64,000 nucleotides of DNA, taken from positions 4,452,857-4,516,856 of the forward strand of contig OY725491.1 of NCBI GenBank assembly GCA_963281255.1, given 5' to 3'. This document shows positions 1-64,000 of this stretch, piece by piece (the stretch's first letter is position 1; every line of letters begins with the position of its first letter). The notes beneath the pieces are model-generated. The model saw only the letters and a program-made list of their open reading frames with translations. It made no database searches and was not told the DNA's origin. This DNA comes from Aphrocallistes beatrix. Lineage: Eukaryota > Porifera > Hexactinellida > Sceptrulophora > Aphrocallistidae. Made by a program: the position numbers and the translations under genes.

Positions 1-1
1 G

Positions 2-154
2 GCGGCAAAGGCATGGAGGACCGAATTTGTCCCCCTCTGGATCGATTGGCCTCCTAACAACCTTGATCTTGCTCCAATTGAGAATCTCTGGGAAGTCTCT
101 AAGAGCATAGGCGGAAAGTTTTGTCAGAAATCGATAATATCTGGGGAAGCGACC
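2..154 (+). pseudogene. Tc1/mariner-superfamily transposase, C-terminal remnant
   Basis: The window opens inside a reading frame ending in a stop near 154. It contains the phrase WPPNNLDLAPIENLWEVSK, the C-terminal block around the last catalytic acid of Tc1-like transposases (usual form WPxxSPDLNPIENLW). Only this block is present and the rest lies outside the window. The altered NNLDLA segment and the missing neighbours suggest a dead copy. Confidence 0.6.
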
Positions 155-333
155 CACTCATAAACTAGTATAAATTTTTTGGCTCATATTGTATTTAAAT
201 CAATTAGTTTTTTAATTAAGCAGTACTATGTTGATAGTCAGGTAATTAATATGTAATGATAAGTACCATCTAATTAGCGCAATAATAGAGTGGGACGAAA
301 TAATGAAGAAGCTGTGTATACTCAGACAAGCGA

Positions 334-1269
334 TTAATTAAGTGCTGGCCCGAAAATGTTCTTTCTTTGTACTGTTTTATCGACAAATTCATCTGTGAGA
401 GAATCAAGTTCCATTGTACGAACGATATCCCTGTGTGCAGTCAAGATTCCGCAATGGTTCAGCCTCTGTTGAGTCTGACTGCTTCGTAAATATGTGTGGA
501 TCCTACGTAACATGCTAAACGAACGTTCAGCTTCGCATGTACTCACAGGCAGGCAAATAGATAACACATAATGAGTGCATATTGGGGATCATCCATTTCA
601 ACGCGTCTTCATCGACAAGTTTCCTTCTCAATATATCAACCGTCGTTGAGGCATTCTCCTGACGGCACCTTTCAAACCACATATTCCCCTCGAAGCGCAG
701 ATTATCAAGATGGACCTTTCCATCATAAAAGAGTACCAGCCTTGTCAGGTCTACATCTGTCATCTTTTTCTCTTCAAGAGTGCAGCGAATCAGTTCCACT
801 ATGTCGTGATCTTGCTTTGAGTAACGCTCAGTTAGGGTCCTTGAACCTGTTTCCATCACCGATATATAAGCAGAGTGGACCATGGGTCACTAAGTGACCC
901 ATGACCCATCTGACCCATTGCATGCGTGACCCATGACCCAGTGACCCAGTGACCCAGTATGTGACCCATGACCCATCGATTTATGTGGCCAATGTGACCC
1001 ATGACCCTGTAATCCAGTGACCCAGTGACCCAGTGACTGGGTCACTGGGTCAAGAGGTCGTGACCCATGACCCAACTGACCCAGCGATTTAAGGGACCCA
1101 AGTGACCCATGACCCATGACCCAGTGACCCATGGTCCACTCTGATATAAAGATCTGTGTAAAATTCTTTAATTTGGTCCTCTGTTGTCCTTAGGTTTCTT
1201 GGCGTAGTAGACCTGAATCAAGGGCTGACCATCTGAATCGGAAGAATCTCGAACTCGTTTAGAAGCCAT
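334..1269 (-). pseudogene. hAT transposase, internally deleted and frameshifted
   Basis: On the minus strand a short N-terminal start (MASKRVRDSSDSDGQPLIQ...) begins at 1269. It runs into the C-terminal half of a hAT transposase of the zinc-finger MYM/TTF type. The dimerisation domain, with the hallmark PVSTCEAERSFSMLRRIHTY, lies at 334-567, and the preceding helices (DQIKEFYTDLYI ... VMETGSRTLTERYSKQDHD) lie at about 560-1190. Two or more frame changes, near 550 and near 1170, and the lack of the catalytic middle show an internally deleted, dead copy. A foldback element of GTGACCCA units interrupts it at 872-1142; the coding similarity resumes on both sides. Confidence 0.75.
872..1142. repeat. 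Foldback element built of GTGACCCA units
   Basis: The ends are inverted copies (AGAGTGGACCATGGGTCAC and GTGACCCATGGTCCACTCT). The interior is a run of TGACCCA/GTGACCCA units about 8-11 bases apart, plus a stretch in the opposite orientation near 1036-1050. It sits inside the hAT remnant between two copies of a GATATA-like sequence, which could be its target duplication. The minus-strand frame through it is a shadow of the repeat, not a gene. Confidence 0.7.
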
Positions 1270-1734
1270 TGTGATAAATCAAAGGGAGTAAGAAGCGAAT
1301 CTAACTGGTTACAACAATAACCCATTTATAAGATTAATCACAAATGATGTACTTATACATTGCAACACCTCATGGGTAGGTATTCTAAGGATGAATCATA
1401 GCCTACTCTAATAATGCCTCACAGTAGACTAATTATGGACTAGGGATGAAGTAGTAGCCGAATGGATTAATACACGATTAGCCTAAAATCGTTAACCATG
1501 CAGAATAGGCATTAAGAATGTATTACCACCATATATAAACATGGTATCAAAGTACATATATCCTTTTGAAAAATTCCTCATTTCTAAATGGTATTAAGGT
1601 GTGATTTATGTGTAGAACCAAGATCGGTATGAATTTATTTTTCAATGGAATGTTGTTACATTCCTGCGTTGCTATGGTAAAGCATTTTGGTCAGTTTGGG
1701 CCATTTCGTGCAAACTGTAGTAACTAGATCTTCA

Positions 1735-1960
1735 AATTTGATCGTGTTTGATAGGCAATGGACTACTTCCTATGAGGTGATAATACAACTTGAACTTCTA
1801 AATTCAGCGAGTTTTGAGTTATGAGTTGATTTTAAGAATGTGACCAAAACACTAAATTGTCGCATAACTCTATAGTCTGTGAATTTAGAAGTTTAAATTG
1901 TATTATTACCTAATAGGAAGAAGCCAATTGCCTATCAAATACGATCAAATTTGGCATTTT
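1735..1960. repeat. Imperfect long-hairpin foldback element
   Basis: About 85 bases starting GATCGTGTTTGATAGGCAAT reappear inverted at 1875-1960 (ATTGCCTATCAAATACGATC) with scattered mismatches and a roughly 60-base loop. It contains no open frame. It is either a small inverted-repeat transposon or a long small-RNA precursor; the sequence does not separate the two. The rest of 1270-2640 holds no gene I can support. Confidence 0.5.
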
Positions 1961-2646
1961 TTTACGCGGGCCCATATTACTGGTCTGTGCAAACCATGCC
2001 ATTACTAAAAGCTTGTATTGTGCCTAGCAGATGGCCGGACCAGGCGGACCGGGTGCTACGCCTATGATATATAATACAAGGTAATAACATTTTATAGTGT
2101 GAAAGTTACTAATCTCAATCTTTAGAGTCATTTAAAAGTCATGCTTACGAGATTTCAGAAGAGAAAAATCACGAATAAGTGACGACAAATCATTTTATGA
2201 GTTGGAGTTTAGAGAACGATCGTTCACCAGAACAGTTGGAGATCATGAGGCACAAGTAAATGAAAGCGCGGGGCCCGTGGCATATGCCACTTCTGCCACG
2301 TGCTTAATCCGGCACTGGTTCGAACCCGAATTCATCCAACCTTTTTGCCTCTCAATGGACAAGAGAATTGACCTCTGTCTGAAAAACAAAGATAGAAAAA
2401 TTAAGTATTGATTATTTTCAACAAATTTTAGATAAAATTATTCCTTTTGCTTCACTTTACTTATATATTAGCATATTAATAATCAAGGTAGCCCCTGTGA
2501 AATATAGTAGCAATTTGAAATCACTGCCAATAATTATGGGACATACTGTATATTGTTTTCAATATTTTTTCTGATTTTCCTATCTACTAAGTACGTATAA
2601 ACTGGGATATTATTTCTCAAGCTAGACAATATTTTTGCTCACTGTT

Positions 2647-4790
2647 ATGCCCAACCGCTGTTCTGCTCCCAGGTGTAAGAGTAATTATGACAACGAAGCG
2701 CAAGTCCCAGTGTTCAGGGTACCACTTATACCTGATGAAGTTAGACACGGATGGCTTCGATCTCCCCACAGAGATAGCCTTGATGAACTCAAAACTGTTT
2801 ACGTTTGTTCCAAGCATTTCAAAGATGGAAACATTGAATACACACACAAAATACCCAATGGTGATGGTACCTATCGGGAAACCCCGCGAAAGTGCTTAAA
2901 GCTAAAAGAAGGTGCAATATCATCTATTCTACCAGGATGCCCGTCTTACTATCCATCACTCTCAGGCACTAAATGCCCTCGTATATCCCTCGAGTCTAAA
3001 GATGATAAATTCCTCTCTAAGCAATGAGTCTCAGCATAATATCAAATACTGAAGAGAATAAGAATTTTCTGATCTACACTTTCCAAAAGCTGCAAGATAA
3101 GTTAGCACTTCTTTCTATTTATGAAACATGTTCATACTGGTGTCTGAATCCAAGTACATTAGTATTTGTGCGCCCTAAGCTAGATACCAGCAATATTTCT
3201 TCTGATGTTTTCTAATCAATATAATTTGATTTGTCTGTAAAAGCATATCGCAAAGGTGAAATTTTCCAATATCTCGAATATATCTTGTGACGTCGTCAAC
3301 TAGAAATGCTATTAGAAAAAATTTCTATTTCACCACTCACGACTTCAGAAACTAAAAACAAATCTTCCAATTCCAACGATTTTCATATTACATCCGCACA
3401 AAATCACATCCAACAAGTTATCGATAACATCCAGGCTAAAGTGCCAGAGGACGAATTGCATAATTGTCCAGAAATTTGTAGACTTTTATTAACTGCCAAC
3501 TTGAAAAGAGTCTGATACCGAAAAACAGGCGGCGTTATAACATATTGACTAAAATTTTGTCACTCAAAACACATTTAATTTCACCTATGTGTTATAGATA
3601 TCTTCAGCGTTGTCCTGCTTATCACTGCCACACTTTAATACATTAGGAAAATTGTATTCATCCTTTGGACTTGGGGGTGAATTTTTCTCTTTCCTTAAAC
3701 AATCAACGAAATCGTTTTCCCCAGTGCAAAAGCATCTGATCATTCAAATGGATAAGATACATTAATATCGGATATTTCTTACAGATGTACAGATGTGGTA
3801 AAATATTTGGTTCTAATCTCGATTCTGATGATCCTACGAAACCTGTTTTCGCTATTACGGTGTCTAGTCTATATAAGAGATGGTCTTGTATCGCCCTTCT
3901 ACTTCCATGTGCTTCTGTAACAGGGTGAAAAGTTATTTGACATTATCAAATCATGTATTCGTGATGTTGAGGAATTCATATCATCGTCAAAATGTTAATT
4001 GGTCCTAAAATAATTCATGAATCCACCATTGCTGCTATGGCCATTCAGAATGAACAACGCAATCCAGCATTTAAGTGCCACACATCCGAATTTGTTCAGG
4101 CTCTTTTATCTCTTTGGAAAATCTTTAATGTCAATGTCCCAGGTAAGCATATTCGATTGAGTGTTCCATTGTCTAGTCGTTTGACATTTATTGATGAGAG
4201 CTTGTTTTTCTTACCCGCATTGTGTATTGGTTGGAAGCTTGGCAATCACTAACTGAGAAAGGTGGAAAACTGAGCAAGCAGACCTTTACAAGCTTCAGCC
4301 ATGCATGCCTTGCATTGCCTGAGATTACAAATTTCCTAACTGAGAACTGTGGTTATTCTTATCTCTTAACATCTTTCTTACAGACAGACCCGTAGGAACA
4401 TCATTTGGTTTATATCGTATGATATCAGGTGCAAATTGTCACATTTCCTATCTTCAGATTTTTTAATCAGAGCGTCTTCTTAAAGTGTCCCAATATCTTA
4501 AACTTGTTTTCCAAGCAAACCGTTTCTAGTACAACATGTTTACAAGAGTTTATTCAATCCTTCTCTTCAATAGAAAGTACAGATTGTGACATTGAAATTG
4601 ATTTCGATCCATTCCTGAGTACAATAGCAGACCTCTCTACCATTAAGTGTGACATCCAGGTATTTCAGTCCTTAACATTTATCGCTGGCTATTCAATACA
4701 TCGATACTTCAAATGTTCTCAGCCTTGTCTAATATGTCGGGATATCTTAACTCTCGAAAAAGATCTCTTTATTGATCATACAAGCCCGCG
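2647..4790 (+). pseudogene. P-element-like THAP transposase pseudogene (THAP9 type)
   Basis: The frame from the ATG at 2647 to the stop at 3025-3027 encodes an intact THAP zinc finger: MPNRCSAPRC gives C-x4-C, VYVCSKHF gives C-x2-H, and KLKEGAISSILPG is the AVPTIF-box equivalent. Downstream, broken frames still resemble the P-element/THAP9 transposase: helices with HNCPEICRLLLTANL near 3450, FVQALLSLWKIFNV near 4090, LTEKGGKLSKQTFTSF... ending LTSFLQTDP near 4390, and the C-terminal IAGYSIHRYFKCSQPC at about 4680-4730. Stops and frame changes separate the blocks. The THAP exon alone could still be expressed, but the transposase is dead. A Helitron-like tail is inserted at its 3' end. Confidence 0.75.
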
Positions 4791-4935
4791 CTTGCGCTGC
4801 TCGGCTGGCGGACACTTTGTGTCCGCCGGAGGCGTATACAATGGCTCACATTGATTACAGTAATTATATGGTAGATAACATCTCTAAATACGTCTGTCTT
4901 ACTGTTATAATCGATATCACTCAAAAATCACGAAA
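4782..4935 (-). mobile_element. Helitron-like GC-hairpin element, truncated copy
   Basis: This carries the GC-rich tail shared by the family (ACAAGC...CGCTTGCGCTG, then the hairpin GGCGGACACTTTGTGTCCGCC), followed by the element's interior up to ATCGATATCACTCAAAAATC. The opposite end is missing. It abuts the last recognisable block of the P-element remnant. Confidence 0.65.
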
Positions 4936-5099
4936 TACGAGGGTCACTATGAAAGGTTCTGGACTAATGTAGAAATAATTGAGATATCACACTACAAACT
5001 TTTCGAAGTATTATTCATAACATTCTAGGCAACGTTTCGTCCCTTTAAACTGTGAATTAAAATATTCTGAACATATTTCGTGAGGTGTGCCCAAAATAC

Positions 5100-5940
5100 G
5101 CTATTTCTGGCCGACCTATTCAGGGTTTGAAAATATTTCCGTCTTAACTTTTCATGGACTACAGGAAACAGAAAAATGTCGTCAGGGAAAATTAGGAAAA
5201 ATAAACCGGATTGGGGAGCAGAGTGACTCCATTTCCGTCAAAAAGTCGATAGTCTTGGCGGCGATATGTGCTGATTGCGTCATCATGATGCCAGAATAGC
5301 ACCCTCAAGCCTGTTCTTGGACGCCCAGTCTCTTAAGAATGAACTACACTGGGTGTGCGAATGTTGAAATACAAATTGGCAGTCACTGTCCTTTGTTCCT
5401 GAAGTTGAATAGAAGCAATGGGACCCTACTTTGAAAATAAACTGGCCACCATTTGCATATCGACGCTGCGAGATCGCTTGAATTATATGGGAGCAGCTTC
5501 ACCAGGTGATACCCATATACTAGATCGCGTTTAGTCTCAGGATCATAGTGCTAAATTCATGATTCATGACCAGTTCAGATGTCATAAAAACGTTTCGAAC
5601 AGCCTTCGTCTTACTCCTTAAGTATATATTCGCGAAAGTCCACCCATTTCTCCTTTTGAGAAAATATTAGTTGATGCAGGACTCAGCGACCTGCGAACTT
5701 ACTCAAGCCTAAATACTCGTGTTAAATCTTATTCAATGCAATCGATGAAATACCAAGTTCCTCCTCTATCTCGGTGTAGATTAATCGTGGATATGCACTC
5801 ACTAATTTCCTCACTGCCTTAACCAACTCTTCATGGACTGCCGGTGAAGGAATTCCAGGCCGCGGTTCGACTAGAAGTGAGTCTGCCACGTCTAAATTAA
5901 GCAAACCAACTAAAAACTGCTCATCTTGAGAGAGAAACAT
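5100..5940 (-). pseudogene. mariner-family transposase pseudogene
   Basis: The clearest part is 5722-5940 on the minus strand: a helix-turn-helix of mariner type with RPGIPSPAVHEELVKAVRKL and TEIEEELGISSIALNKI. Further along the same strand are degraded blocks consistent with the catalytic core and its end (ASIQLQEQRTVTANLY near 5350-5410; FPDDIFLFPVVHEKLRRKYF near 5130-5180, matching SPDLAPxDFFLFPxLK). Frames change between blocks, so the gene is inactive. The HTH is certain; the exact lower boundary is an estimate. Confidence 0.6.
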
Positions 5941-6389
5941 CCCAAAATGTTATAAACAAAAGTTGATGAGATTCTCAGGCAGATAACCCTCTCTTGTGTC
6001 ATAGAAAATTATCACTCCAAAACCTCTTCTTTCAATCTCCATGGCAACATATGGTGCAAGCAGTTGGGACCAGCCTTCCTACTTGAAATTATTAATGGTC
6101 CTAACTGTTTTAACCATCTCCTAACTGGTTGATTTTAGGTCATGAGATGGTACTATAATTTATCGTAATTGGCTAGCAGATTTTTATTAACATTGGAAAT
6201 GATGATGAACTTATGATGATATTGGTAGAAGGACCATCCAGTAAAATTCTTTGTTGATTTATCAATAAATTATATAATGGATAGCGAATACTGTGATTTG
6301 TGGAATAAATCCTGCTCTTCTTATGCTACAAGTGACGCTTAGATTTTTCAGAAACTTATATTCGTAGCTGTTAACTGTTTTTTGGAAAA

Positions 6390-6915
6390 TCCTTACTATT
6401 AAAACTCGATTATTGTGTGTGTATATATATATATCTCTGTAACGAATTGATTGAAGAAACTGCCGGTCATAGAAAGCTAATTTTTGGCATGTGGGAGTAT
6501 TTTGGCTATGGCTCCAGTAAGTTCTGAGCTCAGAGCAAAATGTCGACTCATCATGGAATTATGACGTCATTGTCACATTTTAAAAAGTTAAGCAACACAG
6601 TTATTCGAGCATAACTCAGCCATTATAGGAGATAGAAGGCTGAAATTTTAATAGAATCTGTATACTAACATACCTCACATATGATGCGACTTTCATCAAA
6701 AAATGATGACTCATCACTCTGTTATGACGTCATCATTACGCATCAAAAATTTTAAAATTGACAAATTTGGTGATTTTTCGAGTGAAATCGATTAGCACAG
6801 TAGAACAGACATATTTAGAGATGTTATCTCCCTAATAATTAACCAATGTGACTCCAGGCGACCGAAGGGAGTGTCCGCCAGCCGCGCAGCGCAAGCAAGC
6901 GCGAAGCGCGCTTGT
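6390..6915 (+). mobile_element. Helitron-like non-autonomous element, full-length copy 1
   Basis: It starts TCCTTACTATTAAAACTCG, then an AT dinucleotide tract and the conserved interior (CATGTGGGAGT..TGGCTATGGCTCC, TGACGTCATTGTCACATTTT). It ends in a GC-rich block of short hairpins finishing AAGCGCGCTTGT. It has no terminal inverted repeats and no visible target duplication, and it sits between AAA and AAA. That layout (TC start, hairpin near the 3' end, no duplication) fits non-autonomous Helitrons or Helentrons, although the last bases are not the canonical CTRR. Confidence 0.7.
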
Positions 6916-7331
6916 AAAGTTAAAAATTATAATTCACTTGTAGTTGCTAAGGGGTGGAGAAGCAGAAACATAAAAAAATTAACAAATAGTATTACCGCAA
7001 TTATGATGGGTTTTTTTGTTTTACATGCGTATAGTATTTCTTTTGTTTTATGTTCTTTAGATTAGAAGTAGAGCAGATATTCTATCTGAAAAGGGAGGGA
7101 GCATTATTAATGTATTATCCAATCGACTATATATTGAACAAGTATGCATTATAATTTTGTATCTTACTAGCCTTAGAATTGTATGTTTACATGTACTGTA
7201 CTTCTTGTGTAGAAAAATAATATTAATAATTAAAATGTAGTGTCATGATGAGTAAATATTCATTTAAAATGGTTGGAATCACTATTACATTTACTCTTAG
7301 TATTTTAAATCATTGGTAGGGTATTATTCAA

Positions 7332-7685
7332 GGTGAACAGACACTTCGTCGCACGGAGATTTCGTCGCATTAACATTTCGTCCATTAGTTCCCGGAAAAT
7401 GTGTAGCGGAATTTTCATCTCTGTTTCACGGGAATTTCGCCTCATTAGAGACTAAAATAAACCGTTACTAATGTTTAAGGAACAGAAGTTGAGGCTTTTG
7501 GAGTGAATATGTTTGAAAAGAAGGGTGAAAATGAGGGCTTTGGATTGAGAAATGAGTAGGTGCGAATACCCTTCTCGCAAAAACTTCAGGGGGCGAAAAT
7601 TCCAGGGACGAAAGTTCCGCAACCCGTTGTCCAATAGCTAATGTTCAGGGGACGAAATGTCCATGCGACGAAGTGTCCGCCATTC
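7332..7685. mobile_element. Mutator-like MITE with 9-bp target duplication, copy 1
   Basis: The element is flanked by two copies of ATTATTCAA (7323-7331 and 7686-7694). Its ends are inverted (GACACTTCGTCGCA against TGCGACGAAGTGTC), and it carries further internal repeats of TTTCGTC / GGACGAAA. A second copy lies at 38451-38774. Nine-base target duplications are typical of Mutator-like elements. The minus-strand frame inside is not a gene. Confidence 0.75.
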
Positions 7686-7764
7686 ATTATTCAATTTGAT
7701 AATTCCGACTTTTCTCCGGATCCCTAGTCCAAAATCCTCAAGTTACTGTGAGGCTTTATGTATA

Positions 7765-7947
7765 CAGTCAGGGTCACTTATTGTGAACCACCAGGGACCC
7801 AAAAATATGTTCATAATAGAGATACTTCATATTAAGCGAACTTGATTCAATACAAATCCTATCTAAAAATGAAATTGGGACCTTGAGGTTAGTTCATAAT
7901 AAACGAATGTTCATATTAAGCGGGTTCATAATAAACGACCCTGACTG
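7765..7947. mobile_element. pogo-like MITE, family A copy 1
   Basis: The termini CAGTCAGGGTC...CTTATT and ATAAACGACCCTGACTG are inverted and bounded by TA on both sides. Two relatives occur at 41903-42087 and 45081-45243. The size (183 bases), TA target and CAGT start point to the Tc1/mariner/pogo superfamily. Confidence 0.8.
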
Positions 7948-8024
7948 TAGTAGGCGTGGACGCATCGTTAATTCAAATTTGTGTGTATGCAATAGTCCAA
8001 ATTTCAAAAAGGCATTACTAGTAG

Positions 8025-8936
8025 CAGTGGCGTAGCCAGACCCGGCCAACCCGGGCCTGGGCCCGGGCGTCAGCCTTGTGCTCCTGGCTAAGCTTTCGAA
8101 TTTTCGAATGTTGAAATTTAGTAACTTTGTCAAACAACCATAAGTAACCATGTGTTAACTATAGTACTATAATTCTATACAAGCACGCTTCGCTTGCTTG
8201 TGCTCCGCAGAGTCGCCCTACGGGTGCCTGAAGTTACTCAATCTAACATATTTTGGGAATTTTTCCTTTATATAAATATCGTAAACAAAGGTCAACGAAT
8301 AATTTCTCATATGGGTCCGAAAATATAATATTCGAAATCTACACCCCTAAAAACCCCATGTCAACTGTCGGAAGCTAGTTTCTAGCATAATTTTCAAAAT
8401 TCGTCAAATCGTGTGAAAATATGTATATAAAGGTGTGAAAATATACAAATAACATTTTTAACTGCCATACACTATAATATATAATTGAGACATTCATAAA
8501 ACTTATTGCTTTGAAGTATTAATTACAATTACAGCCTACAATATTGTCGTATAATGATTTCTATTGTGAGAGTGAAGCCGTACATAGTATTGTATAGAAA
8601 AGGTGTGAAAAATTGTTTTCCATTTTTTTTGCAGAGGTGTGATAATTTCGCTTAGATCTTAGAACTTAATCGTAGATTCATCATTTGAAACCTACATGCC
8701 GATTTTCGTATCTCTACGACTTGCCAATTCTTCAATCAATTCGAACAAACAAAAAAATCCTAGCATTTTAATATATAAGATTTATACTGTGCTTTGACAT
8801 AATTAATTAATCAAACTAAGTACCAAAATCCGAATTCAGGATTCAAAACTTTAGCTGAACAAGCAAAGACACATAAAATTTTTCTTGGACCATGGAAGCA
8901 GGCCCGGGCATCACAAACGCTCTGGCTAGGCCACTG
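8025..8936. mobile_element. Non-autonomous hAT element with 8-bp target duplication
   Basis: ACTAGTAG flanks the element exactly (8017-8024 and 8937-8944). The ends are CAGTGGCGTAGCCAGA and TCTGGCTAGGCCACTG. Inside lie a GC-hairpin tail of the Helitron-like family (about 8182-8226) and a block (8620-8780) repeated at 11500-11640. No transposase frame survives. Confidence 0.85.
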
Positions 8937-9452
8937 ACTAGTAGTCCAAATTTATTTCGATGTTGTCATTAGTTGAGTGGTATTGTTTCTTTTAGAATGA
9001 ATGGAAGAGTGAAAGTGAGCATTTTAGAGAGTAATATGATAAGAAAGGTGTGAAAGGGAGCCTTTTAAGTTCGAAATATTGCCCAATTGAGTATGGAAGT
9101 TATGGAAGTGCCTGGTTTATACGCGTGCACACCAGGAACGTCCATAAATAGCAACGAGGCGGATGCATTTGTCAGAATGGAATTTCTAGAGTTCTAGTAA
9201 ATGCCACTCAACCACCCTGTCAAGAAACAAAAATGTAAACTGCAACAATAACACCAATATTTGGACTAACGACAACATCGAAAGAAATATAGACTAATGC
9301 CAATTTTGAAATTTGGACTAAGAAAACATGCGAAATTTAGACTATTGCATTCACACAAATTTGGACTAATGTATGCGCCTCATAGTAGGCTATGCCGAAA
9401 TCAATTGCTGAAACCCTTCTTTAAAAAGCTAGCGTCTGATTAGAAACCCACC

Positions 9453-9690
9453 GGATGGTTCCAGCAAGACGAGGCTACGAATCATACTAAGAATCTGAAG
9501 TACTTAAAGTGTTTGACACCCAACTGATATCCTACCCCATATGGCCCGCCCCTAGTCCGGATTTGACTCCGCCAGACTTTTTCCTTTGGGGTATGTTAAA
9601 GAGAATTGTGTACGAGAAGAATCCACCTGATATGAATGCGTGGAAATCAAAAATTACAAGTGAAATGCCTAAATTACCGAAGCCGAGTTG
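9453..9690 (+). pseudogene. mariner-type transposase, C-terminal remnant
   Basis: The reading WFQQDEATNHT (catalytic D block, usual QQDGAPPH) is followed by a stop. Then from 9509 comes YPIWPAPSPDLTPPDFFLWG and LKRIVYEKNP, the last catalytic block of mariner-like (DDE_3-type) transposases. The in-frame stop and missing 5' part make it a remnant. A hAT-like MITE (9785-10211) is inserted just downstream. Confidence 0.7.
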
Positions 9691-9784
9691 AGTGATGTTT
9701 TTAAAATCTGAGAAAAGTGTGAAAGCGAAAATAACAAACATTTTCAACACCTTATGTTTTGAACCCATCCGTGCCGCACTCCAT

Positions 9785-10211
9785 CAGGGCTTTATCAACT
9801 CATTTTGGGGTGGTAAAAAAATTTTTTTCGGGACCAACTCATTCATTTATATTGTACCAACTCATTTCAACACTTTTCAACTCATTTTAAATCAAATAAA
9901 ATTTTGTTCAAATCATTAGTCAATCTACTATTATAACAGAAATCAATTAACTTAATAATAAGAAAGACATACAAAAATTGTGTTACTACGCGAAGTTGAA
10001 TCAAATATGATATAAAAAATAATTGGCAAATCCAATTTATATTTAATTTTGCGAAGTTTAACAAAGTTAAACTTGTCTCAAAATGAGTTGTTTCAAACCA
10101 ACTCATTTCAGTGAGCTATCAACTCATTCATTTAGACCACTACCGACTCATTCAACTACTTCAGAAAAATGAGTTGATTTTGCCAACTCAAAATGAGCTG
10201 ACACACCCCTG
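9785..10211. mobile_element. hAT-like MITE with AACTCATTT subterminal repeats
   Basis: Ends CAGGGCTTTATCAACTCATTTTG and, inverted, CAAAATGAGCTGACACACCCCTG. Flanks CACTCCAT and AGCTCCAT could be a worn 8-base duplication. More than ten AACTCATTT / AAATGAGTT motifs crowd both ends in both orientations, with none in the AT-rich middle. Subterminal repeats of this kind usually serve as transposase binding sites. Confidence 0.65.
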
Positions 10212-10562
10212 AGCTCCATAAGATAACTTTGCACATTTGTAATCTCACAATATATGTTGGAAGCACAGTCCCATCCCGTCTTTAAGGTGTTTATGAATTT
10301 GGGATCAGGATTGGGATGTAGATCTGTTGATAAAAATTTAATGGGAAATCTTAACAAAACCATCTCTATTATAATAGATGTGAGGATAAATACAGAAGCA
10401 TAACTGGAATCTCCAAAGCGAGCAGGAGCCAGATTATGATTTCCAGAAATTGCGAGGAGGCAACTGCCTCCTCTGCTTCAATGGTAATTACGCCCCTGAA
10501 ACAATCCTTTAATGGAGTAGAGAAGACTTACGAACTGAATATAGTAAGTCTAAAACCGAGTA

Positions 10563-11137
10563 CAGGGTGTCTCAAAAGTTCTACAACAAATTTGCGATGT
10601 ATTATACACTGATAAATGGATCGAACATCCGATACCTCTTTTTTATCAAAAATAAAGAGGATTATTTTGCATTCCAATGACCTGCAATTCTCAATTTATT
10701 TGTAATGATGGATCATATATTTCGTTGTCTCGTAAAGAATATTTTTTATCTCAATAAAAAAATATCATTTCCCAGGTACATTTTATTACTATAATTTAAA
10801 AATACTCTTCTTATCGAAGATAACCGCTACATAAATCCAAAATAATAATAAGATTTTAGTATTATGAATGAATTACAGAAATTAGAAGTGCTAAATATAA
10901 TCTTAAATCAGGAAAATTATATTCTTGAAACTTGGCACTATTGAAATCCTTAATTGTCATTGGTATGTAATTATTAAAAAATTTCTAAGAAATGTCTTTT
11001 GTGTAGCGAGTTGAGCTCATTTCTATGCTAGAAGGGTGCTAGATTTAATTTATGCAGACTAATTTGAAATAAACCAAGTGATCTTAGTCAAATTGGCAAA
11101 GTAAAATTGTTTCTTGCAGAACTTTTAGGACACCCTA
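10563..11137. mobile_element. mariner-like MITE, family B copy 1
   Basis: The ends CAGGGTGTCTCAAAAGTTCT and AGAACTTTTAGGACACCCTA are inverted and flanked by TA. Two relatives of nearly the same length and interior occur at 15988-16580 and 19644-20233. This copy differs most from the other two in its interior. It has no coding capacity. Confidence 0.8.
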
Positions 11138-11210
11138 TATGTATTATTTAGTAACCTAAGTATACATTATTCAATTGTTTATGCTCGGGGACTTACCTCA
11201 ACTCGAAGGA

Positions 11211-11695
11211 TATCGACATTTGAATGCATGCCATTTAGATACACTGCATTAGATATAGACAAATTGATACACTTTCAATTCGATGCACTGACATTAGATA
11301 CCCTGATAATTCGATGCATGGCACTTCGATGCACTAATTAGCATTTCGATACATAACAATTCTATACATTAACCCTAGATTATCGAGATTATCGCGGATA
11401 TCTCCAGCCATTTTCAATGGGAAAGAAGCCATAAAGTTGTACCACTGTGGTACATTTCGGTAGTATTAGGTTAAGGATCAGGTGTAAAATTGTTTCCATT
11501 CTTTTGCAGGTGTGAAAAATGTTGCTTAAATTTTCGAACTTAATCGCAGTCTCAGCAATTTACACCTATATACCAATTTTCATATCTCTACGACTTACCA
11601 GTTCTTCAATCAATTCCAACAAAATATCCTAGCGTTTTAATATATGAGATTACATCGAATTGTCTGCATCAAATTGTCGTGTATCGAAATGTCAG
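11211..11695. repeat. Foldback-like repeat with reiterated CGATACA motifs
   Basis: Near both ends there are many short phrases of the type TTCGATGCA / GATACACT, in one orientation at 11211-11370 and in the opposite orientation at 11650-11695. The middle (11480-11640) repeats a block also seen at 8620-8780. I see no gene. Boundaries are approximate. From 11700 to 12285 I see only AT-rich DNA. Confidence 0.4.
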
Positions 11696-12285
11696 TATTC
11701 TCCACTCAGATAAGATCCACTTCGGTTAGTATGCTCATTTTCGAATCTACCCTACTACTACTAGTAGATCCTAAAAATGTGTATACAGTACTAAGCATTG
11801 ATATACGTATGTGGTCATGTGGCACAAAGTTTTGGAATTAGATATATGAGTAATATTGCACCAAAAAAGAAATGATAGATGATGACATAAATATCTAATC
11901 TTGAATTTGATACTTTACAAAATAGAAGTCAATTGATATAAATGTTTGATTATGCAGTATGCATGCACAGTAGATTTCTAAATGTTTCTATTGATCACGG
12001 AGTTATTTATGTGAGTTTTAGTATTGAATAAGACACGAATTTCAGAAATCGCTTGCTGAAATAATATAATTACAGATTTTATCTGTTATCATGCTTTAGG
12101 TGTTTATCAATTACTATTCAATGTTTTATTATTTTGCTCTAAATAATCATTGCACAAGTAACGAGTATATACTATACTGACTCTACATTCGCAATCTAAA
12201 TGATTGTAGTTTTCCGAAATTTTCAATTATTTATTCCAAGTTTGTATAATCTCAAGGTCCGCTTACTAGTAATAGACGAATAGTA

Positions 12286-12650
12286 CAATGGAACTTCAGT
12301 TATCCGAATGCTTCAGTTATCTAAACCCTTCAGTTAAACAAACAAGTACGCATATATGATTTAGAAATGATCCTACTTGAGTCAAGAGAATTGAAAGCAT
12401 TAAAAACACCAAATTTCTAGCCACTTCCAATAAGACACATTCAGAATATGCTGTAAATCGAACTCAACAAATTGTGTAGCGCATTACATTCCTGATTCGT
12501 TTCGTCACTTTTAAAATCGTGTTACTCGCCACATGACATTATTATTCTCAGATCAACATAAATGATACTTACTATTGATACACGCATTAGATAATCACTT
12601 ATCCAAACTCCCTTTTGTCCCATCATGTTCGGATAACTGAAATTCTACTG
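12286..12650. mobile_element. pogo-like MITE with CAGTTATCCGAA-type ends
   Basis: Inverted ends CAATGGAACTTCAGTTATCCGAA and TTCGGATAACTGAAATTCTACTG, each next to TA. No coding sequence. It resembles other TA-flanked families in the window in design but not in sequence. Confidence 0.6.
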
Positions 12651-13109
12651 TACAAGTACTATGATAATATCAGACATTTGCTTTTTCTTTTTATTTGTAT
12701 GTTATGTCGATTTTGACAAAATTTAGGTTCTGTATAACCACCAGATTGAATTCATTAGGTATACGAATATGCCTAAACACGTTAATAGTACTGGAGATTA
12801 TTGCCCCGATGAAGCGATGAAAATGTTGCTTTTCATAGATATACGAAAATAAATCCAATTTTGCGATTAAAAGTTAATATCCTAGTTTAATCTGGAATGA
12901 GACCCGATTAAGTAATCAATCTCAGTTAATCAGGATATGTGATACTGATTAAGCGATTGAAATTCCTTAATTTTGCTGTCCCAATTAGGCAGCTTCCTCT
13001 GTACGACGAAATTGTTTTATAACATACACACATATATTTTCTCTTCTAGATTAACTGGGTGTAAGCTGTATCCAGTATTTGGCACCTATAAAGCTCTTAC
13101 AAGGAGAGA

Positions 13110-14262
13110 TGAAACAGAAATCGTATGTTGAAATGTCAAAATATGTCTGTCTAATTTTTATAATCGATTTCATCGAAAAATCATCAAATTTGACAATTTT
13201 GAAATTTTTGATGCACAATGATGATGTCATAGCATAGTGATGAGTCATTATTTTTTCATGATAGTTCTATCATATTTGAGATATATTAATATACACATTC
13301 TATTAAAATTCAGCCTTCTATCACTCAAAATGGCTAGGTTATGGTCGAAAAACTGAAATTTCTAATTATAAAAAAAGGTGACAATGACGTCATAATTCCA
13401 TGATGAGTCAACATTTTCGTCTGAGCTCAGAACTTAGTGGAGCCATAGCAAAAAACTCCCACAGGCCAAAAATCAGCTTTTTGTGCTTCGTAGTTTCTTC
13501 AATCAATTCGTTACAGATATATATGTTACAGGGTATCTGTAAAATCAGGGTAATTGTAATTACCCTGATTTTTTTAGGGTAATTGTAATTACCCTGGTTC
13601 AATCAGGGTAATTGTAATTACCCTGACTTTTTTCAGGGTAATTGTAATTACTTTGTTTTTTTAGGTTAATTATAGTGACCACTCATTGTATAGTGGATCA
13701 TTTGTATAGGCGCAACTTTTCACATGTCCATCCAGATTTGCTCAGCCTGTAATACACAAGTACGGGAAACACAATTTAGTTCACCTAAGAGCAATTGTCC
13801 TATTAATAGGATTCCTCAATTGACAGTTGCATTGTAACAGGTAACATTGCCCACCCTGAATTTCCCCCCTGAATTCGCCCCCTTCCATACTATAAGTTAA
13901 CAATTATACCACCTAAGTACCATATTAGGAAGTGGAGTTTTCTAAATGTAATTGTGTAACTTATAAAACTCAACTGGTACATTAATGGGTGTGTTATATG
14001 TACTATGTACTATGTACTATGTACTATGTATTTTCTGAAATTCTACAAGTTTCAAATAGGCTGTTAGATGTTCTCATCTAGAAAATTATAATTGAATTTT
14101 AACCGGGGAATGGGGGATAAACCAGTTTTATCCCGTCCCATGCTCCCCCACTTATGGAGGTTATACTGTAATTACAATTACCCTGAAAAAGTCAGGGTAA
14201 TTACAATTACCCTGATTTTACAGATACCCTGTAACATATATATACAAACATTAATCGAGTTT
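13110..14262 (-). mobile_element. Helitron-like element copy 2, interrupted by a palindromic element
   Basis: This matches the conserved interior of the family in reverse orientation up to CAATTCGTTACAGATATATATG. It resumes after the insertion at 14234 with CATATATATACAAACATTAATCGAGTTTT, which is the family's 5' end. The GC-hairpin tail is missing. A further scrambled piece of the same family occupies about 14310-14555. Confidence 0.55.
13527..14233. repeat. Palindrome-ended element of CAGGGTAATTGTAATTACCCTG units
   Basis: The outer ends TTACAGGGTATCTGTAAAATCAGGG and CCCTGATTTTACAGATACCCTGTAA are inverted copies. Next to the left end, four tandem near-palindromic units of about 22 bases with spacers of 5-12 bases lie at 13546-13655; at least two lie at 14165-14215. 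The unique middle holds no gene, but has a (GTACTAT)n-like tract at 13995-14030. It is inserted in the AT tract of a Helitron-like copy. Confidence 0.65.
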
Positions 14263-14739
14263 TGGGGGTTGGAATAAGCACGGGGTGGAAACTTTTTCAA
14301 AAATTGACTTATTTTGTGATTTTTCGAGTGATATCGATTATAATAGTAAGACAGGCATATTTAGAGCTTATCTACCGTAATGATGAATGATTCATTCTTC
14401 ACGTCGAAATTGAACAATTAGTTTTGAATCATTCATGAATTATTCAAAGTTTCGTCTGAGGTTAGAACTTAGTGGAGCCATAGCCGAAAGACTCCCACAA
14501 ATCAGCTTTCTATGCCTGTCAGTTTCTTCAATCAATTCGTTATATGCTCAACTATGTGTCTTCATATTCATAGGCATGAAATTAATAAGTGCTACCCTAG
14601 TGTTTGTGATGAAAACAACTCACTCAAACCTATAAATTTCAAGGGTTATTACATGAATCAAATTTGCAATCACATAAAATATTTGAGTTGGAAATATTAC
14701 TAGTATAAAATTTTAAGTCAATAATGGCGGAAAACATTA

Positions 14740-15980
14740 CGTTCTCAGAGATGGAGATTCACTCACTCAAAAAAGTAGGGTTGTAGAAGAACTAGTCGCC
14801 AAACCCGGGGGGGGCTCAAGCCCCCCCTGGATTCGAAGTTGGCCCATAGACGCAATACAAAATTTAGTTTTGAACCCCCTTAGAACTCTGAAATCGTCCT
14901 TAGATTTCGGAAAGTTCGGCGCCCCTGGAAGAACCTATTATCATTTCATCTCTCGGCATCCAAAGAGTTCATATTTCGATGAGACACAGCGATACTCAAC
15001 TGTTTCCTTTTCAGAGAGTTATTTCATATCCAATCCAGAACAAAGAGGAAAGCATGATTGGCCTGATTGTGTTAGTTTTCAAGCTTTTGATGGATTCAAT
15101 ACCGGATAGTAGATCTCAACACTCTTCTCGAAATCTTTTCAGGACTAGGGGGTGTTTCCTTCCTTTCGGAAATAAAGTTAGGGTCTTGAGAACCATTGGT
15201 GTGGAGCTGGTGCTGAGCTAGACAATCCAAAACCGCGAGTTAAGTGGAATCAGAAAACTTGGTGCCTTCGGAGTTCACGAACGAGGAAGACAATCCATGT
15301 TAAGTTTCCTACCCCAGAGGTGATTCACGACAACGGACTCTAACGGCCGATTTCATCATATTTCCATAATCCGATTCGCTGTCTGGACACTCCAGAGAGT
15401 TCGTGTCAGTGATGTGGGATAAGGACTCTGTTTTGCTTGTCGCCTCTTCTTCCGATGTGATCTACGCGCGATCTGAACTGGGCCGGACGGGTAAGTTAGT
15501 TAGATGGATCGCGCTAGCTCTAAAGCCATGACCGGTGAGATATTATCCATAGGCACATAAACTTCGGGAGTACATGTTCTCAGGACTTTTTAATATATTG
15601 GTATATATGCAACATATTGATTTAAGAAACTGCCAGTCGCAGAGAGTTAATACTTGCACATCATGTGTTTGTGAATTACTTGATTATGTTTGAGTCAGAC
15701 GAAAATGCCGAATTATCCAATGAAATTAGAAGTTAATATTTCTCTTTTGTCAACTAGAAAAGGGGGACGCCCTTATAGCATCTCTAATAAGCCATCATTG
15801 GCGATGCCTCCCTAATTCTCTCAGAGGTCTTGACCTTAACATCTCCCTATCTAGATCAGGTGGTCAATGTACTGGGTAACGCTCGCACTGTTTTCGGCTG
15901 TCACATTTTTTACAGATTTTATTCTATGGTGGTAGGTGTGAAACCTTAATATTTTACAGAGTATAAAATATTATGATGTC
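14740..15980. other. Less AT-rich segment with no recognisable gene
   Basis: Short open frames at 14870-15221 show no family I recognise and are not ATG-started with good context. A G/C palindrome (CCCGGGGGGGGCT..AGCCCCCCC) lies at 14804-14827. Base composition from about 15100 to 15540 is clearly richer in G+C than its surroundings, including GCGCGATCTGAACTGGGCCG, which may mark an old insertion of unknown type. Confidence 0.3.
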
Positions 15981-15987
15981 TCATATA

Positions 15988-16580
15988 TAGGGTGTCTCAA
16001 AAGTTCTGCAACAACCAATTTTACTTTGTTAATTTGACTAAGATCACTTGATTGTATTCCAAATTAGCCTCCATAAATGAAATCTAGCACCCTTCTAGCA
16101 TAGAAATGAGCTCAACTCATTACGCAAAAAACATTTCTTATAATATTTTAAATAATTACATACCAATTACTCCAAAATTTGGAGCTCAAAAGTGTCAAGT
16201 TTGAAGATCACTATTTTTCTGATGAAATATTACATTAATCACTTCTATATTCTGTAATTGATTCATAATACTAAAATAATATTATTACTTTTGATTTATG
16301 TAACGGAAATCTTCTATAAGAACGCGAGTATTTTAAGTATAGACGTCAAATGTACCATGGATATGAGTTTTTTTATTGAGATAAAAAATATTATTTACTA
16401 GACAACGATATATATGATCCAGCATTTCAAATAAATTGAGAAAAGCAGGCCATTGGGAATGCAAAATAATTAAGATAATCCTCCCTATTTTTTGATTAAA
16501 AAGAGGTATCGGATATTTGATCTATTTATCTATATATAATGCATCAGCAACATTTGTTGCAGAACTTTTGAGACACCCTG
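15988..16580. mobile_element. mariner-like MITE, family B copy 2
   Basis: Ends TAGGGTGTCTCAAAAGTTCTGCAAC and GTTGCAGAACTTTTGAGACACCCTG with TA at both borders. The interior is close to copy 3 base for base over most of its length, which suggests these two moved more recently than copy 1. It is non-coding. Confidence 0.85.
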
Positions 16581-16960
16581 TACATAGTGCAGTGTATATA
16601 TATGTATACACTCGTATAATTGTATATATAGTTTTTATTATCTTCAAGGTTACCTTTCTACAATATCCTGAAGTTAATGATTTCAATCTTGCTTCTACCT
16701 TTCTTTCGGGTTAGACATGAATTCTAATTTTGATTCTATTTTTAGATTTCTTTCCTGATTTTATTTCTGAACATTTAAGATTGAATTTGTTTCTACATAC
16801 TTCTTGCGCATTTAGAATAGTTAGTACTTATAATGGAATAATTTATCTATTTAGGTTAGTAATAAAGAACAGGGCAGTCAGTGGGTATTGTAGGGGGAGG
16901 GGCACAGTCCCCGCCTTTTTTTGCTAGGGGGACGCTCATTTCAGTAACATTTCTCTGTTA

Positions 16961-17258
16961 CTCCCTCGCTAATCCGAACACTTCGATCTTAGAATCCAAA
17001 CACCAACAGATATCATATTATTAGCTTCTCGTTATGAATCCACTTTTATAATCTTCTATATTAACGATAATATTGAGAGACTGCGTTAAAAGCAATTATT
17101 ACAATATAATAACCTTAATATTCTAACATTACAAATTCATTATCATTAATTTCCCATTGAATTATTTTTATTTCACTAATCAGAACAAATCCACAAATCC
17201 GAATGATGTTTTCGATCATTGGTACAGGGCTATTCGGATTAGCCAGGGTGTACTGTAG
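16961..17258. repeat. Inverted-repeat MITE with GCTAATCCGAA ends
   Basis: TACTCCCTCGCTAATCCGAACA on the left and, inverted, GGGCTATTCGGATTAGCCAGGGTGTACTGTA on the right. The contents are AT-rich and non-coding. The 16580-16960 stretch before it and 17260-18430 after it hold no gene that I can support. A duplicated 21-base phrase (AGAATCCTATTGCCGCTGGGA) lies at 17683-17740. Confidence 0.45.
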
Positions 17259-19322
17259 CAGTAACATTAAATAAATTACTATTCAATCTATTTTACCATC
17301 CTATTCCTTGATTCAACTGTTAAGGATCGTTAAACATTTGTCACCGGAAATTTGACCGTCAAATTGGAGCGCTCTTTTTTAGCATATCAACATTGAAAGA
17401 GAGGGTACCAACTGATAGTTTTATCTATGTTAATCTTTTAGATATCTAAAATAGTGTATCTTGGGGTAGTATGTCCTACTCTAGCTGAAAATGAAATCGT
17501 AAGTCAATATTAGAGGTTGTAATATTTACTCGTACTGAATTTGTACATTGCTGGTTTCAATTTAAAATACTTATTTTGTTTATTTGTGAAAAATTAATTC
17601 GCTTTATTGTACCAATTATTCTCCTCATTATCCCTCTCAAATCTTTAGCATTTGGAGACGTTTGCACATTCAGTCGGTGTAAGAATCCTATTGCCGCTGG
17701 GAGAGGGTGCCAGAAGAATCCTATTGCCGCTGGGACAGGCTGCCTTCACTTCTGCTGTGCAAATTATTCGAGAAGCTATAAAAAAATTTACTATTTTATT
17801 ATATATTTTTACATTCTTCATTTTTTTGCTTATATTCTATTTTCAATTTAAATAGCTTTCTTTAGTAGTTCTCTCCCTATAAAACTTTATCTCTCTAAAT
17901 ATAACAGTTATACAGTAATACAGTTTGCAAGTTATAAACCACTTAGAATGTGGGTTGGTAATTTTAATAATCGAATCCGCCACTCAGCAGTTTTTCTGCT
18001 TTTAAAGCACAGCTGATCTGACTGCAGTATGCATATTCAACCTGGTTAGCTAGCTACAGTTATCAAGAGTGTTAGCTCCTATCAGTATGTCTGGAAACAG
18101 AATTAGACCTAGAGATTTTATGCAACTAACATCGTTCTTCCAAAGGTCCGCTTTAATTATTGTGAGTAAAAGTTTTCACAGAAGATTTATAGACTTTGTA
18201 TGTAAGTACATTTTTGAACTTTGACCATCATTAGAAGGTGGCTAACACTAATTAGAGTGTGTAGCTTCCAGTGGGAAACTGATTGACTTTGCTAATCTTT
18301 TGAAAAATTCGGCTAAAAACGTTGTTACTATTCAGGGTTCGTCTAACAGTACGGAAGGTAAAGCATTTGCCTAGGCCACTTTTTCACAGAATTTGTATTA
18401 AAGGTATGGCAAAACCACAATTTTGCCATACTAGTCAGGTCAAAATAGGAAGCAAATTATCCTAACCCCAAATAATTGCAAGAAATTGTTTTATTGCATT
18501 TTTCCGTAGTATCATGTCTTAAGAGTGACATACTAAAAGTTTACCGAAATCGGACTATCCGAAAGTGGATTGGTACGACTCCGTCGTTCACCCCGGACTA
18601 TACAAATCGCCGGTTTTGAAAACGGATATTTAAACTTTCAAATGATTGCAGATCATTTTTATTGTCATATTCGTGCTCAGCATCAAATTTCCGGCAATTT
18701 GATATATATATTGACTATATTTTCTGATCCTCCCTAGCAACGGCCTGGAATGTGAAAATTCCGATCTCCAAATTTGGTAGAAACCATATCGATTGACCCC
18801 CTGTTTTTCTCGGCTATGCTTGCTGAGTACGAATTTCTTAATATAAATAGTCTAAATGTTAGTTTTAAATATTATTACTTACGGCTGGTGGCATAAATGT
18901 ATTATTAATGAAAAAACAAACAAATAAAATTTAAAATTTGATTCCCATCTCAACTGGGTCTTGGATTGCCTCAGAAAACACTAGCACAGCTTTGTAAGAC
19001 GGAATCCTCTTTCATCAACCAGTGTAGAGCAGACTTCTCACACCGAGCGAATGCATGTAGAAAAGGCAGGCTGTCATAGATGTCGTTCTCAAACGCCTGA
19101 TTTATAACCTTTATGTCATACAATACGGTTGGTTTCCCTTTATCCGAGTAGAAGTATATCTTTGTACTGTTGTTAATTTCGTGATACCTGAAAGACAGCC
19201 TCTGCCACGAAATTTCACTCTCTGAGGAGCTCCTTCCAGGTGATGTTGTGGAAGGGCATGACTGATGATATGGAGGTCACGAATGGGGATGGGACTGTCA
19301 AGATAACATCCTAATCCCAGTC

Positions 19323-19571
19323 ATGATGGACGTTAACCCTGCATCCGAAGCACTACTGAAAATGATTTATTGTAACTGTTCTACTGGCTGTAGCAGTCTC
19401 AGATATAGCTGCAGGAAACAAGGACTAAACAGCTCTCAAGTATGCGGACGATGCCAAGAGAACAACTGCGACAATGTGTGCGAAAGAATTGCACCAGCCT
19501 GGCAGATGATGAAACGGAAGATAAAACTGAAATACGAGCATATCTATCAATCTACATTCAACTCCGCTTAA
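19323..19571 (+). pseudogene. Cysteine-rich C-terminal fragment of a transposon protein
   Basis: The frame encodes a cysteine-rich string, YCNCSTGCSSLRYSCRKQGL followed by CGRCQENNCDN. Such CxC...CxCRKxGLxCSxxCGxCxGxxCxN tails are common at the ends of transposon-encoded proteins in arthropods and other invertebrates. Here it lies between the arms of a long-TIR element with no catalytic domain left, so I read it as the surviving tail of that element's protein. It lacks a supported start. Confidence 0.45.
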
Positions 19572-19643
19572 GAGGACTACAGGTTAATCGGGCCGACAGC
19601 TTAATCAGACCACTTTTGTCAGGACCGGATTATTTATCACACA

Positions 19644-20233
19644 TAGGGTGTCTCAAAAGTTCTGCAACAACCAATTTTACTTTGTTAATTTGACTAAGAT
19701 CACTTGGTTTTAGTCCAAATTAGCCTCCATAAATGAAATCTAGCACCCTTCTTGCATAGAAATGAGCTCAACTCATTACGCAAAAGACATTTCTTATAAA
19801 ATTTTAAATAATTACATACCATTGACTACAAAATTTGGAACTCAAAAGTGTCAAGTTTGAAGATCTCAATTTTTCTGATGAAATATTACATAAATCACTT
19901 CTATATTCTGTAATTGATTCATAATACTAATATAATATTATTACTTTTGATTTATGCAACAGAAATATTCGATAAGATCGAGTATTTTTAAGTATATCCG
20001 TAAAAAGTACCATGGATATGAGTTTTTTTATTAAGATAAAAATATTCTTTATGAGACAACGATATATATAATCCATTATTGCAAATAAATTGAGAAAAGC
20101 AGGCCATTGGGAATGCAAAATAATTAAGATAATCCTCCCTATTTTTGATTAAAAAGAGGTATCGGATATTCGATCTATTTGTCTATGTATAATACATCAG
20201 CAAAATTTGTTGCAGAACTTTTGAGACACCCTG
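19644..20233. mobile_element. mariner-like MITE, family B copy 3
   Basis: Same ends as copy 2 (AGGGTGTCTCAAAAGTTCTGCAAC and GTTGCAGAACTTTTGAGACACCCTG). It is nested between the arms of the long-TIR element, so it inserted after that element. The minus-strand frame inside is a shadow. Confidence 0.85.
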
Positions 20234-21129
20234 TACATAGAAGCTAATGGAAAATATAGACACGTAGTATATCTATATACATATTTTGAATAGGATTCTC
20301 TGCTTAATTGGACCAAAATATCCTCTCACAGATGTGGTCTTATTAAGCGGAGTCGAGTGTATTTAACAATCTATCCCATCTAATTTTCCATTTTTAAATA
20401 TCATAGGTGTTAAAAGAGTCAAAGTTATGAGTTTTTTCCTATTCAAAATACACTTATGCCACCAGTCGTAAGTAATAATATTTTAAAACTAACATTTAGA
20501 CTATTTATATTAAGAAATTCGTACTCAGCAAGCATAGCCGAGAAAAACAAGGGGTCACTCGATATGGTTTCTACCAAATTTGGAGATCGGAATTTTCACA
20601 TTCCAGGCCGTTGCTAGGGAGGATCAGAAAATATAGTCAATATATATATCAAATTGCCGGAAATTTGATGCTGAGCACGAATATGACAATAAAAATGATC
20701 TGCAATCATTTGAAAGTTTAAATATCCGTTTTCAAAACCGGCGATTTGTATAGTCCGGGGTGAACGACGGAGTCGTACCAATCCACTTTCGGATAGTCCG
20801 ATTTCGGTAAACTTTTAGTATGTCACTCTTAAGACATGATACTACGGAAAAATGCAATAAAACAATTTCTTGCAATTATTTGGGGTCATACATCATATTG
20901 ACCTGACTATACCACCTTTTTCAAAATGTGTATAATAAACATGGCAACGCAATATTTTGCCGTATCACCTTCAGTTTGCTTCCGCCGGATTTGACAATCT
21001 AATTAGTATTTATATGAATATTCAGAAAAATGAAAGAATTTTCCTATAGTCATACTGCGTTTATCAAAATGTAATACGTATATTAATATCTAAGCATTTA
21101 GTTAAAACGAGTCTCCGATATTTATCTCT

Positions 21130-21268
21130 CTTACGTCACTGACTACGGCTTTGACTATGGCTCCACTAAGTTCTGACCTCGGACGAAAATATCGACTCAT
21201 CATGGAATTATGACGTCATTGCCACCTTTTTTTATAATTAGAAATTTCAGTTTTTCGAATATAACAGG
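21130..21268 (-). mobile_element. Helitron-like element fragment
   Basis: A piece of the family interior only (GACTATGGCTCCACTAAGTTCTGACC to TTTTTTATAATTAGAAATTTCAG). It abuts the C-terminal fragment of the sugar-transporter remnant, whose frame stops at this junction. Neither end of the element is preserved. Confidence 0.5.
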
Positions 21269-21277
21269 CTACAATAA

Positions 21278-22813
21278 TCATGTTATTATGTTTGCTATGC
21301 TGAAGGACAAAAATGAAACGAATCCTCTCATATTCTGCAGCACATAAATAAAGAGGGATACAACAATATAGTAACTGAAAAGTGCCACCATATCAGTTAT
21401 AACTGTTGATATTTCCCTATGCTTAGTGAGCATTAACCCCATCAAAGCAAAGTAAACTAATCCCCAACCCAATGAAAATGAAAAGGCGTAGAGTGCGATG
21501 CTAAAAATTGGCCAAAATGCTAATGCTTGACAAATATGAGATATCTCCTCTGAGCAATCAAGAACATTCTCAGAAATTTAATGCTAAATAGCCAAGCATG
21601 TGCTATTGCTTGAAGTGTACAATAAAATATTAAGATCCATTTACTTAATACAAGCGCACTTCACTTGCATCCGCTGCGCGGCTAGCGGACACTTTGTGTC
21701 CGCCTGAGACACCCTTCGGGTGCCTGGGCTCACAATGATTAATTATAAGGGAGATAACAACTCTAAATATGTGTATCTTACGGTTATAATCGATATCACT
21801 CGAAATCATCAAATTTGTCAGTTTTCAAATTTTTTGATGAGAGTTGTATCATATTTGAGATATATTAGTATACACATTCTATTAAAATTTAAGCCCTCTA
21901 TCACCTAAAATGGCAGAGTTACAGTCGAAAACCTGAAATTTCTAATTATAAAAAGGTGACAATGACGTCATAATGAGTCGATGAGTCGACATTTTCGTTT
22001 GTATTCAAAACTTAGTAGAGCCATAGCCAAAAGATTCCCACATGCCAAAATCAGCTTTCTGTGCCTGAAGGTTTCTTCAATCAATTCGATACATATATAT
22101 ATATATATATATATACTATATATATATGTATATACACACACTAATCGAGTTTTAATAGTAAGGATATCTGAGAATTCTTAGAGCAATCCAATTATTAAAA
22201 ATATTGGATAGAAAAGAGCTGCAATCTTTGGATCTATTGCATGTTGGCTTTCTAAAATATGATAGGAAAATGAGACTATTGATTCAAGTCTACCCAGTTC
22301 CTTTACACAAGCTAAAATCGCCCTTGTTAAATTAGGCTTCAATACTTTCCAACTCTTCAAGGCTTTAATATTATCTATCCACTTAACCAAGTTAGTATTT
22401 GCTTCCTTTATTTCTTTTATATCTGTTTCTGTATCAAAATAAGAATCATGCAAATATAATAGCGTATCTTTGGTCCTTTTCTCGAATCCCTGTTTAATTA
22501 GCAAAATTGGTGAAATAGGAATAAATCCTAATAAAACTCCAAAAATGACCAAGATTAATAAAGCTAATATAGCAAACCATCTATATGAGAGCCAAATCCC
22601 TAAGAGATATGCTAGAAAAACACCTATTCTAATTGAAAATCCAATCCCTCCGGTAGCAATTCGACGTGAATCTAGCGTTATTTCTGAGCAATAAATTAAT
22701 ATAAATATTGCTGCGATACCACTATAATAGCCTACCAATCCTATTCCAATAATGATGCTTAGAGTTGAGGTTGTAGTTATAATTAACAACCATCCGATGA
22801 CGCCAACTAAGCA
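21278..22813 (-). pseudogene. MFS sugar transporter remnant (Tret1/GLUT-like), split by an insertion
   Basis: Two minus-strand blocks read as parts of one sugar transporter. The first, 22178-22813, gives four or five hydrophobic helices with YYSGIAAIFILIYCSEITLD (the GLUT/Tret1 PxYxSEI block), an RRIATGG loop and the post-TM6 helical linker (FEKRTKDTLLYLHDS). The second, about 21278-21545, gives the late helices with FWPIFSIALYAFSFSLGWGL and LMLTKHREISTVITDMVALF, matching the GFSLGFGPIPWLMMGEI region. A 515-base Helitron-like element sits between them, and translation across the gap meets stops, so TM7-9 are lost. Conserved residues such as PESP are altered. It is most likely a dead gene; an unseen intron is the alternative. 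Confidence 0.6.
21650..22164 (-). mobile_element. Helitron-like element, full-length copy 3
   Basis: It lies in reverse orientation from ACAAGCGCACTTCACTTGC through the GGCGGACACAAAGTGTCCGC-type hairpin to the family's 5' end ...CGAGTTTTAATAGTAAGGA. It is inserted within the sugar-transporter remnant, between CAGATA and ATTAAG on the gene strand. It contains an (AT)n tract at 22088-22130 and has no coding capacity. Confidence 0.75.
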
Positions 22814-22844
22814 AAGAAATTATTAATTTCAATGTTCAATGGTC

Positions 22845-23095
22845 GGCGATAGGGGAGGGGCAGGTCTCTTATCCGGGCAGTGCCGGACCGGAGGGTGCTC
22901 GGATAACAGAATTTGCCCGGATATCGGAGGTCCGGATAAGAGAGGTGCCGCCGTAACTCAGAAATCAACTTGAATAGCAGTTTATAGTGTTAAAACTGTC
23001 AATTTGTATAATGGGTGAGTTTAAACAATATCTAGTGCCCGGAACTTAGAGGTTATCAAAATTTGAGTTCCGGATAAGAGAAGTGATTGTAAAAT
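22845..23095. repeat. MITE remnant with CTCTTATCCGG ends
   Basis: TCTCTTATCCGGGCAGTGCC near the left and TTCCGGATAAGAGAAGTGATTGTA near the right are inverted. The GC-richer left half has further short hairpins. It is non-coding. Confidence 0.4.
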
Positions 23096-23169
23096 AGATA
23101 CTCTATAAAGGAAAAGAAACTATTCCATTGCGATTGATTAATACATTTTAACAGTATTTACTCCCATTT

Positions 23170-24005
23170 TACTCCCGTTTAACCATTTTATGAGCAAAAC
23201 TCGAGTTGCTAATAAGCGAATTCCACTGTACTTCTACACACAGAAGTGGCTCTCTCGTGGACGTGTCCTTGGACGACTTTTTTGAACTGTGTGATAAAAT
23301 CAGAGAATTTTTGAGTGATACTGAAAGTGGGTACATAATATATTTTGAGTCACATGAGTTCATGTTGCGTTTAGCGTACTTGTCTGACATTTTTGAGCAT
23401 TTCAACCAAGCAAATTTGAAACTGCAAGGCCCTGAAACTACAGTCATTGATTGTAAACAAGTAATGAATGACTTTTGTTAGCGTCTCTAGCTCTGGTGTG
23501 ATAAACTTCAGCATGCTAATACTGAGATGTTTCCAGGTCTCAGCGAAATTCTTGACGAAACCCTAACATCTTCTTGGTAAAATAATTTATGGGGTATATG
23601 ACGAATGTAGAGTCCGAAATCACTACGCGCTTCATGGAAATTCAGGAGGCTGATAAGCTTAACTTTGTGATCGACCCGTTCACTGCTGCTACTACAGAAG
23701 ATGTTTCTCACATTTCTAGCACAGCTGAAGAAGAATTGATAGATATACGAAATAACTTTGTTGCAAAGCGTTCTGCGAGAAAGAGGATTTATAAACTTCT
23801 GGCTTGAAAAAAGGACACACACTGGCTCCAATTCTTAACACCATCGCAATCAATGATTGAGTATCTTACCGTTTGCAACAACATACTTAGCGGAAACAGC
23901 TTTCAGTGCAGTCACTCATCAAAACTAAGGCTCGCAATCGTCTTGTTATTCATAACAATCTCAGAATAGCACTGACTAACATTCTTCCTACGTAATATAG
24001 AAGAA
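23170..24005 (+). pseudogene. hAT transposase pseudogene, Buster/ZBED-SCAND3 type
   Basis: Successive frames give hAT blocks in the order expected for the ZBED5/SCAND3-like group: DDFFELCDKIREFLSDTESG, FMLRLAYLSDIFEHFNQANL, FVIDPFTAATTEDVSHISST, and a C-terminal dimerisation block ETAFSAVTHQ followed, after one frame change, by KARNRLVIHNNLRIALTNIL. Stops near 23481 and 23577 and the frame change near 23925 inactivate it. It ends some 250 bases before the left end of the large Mutator-like transposon. Confidence 0.7.
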
Positions 24006-24251
24006 CTTATGAGACTGTCCCAAGGACTAGGAAGTCATTAAATAAAAGTTTTAAGTTACAATAATTTTAGTCAAAATATGTCGATGGATGATCTGTCGTA
24101 AATGTTCCACTCGTCATTTCATTGCATTAAAATATTTGCATTGATGATTTCAATGAAATGTAAATTAAGGGTTTCAACACTCTCGGAAATTATAATACAA
24201 CACTAAAATGATCCTAGCTAGCTCATTTCAATTCCTATATCCACATGTACC

Positions 24252-25185
24252 ATACGAGTGTGAAGTTGGCGCAGTATTCGACTGAGCACAGTTTGAGTAA
24301 AGATTTAACCAACTTCTCATTATCAGATTTAAATAAATCTGGCACCATTCGAAAGAGGAGGATTAGTGCTCTCTTTCAACATGATAAGATTTTTTAAAAT
24401 CTTTTTTTCGATGACTTATAATATAATATGTCCGAGCACAGCTTGACCAACTATTTGGTCCGCTTTCTATAAGAATTTAATTATCAAACTTTGTAAGCAA
24501 GCTTCTTGATGATAGTGCCCTATTGAGTTTAAATTTCAAGAAAAAATTCTAATTTATTTTTGAGATATGACTTGCGAAAGTTGGAGTTCGGACAAATCCC
24601 CCTCCCCGCTAATGTACCGAATGAGCATGTTTCGATTCTAGAAATCACATCCTATATGTGTTAGTTCGATCCCAATTTGGCATAATTCGATAAAAGAAAC
24701 ACAGTGCTCTCCTCTGATCTGATTTTATTTCCAATACCCTCCCAAATCAGCTTCGATGGGCTCATTGAAATTCCGAGTATTATTAAAATCTGGTCACGGT
24801 GTTTCTATCTGAACTTGTTTCTACCACTAATCTCTAGAATTAGTACACCATTTACTTGTGATAATTCCATATAATATAGCTATATTAGCTGATAATTTAT
24901 CATATTTAGATCGTTATATTTCACTCATTTTTCGGATTGTCAAAAAACCAAGTTGAATTTGATTCAATGTGTATGCATACGTATTTGGAAGCTAGACATG
25001 ACATTCTTTAGCTTGACGTTTTGTATTCTTTTGTGTGATGATGATATCCAAAATCAATTCAACACAATCAAACAAATCAATTCAACACAATCAAACAACA
25101 CAATCAAATTTCTAAAATAAGCCACCTCAAGTAAGGATCTTCTCATCACCCTATCTATCTATTTTCGTCATTCTGAATTCCTATA
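24252..25185 (+). repeat. Left terminal inverted repeat of the Mutator-like transposon
   Basis: It begins ATACGAGTGTGAAGTTGG and ends ...TTCTGAATTCCTATA. Its inverse complement is at 32180-33109 with very few differences by eye. It contains a triplicated CAATTCAACACAATCAAA phrase near 25055-25110. A short frame near its outer end (…SLSKDLTNFSLSDL…RKRRISALFQHDKIF) is present in both arms. Confidence 0.85.
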
Positions 25186-25722
25186 TCCTTACTATTAAAA
25201 CTCGATTAATATTTGTATATATATATATATGTAACGAATTGATTGAAGAAACTGCCAGGCGCAGAAAGCTGATTTTTGGCATGTGGGAGTCTTTTGGCTA
25301 TGGCTCCAGTAAGTTCTGAGCTCAGAGCAAAATGTCGACTCATCATGGAATTATGACGTCATTGTCACATTTTTAAAAGTTAAGCAACACAGTTATTCGG
25401 GCATAACTCAGCCATTATAGGAGATAGAAGGCTGAAATTTTAATAGAATCTGTATACTAACACGTCTCACATATGATACAACTATCATCAAAAAATGATG
25501 ACTCATCACTTTGCTATGACGTCATCATTACTCATCCAAATTTAAAAAATTGACAAATTTGGTGTTTTTTCGGGTGATATCGATATTTAAACTAAGATGG
25601 ACATATTTAGAGATGCTCTCCCCTTATAATTAACCAATGTGACCCCAGGCGACCGAAGGGAGCCTCCGGCGGACACAAAGTGTTAGCCAGCCGCGCAGCG
25701 CAAGCAAGCGAAGCGCGCTTGT
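25186..25722 (+). mobile_element. Helitron-like element, full-length copy 4
   Basis: TCCTTACTATTAAAACTCG ... AAGCGCGCTTGT, with all family landmarks. It sits exactly where the left arm would read CCTATA|GTTTATA, as the right arm still does. The right arm therefore acts as the pre-insertion site and defines the element's two ends almost to the base. Confidence 0.8.
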
Positions 25723-26037
25723 GGTTTATAAATTGAAGAAATTGGTTTACTTCTACAAACTTACATTTTATCGTTATTATTCAATTCTAAACCAGTTGGT
25801 TCATTATTTTTCTCATCTATTCGTCTAATAGCAAGTCATTGTTTTATTTCAATTCAACTTTGAACAAAACACGTGTCACATTGGAAATCTCTTCGACTGG
25901 TAGGTTCCTAAATTAACAATTATAATTATTAGTACAGCTGTATCACTATTTTTAGGTTCCAAAATCACACTTTATATGTATATATTTATTAGATTCATTC
26001 TATAGATTTACCTTTTGATCTACAAAGATTTAGTGAT

Positions 26038-29000
26038 TTGAATTTTGCAAGATTTCTGTCATTCTCCGCTCTAAATGAAAAACTCTCCACTAGTCCTAGA
26101 GACTCAAATTCAATATGGGGCACACTTTCTAAAGAAATTTATGGTCGTAACAGGATTTCTCAAAGGCGCAAGTTATACCTGAAGTGGACAAAGAATAATT
26201 TTGGCATTCAGACAGTACTCAAACGAAGGTTTGATATTCAATCTGAAGATCTTCGGGTATGTTATAGCTTAGATTTGCTCTCAATGAAAATTCGAACCAC
26301 TTTGGTTAGCTCAGCCATACTGAGGATTATTTGTGATCGAGTAAATGAGAAAAATTCCACCAAAATGGACTCTTCTGAGTTGGTTTGGGAGTCAGTAGAG
26401 TTTGATTTACATAATGATAATTTACTAATAGTTTGCTCCTCCGCTGCATCTGATATTGATACATACAATGAACTAAAAAATAGATATCAAAATGTTAGTC
26501 TAGATTCTGAAAATGATAATGGGGAAAGTGTCTATCACACGTTTATTCATTGTGAATCAATATTATGGGTTGATGGTTGCAGGTATTTTGATTGTATAAT
26601 TCGTCGAATAATTCCAGGTTTTCTGCAATTTGTAGAATTAAACCAGCTTCATAGTTGTGAAGAATTCACATCTAAACTAATGACTAAACTAAGTGGCAGT
26701 TTAATAGAGAGAAGTCCACTGGTTATCATGTGGATTTTATCAACATCTGAACTTTTGAATTTTGAAAATAAACTAATAAATGGTCTATTCAATAAAAATT
26801 ATGTATTGTTAAGTGGTAGTTCGATGACGAAACTTACTTCTTGGATAAAAGATTTGAAAATTAAAGTAAAAGATAATGGGATTGAAGTGGTAAGAGCACT
26901 GTATACAGATTGTTTAGTTAAACTACAAGGTTTACATGTGTCGAATTCAAACTCCTCATCCTCAGCTGGTGGATCAACGACGAGCCCTGTCGTTGATCCT
27001 CTACCCGCTGAGGATGAGGAGTTTGAATTCGACAATTTAGATTTACGATCTTCTATTAAAGTAATAGACGTCCAGGAACAATCTAGTGATTTAGGCTCAG
27101 AATTAGATGTTTCCTGTTCTAATAATCAGGGATCTGGCGAGTTTTTCCTTGAATTAGATGATTGGAATAATATATGTTATAAGGATGTTGCTGGTAAATA
27201 TAGGTTAGATAGAAATTGGACCAATATATTCGCTAGACATATTGTTGAGATAAATCCCAAATGCGTACTTAAATTTAAACATTATTGGATAAAGAAAAGT
27301 AGTAGTAGGAAAAAAAATAGCCCATTTTTTCGAGCATGGGCCGTATGCAAATTTAATAATTGTTTATCTTTTTATTTTTCTATTGAAGATATTAACAAGT
27401 TAATAGATAATAATATGATTCCAGTTAAATACGAGTTTAAAGGAGTTTTATCATTAGCACACTCAGATTGTAGGACTGCCCATTCTCGACATCTCTCAAG
27501 TGTTGAAAGAGAAAAGATTGGTGAGATTTTGATTAATAATCCTGCTAGTAATACTTTTTATAAACAGTTTACTGTTAAGGATAATGTAGAAGGATTCCTT
27601 CATGGTAATTTTACACATCTAAAATCAAAAGAATGTTTAAGGCGTGTTAAATCTGAATTCAAATCCGAGTATAGATTTTCTAACAATGATATTACAGATA
27701 TTATAGCGACAAAGGAATATTTTCGTTCATTCCTAACAGAAGTTCCTGTTTCAGGGTATATTCAGTATATAGCCCAGGAACCATTTGTAGTCCATCTTTA
27801 TTCTCAAAACCAGATGGAACTATTTAAACTACTCCAAAAGAAAGACATTGTATTGAATTTAGATGCAACTGGCTCTCTTATAAGTAAGCCATCTAAAGTT
27901 ACTAATAAAATTTATTACTATGCCCTTACTTTACAGCATCCTGAATTTTGTACAAGCCCTATACCAGTAGCAGAAATGATTAGTAGTGATCATGGGACTG
28001 CTGAAATATCTCATTTTTTGAATAAATGGGTTTTAACTTCTAAGTTAGTATTACACAAGGCGTTAAATATTACACAAGTTGAAATGGATTATAGTTGGGC
28101 GATGATGCATAGTACATGTATAGCCTTTAATAAGATTAGCATCATGAGTTATTTGGATAAATGTTGGGAGTTTGTTGATAATCTTAAGTCAAAATTGGAT
28201 ATCACAACAGTTCTCCATCTTTGTTCTGCGCACATTATGCATCGGGTTAGTTATAATTTAGATAAGCGTTATAAGATTGATAAAAGGTTGAAGCACGTGA
28301 TATTGCATGTATTAGGTACAATGGTACAGAGCACTAAAATTAATGAAATAGATCTTCTATTTGAGTCGTTGTGTTATTTTTTGGGTAGTCAGTTTATGTT
28401 ACCAATCGTATCTAGTAGTATGTTAGATCTTGAGCCGCTAGTAAGAGGAAATATAGAAATTAATGATAAAGTTCCTGAATTAATTGATGAAGAATCTGTT
28501 GTAAAAGAGAATAGTGAGACTTATAGGCAAAGATCTCCTTTTGGGAAACATTTTGACAAAATCTATATAAAATGCTTAGATCAAATTAGAGCTGATAAAG
28601 GCTCAGTCAGTATTAAAAATGTATCATATTATCCTAATTTACTTGAATATCTATTAACCAATTATCTCCCTATACTTCCGTTTTGGACAGGTATAATAAT
28701 AAGTAAAATCAGGCAAGATAGAATTCATACTGACAGCAATGCCATTGTTGAGAATTGGTTTAAAATAGTTAAATATGACATATTTAAATCCGAAATAAAT
28801 ATTAGACCAGGTGATTTTATTCGTACTATATATCCACATATAGAAGATAGAATGGCATCTTTTAAGTTCGCGTTTCAACCTTTGGCTCATAAAATTTTCA
28901 AGGTTAAAAAAAGAAAGCAGGAATTAGTATTCAATGAAGAAGAATGCAAAGAGGAATGGGGAAAAAGGAAAAAGGCGAAATTAAGTTATATTTATCCTGC

Positions 29001-29811
29001 GTCTTGTAAGATCGATAAAAATTTTGATAAATTTAAGATAATGAATCAAATAAATGGTTCTCCTTCACGAAAAATTAAAAGAAAACTACTTAAAGAAGAT
29101 GAGTCTATAGCTCCTAAATTGAAATGCTGTAAAACAACTTTAGAATCAGATGTGTTAGTACCAGATCAAATTGAAATTCTGAATGATTTAGATGTATTAG
29201 CATTAGGTAGTATCGAGTTTATATTACCAGATTTTAAACCACTTTCATTAATGGGTCAAACGAAAATTTGTAAAGACTTAGGTTTAAATATTGTAAACCC
29301 AGTTATTTGTAGGAATGATAGTAACTGTAGAACTAATTTGAATGATTTAATTCCATCATTAATGTTTCCGGTTCCAATGGATGGGAATTGTTTATTTTCT
29401 TCCCTTTCTTATTTAATTACAGGCAGCATTGATAACCATCATCAAATGCGATTAATCATTACTGATAACATGAGTGGTAAATTTAAAGCTACATGTGATA
29501 AATTCATAAGAAATAAATATCCTCGATCAGTGATCAACTATCGAAATACAAAAGACTATATAACAAAGTCAAATATGAGGGGAACGAAAACCTGGGGTAC
29601 TGATCTTGAACTGTTTGCCGCCGCCCTAATTTTTAAGACTGATATTTGGGTTTATACAAATGATATGGGAAATAAATGGATGATTTATTCAGGAAAAGGT
29701 GCCAGTCTAGATCAAATAATTAAGGCCCCGCCTGCTAATGAAGAAGGATCTTTGTATATACGTCATGCGAGTAATCACTATGAACCTATATTAGTTTTAA
29801 ATGGGCGTTAA
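26038..29811 (+). CDS. Mutator-like DDE transposase fused to OTU cysteine protease
   Basis: 1257 codons, open throughout. The DDE core is visible: D609 in LNLDATGSLI, D684 in EMDYSWAMMH, a C729-x2-H732 motif (LCSAHIMH), and E905 in AIVENWFKIV. This layout is that of Mutator-like transposases. A basic linker (about 970-1060, KKRKQ, RKIKRKLLK) could target it to the nucleus. The C-terminal domain is OTU-like: DGNCLF with C1118, then WGTDLELFAAAL, and H1247 in ASNHYEPIL, so a deubiquitinase/cysteine protease activity is plausible. Codon 1 used here is TTG. The frame stays open upstream to about 26005, next to a good acceptor (TCTATAG), with a donor (CTG|GTAGGT) near 25898, so a first exon may exist. 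The first ATG is codon 83. Flanking arms show it is carried by a transposon. Residues 302-333 come from an in-frame palindrome. Confidence 0.85.
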   Translation: MNFARFLSFSALNEKLSTSPRDSNSIWGTLSKEIYGRNRISQRRKLYLKWTKNNFGIQTVLKRRFDIQSEDLRVCYSLDLLSMKIRTTLVSSAILRIICDRVNEKNSTKMDSSELVWESVEFDLHNDNLLIVCSSAASDIDTYNELKNRYQNVSLDSENDNGESVYHTFIHCESILWVDGCRYFDCIIRRIIPGFLQFVELNQLHSCEEFTSKLMTKLSGSLIERSPLVIMWILSTSELLNFENKLINGLFNKNYVLLSGSSMTKLTSWIKDLKIKVKDNGIEVVRALYTDCLVKLQGLHVSNSNSSSSAGGSTTSPVVDPLPAEDEEFEFDNLDLRSSIKVIDVQEQSSDLGSELDVSCSNNQGSGEFFLELDDWNNICYKDVAGKYRLDRNWTNIFARHIVEINPKCVLKFKHYWIKKSSSRKKNSPFFRAWAVCKFNNCLSFYFSIEDINKLIDNNMIPVKYEFKGVLSLAHSDCRTAHSRHLSSVEREKIGEILINNPASNTFYKQFTVKDNVEGFLHGNFTHLKSKECLRRVKSEFKSEYRFSNNDITDIIATKEYFRSFLTEVPVSGYIQYIAQEPFVVHLYSQNQMELFKLLQKKDIVLNLDATGSLISKPSKVTNKIYYYALTLQHPEFCTSPIPVAEMISSDHGTAEISHFLNKWVLTSKLVLHKALNITQVEMDYSWAMMHSTCIAFNKISIMSYLDKCWEFVDNLKSKLDITTVLHLCSAHIMHRVSYNLDKRYKIDKRLKHVILHVLGTMVQSTKINEIDLLFESLCYFLGSQFMLPIVSSSMLDLEPLVRGNIEINDKVPELIDEESVVKENSETYRQRSPFGKHFDKIYIKCLDQIRADKGSVSIKNVSYYPNLLEYLLTNYLPILPFWTGIIISKIRQDRIHTDSNAIVENWFKIVKYDIFKSEINIRPGDFIRTIYPHIEDRMASFKFAFQPLAHKIFKVKKRKQELVFNEEECKEEWGKRKKAKLSYIYPASCKIDKNFDKFKIMNQINGSPSRKIKRKLLKEDESIAPKLKCCKTTLESDVLVPDQIEILNDLDVLALGSIEFILPDFKPLSLMGQTKICKDLGLNIVNPVICRNDSNCRTNLNDLIPSLMFPVPMDGNCLFSSLSYLITGSIDNHHQMRLIITDNMSGKFKATCDKFIRNKYPRSVINYRNTKDYITKSNMRGTKTWGTDLELFAAALIFKTDIWVYTNDMGNKWMIYSGKGASLDQIIKAPPANEEGSLYIRHASNHYEPILVLNGR
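26940..27033. repeat. In-frame palindrome inside the transposase gene
   Basis: GTCGAATTCAAACTCCTCAT... (26940-26966) is exactly inverted at 27007-27033, and GGATCAACGAC (26971-26981) at 26989-26999, with a 7-base central loop. It keeps the reading frame and encodes a serine-rich then acidic linker (SNSNSSSSAGG...EDEEFEFD). The minus strand encodes almost the same peptide. Confidence 0.9.
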
Positions 29812-29899
29812 TTCATTTTATATAATTCTTTATTAGAGGGATTTCTTATGTTAAATATTTTATGATAGACACATTTAATTTAGGGCTGTTTAGATATAT

Positions 29900-30790
29900 T
29901 TACCAAGCAGTATACCCATACCCGGACAAAAATATTTGAAAATTTCGTTACTATTAATTCACGTATAAATATAGCACTATTAAATTTGTACTATTTTTAA
30001 GGATTCCTACTTCGTACGTTAAGGGATACAATTATTAAGATTTCAGATTCAAAATATACAAGACACATTCGAATTAATCAAAGTAGAGTATTTCTAATCA
30101 ACTAATCATACCCAACGTTTCAAATTATCAATCAGTACCACAGTGTGCCACATGTCATTTTTGGTGATGAATTACGTCAGGTGGCACAGGTTCATAGTTT
30201 TTCATTGATGGTGATCAATTTATTTGAAATTTTCAACTATGACTAATTCGAATGTGTAGATTTCGAATGAGGTAGACTCTTTGTTTTTCTTAGAGTTAGA
30301 ATTCATTTTCGTTCATGAAAAGATCCAAATTAGTGCTGGTTGTATGAGGAAGAATGAAGTGTTCAAATTCTGTCCCGATAGTGTATTACACTAACCGGAC
30401 AAAAGTGTTTGAACACTTCATTTTTCCCATACAACCAGTACTAAATATGGTAATTTCATGGAGGGAACCGCATCCAGTCCCTATGAGATTCCAAGAGTGA
30501 TTTCAAATTCGAAATCTACACATTCGAATACATCACAGTTGAAGATATCTAATTAATTTCTTACCCCAATGGTTACAAATATCAACCTGTGCCACCAGAG
30601 GTAATTCATCACCATCATAAAGTGTTTAAAATGGACAAGTGTCGGACAGAGTGTTACTGATTGATACTTTGAAAGTCGGGAATAAAGAATTGATCAGAAA
30701 TATTCTACAAGTACTGTGAGTCGAATGTGCATTTCAAATGTGAAATCCAATTAGTTGTATCCCTTAACGTTTCGAAGTATTCGTCTTCAT
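29900..30790. repeat. Complex foldback element between transposase and right TIR
   Basis: Outer arms: GTTAAGGGATACAA near 30017 against TTGTATCCCTTAACG near 30760, extending inward past TGTGCCAC blocks. Inner arms are around GGTTGTATGAGGAAGAATGAAGTGTTCAAA (30340) against TTTGAACACTTCATTTTTCCCATACAACC (30410). Related sequence, with CACTAACCGGAnAAAAGT and the same flanks, occurs at about 42420-42800 in the RUFY intron. It is non-coding. Confidence 0.55.
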
Positions 30791-30797
30791 TAATATA

Positions 30798-31032
30798 CCG
30801 TAAACTGGGGCGACTTTAGCCCTAAGAGGTGACTTTGTCCCACAATAGCAATATAACTAAAATACACTCAAACTAATAAATCAATGTAATCCCATTGCTA
30901 AATATGTTGAATGAACTCTCAATATATCCAAACGTATTTAAACCGCAATATTTTAAGTTTGAGTATATTTTATTAAAATTGCTATTGTGGGACAAAGTCA
31001 CCTCTTAGGGCCAAAGTCGTCCCAGTTTACGG
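30798..31032. mobile_element. Foldback MITE with ~90-base arms, TA target
   Basis: CCGTAAACTGGGGCGACTTT... is inverted as ...CGTCCCAGTTTACGG. The arms include GAGGTGACTTTGTCCCACAA against TTGTGGGACAAAGTCACCTC. TA flanks both sides. It is non-coding, and the transcript would form a long stem. Confidence 0.8.
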
Positions 31033-31231
31033 TACTCATTTTTGTCTTCCCTGGCCTGGAGTAGGACGATTTGTACAAAAAAATTTTAAATTTTAGAATA
31101 TGAATTTGAAATGAAATTTAGACATAATTAATATTTGTTATAAGGTAGTTGAATATTTTTTTGTAGGTAGTGCATTTCATTTTAGGAATGTTTACTGCAT
31201 CAGCAATTAGGATTGGATACATAAAATATCG

Positions 31232-31323
31232 GGCATGCCTAATTTACGGGACGGGAAGGCATCCCGTCCCGTAAATTAGGAATCTATATTTTTCGGGACT
31301 GTCCCGTAAATTAGGCATGCCCT
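31232..31323. mobile_element. 92-base MITE, probable 8-bp duplication
   Basis: GGGCATGCCTAATTTACGGGAC and GTCCCGTAAATTAGGCATGCCC are perfect inverted ends, and a second internal pair (ACGGGACGGG / CCCGTCCCGT) sits in the left half. Flanks AAAATATC and TAAATATC differ at one base and may be the target duplication of a hAT-like element. Confidence 0.65.
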
Positions 31324-32179
31324 AAATATCTGAATCACTGTATATGTCCTTTATTTGATCAATTCAGTAGTAATGGTGGGAGCACTTTATATTCACAGTG
31401 TCAAAAGTATTTGATTAACTCCATCTGATTCATTTGTGTCTAAATTAGTGTGGGAATATTTTCTAGAATAATTGATCACATTTAATCCTCAGTATGGTTG
31501 AAATCCACGAGGGATATGTACCCCAATTAGAGATAAATCTGAGCTATATACGAGCGAGATATACCTAAACTATAGTATGGGTTTTATCTTAGAAACATCT
31601 TTCCATTTTTGAGTGAGAGTTTGGAAGTGGAAGAAATATACAGTACAGAGCAATGGAAAAATTGTACAAACATCAATTCATCAATATAATTTTAAATGAC
31701 ATCCATATTGTTCCTTCTTCTTTTTTGCTTTATACTATTTTATTTATTTATATGTATTCCATATCATCTGTTATTATTGTTGTTACTTTTTATATTTATT
31801 CCATATTACTTATTATTTTTATTTGACTTATATACTGTATACTATCTATATTTTGTAAGCCAGGAGTCACTATCCTAAAGGTGCTGCTCGGTGAAATACT
31901 AAACCTGGTTCGAGTAGCTCGCATTGTCGAATTGTGAAAACCCTCCAGTGGGAAGTGAACTCATAACTGGTAGCATAAGTTGTTGTTGTTTTGTAATAAT
32001 TTAGCCTACGGGCAAATATTAAAGCTATTATCCTCAATTGAGACAATATATACGGGCAGAGTGGTATTATATAAGAAGAGTGCAGTGTAACACTAACATA
32101 TAGCATGAATATTAATTTAGGATGCAGTCTTATAAATAGGGGAGGGGGTACGCAGATTAATTAAGAATATAAACTATAG

Positions 32180-33109
32180 GAATTCAGAATGACGAAAATA
32201 GATAGATAGGGTGATGAGAAGATCCTTACTTGAGGTAGCTTATTTTAGAAATTTGATTGTGTTGTTTGATTGTGTTGAATTGATTTGTTTGATTGTGTTG
32301 AATTGATTTTGGATATCATCATCACACAAAAGAATACAAAACGTCAAGCTAAAGAATGTCATGTCTAGCTTCCAAATACGTATGCATACACATTGAATCA
32401 AATTCAACTTGGTTTTTTGACAATCCGAAAAATGAGTGAAATATAACGATCTAAATATGATAAATTATCAGCTAATATAGCTATATTATATGGAATTATC
32501 ACAAGTAAATGGTGTACTAATTCTAGAGATTAGTGGTAGAAACAAGTTCAGATAGAAACACCGTGACCAGATTTTAATAATACTCGGAATTTCAATGAGC
32601 CCATCGAAGCTGATTTGGGAGGGTATTGGAAATAAAATCAGATCAGAGGAGAGCACTGTGTTTCTTTTATCGAATTATGCCAAATTGGGATCGAACTAAC
32701 ACATATAGGATGTGATTTCTAGAATCGAAACATGCTCATTCGGTACATTAGCGGGGAGGGGGATTTGTCCGAACTCCAACTTTCGCAAGTCATATCTCAA
32801 AAATAAATTAGAATTTTTTCTTGAAATTTAAACTCAATAGGGCACTATCATCAAGAAGCTTGCTTACAAAGTTTGATAATTAAATTCTTATAGAAAGCGG
32901 ACCAAATAGTTGGTCAAGCTGTGCTCGGACATATTATATTATAAGTCATCGAAAAAAAAGATTTTAAAAAATCTTATCATGTTGAAAGAGAGCACTAATC
33001 CTCCTCTTTCGAATGGTGCCAGATTTATTTAAATCTGATAATGAGAAGTTGGTTAAATCTTTACTCAAACTGTGCTCAGTCGAATACTGCGCCAACTTCA
33101 CACTCGTAT
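32180..33109 (-). repeat. Right terminal inverted repeat of the Mutator-like transposon
   Basis: The inverse of the left arm, running from TAGGAATTCAGAATGACGAAA to CACTCGTAT. It lacks the Helitron-like insertion of the left arm and so preserves the original junction CCTATAGTTTATA (read on the minus strand). An open minus-strand frame covers its outer end and the flank (to 33257), but I do not regard it as a gene. 31330-32180 holds no gene I can support. Confidence 0.85.
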
Positions 33110-33269
33110 TAGCCCCTAATTGGACTTGGAATGTTGAAGTGAAAGTGAAAGTTAATTGAAAGTGAACTGAAAGTGAAAATGAAAGTGGGAATTGTCTATT
33201 TATACCTTTGACCCCAAGTCCAAGTAGGGTTAAGGTATGGTTTTTGTGTATAACCAATATCAGTACTAG

Positions 33270-33660
33270 TTATTTTGAAAAATTTAGAATTTTTCAATCA
33301 AATGTTGTTACATTCCTACGTTGCTATGGTGAAGCAATTTGACCATTTTGCCAGAAAGGAAGATAAAATAAAGTATATTCCTGATTGTCTGGAATATCTA
33401 GTATGTCCTTACAAAGTATCATTTGAATGTCTGCATAATTTCCTTCTCATATCAGTTACTCTGGCAGTAACTAGTGCCTCCTGTGAGAGAAGTTTTCCGA
33501 AAATAATTGAGACATAGCTACGAAATTCAATGACGAATAATAGGCTTACAAACATTGCAATACTGTCCTTTGAGAAGTCTCGTACTGAGAATATTGACCT
33601 AGAATTGTTCGTTGATGAATTTGATGTGAACCATAACAACAGGAGAATAAATCTCCATTA
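33270..33660 (+). pseudogene. hAT transposase C-terminal dimerisation remnant
   Basis: FLLISVTLAVTSASCERSF followed by PKIIET, a stop, then LRNSMTNNRLTNIAILSFEK and IDLELFVDEFD: the hAT C-terminal dimerisation domain of the MYM-type group. One stop at 33518 breaks it and the catalytic part is absent. The first 70 bases match a repeat that also occurs near 1640-1700, so the 5' edge of the frame is not original coding sequence. Confidence 0.7.
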
Positions 33661-33794
33661 ATATCCTTCACTGTAGATTAACATTCTATAGATTATTATT
33701 TACTTAGGTGAATCACTGGATTTGATCATCAAACTGCAAGTATATGCCTCAATCTCGTGAGAATGTGATAATAATACGCAGCATAGACTAAATT

Positions 33795-33934
33795 ACAAGC
33801 GCGCTTCGCTCGCTTGCGCTGCGTGGCTGGCGGATACTTTGTTTCCGCTGGAGGCGTCCTTTGGGCGTCTAGGCTCACATTGCTTAATTATAAGGTAGAT
33901 AACATCTCACAAAAATCTAGTTTATTAGTAAGGA
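33795..33934 (-). mobile_element. Helitron-like element, internally deleted to 140 bases
   Basis: Both family ends are present in reverse orientation: ACAAGCGCGCTTCGCTCGCTTG... with the GC hairpins at the left, and ...TTTATTAGTAAGGA at the right. Almost all of the interior is gone. That both ends survive in so short a copy argues that they define the mobile unit. Confidence 0.65.
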
Positions 33935-34567
33935 TTATATCTTGCTCGAATAAGATTAAATCCTGAGTCTACGTAAAGATTTTCGCAGTACATTGCCATA
34001 GTTTAACAAACTTTGCCCCCTGGAGTTTTTGTCTTGCCCCCCTTTGCACCCCCAATTTTAGAATGCCAGAAACGCCACTAGCCTCAAGTAAGCAAAATGC
34101 ATTCCATAGCAACACAGGAATATACAGGTACACTACATTCACTAGAAATTCTTATTTTAGCACCCCTAGCTAGATTGGTTCTACCTGAAAAGAAGTGACT
34201 AAAACCGGCTTGAAAATCGTCATATCTGTCTTAAATATTATAAAATAACCAATTGAAATTTTGTGGGCTAGGCATTATTTTGTGGGCTAGGCATTATTTT
34301 TATTAATCTGATTCCGATATAAATTTAACTTCTATTTTATTTTGTTAGATTGGATGATAAAAATTCTTCCAGAAAGAAGAATTCTTTTCTTTTCTCTCAC
34401 AGCCATTACAAAGAGAGGATAGCACATCATTTTGCTGATTTGAATGATTGTACTTAATTAAATTCCTTGAAATCCTAGCTTGCCACAAAAACAATTTTAT
34501 GGAATCTATCCAAGCGTCGTTGCTTTATGAAATGAATATTCATTGACTCACACTGCTTCATGGGCTG

Positions 34568-34576
34568 TATATAAAG
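34568..34576 (+). promoter_or_regulatory. TATA box of the selenoprotein W-like gene
   Basis: TATATAAAG about 100 bases before the ATG, leaving room for a transcription start near 34600 and a 5' leader of about 70 bases. It is the best-placed TATA motif in this otherwise AT-rich upstream region. Confidence 0.5.
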
Positions 34577-34669
34577 GAGAAAAGCACGAGAAGCACATAG
34601 GCATTCACGATTCATTTTTCTCACTTTCATTTTGCTTGAATTCTATTCACTAACTTTTCTAACTCTATT

Positions 34670-34945
34670 ATGGCTGGTGCAGGCAAGGTTGCAATTAATG
34701 TGCAATACTGCGGCGGGTGAGGGTACGGTGGGAAATACCAGCAGTTCAAACGGCTGGTAGAGGAGGGATACTCCAATGCGGAAGTTTCCTCCACTGCTGA
34801 TAAGGGTGTGACTGGGAATTTCGAGGTCAAAGCAAATGGTGCCTTGATTTACTCAAAGAAATCTACTACGAAATTTCCCTTCGAGGGTTCCGGCCTATCT
34901 GCTGATATCTCCGGAGAGTTGGCTAAAGTCCTAGTGAAGAAGTAG
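34670..34945 (+). CDS. Selenoprotein W-like protein with in-frame UGA (Sec)
   Basis: A single exon of 91 codons that an ordinary ORF search misses because codon 17 is TGA (34718-34720). Read as selenocysteine it gives VQYCGGUGYGGKYQQFKRL, the CxxU redox motif and following helix of the SelW/Rdx family. This is a thioredoxin-like fold of about 85-100 residues, usually cytosolic and linked to glutathione-dependent redox control. The frame continues without another stop to AKVLVKK-TAG. The strand order fits the family: beta (KVAINVQYC), helix, beta (VTGNFEVKANG), beta (LIYSKKS), and a C-terminal helix. A TATA box, a candidate SECIS and an AATAAA signal surround it in the right order, which argues for a live gene rather than a nonsense mutation. 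A Cys-containing or truncated paralogue is the alternative. Confidence 0.9.
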
Positions 34946-34989
34946 AAGCTTTAGCATAGCTCACATAATGATCGAAGCATTTAATTTAT

Positions 34990-35075
34990 ACGTCTACTAT
35001 CAACTCACCTGTGACGATTGAGGTAGAAGATTCGTTCATACTTCTTTTCTGATATTTCGATGTTGATAGTTAGAA
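34990..35075 (+). promoter_or_regulatory. Candidate SECIS element in the SelW 3' UTR
   Basis: The 3' UTR can fold with helix I ACTATCAAC (34996-35004) against GTTGATAGT (35062-35070), and an internal loop. The non-Watson-Crick quartet candidates are TGAC (35012-35015) and TGAT (35050-35053). Helix II is GAGGTA against TACTTC, and the apical loop carries AA at 35027-35028, 12 bases after the first TGA. These are the spacings expected of a eukaryotic SECIS. Helix II is short and has U-U mismatches near its base, so the call needs a covariance search. Confidence 0.6.
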
Positions 35076-35136
35076 TTATATATTATTTGTTAGATTATTA
35101 TTTCGATATTTGTAGTTGAGTCTGTACTAGAATAGC

Positions 35137-35142
35137 AATAAA
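35137..35142 (+). terminator. Polyadenylation signal of the SelW-like gene
   Basis: AATAAA about 190 bases after the stop and 65 bases after the candidate SECIS. It is followed by a T-rich stretch (TTGTCTAGTCTATTTTC). Confidence 0.6.
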
Positions 35143-35202
35143 ACTAACTTGTCTAGTCTATTTTCAAATGTACTTTCTTCAAATGCCTCCTGGGTTCAAC
35201 GG

Positions 35203-35448
35203 CAGTGGTGTTTTGGGGGGGGCGCTTCTTACCTCATGCTGACTACCATTTTAATTTTAGCCTTAGAATGTATTACGTAGCATAACAAATTCAAATCAAT
35301 TGTTGCCATTTTAAACTAACCATATTATTTTTCTCTTTCTTATTATCACCATTTCTATACCATCAGGGTAAAGTTTCACGAAAAAATATAACTTTTTTAC
35401 GGGAAGGAAGCGCCCCCCCCCACTTCTATTTTTGGCAAAACACCGCTG
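35203..35448. mobile_element. hAT MITE with 8-bp duplication TTCAACGG
   Basis: Perfect TTCAACGG copies at 35195-35202 and 35449-35456. Ends CAGTGGTGTTTTG and CAAAACACCGCTG, then long G and C runs (GGGGGGGGCGC / GCGCCCCCCCCC). It is non-coding and lies just behind the SelW-like gene. Confidence 0.85.
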
Positions 35449-35856
35449 TTCAACGGTTCAGTGAACGAAAACGATTCTTTGCGAAATTAATACTTTAAGA
35501 AATATTAATACTACTTACTGCTGTAATATAATTTGCAATTACGAATATTAATTATATTTGTTCTCTCTTCCAATTTCGAAAGAAATCAACAAATTACCCA
35601 TTTGTTATCTGCAAGTTATCTGAGGCGTATTTCACTTCATACGATAATCTGAGTCTTATTTGTTGCGACCGTTCACTCATAAATTCGAGTTAAGTTAAAT
35701 TTTGTTTTATGAAGAGTATTGTTTGGGAGCTCCCCCTCCTAATTAAATCGATACTCTCGATGGTATAATCCAAAAGAGTGATGTCCAAATAAAATCTACC
35801 CTCCTGTTGATATACTATACGTATATACAGCTTGTTTATCCAGTGCAAGTGTGTCT

Positions 35857-35973
35857 AAGTTCACTTAGATATTCCAATATTCTGAATAGATTGGAGATAT
35901 CATACAGTCATAGCAAAATTATGACTGTATGATATCTCCAATCTATTCAGAATATTGGAAATAAGTGAACTTA
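35857..35973. repeat. Near-perfect 55-base-arm hairpin
   Basis: TAAGTTCACTTAGATATTCC...CAGTCATA folds on TATGACTG...GGAAATAAGTGAACTTA with a 7-base loop (GCAAAAT) and only one or two mismatches near the base. It has no target duplication that I can see. It is either a very small, young foldback element or a hairpin small-RNA precursor. The surrounding stretches 34020-34560 and 35975-36760 hold no supported gene. Confidence 0.6.
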
Positions 35974-36759
35974 AGTGAACTGATTCTCAAAATATCATTG
36001 CCATTTGGATAGAGACGGCAAAAGTGTTGGTCAATAATAGCCATCCAGACAGGATATCCCTTCCCCCATATTCCATAGAAATCGAATCACACAGCAGGCG
36101 TCACTTATCCTATCATGCTTTTACTGAGAAGGTTCGGATAATTTAATCTATTTAATATCAACCATTAAAATACACAGACAGCAACATCGATGCAACGAGT
36201 ATATCTAAAGACAGGCATATCCCTTTGCAGGGTGGGCGTGCCTTCTACTTTGGTATTCTATACAGATCAATTAGGGGGAGGGCAACTACTAAACCAGGCT
36301 GAACACGTGATCTCTAGAATGTCCCAAGTGGTGTATGTGATTATAGGTAATGACGGGGGCTCCGAACTTTGGACATTATTAGCCAATTAATGAATGGGAG
36401 GAGCTGAGATTTGAATATTGCATTGTGCCTTTGGACCATCATCAATTCCAGGAAGAGTTCGGTTTCTATACGTAATGGTACTAGGAACTTGTAGTAGTAC
36501 GTACAATGCAAGTTGATAGCACATTTTACGAAATAATCACAAACTCTAGAGTGCTTTGGATATGAGATTTGACAGAGCGATTTCTCCTTTATCCTTAAGG
36601 CAGTTATTATTAATGGCGCCGTTATTTTCGAACTTGAATTTATTGAGATGATACTATTCGATTTGTCGTTATTTTTTTGAAGTGACGATTGAAATATTAG
36701 TAATTTAATACTTATCATTTCCATAACCTGGATTCTTTAATACATTCCTCTGCGTAGCA

Positions 36760-39700
36760 ATGTCAAAATTAGACCTGACTACTCCCAGAGACTTCGCCAA
36801 TGAGCAGATACGAGAGAAGAATGCTCAGGTGGAGCGCACGAACCTAATGAACATGATAAAGCTAGCGATAAAAGCGCTGATTGAATCCTTCATGGAGGTA
36901 CGCAAACAGATTACAGACGGACACCAAGAGCTGGAACACTTCTTCATCATACTGGAGGATATCATCAGACACAGACTCAGGATTAAACGTAACATCCTCG
37001 GAGCTAAGAGGGAATTTTTAGGTTGGTCCTCTTGATCCATTCGTACTATTAAATCTTGATTATGTCATATGGGCATCACTTTTATGGCTCATGACTCTAC
37101 TCAGCAGCATTCTCTTATGCTGTGTATGTGTATCGATACCGGGTTAGAGACCCTTTCATGCTACAGTTAGAGCTTCAGAATCGTGCGAACGAGAATCTAC
37201 GAATTTTTCAAATTATCGGGGGGATCACGATTTCTTTCTGTCAGAAATATTCTGTATTTTTTATGAGCATCCATCTTTCTCTTATCTTTATTAACTTAAA
37301 AAAGATGTAATAATTCGCCAATATCCATAGCGCCTTTGCCTATACTTATGCTGAGCATTGAGATCTCATTTACCATCATTGTGAATTCTTGTAAAGGTAT
37401 TAAATCATACATGGAACCTAGGGCCCGAATAAACGGGGATTTGAAAATTTTAAATTATTAAACCGGGGTGGGGGACTCTCTTAATAAACAAAGAACCATT
37501 TCCATATCCCTAGAGTCTAAATATGTTAATATTTCATGAAATATTCACATTATGTATTCTATCATTATATCTAAATACGATTTAATATTAGAAGGATCCC
37601 CATACCGAACACTACTGCAGCTAGTCACAAAAGTTGGTGCGCTCATGGCCGCCATGGTCACCAAGGCTCCTACGCTACTATATTCGTATTTAATCGGCAA
37701 CCATGAAATTCATACATTTTAGCTGCACATCTCAATATAAAAGGGTTCCTATATTCTAAATGTAATTTAAATCGGACTTTCTAACAATTGCCCCGCATAA
37801 TAATCTTGTTTTATTTACACTAAAAAATTACAAATTTTTAGTAATGCTATTTATTTCAAGAATTATTTACCGTGTAAGAATTGTTAGACCAAATATTTCA
37901 GAAAAATTGATCCGCCGAGACAATCTATACTCCGACTAAAGTATTAAGCAATTTTACCCAGTATCGTACTGCTAGATATCTCCCCATTTTTGTCCACTCG
38001 GACCTGTGCACTAGGACGAGAAGTACTCAAGGACGAATGACCCTTTGAACAGTTCTGGGACTTCTGACTCTAGGATCAGTAGTATGAGGGGACTACTTGG
38101 ACTCCCACATCGTATTTCTCGACAATATAGAAGTAAGGAAGTTAAGTTCAGGTTGTTTTGACTACTCCAAAAAGGCATACTCTACCTCACATGCTATAGA
38201 GGGATAATTATGGGCTCCACGAAATAGTGATAGAGCAGGTGTTCATCGTCGTTGTATGGCAAGAGGACATTGACTAATGGTGATGATTGATATGAAAAAT
38301 TATTTGCATCAAATGGAGTGTCTGGGGGCTGCCCCCCCAGAAGAAAATTTTGGAAATCCTAACATCGTCGTACTGCTATCCTGGAACCTGAGTAGTAATA
38401 AATCAAGAATACTTTTATCGAACTGAAGTAACATAAGATAAGAAATGATCGAATGGCGGACATTTCATCCATGGACATTTCGTCGACGGACATTAGTTAC
38501 CGGACAACGGATAGCGGAACTTTCGTCCCTGGTATTTTCGCCCCCTGAAATACCCCTTTCGCACCTACTTATTTCTCAATCAAAAAGCCCTCATTTTCAC
38601 CTAAACATATTCCACTCAAAAAGCCTCAACTTCCGTTCCTGGCACATTAGTACCCGTTTATTTTAGTCTCTAATTAGGCGAAATTCCCGTGAAACAGAGA
38701 GAACATTCCGCTACACATTGTCTGGTAACTAATGTTCAGAGGACGAAATGTCCGGCCACGAAATGTCCGATCACGAAATGATCTTTAGAATGACATACGA
38801 ATATATCTCTTAGTAGTCAAATCTTTGTGGTCTAAAATTATGATGAAACACATATGATATCATTAATAATATCGCCAGTAAGATTAATTGAAATAAGATT
38901 TATTCTCCATGGGTATCAAAAATCGCTCTAGATCGATATTTGAGCATTTAATATTCTTGGGGGAGCATAGGCGGAGGGCAGGGAGGATGTGCATTATAAA
39001 AGTCCCTCCCCTACCCAATGAAATTTAGTGGGATGTTCATATGATTGATCAATCTATATAGCATGCCCACCCAGTAATCAGAGTCTAGTCACGCCGATGG
39101 GAGGCTAGAACGACAAAATTAGAAGAATCTGGGAAAATTATGAAACAAATATTGTCAGCTGCAGACCCCCAGCTGGCTACTAAGCCCCCATGGACAGAAC
39201 ATATTTCTATGCATATGGGGAGGAAGCGCCCCAACTCCCCCATTTTTACAAAACCTTGACAGTTTAATCAATACCTTTGCTATCAAGGAAGCGAGAAAAG
39301 AAATGTTCTTCCTAGCGGTTCGAATAGTTTAACGACAAGTAATAGCAAGGATGGCTAAATTAATCTGGAGATTGTTGGTCGTTGAAACTTTGTCCAAATT
39401 AACAAACTGGATGCTCTATTAACCGATGAAATACAGCATTGACTTTTATGTGAGGGAAATTATTCCCCTCCTGAAGAATATAATTAATTGAGTGATTTTT
39501 AATTGACAGGTGTCCCAAATATTTAAGGGAATTCAACTATATTTCAGATAAGAAACTTTTCAACACAAATATACTTCTAACTGCACTAGTAATTGGGTAA
39601 ATAGTAGGATGGAATACTTTGATAGAGGTAAACATCCGAAATGCGACACTTTTGTAAGCAGCCCTTGTGCTGGATCTTCAGAGGTTGCCCCCATACAATA

Positions 39701-42700
39701 AATGATATAGTAAATGACTTTAATTTGGCATAAAAGTTCAGAAGAGAAGTTAATATATATTTTGCTGAAGTGAGGGGAGAAAAAAAACAAATTTCGGGGA
39801 GCAGGGTATAGATTACTCTGTATTTGTTTGGACCTAGAATATATATGGATGAAATGGAGGAAGTTGTAGACTCCCGAACTATTCTAGAAAGGCATTTGAA
39901 GTTTATATATTAATATTAAATAATATACACAAATATTTTTGAGCAGAAGTGTGCGTTAGACAGTGTCGCATCTCCGAGGTAATTTTGCATTGAAAATGTC
40001 ACAATCCAGTCTACTTAACTGCCGCATTTCTGAGGTTTAAGATGTATTATTTATATAGGAAAGTCAATCGGGAGAATTGTTTGTACCGTATCTCGGAGGT
40101 TGTCGTATATCAGAGGTGGAACTTTAGAGGTTTACTTATGTATTCAACTTTTTAGGACCGATACAACCATAGGCGTAAACTTAGCCTAGTTGTGGGGTTC
40201 TGGCTCCCCACAGCGCTTCAAAGTGTGAGGGGCGGCCCCCCACACTTATAACAGTTGGTTTTTAGTTGAAACTGTTTCACAGCATATTATTGATATCATC
40301 TCAGCATTAGTTATCTTTAGTAAATATATTTCAAAATATCCCGATTTACTTTTCATATTAAATTTCCTCAGCAATATTTTACATTCAATACTACTTTGAA
40401 AACTAGATCTGCTTATTTTGATGGATCGATTTAACATGATTTTGGGAAATGGCCCCCCACACTTTTAGAAAAAAAATCAAAAACTTTACGCCTATGGATA
40501 CAACCATTAGTTAGAGTGCAGTTAGACTATCAACCTAATTGTGGAGGTTATAATATCGTTATATGAAGTACAATAATATAGTTGTTTTAAGTAAATCCAC
40601 ATTGTTTATATTAATTAAGGGGATTAGCGCGAACGCAGATCCCCACTGTCAAAAATTTCGCCCCCGAGTTTCCTCATTTTGAGGAAATCGCAAGCATCAG
40701 CCATAAGCGGAGTGCAATGCTCAAGCCTCTTCTTGAGAGTAAAGCCTTCTTGATCACTTTATCTCCTGGGCCAGGTAAGTTAATATTTGATTAGGCGAAC
40801 AATTACTTATATTAATTTTACTTTCAAATATTATGGGTTGTTTTGAATATTAATCTAAGAAAGTGTAATTTCGATTAAACTTTTACTTATCAATTAGCGA
40901 ATTTTCACCATTTAACGACACGTATGCTGAACTCTTGAAATTGCATAATACTTGCATTTTAATAATTTATTTTACCTGATGCAGCTTTATATGGAACCTT
41001 TCCATGTATGTGTGTAGGTGTTTTGGAGGCAGTAGAGAGGGTATATCCAGATCTCTCTTCCAATCTAACCAGCGCCAAGACAATGCCAGGCATCAAGACA
41101 ATACTCGGCAAGTGCAGAGCCTGGATGCGTCTGTCTCTAATGAGCAAAAGCATCGCAGAAGATTTCAAATCCATCGTAGATAGCAAACAGCAGCTCACAG
41201 ACTGGTATGAACCGGATGCGATCATGTTCACGGAAGACGCTGTCGTTATCGCAGGACTGCTCCAGTCTCTCAATGCGTTGGATTATAATCTTACTCGGGA
41301 AGGAGCAGAGTTTGATGCTGATACACCTGTCATTGACTTCAGCATGTATTTGAAGGATGGGAATTATCTAGCTCGTCCTAAGACTTCAGACACGAAGTGT
41401 TCTCCAATGCATAACGCCGCTGATTCCACCAGTTCGAACGAGTTCTCAATGCTCTTAGACCAGAAGGCTTATTTGGAAGAATTGAACAAGAAGTTGCAGC
41501 AGGAATTGTCACAGGCTAACGCCGTGATAGAGCAGCAGGGATTGAGTATTCAGAGTCGGAAACGAGAGAAATCGGACTTAGAAGGGAAGCTTGATAATAC
41601 TGTCAAGGAACTTTCAGAACTCAGGTCTATTGTGGAGTCAGCTTCTCTGGTATGTGATTACTTTACTTTTACTTGCTAGGGCTAGGGGCCGTTCAAACGT
41701 TACGTGATGCAGAAATCCTCAAATCCAACACCCCACGCGATATAGGCATATAGCTTAACAAATTTGTTGCTAACACAAATTGTTGCCGACAACATGAATA
41801 TCTGAAATGTGAAAATGAGCGAACATAAATTGTACATAGCTTGAAAAGAATTGTGTACGAATTTCCATTACGACAGTGCTTCAACTCTAAAATATCATAA
41901 TACAGTCAGGGTCGCTTATTATGAATACCTTGGGGACCAAAAAGTCTGTTCATAATAGAGAGAATTCATATTAAGCGAACTTGACCTAATAAAAATCCTA
42001 TAGAACCTGTTGAATTGGGACCAGAGAGTTTGTTCACAATAAACGAATGTTCATATTAAGCGAGTTCATAATAAGCGAACCTGACTGTACGTGTATTATC
42101 ATAAAATTCCAATTAAAATACGTATTTCATTAAGTAACACAACGAGAAATCCCCTATCCACCTCTGTTACTTTTTGTCACATTTTATTATTCCTCCTCCC
42201 CTTGAAACGGTACTAACGTTTGAACATCCTCTTGGCGTAAAATAGTGTACAGTCGACTCTGCTTAATAGGGTCACATCGGTCAGAGGGCATTTTGTCCAG
42301 ATTAAGCAGAGAACCCTATTAATCGAAAATATAATTTGTAGTTTCTATGTGTGAGAGCCATTCTGGTCCTGCCAAAAGTGGCCCGATTAAACAGTGAACC
42401 TATTAAGCAGAGTCGACTGAATGCACTAACCGGATAAAAGTATTTGTAGACTCTACTATTTCCCATACAAATAGTATTAAATTGAATCTTTCCATGAAGG
42501 GAAATGTCTTAAAATTCTAAGAGATACTAAGAGCCTGGTTTAAGATTCGAAATCTACACATTCAAATTAGTAATACGTAGTTGAAGATTTCTATAAATTG
42601 CTCAATCCAATATGTAAATTATCAATCTGTGGCACAAGAGGTAATTTATTTCCATCATGTTTAGTGGTAAATAGAGACATATGTGACACAAGGTGGCAGT

Positions 42701-45700
42701 GATTGATAATTTGAAAACTTTGGAAATTATTCTACAATAACTAATTCGAATGCGCAGATTTCGAATTTGAAATCCGATTAGTTGTGCCTAGAATCTCCAT
42801 AATGTATAGTGGTAAATGATTAGGAGTAAAATTAGCGTTTCTCTCTTAATTTTTGCTAAAAAAATGTAATCGTTTGTGATTTGCAACGATTAATACGCTT
42901 CGGCTTAGCTTAGAATAATTTTTATAGCAAACTTTTCCTCTTGTAATTTTTAAATTAATGAATGTTTTCGATAAAAGCGAATTATTTTCTTGTTTGCTAT
43001 ACTGCTAATTAGTTAGAGTTAGCAGAAATGGAACTAATGCTACAATACAATGTTAATTGTTAAAGCAAAAGAGATTATCATAACTCTAGAGCATTATTCA
43101 CAAGGTCTTCTCTAGGTACACCAGAAGGAGCTGGAGGTGATATCGGGGGACCTAGACATCGAGAGACAGACGTACCAGCACTCCAGGTCTACCCTAAACG
43201 AGCTCTACCAGGCCGTGCAGAAGCAGCTGGAGTCTGAGCTGAAGCTGAGACAGGAGCTGGAGAAGGAGCTGAGTGCACAGAGACACCTGCGCAGCGAGAG
43301 CGAGGTAGCTCAGCGACTGCTGGAGAAAGACATTCAGGAGAAACAGGACAGCATCATCTCTATGCGAGAGCAGCTCAGCGAGACGAAGAGCTCTCTCGTC
43401 GTGATGCAGAGCAAGAATGAGGATCAGGTCTGCTGGCTGACTTGAGTCTTGTCCTATGTTAACTGGTAACAATACATTGCGACCACAAATCAAAGCCGCA
43501 GACACCAGAATTGGAATAGTCCAGTTGAAACTCCAACCGTACATGATGGTTCTTGTGGGCATTAATTTGTCAAAAGTGGTCTGGTTGAAACCGGACCAAC
43601 CGTACCGGTGGCTATGGCCGTAGATAGAACCGGTCGATTGGGTCAGGTCCGGTACTGGTTGAGAGTCACGAAAATGTTACTGGTTCCATCTCCGAGTCTA
43701 GACTTCGTTTAAGTTGGTTTTATGCTGATTTCCTTTCTGGGTTGTTTGATTTAAATCATGATTTAAATCAATGATTTTTATTAATACAAATCATTCTATA
43801 AATAATATAATAAAGTACCGTAGCCTCTAGTTAATACGAACACGGTTAAGGCAAAATACCGGTTAGAGCGAATAAGGTTTGATTCTCCCAGCCTGTACGA
43901 ATGCATATAATTAACTTTGGTTAATAAGAATTCCGGAAAATACGTACAAATTCGACGGTTCCCTGGTTCGTATTAATAACGAGACTCGATTCTATTCGAA
44001 TTACAGTAGAACTCGGTTAGTATGTACCCCTCCCGGAAGCGGAAAAAAGTACGTTACTAACCGAGTTTATATTACATAGGAATCTATATAATTAATGAAT
44101 TCTGGTTCAGAGAAATGAGTACGTACTAAGCCGAAGTACGTTGTATCCCGAGTACGTACTAACCGAGTTCTACTGTATAATGATCACACATATTTTTGTG
44201 ACAATGTTCATCAATGGCTTTGTTATTATCAAAAGTTAGTTTATTCAGCTGTGGAATCAAGCGCAGGAGTTGAGCGGATATTTCAACTTTTGGCTATAAA
44301 CATTCCAACATAAGGAATAGACCAAGATTGTTTTTATCTCCAGAATGCTCAATCGAGCTACATACATAAAACTTCTTACTAAATTTTTTTTTCTACATTT
44401 TCATATTGCATTTAATATTAATCAAGCAAAGTTAAATCGATAATATACTTTTAAAATATCTGATTCCAATAGAGTTGATTTATACTAGTAAAATACTATA
44501 AGAAAATGTGAAATAGACTACAAGAAGCAATAAAATAAAAAAATCCGATTTTTTTGATTTTTAAAAAATCATGATTTTTATCAACCCTGCGAGTACACTC
44601 CTGCACTAAAGTATGTTTACCTCGCCATATATTCCTAGACAGAGATAGCAAGCGATCAGTGCCAGAGGATTGAGTCGCTAGAGACGACGTGTGGAGGTCT
44701 GTCTAAAGACAATCAGAAGCTGAGGTTGGAGATACAGAGACATAAAGAGCAGCTGCAGATATCCCAGCACTCTACCTCTAAGCTCACCACCGCTCTTAAT
44801 GAAGCAGAACAGAGGTAACTGAACATATGGATTATATGCACATACTGAGTGATATCGGCAGGAATGTGGTCACGGAGATATTGTTCAGTACCGTTCTAAC
44901 ATGGATCGAACAGCCAAGGTTAAATCATGATTCGAAACCCCACACAGTTGATTTTTATAGAAAATATTCATTTAAGCTCTAACGTAATGATAATTGATAT
45001 TTGAGATATTTTAGAGCACCCAACTAAAATGGCTCTAGTTGTGCCAATGTTTATACGTATATACAAGTTTACTATATTATCAGTCAGGTTCGCTTATTAT
45101 GAACATTCGTTTATTGTGAACAAACTCTGGTCCCATTTCAACAGGTTCCATAAGATTTGTATTAGGTCAAGTTTGCTTAACATGAAGTCTCTCTATTATG
45201 ACTTTTTGTTCCCCAAAGTGTTCATAATAAGCGACCCTGACTGTATATTCAAGTAAAGTGCAAAAAAAACTAAAAGCCCCCGACATAATTATTCTAATTT
45301 AGAGTACAATTTGTTACCTTTCTTAATGGTGAATATTATATAATTCTTATTTGTGCTATTTCCAGAAGTCAGAATACAGAACGAGACTTGAAGATGGAGA
45401 AGCAGTGGCGCTCAGCTCTCCAGTCGGAGATCGACCAAGTTAAAGCAACTAACCTAGAGCTCAGCAAGGACAGCGAGCAGCTGGCTGTGCTCAAGACGGA
45501 GCACGAGGCTCTGCAGCAGAGAGTTGGGGACCTTCAAGAGGTATGTTCTCAATGTGCAGATTTATCCGAGATAATCCAGGATTTTCTTGAAAATTGCTTA
45601 ACTGTCCCGGATTTTGATGTATCATGGGGGAAAGGCAGAGTGGAAGCCAGCAATTTAACAATTTTGAAACTTCAGATTGTTCAAATTCTTAATAACTTAA

Positions 45701-46134
45701 CAATATATTTACTATGCAATTTGGTTTTTTGCTTTTGGTATTTTGGAGAATTATCTAGCAAAAATCTACACCTTGAAAAATGTCCAGATACTCTTCAGAA
45801 ATTGAAGGTTCTTGCCTTTTCCTTTGTGTAGGTGTGTGCTGAGCAAGAGATTGCCTTGGTAGAAATGGGACAGTCTTTAAGTTCTGCTCATCAGAATCTG
45901 TCAGCAGTCAGGCAATCCAATACAAGAGCATGGGTGGATGACAACGCTACGAATGACTGTCAGAAATGTCAGAAAACGTTCACAATGAAACGGCGTAGAC
46001 ACCATTGTCGAAATTGTGGCGGTATATACTGTGGCATCTGTTCTGATAACAATTTTCCATTGGCTGCCTCTTCCAAACCAGTTCGAGTGTGTGATAATTG
46101 CTATTCAGTTTTGATAGAGAGTCTACCTCATTGA
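36760..46134 (+). CDS. RUFY: RUN and FYVE domain-containing protein, RUFY-like (6 exons)
   Basis: Spliced frame of 619 residues: exons 36760-37021, 41018-41649, 43116-43427, 44639-44814, 45366-45540 and 45832-46134, all GT-AG with matching phases. RUN domain, about residues 15-190: NLMNMIKLAIKALIESFMEV, FFIILEDIIRHRL, then MPGIKTILGKCRAWMRLSLM, DWYEPDAIMFTEDAVVIAGL and FDADTPVIDFSMYLKDGNYL. The middle, about 220-530, is heptad-rich coiled coil. The C-terminal FYVE finger has WVDD at 553-556, RRRHHCRNCGGIYC near 573-586 and VRVCDNC: the WxxD, RR/KHHCR and RVC signatures of PI3P binding. RUFY proteins are endosomal adaptors for Rab/Arl GTPases. It may lack an upstream exon, since the ATG follows GTAGCA. 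The exon 1 donor (G|GTTGGT) is weak. Introns carry several MITEs. Confidence 0.85.
38451..38774. mobile_element. Mutator-like MITE with 9-bp target duplication, copy 2
   Basis: Flanked by GAAATGATC on both sides (38442-38450 and 38775-38783). It starts GAATGGCGGACATTTC, and the other end carries inverted GGACGAAATGTCC units. Same family as 7332-7685 in opposite overall orientation; two different 9-base duplications confirm the family's target length. Confidence 0.8.
40168..40496. mobile_element. hAT MITE with 8-bp duplication GATACAAC
   Basis: GATACAAC at 40160-40167 and 40497-40504 frames ends CATAGGCGTAAA and TTTACGCCTATG. CCCCCCACAC / GTGGGG runs lie near each end. It is inside RUFY intron 1. 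The minus-strand frame in it is not a gene. Confidence 0.85.
41903..42087. mobile_element. pogo-like MITE, family A copy 2 (RUFY intron 2)
   Basis: CAGTCAGGGTCGCTTATTAT ... ATAATAAGCGAACCTGACTG with TA on both sides; 185 bases, same family as 7765-7947. Confidence 0.85.
42250..42419. mobile_element. pogo-like MITE with CAGTCGACTCTGCTTAAT ends
   Basis: CAGTCGACTCTGCTTAATAG against CTATTAAGCAGAGTCGACTG; TA precedes the left end. A decayed relative of the ends is visible at about 20295-20362. It lies in RUFY intron 2, followed by a relative of the 29900-30790 foldback (to about 42800). Confidence 0.7.
43737..44589. mobile_element. Probable hAT element in RUFY intron 3, with a nested MITE
   Basis: The left end CTGGGTTGTTTGATTTAAATCATGATT and the right end AAATCATGATTTTTATCAACCCTG are inverted versions of the CAGGGTTGATxxAAATC type seen in hAT elements. 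I did not find an 8-base duplication. A TA-flanked MITE (44004-44175) with ends CAGTAGAACTCGGTTAGTA / TAACCGAGTTCTACTG lies inside. Confidence 0.5.
44004..44175. mobile_element. TA-flanked MITE, pogo-like
   Basis: Inverted ends CAGTAGAACTCGGTTAGTA and TACTAACCGAGTTCTACTG with TA at both borders; 172 bases, no frame. A decayed neighbour with GTTAATACGAAC / GTTCGTATTAATAAC lies at about 43825-43985. Confidence 0.75.
45081..45243. mobile_element. pogo-like MITE, family A copy 3 (RUFY intron 4)
   Basis: CAGTCAGGTTCGCTTATTAT ... ATAATAAGCGACCCTGACTG, shorter than its relatives (163 bases). TA is on the right, with AT on the left. Opposite orientation to copy 2 as judged by the interior. Confidence 0.8.
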
Positions 46135-46512
46135 TTGATGGCAGGTATTGAAATGAATTTTATTCTGTATTCCATTCCTTTCCAATGAAGGATTTTTGTT
46201 TATTTTGTCAAATATTTGTATATACAATAATCTACTGCGCATTGCTTCCGTTAGAAATGTTGGGATTTTGGCTGTGGTAGTTTTAATAGTATCTCTGTAG
46301 CTGCATTGATTCAATACTTGTAATGTATAATCACAATCTTCCCAAGGACTAGCGTATGATTGTTTCGATTTATTTTAACTAACTATATAATTTTACAGAA
46401 TTATGATTAGGATTAAAGAGATATTTTAATGAATCATCCTCGTGAAAAAATTAATTGAAAACATTACATTCTGCAAAGACTTAACCGTAATTTCCTAGAA
46501 CTCACCTTAGGT

Positions 46513-46656
46513 CAGTGGTTCCCAACTGGTAGGACTCAATAATTTATCTGTAATAATACATATTCATCTTATAAAATTGAAAATCACTTTTTGGGGCCAT
46601 CAATATCGCTGCAGGTCCAAGTGGGGTCTTCTGGCGGCGAAGGTTGGGACCCACTG
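46513..46656. mobile_element. hAT MITE (144 bases)
   Basis: CAGTGGTTCCCAAC and GTTGGGACCCACTG ends, a terminal sequence widespread in animal hAT elements. CCTTAGGT and CCTTAGGC flank it, one mismatch in an 8-base duplication. It lies between the RUFY-like gene and the RdRP gene. The rest of 46135-47600 has a run of 16 C at about 46772 and no gene. Confidence 0.85.
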
Positions 46657-47603
46657 CCTTAGGCGATCTAGGGTTTTATACAGGGGGGAGGGACAGCGGG
46701 GAAATTAAGTGCTCCCTTAGAAAACAAAGATGGGAAACGATGTTAGATTAATTTTAATTCGTATAATAATTATACCCCCCCCCCCCCCCTATTAATATTG
46801 ATACCCCATAATGCCCCTTGATGCAAATCCTGGATGAAACACTGATCTGTTCATTATTTAAAGGAAGCTTAATTAATCGCTATCCAATTTCGTCCATATA
46901 CGTAGTATGTTATGTAAAGTAAAAAATACTCTCATTTGGGAAATCTATTTATTAGTCCAGTAGGTTATTCCTCCTTTTATAGCTTTCTTCTCTATGCAAG
47001 CCGTCGATTTATGGTGTGGGGTATCAGTGGTCTAATTTCTGTTTTGTATATTTCTTTGTTTACAAATTTCGTGGTGGTAGAAAACTTTTCTCCCAATAGT
47101 GTATTTACCTTTATTTGCGTTTATTAAGATTTTTCGAATTTTCAGACAATACAAAATTACCTTTTAACATTTTCAAGAGTTGGTAAAAATTCCGAATAAG
47201 TTCAAAGATAATTTCTGAATTTTATTATAAGGTAAACACAGTTCAAAAGTATTGTAGGGATAACTTTCCAGGGTGTTTCTATCACAAATTAATATATGCT
47301 TTTGATTTGAGTTCTTATGGAACTGACAAATCGATCTGTCGCGCAATATAATTAAAATATTGAACAATAGTTTGGAACTGAAGTAATACGAAAGAGCGTC
47401 ATTAGCCCGACAAAAGTAATTTCATTTCCTTAGCATCACCAAACTAGTAAACTAACCTTAGTTCCGTATGAATATTTCCTAGAAGTGTTTTATTTGGATA
47501 AAACAACTCGATCGAAATCAGTGGAGAGAATTGATTTCATTGTCCGTAGTTATTTTAATTAGAAATTACGTTATTGTAGTATATTTAGAGATATATTTGC
47601 TAG

Positions 47604-50600
47604 ATGAATTGTAGTCATTGCAACACGAAATTTCTAGAATTGGATGAGATCTGCTTCCTAGATTTAGCTCCGCAATCCGTGCATCTCATCGTTAAGCCGG
47701 AGAGACGCGTGTTCGCTCAGCAGAACCTCGCAGGACAATTTGAGGACAAAAGGGTTTCTCGAGTAACATGTACTGAACCGAGTTGCAAGTGCAATCTTGG
47801 TAAGAAGATTCCACTAGGTCCTTCTAATGCCATGGTAATAGCGTTTGGAACTGATAAAGTACATTTGTTTGGTCGTCGCCTCACTAAGAAAGACAAATGG
47901 TATGGATTGTTCAATTCGTCTCCTTATAATAAAATTGAGCAACGGTCTAAAAAGAATTTTTATGGAGAAAATGCATCTGATTTTTCTGACACCTCTAAAC
48001 CTCTCCCAGTCATTGAGTACGATCCAATTATCTTCCCAAACCTAGACAATCCCCTCCATTCCAAGTTTGACGACGTTCTAAAGTCTGATGTTGTTCCTTG
48101 GGATTTCCAGGTCACCTGCTATATCGAAGCTCTCCAGAGGGATCTGATCGTTGTTCTGCCGACTGGGTCTGGGAAAACATTGATTGCAGCCTTAGTCGCG
48201 GCTAAATTTCATCAGTTAAATCCTAATCTAATGACATTGTTTGTCGTAGACCGTATCCCGTTAGTGTACCAGCAGGGAGATTCAATCAGTTTGAATACTC
48301 ACATGAAAGTTTGTTATTTATGCGGGGAGAGTAATACTAAACTGATACGTAGGAAATTGCGTGATGCGGAGTACGATATGCTCGTCACTACTGCCGGAGC
48401 TGTGCTGAACATATTCGAGATGGATGAGTTGAGTTTAAAGGCGTTTTCTTTTATTATTTTAGATGAGTGCCATCATGCTAGTGGCCACCATGATTATGCC
48501 AAGATTTTAAGTTTACTCGAAAACTTTGAAGCGTCCAAACGTCCGAGAATTCTAGGACTCACTGCGTCTCCTATTTCCCCCCAAAATGATGTGCATACTA
48601 CCGCGAAACTCGTGCATGTTTTCAGACAGATGTTTTTCAATGCTCCGATATGCCATAACATCAACCTTGGAGCATTCTCATTCGCACAACAGAATATCTC
48701 TGTCGTTCCTGTTCCAGATGGAGATTCGGCATTTATAAAGTGTATCGGTGCTATTATAGCAGAAATGATTGGCGTTGCTGACTCCATCAATCAAGATAGA
48801 GGCGAGGTAGTCATTAAGAAAGAGCAGTGGGATGATCATTATTGCATGGTACGTTTGAAAATGGCTTTAGGTAACCTTAGCAATATGCGTAAAAGTGACC
48901 ATACGAAGCAACTTATTCAACTGATGAGGCGCTACTGCGCTGCGCTAGAGATAGCTGATTTGGCTGGATTACCCTATGCCCAGAAAGTGCTTAAAGGTTT
49001 GCCAGTCGCCAGCAAACTGCACGACTGTCCTGACCAATCTCCTAGATTGAATAAGTTAATGGAGGTGTTAAGAAAGCACTCGAAATATTCTAAAATTCTA
49101 ATTTTCGTTCACACCAGGCAAGCCGGAGAAGTCCTCACTAACATCCTACAAGAAGATAAGGAAATTGCTGAGGCATTTTCACCTCTTAAGATATTCGGGC
49201 ATGGAGGAGAGCTAGGAATGAGCTGGGATTACGAGCAGGAAGATGTGATACGAGCCTTCCAAGGGAAAGACTGTAATCTAATAGTCAGCACGTCTGTGTT
49301 AGAGGAAGGAATAGATGTACCTGCTTGCGATGTGGTGATAAGGTTTGATGGCATCAAATCTGTGATTTCCTTCGTACAGAGCAAGGGTAGAGCTAGAAAA
49401 ATAGGCGCGAGTGAATTTATTCTCATTCTATCTGAGCGCGAAAAGCAGAAGTACAAAGATGTCGAACGCAGAGAGGAGATTTTGAAAAAGACATTACATT
49501 ACGTTGACCGACATTCAGATATTGACATTCCGTCTAGGAAGACTCTCTCAATTCAGCTTTCTCTTAGGACAGATTTGTTTGACAATAAGGCACCTCAGTA
49601 CAAAACTCTTACTGAGTGTGCTATTGAATTCTACGTTTGCGGGACTCATGAATTGGACAATATGCAAGAACAAATAGCTGATGCTCTTTATATGAAAGGA
49701 TTTCTGTGGTTGAAGCGTATTGATATTGATGCACGAGGTTCAAATCGGAAATCTAAGGGGATTTTCCCGTCTGAAGATAGTTTGATAATCTGTGGTGTGA
49801 AGTCTGGCGATGTATACAAATCATACCTACACATGACTGTAAATTGGAACTTTTATTTGGCAGATGTGAATAATTCTCCTTTTACTTGGACCAAGTTTGA
49901 GCTTAATCTGCCTAGCACTCAATCTAGCTGGCCTGTAGAGAAACTGTTGTGGGGATCTTTCATCGACAAATCTTCAGTGTCCATTGCTCAGCAGCACACT
50001 CAGGAAATGACAGTACAATTTACTCCCAAGCGTTGTATGAAAGTTAGCTTCTCCGATTCTACCATTGAGATAGAGATAGACTACACTACACTACATCACT
50101 TCATGCTGACACATTGGCAGGAATCCAGTGTAACATTGTTTTTGCTCTTAGCTAGCTGTCCCATAGTCCGAATGTTGAATGATGATGCGACGTATACTCG
50201 ATTCACTTGCCATGAATTCCACTTTCTTTCTCACTTCGCTCAGTGTCCAGTGTTTGCCTTAGTGCTACCTTATGACAACAAAACCAACTGGTTCCAAATA
50301 TGGTCCTTACTCCATACTGCCAGTTCATTTCCGGTTTCCGTATTTGATTCTAAGATTAATATGATAGATATTAGCTCGGATAATTCTGCTATATCCAATC
50401 TCTCACAGCATCCATCTTTTAATGAGAAAGCTATGCAGGACTGTATCTGGGCTTTATCTGTGTTGAAGTCGACCCGCCGAATTTGCATATCGCAAGAGAC
50501 AGTTCAGTTTATCAGCTCACGCATCTCGCAAGCAGACCTCAGCAAACTCAGCTTTATAACTGCAATTATGTATAAGATATCTACGTCCTATCCATCTACT

Positions 50601-53600
50601 GAGATTTCTCACTATTTCATACCTCTTTGTGAATTTATCATACATGAATTAGAATTGTCCAATTCCTTCCTAAACACATCCTCCGATTTGCCATTCAATT
50701 ACCGTTACATTGAGAGCGCCATTATAACTCCATCACGCATCATATGCTTGCCTCCTGTAGCGCTACAGTGCAATCGCCTGTATAGGAAATATCCTAAGGA
50801 GAGATTCATATTAGTTGCGTTCCGTGATGAACAATCTCAACGTTTGCTGAGTAAAGACGCAATTGAACGTGTGAAACAAGTCTTGAAAAATGGATTCGAA
50901 ATAGATGGGAATCATTTCCACTTTCTCCTATCGAGTACTAGCCAATTACAGAATCAACGTGCTATATTCATCCAAAATAGCGATACAGAGTCTCCTGTCG
51001 TGAAGTTGAATAAAATTCGTTTTGAGCTGTTAGGTGGAACAGTGATACGAGATGAAATCAAGTTCTTCTCTCGTCTCGGCCTATTTTGTACGTCTGACAC
51101 ACCAACGGTGTCTATCGATGTTAAAGATGTCGGTTGCATCGATGACTTGAAAGCTAGTAATGGCTTGTTGCTAACAGACGGGAATGGAAAGATACGAAGT
51201 TCTCTCGCTTTGAAATTAGTTGAGACGTTTGGCTACACAGATATCCATCCGCCATCTGCCCTACAGATAAGATTGGCCGGGTATAAAGGCGTTCTGACTT
51301 TAGTTGATGAAAAATGTGATCAAAATTTCATTAAAAATTCTAAGTGTACGATACTAGTTAGGCCTTCCATGAAGAAACTAGAGTGGACTGATTCCATTCT
51401 TAATATTGTGAAACCTGCCTCTTACAATCCATTTTTCATCAACAAGGAAGTTATTAATGTCCTGACGAGTTTGCGTGATCCAGTCGGTGGATGGGATCCT
51501 GCTCCTTTTATTAAGCAATTGCATGATACAGTCCTTTCTCAATACGGTTTGATCTTAAGAGATATCAGTGTTGCTGAAAAGTATTTGGCTAAGAATCTAC
51601 AAAACTATGTCAAATCCACCTCAACGTCTTTTGACATAATAACTGAGCGCTACTTTATCTCACTCTTGCGTTGTATTTACAACTTCCATGTGAAGAATCT
51701 CATTTCTAAAGTTCGTATCCCAGTCGAGCAAGGCTGCTTTTTAATGGGAATCCCAGATCCAGTCGGGGTACTAAATGAAGATGAGATATTCGTACAGATT
51801 GAAATTAATTCTGACTCCCCATCGAGTGCCAATACTAGCTTGATAAATGGTCCAGTTCTGCTATACAAGCATCCCTGTCTTCACCCAGGCGACTTACTGA
51901 TCCTAACGGCAGTCGATAGACCTGAGTTGAGGCATCTTAAGAATGTTGTCATCTTCCCAATTCGCGGGCAAACCTCACTACCTTCTTCAACCAGCGGGGG
52001 GGATCTGGATGGAGATGAGTATGCAATCATCTGGCAGCCAGAGCTCGTACCACCGCCACACTGTCAGCATCCTCCATTGAACTACGCTGAAATAGCAGAG
52101 AGAGCTTTGCAGCAACAAGATCAAGCGGATGACAGAGTTCCTCTACAAGATGATGCTAGTAACACACAGGAGCGTCTATCTGAAGCTTATTGTCGAGTGA
52201 TCTCGAATGATTCTGTTGGTAGAATTGCAACTTATCACATGGCAGTCTGTGATCAGCTGGAGGATGGAGCTTGTGATGAGTTGGCTATTAAAACGGCAGA
52301 GGCGCAATCTCTCTCAGTTGATTTCCCAAAAACGGGGATTGCACCGGTGATTCCTCACAAAGTTAACCAAATGATTCAAGATGATGGTTTCCCTGATTTC
52401 ATGGAGAAGGATGGTTCAAAGCGATACCCTTCTAAGAAGTTATTAGGTGAGATATACCGCCGCACTAAGGCAGTTTGTTATGCGACAGATGAGTGGAGAA
52501 GTATTCTTAACTATTCCGGGACACACCTGCCCCAACAGAGACTATCTCACGACTTCTCAGACCATTCCCTCTACGTGTCTGGCTGTGAAGGTTACATGGA
52601 GGAAGCTAAGAAGACGTATATGGACTATTCCAACTCTTTTCAGCGAATAATGACGTCATTCGGGATAGAAACTGAAGCGGAAGTTGTGCTAGGCTTGATA
52701 ATACAATGCCATCCAATGGTAGGAGCTGACAAGTGGAAAACAGCACAAGTGCTTAAGGCATTAGTCCGAGACCTCTTCGACCAATTCCGTGATGTCTTCT
52801 TCCAAGGAATTACTCGTGATGGACCTGAGTGCTTGAAGAAGGCATCTGCATGGTATATAACTGCCTACACCCGCCATACAGATTCTCCGTCTTTCCATTC
52901 ATTCCCTTGGTTGGTGGGAGATTTCCTGTGTAAAATTGCATCTAAGGTAGAGCGTGGCAAATCAGATATACATCTTTCTATCGGTGAAACAGCGAGAAAG
53001 TATATTTCTGAAAACAGTGATTTCATTATGACTATAGTACAGTCCAAATTAGCCTCCTTGCCTTTAGTGGAATCTGCTGTACTGAAGGTTTCACTGCTGA
53101 AGATGTTCTCTCTCACTTGCTTTGGGTCAGTGTCTTTGTTTTTATGTGAATCTCTTTCAGATCTCGACATTTCAGTGGGCTTGACTCCTGCATCACTTGA
53201 CGCAATGTTCACTTCAGAACAAGACAAATTGAAATTTAATGGACTAACCTTGCAGCATCAGAGAATCCACGTGCTATCAACTTACATTTCTCCAGCTTTA
53301 GAAGAAGTTACGCACAGTAAAGAAGAAAAGTATGATGCTCTCGTTCCGGTGATTTCATTTCTGATGGATTCACCATTCGATTCTAACAACCAAGTTAACG
53401 TTGATATCACAGTGCAGAGTGACGGAGTATCTAAATGTCAGCATATCCTGCAGTTGTATCGTGATACTGGTGGGGTCTTCTTCGGTTGGTTGTGGATACT
53501 TGTCCATTGGGCTCGTGATGTCGGGATTCTCAAGTGCCAAGCTTTGGTTGATCATGCTGGGTTGGTTTTATCTGCAGAATTTCAAGCTTTAGCTCTGTTC

Positions 53601-55355
53601 GTATACGATGAAATGACTTGTAAGCCTAAACACCAACCCTTGTCTGATGAACTCCTGACAGCTAGCCTCTTGCTTGACCAGCTCAAAGACGGAAAGTTTG
53701 ATTCTGTATTAGGCTCGATGTTAGAGGAATTTTTCTGGTTAGGAGCCAGAATAACATCAAGCCAGGATTGCATTGTGTATGAATGGCCTATTGAGGGCAG
53801 ACCAACTCATTCTATAAAAGGCGCTATTCTAAAGCAAATTTCCACTTTGTTATTTCAAGCTTGGCACTGTATTGTGTTTACACGTGATTTGAATAAGTTA
53901 TTCGAACGAAATGATGCACAATTAACATTGAAAAAACGCCTATCCTATAATGTTAGTAATAGAATACGGTCTTCACAAGATTTCCATAAAATGAGACTTT
54001 CGAACATGACAGGAGCCGTCGTCTCAATCGAAGAATCCGGCCGGCATTTACTCGTATGTGCTAATGGATCTGCGAGCTCGATTCATAAAATTTCAGTTGA
54101 ACTGTCTCGGTTGGAAAGGATGACATCTCATACCAAAAAATTCTTTCCAATTTCAAATAAATACTTGATGGAGGATAGTTTTATTATCGTACTCGCAAAC
54201 CAAACCCTGAACACACGCATAAAGCTCAAATCCTTTGAGAATAACTGTTTCAAGCTGTACCATTCTGACAATGAGCTGAGTTATCCTGTGTATGCCAACG
54301 AAACCATTGATCCCAATTGGATTTCTAACGCAAGGTTAAGAATACAGTTTATGGTGCTAGATCAACTGCGCAAGTTCCCTCTTAATCGCCCTGGTCTTTT
54401 GGAGAAATTATTTCTAAAGACTAGATTTGGGTTTTTCTATTTGATAGATGCGAATAAGAGCATCCGTTCAGTCAGATCACTCTCCTTAGAAGACTTGGAG
54501 CGCTTCTTCTTGAAAACGAAAAAGTATCGAAAACAGGTCACTCGCGAGTTTAATGTTCACCCCACGGCGAATGCTCCTGACGGCCTTAATCCTCTCGCTC
54601 CCGTCTATAATCCTCTCCTGCGAAAGTCTTATAAGCCTAAGTTAGATAAGGATCATGCCAGTTGCTCGTTCTGTCCTGGAATTAAAGGAATTGTTACTAA
54701 TGACGACATTCAAACTGTTCAATTTACTTACATTTCTGCATTAGAAAAATGTGGATTTGCACAGTGCCATCACACGAATACTTTATCTTGGAAGCTGGAC
54801 TTGCAAGCATCAAAGAATCATGACATCAGAATTAAATTGGACGATAAAATGCAAATCATCGATATAAACGAGCGTCCTCTCGTTTGGATTTTAGCCACGA
54901 TTATAGCAGACCGGAATGTGCCTAATCCTAGCAAGGTATACGATACTAGGATGCGAATTGAGTCGACGGAAGAAGTTGCGCAAGATTCTGAGCTGTACAA
55001 GCATATTTTCCCTCGCGGAATGGTTGATCAGTTGATTTCACTGGATAAAGATGGGCACCCGGTTATGTGTGACTACGTTAAGAACAGGGTTAAACTGCTC
55101 CGTCATATCAAACAGATGATGCTATTCCAGCGTAACAACGTGACAGCTAAGGTATCCACAGGGACAGAGTACAGCGGAAAGTGTATGGATCTAGGGAGAC
55201 ATTTCTGTGAGCTGAGTTTAGTGCATAGTGAGCATGAACTGAGAGCTGCCATAGCGGCTAGCGGTGGGAAGAGTGGGGAGATATTGTCTATTGCTGCAGA
55301 TGCCATAGATATCTCACTTAAATTGTCAGAGGCCATCTCTATATCGTCTCCATAG
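47604..55355 (+). CDS. RLR-CTD-like module + DECH helicase + RNA-dependent RNA polymerase fusion
   Basis: One exon, 2583 codons; an in-frame TAG directly precedes the ATG, so the start is bounded. Residues 1-125: zinc module with C3-x2-C6 and C56-x4-C61, followed by a KDKWYGLFNSSPY segment, spaced like the RIG-I C-terminal RNA-end sensor (C810/C813/C864/C869). Residues 165-640: Dicer/RIG-I helicase with LPTGSGKT (185-192), VDRIPLVYQQ, DECH (287-290), LTASP (319-323), a helical insertion (about 375-470), STSVLEEGIDVPACD (562-576) and FVQSKGRARK (590-599). About 660-1050: RdRP head region with an RRM-like stretch. About 1058-1800: QDE1-type RdRP (RLYRKYP, LTDGNGKIR at 1190, KHPCLHPGDLLILTA, SGGDLDGDEY with D1467/D1469/D1471, FMEKDGSKRYPSK). 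It probably unwinds or senses RNA and copies it into dsRNA for small-RNA or antiviral silencing. Residues about 1800-2583 are unassigned. No RNase III or Argonaute domain is present. Confidence 0.93.
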   Translation: MNCSHCNTKFLELDEICFLDLAPQSVHLIVKPERRVFAQQNLAGQFEDKRVSRVTCTEPSCKCNLGKKIPLGPSNAMVIAFGTDKVHLFGRRLTKKDKWYGLFNSSPYNKIEQRSKKNFYGENASDFSDTSKPLPVIEYDPIIFPNLDNPLHSKFDDVLKSDVVPWDFQVTCYIEALQRDLIVVLPTGSGKTLIAALVAAKFHQLNPNLMTLFVVDRIPLVYQQGDSISLNTHMKVCYLCGESNTKLIRRKLRDAEYDMLVTTAGAVLNIFEMDELSLKAFSFIILDECHHASGHHDYAKILSLLENFEASKRPRILGLTASPISPQNDVHTTAKLVHVFRQMFFNAPICHNINLGAFSFAQQNISVVPVPDGDSAFIKCIGAIIAEMIGVADSINQDRGEVVIKKEQWDDHYCMVRLKMALGNLSNMRKSDHTKQLIQLMRRYCAALEIADLAGLPYAQKVLKGLPVASKLHDCPDQSPRLNKLMEVLRKHSKYSKILIFVHTRQAGEVLTNILQEDKEIAEAFSPLKIFGHGGELGMSWDYEQEDVIRAFQGKDCNLIVSTSVLEEGIDVPACDVVIRFDGIKSVISFVQSKGRARKIGASEFILILSEREKQKYKDVERREEILKKTLHYVDRHSDIDIPSRKTLSIQLSLRTDLFDNKAPQYKTLTECAIEFYVCGTHELDNMQEQIADALYMKGFLWLKRIDIDARGSNRKSKGIFPSEDSLIICGVKSGDVYKSYLHMTVNWNFYLADVNNSPFTWTKFELNLPSTQSSWPVEKLLWGSFIDKSSVSIAQQHTQEMTVQFTPKRCMKVSFSDSTIEIEIDYTTLHHFMLTHWQESSVTLFLLLASCPIVRMLNDDATYTRFTCHEFHFLSHFAQCPVFALVLPYDNKTNWFQIWSLLHTASSFPVSVFDSKINMIDISSDNSAISNLSQHPSFNEKAMQDCIWALSVLKSTRRICISQETVQFISSRISQADLSKLSFITAIMYKISTSYPSTEISHYFIPLCEFIIHELELSNSFLNTSSDLPFNYRYIESAIITPSRIICLPPVALQCNRLYRKYPKERFILVAFRDEQSQRLLSKDAIERVKQVLKNGFEIDGNHFHFLLSSTSQLQNQRAIFIQNSDTESPVVKLNKIRFELLGGTVIRDEIKFFSRLGLFCTSDTPTVSIDVKDVGCIDDLKASNGLLLTDGNGKIRSSLALKLVETFGYTDIHPPSALQIRLAGYKGVLTLVDEKCDQNFIKNSKCTILVRPSMKKLEWTDSILNIVKPASYNPFFINKEVINVLTSLRDPVGGWDPAPFIKQLHDTVLSQYGLILRDISVAEKYLAKNLQNYVKSTSTSFDIITERYFISLLRCIYNFHVKNLISKVRIPVEQGCFLMGIPDPVGVLNEDEIFVQIEINSDSPSSANTSLINGPVLLYKHPCLHPGDLLILTAVDRPELRHLKNVVIFPIRGQTSLPSSTSGGDLDGDEYAIIWQPELVPPPHCQHPPLNYAEIAERALQQQDQADDRVPLQDDASNTQERLSEAYCRVISNDSVGRIATYHMAVCDQLEDGACDELAIKTAEAQSLSVDFPKTGIAPVIPHKVNQMIQDDGFPDFMEKDGSKRYPSKKLLGEIYRRTKAVCYATDEWRSILNYSGTHLPQQRLSHDFSDHSLYVSGCEGYMEEAKKTYMDYSNSFQRIMTSFGIETEAEVVLGLIIQCHPMVGADKWKTAQVLKALVRDLFDQFRDVFFQGITRDGPECLKKASAWYITAYTRHTDSPSFHSFPWLVGDFLCKIASKVERGKSDIHLSIGETARKYISENSDFIMTIVQSKLASLPLVESAVLKVSLLKMFSLTCFGSVSLFLCESLSDLDISVGLTPASLDAMFTSEQDKLKFNGLTLQHQRIHVLSTYISPALEEVTHSKEEKYDALVPVISFLMDSPFDSNNQVNVDITVQSDGVSKCQHILQLYRDTGGVFFGWLWILVHWARDVGILKCQALVDHAGLVLSAEFQALALFVYDEMTCKPKHQPLSDELLTASLLLDQLKDGKFDSVLGSMLEEFFWLGARITSSQDCIVYEWPIEGRPTHSIKGAILKQISTLLFQAWHCIVFTRDLNKLFERNDAQLTLKKRLSYNVSNRIRSSQDFHKMRLSNMTGAVVSIEESGRHLLVCANGSASSIHKISVELSRLERMTSHTKKFFPISNKYLMEDSFIIVLANQTLNTRIKLKSFENNCFKLYHSDNELSYPVYANETIDPNWISNARLRIQFMVLDQLRKFPLNRPGLLEKLFLKTRFGFFYLIDANKSIRSVRSLSLEDLERFFLKTKKYRKQVTREFNVHPTANAPDGLNPLAPVYNPLLRKSYKPKLDKDHASCSFCPGIKGIVTNDDIQTVQFTYISALEKCGFAQCHHTNTLSWKLDLQASKNHDIRIKLDDKMQIIDINERPLVWILATIIADRNVPNPSKVYDTRMRIESTEEVAQDSELYKHIFPRGMVDQLISLDKDGHPVMCDYVKNRVKLLRHIKQMMLFQRNNVTAKVSTGTEYSGKCMDLGRHFCELSLVHSEHELRAAIAASGGKSGEILSIAADAIDISLKLSEAISISSP

Positions 55356-55512
55356 CTTTACTTAACTTATAACTATTATAGTTTCTGTTAGGTAGAACAG
55401 TCCTTTAGGACCGCTTTGGCTCTGCTCTTATATTCTGTTATTTGTCTGTCCACGCACTTAATGTCTTATTTATTTGAATAGTAATAGTTTTATAGTTATT
55501 TTCATACTCTCA

Positions 55513-55518
55513 ATTAAA
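55513..55518 (+). terminator. Possible polyadenylation signal of the RdRP gene
   Basis: ATTAAA about 155 bases after the stop, the first good hexamer variant downstream. It is weak evidence in AT-rich sequence. Confidence 0.35.
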
Positions 55519-55656
55519 TTATATTGTATGCTATCTATAGTAATATTTGTTATCACTTCGAAAGAAATCATGAATGTTTTGTGTTTTGTTGATCAGTGTT
55601 AGTAGCATTGAAATGTATATGCTCCTTACTCTACCATCATTGGTAGTTTTAACTGT

Positions 55657-55749
55657 AGAATGCCCAGCATTTATATGGCTTCAGTGCCATATAAAATGGC
55701 TGGGAGACATCCGCGATATCGGGAACACTGTGTCCCCTCTGGGCATTCT
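55657..55749 (+). ncRNA. Possible structured RNA, three-way junction
   Basis: AGAATGCCCAG (55657-55667) pairs with CTGGGCATTCT (55739-55749), enclosing two arms. One is CATTTATATGGC against GCCATATAAAATG with a 6-base loop. The other is GGGAGACA against TGTGTCCC with an inner TCCG/CGGGA stem. It lies 300 bases after the RdRP stop and 100 before the next ATG, so it could be a 5' UTR element, an independent RNA or a tiny foldback. I recognise no known RNA family; in particular it lacks hammerhead core bases. Confidence 0.4.
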
Positions 55750-55848
55750 TTAAGGCTATGAAATTTATAAAATAAGATTAAGAGCGTTTCAACTTTAAAA
55801 ATTAGTACTTCAAAGTTAGGTCAGTTAGTGTGAACTTGCATAGTGTTG

Positions 55849-56346
55849 ATGGCAGAGCAAGAAAAACTAGAATACTTCTACGTAACGTGTGTCATGCACG
55901 GTATGGTGGTAGAAGCTATTGACTGTTGGTTTAACAATACTTATATCGCGTTGAGGGAGAAAGAGACTCCACCGAAGCATTCACAACTTTGGGCATTCAT
56001 TCCGCATAAAACTCACAAGGATTGGGTCTACATCATAAGCAGAGACGAAAGGTACGCTAATTTGGTCTGGACTATAAGCGGAATATCCACGAATGGCTAC
56101 ATCAAATTGGTGGAAATGGGTCGAGGACACAAACAAGCCTGGCAGTACTGTGAGGTGTTTCCTCCAGCTTCATTTGGTGGGGCATTCTTGTTCAATAAAG
56201 TATATCCACATTGTGTGCTCACTGTGTGGAAGCCAGATGAAATGAGAGGTCAAGATTGGCTGTATGCTGATGCTGGCAGCCTTTTGCTGACCTTTCAGAG
56301 ATTTTGGAAAGAACCTGTAGACTTAAAGGAAGAAAATGATGACTAA
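55849..56346 (+). CDS. Small beta-trefoil (QxW, R-type lectin-like) protein
   Basis: 165 residues from the ATG at 55849, a single exon with an acidic end (KEENDD). Three QxW signatures, SQLWAF (45-50), KQAWQY (95-100) and GQDWLY (134-139), are spaced 50 and 39 residues apart, with hydrophobic turns such as YIISRDERYANLVW and GYIKLVEMGRG between them. That is the pattern of one beta-trefoil of the R-type lectin fold, which commonly binds glycans or serves as a protein-interaction module. There is no signal peptide, so it is probably intracellular, and there is no fused catalytic domain. It follows the RdRP gene on the same strand at 0.5 kb, but nothing shows co-transcription. The fold assignment rests on the QxW repeats alone. 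Confidence 0.65.
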   Translation: MAEQEKLEYFYVTCVMHGMVVEAIDCWFNNTYIALREKETPPKHSQLWAFIPHKTHKDWVYIISRDERYANLVWTISGISTNGYIKLVEMGRGHKQAWQYCEVFPPASFGGAFLFNKVYPHCVLTVWKPDEMRGQDWLYADAGSLLLTFQRFWKEPVDLKEENDD

Positions 56347-57262
56347 ATTTAGGTTATTTTGCTCTCATCTTTTAAAATATTTTAATAGCTATGTTGAATG
56401 ATAAAATTTGTTTCGCACTCTAATCTTATAACTTACTAGGATTTAAATATTTTGAATATTTCCTACTCAATGTACTAATTGTGAAGTCAGAGATGTGCAT
56501 GATAAGGTGAGGTGATGGCTACATCTCATTCAGATAGCAGTCACTTAATATTGGACAAATAAAAATTTAATTAATTTTTTTCATTTTTAGCATTTTTCTT
56601 GGCATTTTTAAGAAAAGACCCCCATTTCTATTTTTCATAAAAATTTTTTTGAATGATCTATACGTATTGATCATTCATTCATTCATTCAATTCATGAATA
56701 CAAATTCAATGAACTCCTAATAAGTAAATAGTTTTTTGATTAACTGAGGTGTATGTGTAGGAGTTCTCAATTAGTTGCTGTATACACTTCTATAACAATA
56801 TCCTTAGTAGGTAGATATTAGCTTGCTTCAAAATAATATAAGTTTTCTATTTGAAAAAGCTGAAATCTTAGTGATAAACCGAATATTTGATTTGTTAAAA
56901 ATTGTCAAACCCTTGTTTGCCATGTTATGTCAGCTTCTGATCTTCTTATAGCTCCAATGGATTAGACTCATTCAGTCTATTCAATTTTAATATGTTTTTA
57001 TAATGGTTACTTCATTCCACGTTTAATTCCATCTAATAATTCAGTAGAGCATATAAGCTATGCGAATCATAGCGAATCGGATGACATAAGAAAGGTATTT
57101 CTATAATCGTTTTTTTTATATGGTTTTCTTTTCATTAAAAGGCTTTCCGCTATGAATTTGAGTTAGTATAAAGTGCTATAACGAAAACAGTTCGTACATT
57201 CACGTATATTCACAAAGTATTTGATATTCCATTCTTTTCTGTTGGCGACAAATTTCAGGACA
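56347..57262. other. Intergenic AT-rich stretch, no gene seen
   Basis: Contains AATAAA at 56560, suitable for the beta-trefoil gene, and a short ATTC repeat (56672-56690). Near its end TTTCAG|GACAATG looks like a splice acceptor, so a non-coding first exon of the next gene may lie somewhere here. Confidence 0.4.
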
Positions 57263-59069
57263 ATGAGCGATCTCGTGTTTAAGTGGGTACAAGACCAGAC
57301 CAGAGCTAATAGCGGGGAGATACAAGTGAAAGAGATTGAAGATTTGAGAAAAGCCTGGTACTTCAATTTTCTCTTTCACAAATTGGATAAATTGTGAGTT
57401 GAGTATTATTATTACATCCTATTTATTAAAAGTCTGATTTTATTTAATAAATGATGCATTTATATCTTAAAGATGTGAACAGGGCTGGGATTGGTTAACC
57501 GATTTTAGGGCTCGGTTATTTTGGTTTCCTCCAATTGGAGGCGGTAAACCGGTTAACCGGTGTCAATATTAATTGGTAGAAATATATATTTTAGACTAAT
57601 CTTTAACATAGTATTGAGAAAAATTGATAATTTTCAGTGGTCTCGAAATATACAATACGATTACAGAAATTATTTTGTATCATCAATTTTTAATATTCAG
57701 GAATATTCATGAATCTCCGTCCAAAAACAATGAAATAAGTGTAAATATTTAGAAAAAAATTAGATTGGCTAACTGCTCTAAGATTTTCTTAACCGTTAAC
57801 CGAGATTGACGGTGGTTTACCAGTTAACCGAATCCAGCCTTGATGTAAGGCATCAATTGAATTCAGTACATGATCGAATTGAGGCTTTCAGGATTCAACC
57901 CTCTCCTGTATTACATGATATTGTGTATGTTACCTATACGTATGCATTTAAATTTTCTATTTTTTTCACTTTTAAATTGTCTAATATTTTTTCTGATAGA
58001 AAGAGGAGAGAGCTAGATGAACTCGCAAAGAAGGATGATATCGAAAATTGTAAAAAGGTACGATAGTGAACTGTTTCACTTCATAATACTTTAATTTAGT
58101 TAGGTTGCATACATACATATGCACAGTACATACTCGTATGTACTAAATCTTGTGTCTCATTTAGGCAGCCGCTCTTGCGAAGGATCATCTAATTATAATT
58201 GGTTTCGAGCCTCAGAATATTAAGACTGTGGATATAGAGAAAATAACCGATTTCGCAAAGGACATCTATGAATATGCTCAGAAGAAACATTACACATTGG
58301 AAGATGACGATGGTGGGATATTATTGTTATACGTAATTAGTAATTATTTTTATAGTACATTGCAGGAAGATATACTGATTATTCGAAGAAGTCCCTAATG
58401 CTTCAGAATGTAAAGAAATTAAGTTACTATTTGGGGCTCGCAGTGTAAATGCAAAATTATTGACATCCCTATTCCAAGATGTAAAGTGTTTGTTTCATCC
58501 TACTTTTTGACTAGATCCATGCCATGTAAGTCTTCAAAAGATTATTATGGCCTGGGGACATGGCTAGGAAATTCAGTACTGAGTCTAATCATACTACCCT
58601 TAAGGTTTCACTTCACTTGTTCCACTTTGTACCACTAGCACCATCAAAATAATGGTGAATACTGGGGCTTGCGGCGCAGGTTGGAAACCCTATTGAGAGG
58701 CAGTCAAGTTGAAAACTTTTGAAATTATTACTTTGATTTGTAGAAAGCAAAACTGAAGTCTTGTAAAGAGAATATGTTACTGTTTCCCTGCTAATTTATT
58801 TTTTCTGATAGAATTTTGTAACTATTTTGTGTGGAAGAAATGCACACGGATACATTTGCTGGAAAGTGCATTATTATTTAACTATATACATATTATGTTT
58901 AGAAATGCTAATGGAAATGGCGGGCACTCTTGAATGCACAAAAGAACCTCATCCCGGAGACATCCCATCATCTAAGCAGAGACCTGGGATTAGACAAGAG
59001 AAAGAAAAGGAAGAACTATTCAATTTCAAAAAGTCAAGCAAGAATATTTTTAAACCTTTGAAGAAGTGA
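57263..59069 (+). CDS. Unrecognised four-exon gene, helical protein of 167 aa
   Basis: The exons 57263-57393, 58000-58057, 58165-58312 and 58903-59069 join with GT-AG borders and matching phases into one frame. It starts MSDLVFKWVQDQTRANSGEI and ends SSKNIFKPLKK. The protein looks mostly helical and charged. Near the middle is LAKDHLIIIGFEPQNIKTVD followed by an amphipathic helix (ITDFAKDIYEYAQKK), and the tail is lysine-rich. I see no signal peptide, membrane segment, zinc motif or enzyme signature, and I do not recognise the family. Because four junctions agree in phase, the gene model is credible although the product is unknown; the donor of exon 3 (GATG|GTGGGA) is the least certain. Intron 1 carries a hAT-like element. 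Confidence 0.55.
57480..57842. mobile_element. hAT-like element in intron 1 of the unknown gene
   Basis: CAGGGCTGGGATTGGTTAACCG and, inverted, CGGTTAACC / ACCAGTTAACCGAATCCAGCCTTG. GGTTAACC motifs repeat inside both ends (GGTAAACCGGTTAACCGG). The flanks ATGTGAA and ATGTAAG could be a degraded duplication. Confidence 0.55.
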
Positions 59070-59194
59070 TCGCTTATGAATGTTAACTCTGAATTATTCC
59101 AAAATATCACTTTTAATTAAGTTGATTACTATGTTTTCATGTCGCTTATATATTAAATTATTAAATTTAATAAGAGTATTGTTATCACATCCGA

Positions 59195-59312
59195 TTAGAA
59201 ACAGAAAGCTGATTTTAGCATGTGGGAGTCAATTGACTATGGCTCCACTAAGTTCTGACCTAAGACGAAAATATCGACTCATCATGGAATTATGACGTCA
59301 ATGTCACATTTT
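59195..59312 (-). mobile_element. Helitron-like element fragment
   Basis: Only the interior block is left (GAAACAGAAAGCTGATTTTAGCATGTGGGAGTC to TGACGTCAATGTCACATTTTTT). Both termini are missing. No gene is seen in 59312-60360; from 59940 to 60360 a block of about 130 bases with GTGTGAAAATAT, TCGGAATCTACACATTAAAATA is repeated three times. Confidence 0.45.
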
Positions 59313-59939
59313 TTCCACAAGTCTAGATGTAGGGCATTTTGTTAACTTTATCTCTCCCCTGACTGTTGGTGCCACGGGAAATAGCTTTTGTTTCTCAGAT
59401 TGTGCCTTTATCATTAGTATTTCCAGAGCCATTTTGAGGCGTTTGGAGTTATTGACGAAGTACAGAGATCTATTGTTTCCATATTCGTGGTAACTGCTTA
59501 ATCTCAATGCTGGTATTATTCACTTTTTCAATATGAAATTTGAACGAGAGATGTAAACTGTTTATCGGCAGACGTAGTTACTATAAGATTTTTGTTCTAT
59601 CACTTCGCGACACATCGAAACACCTTCAAAAATCCAGACATGCTGTGACTCTGAATCCAAGAATGCAACCCTATTATGACTATTTTACTATCCTGAATGC
59701 GATAAAACTAATTGCGGATGAGATTATAACTATAATTTTACACTATTTCCACTTCCCGTGCTACTGTAGATCGGCCTCATCTATGAGAAATAAGTATTTT
59801 CAAACAAAATCATAATCCCACCATTTCATATCAAAATTTAAAATGTCGGTCGACAGACCGATAGTGCAGCTCCAGGAAGTGACTCGAAGGAACATGTAAT
59901 ATAAATATCGGATTACAGCGTGAATCTTACGGCATTCTA

Positions 59940-60365
59940 AGTGTGAAATTTGGAATCTACATATTAAAATACCCTATATTTGCCATTGAGAGCTAGGTTT
60001 TAGTTCAAAATAAGTTTTTTTTTAAAGTGTGAAAATATTTATATATATACACATATGTTAGAAACTCATAAAATACTTAGATGACCACTTTCAAAGTGTT
60101 AAAATCGGAATCTACACATTAAAATACCCTATATTAGCCGTTAAGAACTCGCTTTTAACTCAAAATAAGATTTTTCTGAAAGGTGTGGAAAATATGTATA
60201 TACTATATATGCGTTAGAAACTCATTAAATATTCATATTATTACTTTCAAAGTGTTAAAATCGGAATCTACACACTAAAATATCCTACTACGTATATTAG
60301 CCGTTGAAAATTCGCTTTTAGGTCAAAATAAGTTTTTTTAAAAATGTGTGAAAATATGTATATAT
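59940..60365. repeat. Three tandem degenerate ~140-base repeats
   Basis: The phrase GGAATCTACACATTAAAATA followed by CCCTATATTAGCCGTTGA, AAAATAAG and GTGTGAAAATATGTATAT recurs three times with 10-20% differences. It precedes a Helitron-like tail, and tandem repeats next to such tails are common in Helentron-type elements. Confidence 0.5.
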
Positions 60366-60369
60366 ACAT

Positions 60370-61045
60370 ACAAGCGCGCTTGGCTTGCTTGCGCTGCGCG
60401 GCTGGCGGACACTTTGTGTCCGCCGGAGGCTCCCTTCGGTCGCCTGGGGTACATTGATTAATTATAAGGGAGATACCATCTCTAAATACGTCTCTCTTAC
60501 TATTATAATCGATATCGCACGAAAAAGCACCGAATTTGTCAATTTTTAAAATTTTGATGTGTAATGATGACGTCATCACAGAGTGATACGTCATCATTTT
60601 TTGTTGATACAGTTGAAACCGGGTTTTTTTGACACCCCATTTGCACGAAAAAATGTCAAAAAAACCCAGTGTTGCGCATCCCACTAAGAAGAAAATATAT
60701 TTTAGAGGTCATAGTAAGAATTACTAAGTATGTAAAGGTTAATTTCTTGACTCCGTAGTCGTTGGCAATTGCCGTCAGAGGGTGACCCTTGTCGATTCGC
60801 AGGACTATCTCGTGCCTTTCCGTCAGTGTCAGACGTTTCTGTTTTGTTATGGATATCATGAAATAATTGCTGAAAATTGGGTGTCAAAAAAACACGGTGT
60901 CAACTGTACATAAAACTCAGATTTTTACACCAACAATTGTCAAATAAACCCAGTGTCAAAAAAACCCAGTGTCAAAAAAACCCGGTTTCGACTGTAGTCT
61001 CATCATATGTGAGGTATGTTACTGTACAGATTCTATTAAATTATA
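60370..61045 (-). mobile_element. Helitron-like element copy 5, interrupted by a pogo-like element
   Basis: The GC-hairpin tail (ACAAGCGCGCTTGGCTTGC, GGCGGACACTTTGTGTCCGCC, GGAGGCTCCCTTCGGTCGCC) and interior run in reverse orientation to GTTGATA at 60608. They resume at GTCTCATCATATGTGAGG (60996). The 5' end of the family is not reached. Confidence 0.65.
60609..60993 (-). mobile_element. pogo/Tigger-like element, internally deleted, keeping its HTH
   Basis: Ends CAGTTGAAACCGGGTTTTTTTG and CAAAAAAACCCGGTTTCGACTG are inverted and flanked by TA. The minus-strand frame 60859-60656 encodes KQKRLTLTERHEIVLRIDKG then AIANDYGVKKLT, the CENP-B/pogo N-terminal helix-turn-helix, and then runs into the far TIR. 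The catalytic domain has been deleted. Additional internal TGTCAAAAAAACC copies near the right end may be binding sites for the same HTH. Confidence 0.8.
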
Positions 61046-61387
61046 TTAAATTAAATTATTTGTTTACTTTTGTTTACAATATATACATAAAGTAAACAAA
61101 TGACAAAAACAAGCGAGAAACTAGCTTCCAACGTGTAGATTTCGATTATCATATTTTCAGATCAATATGATAAATTATTTGTTTACTTTTGTTTATAATA
61201 GATACATAAAGTAAACAAATTACAAAAATCGGCTAGAAACTAGCTTTCAACGGTTGACATGGGGTTTTCAGGGGTGTAGATTTCGAATATCCTATTTTCG
61301 GATCCATAAGAAAAATTATTCGTTGACCTTTGTTTACAATATATATATAAAGGAAAAAAAATCCAAAAATAGTTTAGATTGAGTAAC

Positions 61388-61466
61388 TCCAGGCGCCCGC
61401 AGGGCGACTCTGCAGATAAGCAGTGTCCGCAAGTCGCGCAGCGCAAGCAAGAGAAGCGCGCTTGTC
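61388..61466 (+). mobile_element. Helitron-like tail, variant subfamily
   Basis: GAGTAACTCCAGGCGCCCGCAGGGCGACTCTGC ... AAGCGCGCTTGT. It differs from the main family upstream of the tail but matches the inverted tail inside the hAT element at 8182-8235. The preceding 61100-61380 repeats sequence also seen at 8270-8400. Confidence 0.55.
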
Positions 61467-61696
61467 ATATATTAATTATGTATTACTAAAATGTAGGTTT
61501 TAGCTTTCGCCATACCGCAAGGTATTGCATATATAGTGATAACTGAAGAGATTTTGAATATGATAAAATCTCATTAATTAGTGAGAGATTAGCCAACTCA
61601 TAACATTGTAATTATATTAAGATTAATTCATCTCAATGAATTTTCACTTTGGACAAGATCATTTTAACTGTAGTATCATATTAAATCATATCGTAG

Positions 61697-61815
61697 TATG
61701 TATGTATGTATGTATGTATGTATGTATGTATGTATGTATGTATGTATGTATGTATGTATGTATGTATGTATGTATGTATGTATGTATGTATGTATGTATG
61801 TATGTATGTATGTAT
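61697..61815. repeat. (GTAT)n microsatellite, about 29 units
   Basis: An uninterrupted GTAT/ATGT tetranucleotide run of about 118 bases. It creates long spurious frames (MYVCMYVC... / HTYIHTYI...) on both strands. Confidence 0.95.
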
Positions 61816-61824
61816 TGTAGGGTT

Positions 61825-62130
61825 TCAGTTGGGGGGGCCCCCCCATTTCTATCAAATTTTGGATCCCATTTTGGGGGGCCCCTTCAAATTGGGGGGGGAC
61901 CCCCCCAATTTGTATTATTATTATCCTCGATTTGGGGGAGCCCCCCCAAATTTGGGGGGTACCCCCCAATTGTTTCTATTTTAGCAGTCTATATGGGGGG
62001 TCCCCTCCAGAATTGGGGGGGACCCCCCCAAATTAACATTTAGATTTCTGCCTAGGGGTACCCCCCCAAATTTGGGGGGCCCCCCCCGATTTTATCATTA
62101 GTCATATTTTAATTTGGGGGGGGTCCCCCC
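61825..62130. repeat. Reiterated GGGGGG(A/T)CCCCCC palindromes, left arm
   Basis: About ten short palindromes of the type AAATTTGGGGGGTACCCCCC, separated by 20-40 AT-rich bases. The last ~95 bases (62036-62130) recur in inverse complement at 63900-64000. This makes it one arm of a foldback structure whose other arm runs past the window. Confidence 0.75.
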
Positions 62131-63899
62131 ATTTGTATTAATGTAGCGATTTCAAGCTCTAATTATTTCTGGAAACAAGCATTAATACATCGTTAATCTT
62201 TAAGATTCTGTATTATTTCGTTGTTTTTTTAAAATTTATCTTTGAGTGTGTCTGGGCGTGTCTGTGTCTTCTATTATAATAATAGAGCATTGAAACCCTA
62301 TTGATTACGTGTTATTTTTCAAGAATGTAAGCAGTGTGATTCAACTTTGATTAATATTTAAATATTCTGAATTCGAATTCCGCAGTTTAGATTACCGATA
62401 TTTATTGTTTAGACGAAGTATTGTGTAATACCAAAATAATCGAAGAGGCTTGCTCTCAACGGCTAGTTAGGGTAATCGAGTACGCTCAAAAATCAAATTT
62501 AATAAAATAATCCCTTTGGATTATTTACAAGTTACAACAATTAGTGTGCTTTTGTTAACTAATATAATACTAACACACACTGCTACGAGTGCTAAAGATG
62601 ATACATAGCAGGGGCGCTCAAACTTTCAAATCTACGGGCCACTTTAAAAATTAGGCTCCGCCTTACGGGCCACAAATCATAGATCGCCTGTGGCTTTAGT
62701 TTAATCAATTTTCAAGCTATACTATTTGACCTCATATTGCATTAACAATGGATTCTACTTGTAAATTCAGGTTATTGACTTAAATTATAATCTTTTGAAT
62801 GGATTCGAATCATTTGATGTCTCTTTTGAACTCAGCTTGTTTTCTAGCAAGTGGACAATAGTACTAAACTTAGATTTGAGGTATGCTATGCACTGTTCAT
62901 AGTAGAATAACATTGCAGAAAAAAATACCTAAAGAAATTTAGCTAATGAGAGTGATAATGTTGCTTGGATTTAACTAAGCTAGAACTCGCCATTTCAATT
63001 TAGGTTCTGCCTCCTACGTTATACTTGTGAAGCTCTAACAATTGATAGAATTCGTAAATGCAAACTATCGTTAGCAAATACTGTATTCATACTAGGAACA
63101 TTGATGCATTTGTAGAGTATCTATAATTATTTCTATATGGTGTTTAGAAAAAATAATTATTATCTGACGATTGAAGCACGTCAATCTACTGTATACAAGC
63201 ACGCTTCGCTTGCTTGCGCTGCGCGGCTTGCGGACACTGCGTGTCCGCAGATTTACCCAGTAGGTGCTTGGGAATATACGTCGCTTTCTTGTTTTATACT
63301 AAGTACGCTGGATTATCATTTGTCTACGGTTACATTAATGAAACCAGAACTGTAGCATAAATTTTATTTCTTGATAAATATAATTTACTTCGTATTAAGT
63401 CAACTAATCCCGAATGTAAGCCCAATTTGAATACACAAAGTTCACATTACTAAAGATTATTATACTTAAATAATCAATTCCAGTCCATGAGTCCAAAAAA
63501 GTGCACAATCTCAGTATTTTTGTATTCTCAATGTTTTCTCGTTATAACACCACCTTGGTCGACCTGTCACGCCTTAACTAGTACGAGGGGAGCAATTGTG
63601 GATGCCATAACTGGCCGCCCCTTTCCACAACAGGTCGGGGCCGGACCAGTCATGGCGTAGAAGCCGTCAGGCATTGCACTTTTCAGAATAGTGACCTTTA
63701 TAAATCGTCTAAAACTATTCGCAGCGGACGGGGAGAGCAGGGGCGGTTTCCTATGGGCTGACCTCGGTCGAACATCTCTTACGGCTCTGAAATACAATTC
63801 AATTATAAATTGTCAGGTTATATCAACATTAACTAGTAAACATTAATTGCCAAAACATTAGTAGTAGTAGAAACAAATGGGTAATACTTTTCATAAAAT
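62131..63899. other. Spacer between the two G/C-palindrome arms, no gene
   Basis: Contains a hAT-like end (CAGGGGCGCTCAAACTTT with GGGCCAC...GGGCCACAAATC, 62610-62690), a Helitron-like tail in reverse (63196-63272), and a GC-richer patch at 63545-63780 with a GGGGCGGTTTCC motif and an open minus-strand frame I cannot assign. No conserved protein is visible. Confidence 0.45.
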
Positions 63900-64000
63900 T
63901 ATAAATGGGGGGACCCCCCCAAATAAAAATATGACTAATGATAAAATCGGGGGGACCCCCCCAAATTTGGGGGGGTCCCCCTAGGCAGAAATCTAAATGT
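63900..64000. repeat. Right arm of the G/C-palindrome foldback, cut by the window end
   Basis: The inverse complement of 62036-62130, including GATAAAATCGGGGGG and CCTAGGCAGAAATCTAAATGT, almost base for base. The arm continues beyond base 64000. Confidence 0.8.

Follow-up and report, generated by a model that had tools for sequence, protein, structure and literature searches.

A five-module RNA-dependent RNA polymerase from a glass sponge, with a terminal nucleotidyltransferase and a predicted RESC-like domain

The stretch of Aphrocallistes beatrix DNA analysed here (64,000 nucleotides, the window) carries a single-exon gene for a protein of 2583 residues, P0001 (47604..55355, + strand), in which a zinc module, a Dicer-type helicase, a cellular RNA-dependent RNA polymerase (RdRP), a terminal nucleotidyltransferase and a predicted RESC1/RESC2-like domain follow one another. 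The modules are supported by sequence and predicted structure. On balance the protein is probably an end-selecting, self-tailing synthase of double-stranded RNA (dsRNA) that would amplify the silencing of uncapped RNA, since an RdRP, a tailing enzyme, a dsRNA motor and two possible end-holders in one chain are best explained by an amplifier. No description of the transferase and RESC-like parts was found in the open-licence literature; the fusion of a helicase to an RdRP is already known.

Modules of the protein

The first-pass annotation had described a single uninterrupted frame joining an RNA-end-sensor-like module, a helicase and an RdRP. The frame was borne out by two frame listings, in which the stop-to-stop stretch and the ATG frame have identical coordinates, and by a whole-genome scan that recovered the gene again. 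A stop codon immediately 5' of the ATG fixes the N-terminus of the protein, and most of the relatives shown start with MxC or nearly so. GC content is about 40-43% across the gene (2-kb windows, 48001-56000), and a frame of 2583 codons at this composition, with five such frames in the genome, is not due to chance.

Residues 1-125 (47604..47978, +) form a beta-rich zinc module that is RLR-CTD/Yippee-like according to predicted structure, the profiles of relatives and conservation. Its C-x2-C/C-x4-C pattern, which had been noted earlier and is real, consists of C3, C6, C56 and C61, and all four are kept in each of the 37 aligned rows (of 46 in total) that have letters at the four positions. Ten-residue pLDDT means for residues 1-120 of the predicted model are 80-94. 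A single-sequence search with the window protein gave no Pfam match to the module, RIG-I_C-RD included; profiles emerged solely with relatives, and among 20 rows picked by hand from 36 aligned, Yippee-Mis18 was matched by 14 (best 5.6e-5) and RIG-I_C-RD by 6 (best 1.5e-4). The cysteines of the proposed sensor stand, and the module may be either an RLR-type or a Yippee-like domain. The C-terminal domain of RIG-I binds 5'-triphosphate RNA, and the sponge module is a candidate RNA-end sensor.

The helicase, of superfamily 2 (SF2) and Dicer/RLR type with a helical insertion, occupies residues ~150-640 (48051..49523, +) and is defined by Pfam, motifs and predicted structure. It matches DEAD (170-327, 6e-21), ResIII (176-324, 2e-22) and Helicase_C (482-600, 4e-15) and contains the motifs GKT, DECH and QxxGRxR, with GKT and DExH each kept in 42/42 aligned rows; the DExH core motifs and the insertion together assign it to the Dicer/RLR type. 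No CARD, PAZ or RNase III domain is among the Pfam matches of the window protein, which therefore lacks the tandem RNase III and PAZ domains of a Dicer.

Residues 671-1040 (49614..50723, +) comprise a linker and the N-terminal region of the RdRP, as judged from the secondary structure of the model. The strand order of residues 671-765 reads as beta-alpha-beta-beta-alpha-beta and may be RRM-like, and confidence in the model is low at residues 982-1040. VIA-align, which works from matches supplied by Foldseek and hence depends on it, gave lists dominated by the helicase and the transferase, leaving room for other folds in the zinc module and linker. The RdRP domain (PF05183, E 5e-125) spans residues 1041-1620 (50724..52463, +) and includes the catalytic motif DLDGD at residues 1467-1471 (52002..52016, +), with DxDGD present in 46/46 aligned rows. 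PF05183 and DxDGD together identify a cellular RdRP of QDE-1/RDR type; the profile search of Pfam thus returned both the DECH helicase and the DLDGD polymerase that had been read from motifs.

The C-terminal third, which the earlier reading had missed, holds the two remaining modules. Residues ~1785-2107 (52956..53924, +) are a terminal nucleotidyltransferase of the Cid1/TUT/GLD-2 type, in which G1841 and S1842 are followed by D1853, D1855 and D1934; this GS...DxD arrangement with its third aspartate lies in a polymerase-beta-like fold, as seen in the sequence and the predicted structure. The GS and the three aspartates are kept in 43 of the 45 rows with letters, and the triad is lost in P0059 and P0060, showing that loss can happen. 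Transferase Pfam scores of the window copy are 20.0-22.7 bits against a curated cut-off of 27, and a whole-genome scan with PF22600 found matches in all five long RdRP frames, two of them above the cut-off. A PDB profile search built from the five transferases of this genome gave no significant match, the best being Minor Editosome-Associated TUTase at E 0.41.

Residues ~2189-2583 (54168..55352, +) are predicted to adopt the imperfect beta-barrel, triphosphate-tunnel fold of RESC1/RESC2. The resemblance is one of structure, suggested by a single AlphaFold model (whole-model pTM 0.52) and structural alignment; ten-residue pLDDT means in this domain are 74-97, except for 32-67 at model positions 551-590. 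The best-matching chain is one that we take to be RESC1, the partner that does not respond to phosphate, which counts against the proposed triphosphate binding. Pfam RESC1_2 matched neither the window copy nor its four paralogues, its best E among relatives being 0.22 (1/13 members, the 13 rows having been chosen from 40 aligned), and PDB profile searches with the domain returned no RESC1/2 match. Whole-genome scans with PF25477 and PF11648 were blank, as were their controls, and are hence uninformative. Within the predicted tunnel, R2449 is present in 43/43 and K/R2500 in 42/43 of the rows with letters and K2516 is conserved; an acid is found at 2399 in 29/43 and E/D2536 in 43/43.

The weak profile matches could mean that the protein belongs with the ordinary helicase-RdRPs of Dictyostelium, oomycetes and Hydra, a fusion already described (PMC4791657), and that its transferase and tunnel are inherited scaffolds devoid of present activity. 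The transferase scores below the cut-off and the seemingly incomplete metal-binding acids of the tunnel fit such a history. However, neutral decay would not leave the GS and triad so widely intact in an alignment where identity to the window protein falls to 22%, and two paralogues in the same genome exceed the cut-off, making this account unlikely.

Family, paralogues and genomic setting

The source assembly has 100.5 Mb in 28 contigs, and nine RdRP loci were found in it, each an uninterrupted frame; they are spread over six contigs (C1, C4, C6, C7, C11, C13). The five-module type accounts for five loci on five contigs, with lengths, counted from the first ATG, of 2583, 2589, 2636, 2576 and 2587 aa. 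An artefactual assembly join of separate genes, raised earlier as a possible refutation, has a negligible probability and is rejected because the same module order recurs at these five loci and in relatives on other contigs. The four paralogues (P0006, P0013, P0014, P0044) are just 40-43% identical to the window copy overall (43-47% in the transferase, 32-36% in the C-terminal domain), so the copies are old.

The alignment of 46 rows (P0001-P0025, P0041-P0060, P0091) includes five from the source genome and omits the Dicers, shorter RdRPs and RdRP-SF1 proteins among the matches. Relatives from Oopsacas, Hydra, an oomycete, a liverwort and other eukaryotes align over most of the length. The first-pass annotation had proposed a search for the same order in invertebrate genomes, and the alignment shows it in Oopsacas (P0048, P0050), Hydra (P0053, P0054), Riccia (P0024), proteins from EukProt/JGI and, N-terminally partial, Aphanomyces (P0057); P0021 and P0056 have dsRNA-binding domains in addition. 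The two Hydra proteins are ~30% identical to the window protein over nearly its whole length. The nearest named relatives are two proteins of Oopsacas minuta, itself a glass sponge (PMC10280926).

In the tree, a clade of 34 rows with good support contains the window copy, the two O. minuta proteins and 31 others. The window copy joins P0002-P0005, paralogue L020 joins P0007, P0010 and P0041, and paralogues L019, L021 and L023 cluster together on long branches, so that the duplications look old. With long branches at several deep points and some joins marked unsafe, the tree is compatible with both inheritance and transfer. The sole matches in GTDB were two "Deltaproteobacteria" MAG contigs (L001, L002) with a eukaryote-type RdRP stretch; these bins may hold eukaryotic DNA, probably as contamination.

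The four further RdRPs of the genome are single frames of 2013-2069 aa: L022 (C11), L024 (C13), L025 (C1) and L026 (C13). L022 and L025, the two of the four that were scanned with Pfam, have an N-terminal AAA_28 kinase-like domain, then the RdRP, then an SF1-type AAA_11/AAA_12 helicase, and a pattern search found no DxDGD in L026. Cellular RdRPs fused to AAA_11/AAA_12-type helicases also form a separate class among the matches (P0103-P0107, P0109, P0110), with Viral_helicase1 matches in P0105, P0106, P0107, P0109 and P0110; P0109 is from Dreissena.

The window has the look of animal DNA: directly upstream of the RdRP gene, separate open stretches encode a RUN domain (40966-41676, +) and, further on, a FYVE finger (45832-46131, +), and are probably exons of a single spliced RUFY-like gene. 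Just 3' of it is a 165-aa frame (55849-56343, +) that has no Pfam match and a single database match, to an ENA contig at 99% identity. Elsewhere the window contains an element of ~8.9 kb (24252-33109) whose inverted arms are 99-100% complementary, suggesting recent movement, and which encloses a frame of 1272 codons (25993-29808) whose last part encodes an OTU-type cysteine protease domain. There are also a 405-nt inverted repeat (18465-18869 / 20482-20886) with 100% complementary arms 1.6 kb apart, an exon-like frame of an MFS sugar transporter (22181-22819, -), a THAP-domain frame (2626-3024, +) and short tandem repeats (61697-61975) that read on either strand as repetitive open frames (MYVC repeats).

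Nine uninterrupted RdRP frames on six contigs, repeats near the window copy and neighbouring genes that look spliced might be taken for signs of a mobile or viral family that spread recently and left single-exon copies on several chromosomes. The divergence of the paralogues argues against recent spread, and the Dicers and several Argonautes are single frames too. Among the 25 inverted-repeat pairs shown, of 35 found in the window, the arms nearest to the gene are ~8.9 kb away on its upstream side and ~3.8 kb away on its downstream side, although some dispersed pairs span it. A viral origin was rejected, as two peptide patterns run against viral contigs gave 89 pattern matches and 0 confirmed relatives. 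Such a family is thus highly improbable.

Proposed action in RNA silencing

RNAi in nematodes requires RdRPs. A small-RNA role is reported for a tick RdRP (PMC10062562), and the function of animal RdRPs outside nematodes is described as open by authors who speculate that those of Branchiostoma act outside RNAi (PMC6396948). Nematostella also possesses helicase-RdRPs (PMC4791657), but secondary siRNAs went undetected there (PMC12768352), which, like the view on Branchiostoma, counts against an amplifying role. RdRPs are reported in Porifera (PMC6085071), and the demosponge Amphimedon is stated to have none (PMC6211395). The terms RdRP, Dicer, Argonaute and RNAi are absent from the main text of the Oopsacas genome paper (PMC10280926).

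From the domains and catalytic residues of the sponge protein we infer a ligand, an order of steps, a partner Dicer, a target and a biological role. RNA would be captured by its ends, through the RLR-CTD-like zinc module at the N-terminus and the RESC2-like tunnel at the C-terminus, with a preference for uncapped 5'-triphosphate RNA. The terminal nucleotidyltransferase would add untemplated nucleotides to the 3' end of the template, creating a start site from which the RdRP would then copy the tailed RNA into dsRNA. The RIG-I/Dicer-type helicase would move along or hold this dsRNA and hand it to Dicer, amplifying the silencing of viruses or transposons. Tails added by RDE-3 recruit RdRPs in C. 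elegans (PMC9276528). The RDRC of fission yeast consists of Rdp1, Hrr1 and the poly(A) polymerase Cid12 (PMC2965749), and by analogy Cid12 may make the start site there as RDE-3 does.

The main silencing enzymes are present in the genome, which has three intronless Dicers (L027, L028, L029; 1508-1522 aa) and 24 Piwi-domain matches, eleven of them in frames of at least 477 aa. The Dicer helicase is recognisable by Pfam in two of the three and a mere trace in the third. Further RNase III matches occur as a pair at C2:1.22 Mb, where the frames are short, and singly at C1:0.32 Mb, and four Piwi frames are clustered at C13:444.9-460.0 kb. The Dicers and many Argonaute/Piwi genes are long uninterrupted frames though neighbouring genes look spliced.

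The tailing and tunnel parts adjoin, and RESC1-RESC2 binds small 5'-triphosphate RNAs (PMC10201420); both points fit a protein that makes and keeps short 5'-triphosphate RNAs resembling trypanosome guide RNAs or the 22G-RNAs of C. elegans. The RdRP would start such RNAs, the transferase tail them and the tunnel protect them, and neither long dsRNA nor Dicer would be involved. A Dicer/RLR-type helicase and a zinc module suit dsRNA, however, and two of the Dicers in the genome have a helicase that can be recognised; this alternative is accordingly quite unlikely, somewhat more so than inactive inherited scaffolds. For the favoured dsRNA synthase, the presence of a tailing enzyme, a motor and what may be end sensors suggests that its job is probably to choose foreign-looking RNA and turn it into dsRNA, and that silencing steps done elsewhere by separate proteins are built into a single machine. 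The RdRP question is testable in Hydra, where two such proteins exist.

Comparison with known systems

According to PMC4791657, helicase-RdRP fusions occur in oomycetes and Dictyostelium as well as in the animals Hydra and Nematostella; like the sponge protein, they place a Dicer-type helicase ahead of a cellular RdRP. The earlier claim that no described animal protein has all three parts was thus only partly right: animal fusions of helicase and RdRP are published, and for the further parts no description was found. The available text of PMC4791657 covers helicase, helicase-C and RdRP only, and "nucleotidyl" is absent from it. No account of an RdRP-nucleotidyltransferase fusion or of the RESC-like part was found in the open-licence literature, although older reviews may cover them. 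In Hydra, Nematostella and Dictyostelium the fusion coincides with Dicers that lack a helicase (PMC4791657), whereas here two of three Dicers keep it.

RIG-I-like receptors, Dicer and Dicer-related helicases have the same helicase core with its insertion, and the RLR zinc module may belong to the same fold group. In the receptors the helicase is followed by a C-terminal RIG-I_C-RD; the sponge protein lacks this arrangement, its zinc module preceding the helicase and an RdRP following it. Cid1, TUT4, TUT1 and GLD-2 are transferases of the same type, which here is fused C-terminally to an RdRP. In RDRC, RdRP, helicase and non-canonical poly(A) polymerase form one working unit, as they may in the sponge protein. 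All three domain kinds lie in one chain here, and the helicase is of the SF2 Dicer type, unlike the SF1-type Hrr1/ZNFX-1 helicase. In RDRC they are three separate proteins, of which Hrr1 is orthologous to ZNFX-1 (PMC9276528).

RESC1 and RESC2 form a mitochondrial heterodimer reportedly lacking sequence relatives beyond kinetoplastids; RESC1 is inert to phosphate and RESC2 is the binder, the pair co-elutes with guide RNA solely when this has a 5'-triphosphate, and depletion destabilises guide RNAs (PMC10201420). Typical of this pair are basic tunnel residues that hold the 5'-triphosphate and the loss of two of three metal acids. The term "RNA-dependent RNA polymerase" is absent from the available text of a 2026 review of editing complexes (PMC12936278). 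Tentatively, and with more doubt than confidence, RESC1/RESC2 might descend from the C-terminal domain of an ancient all-in-one enzyme, kept in sponges, Hydra, oomycetes and a liverwort, that selects 5'-triphosphate RNA, tails it and copies it, in which case a part of trypanosome editing would have been recruited from RNA silencing. If confirmed, the RESC-like domain would give the kinetoplastid guide-RNA holders relatives elsewhere, within the RNA-silencing machinery.
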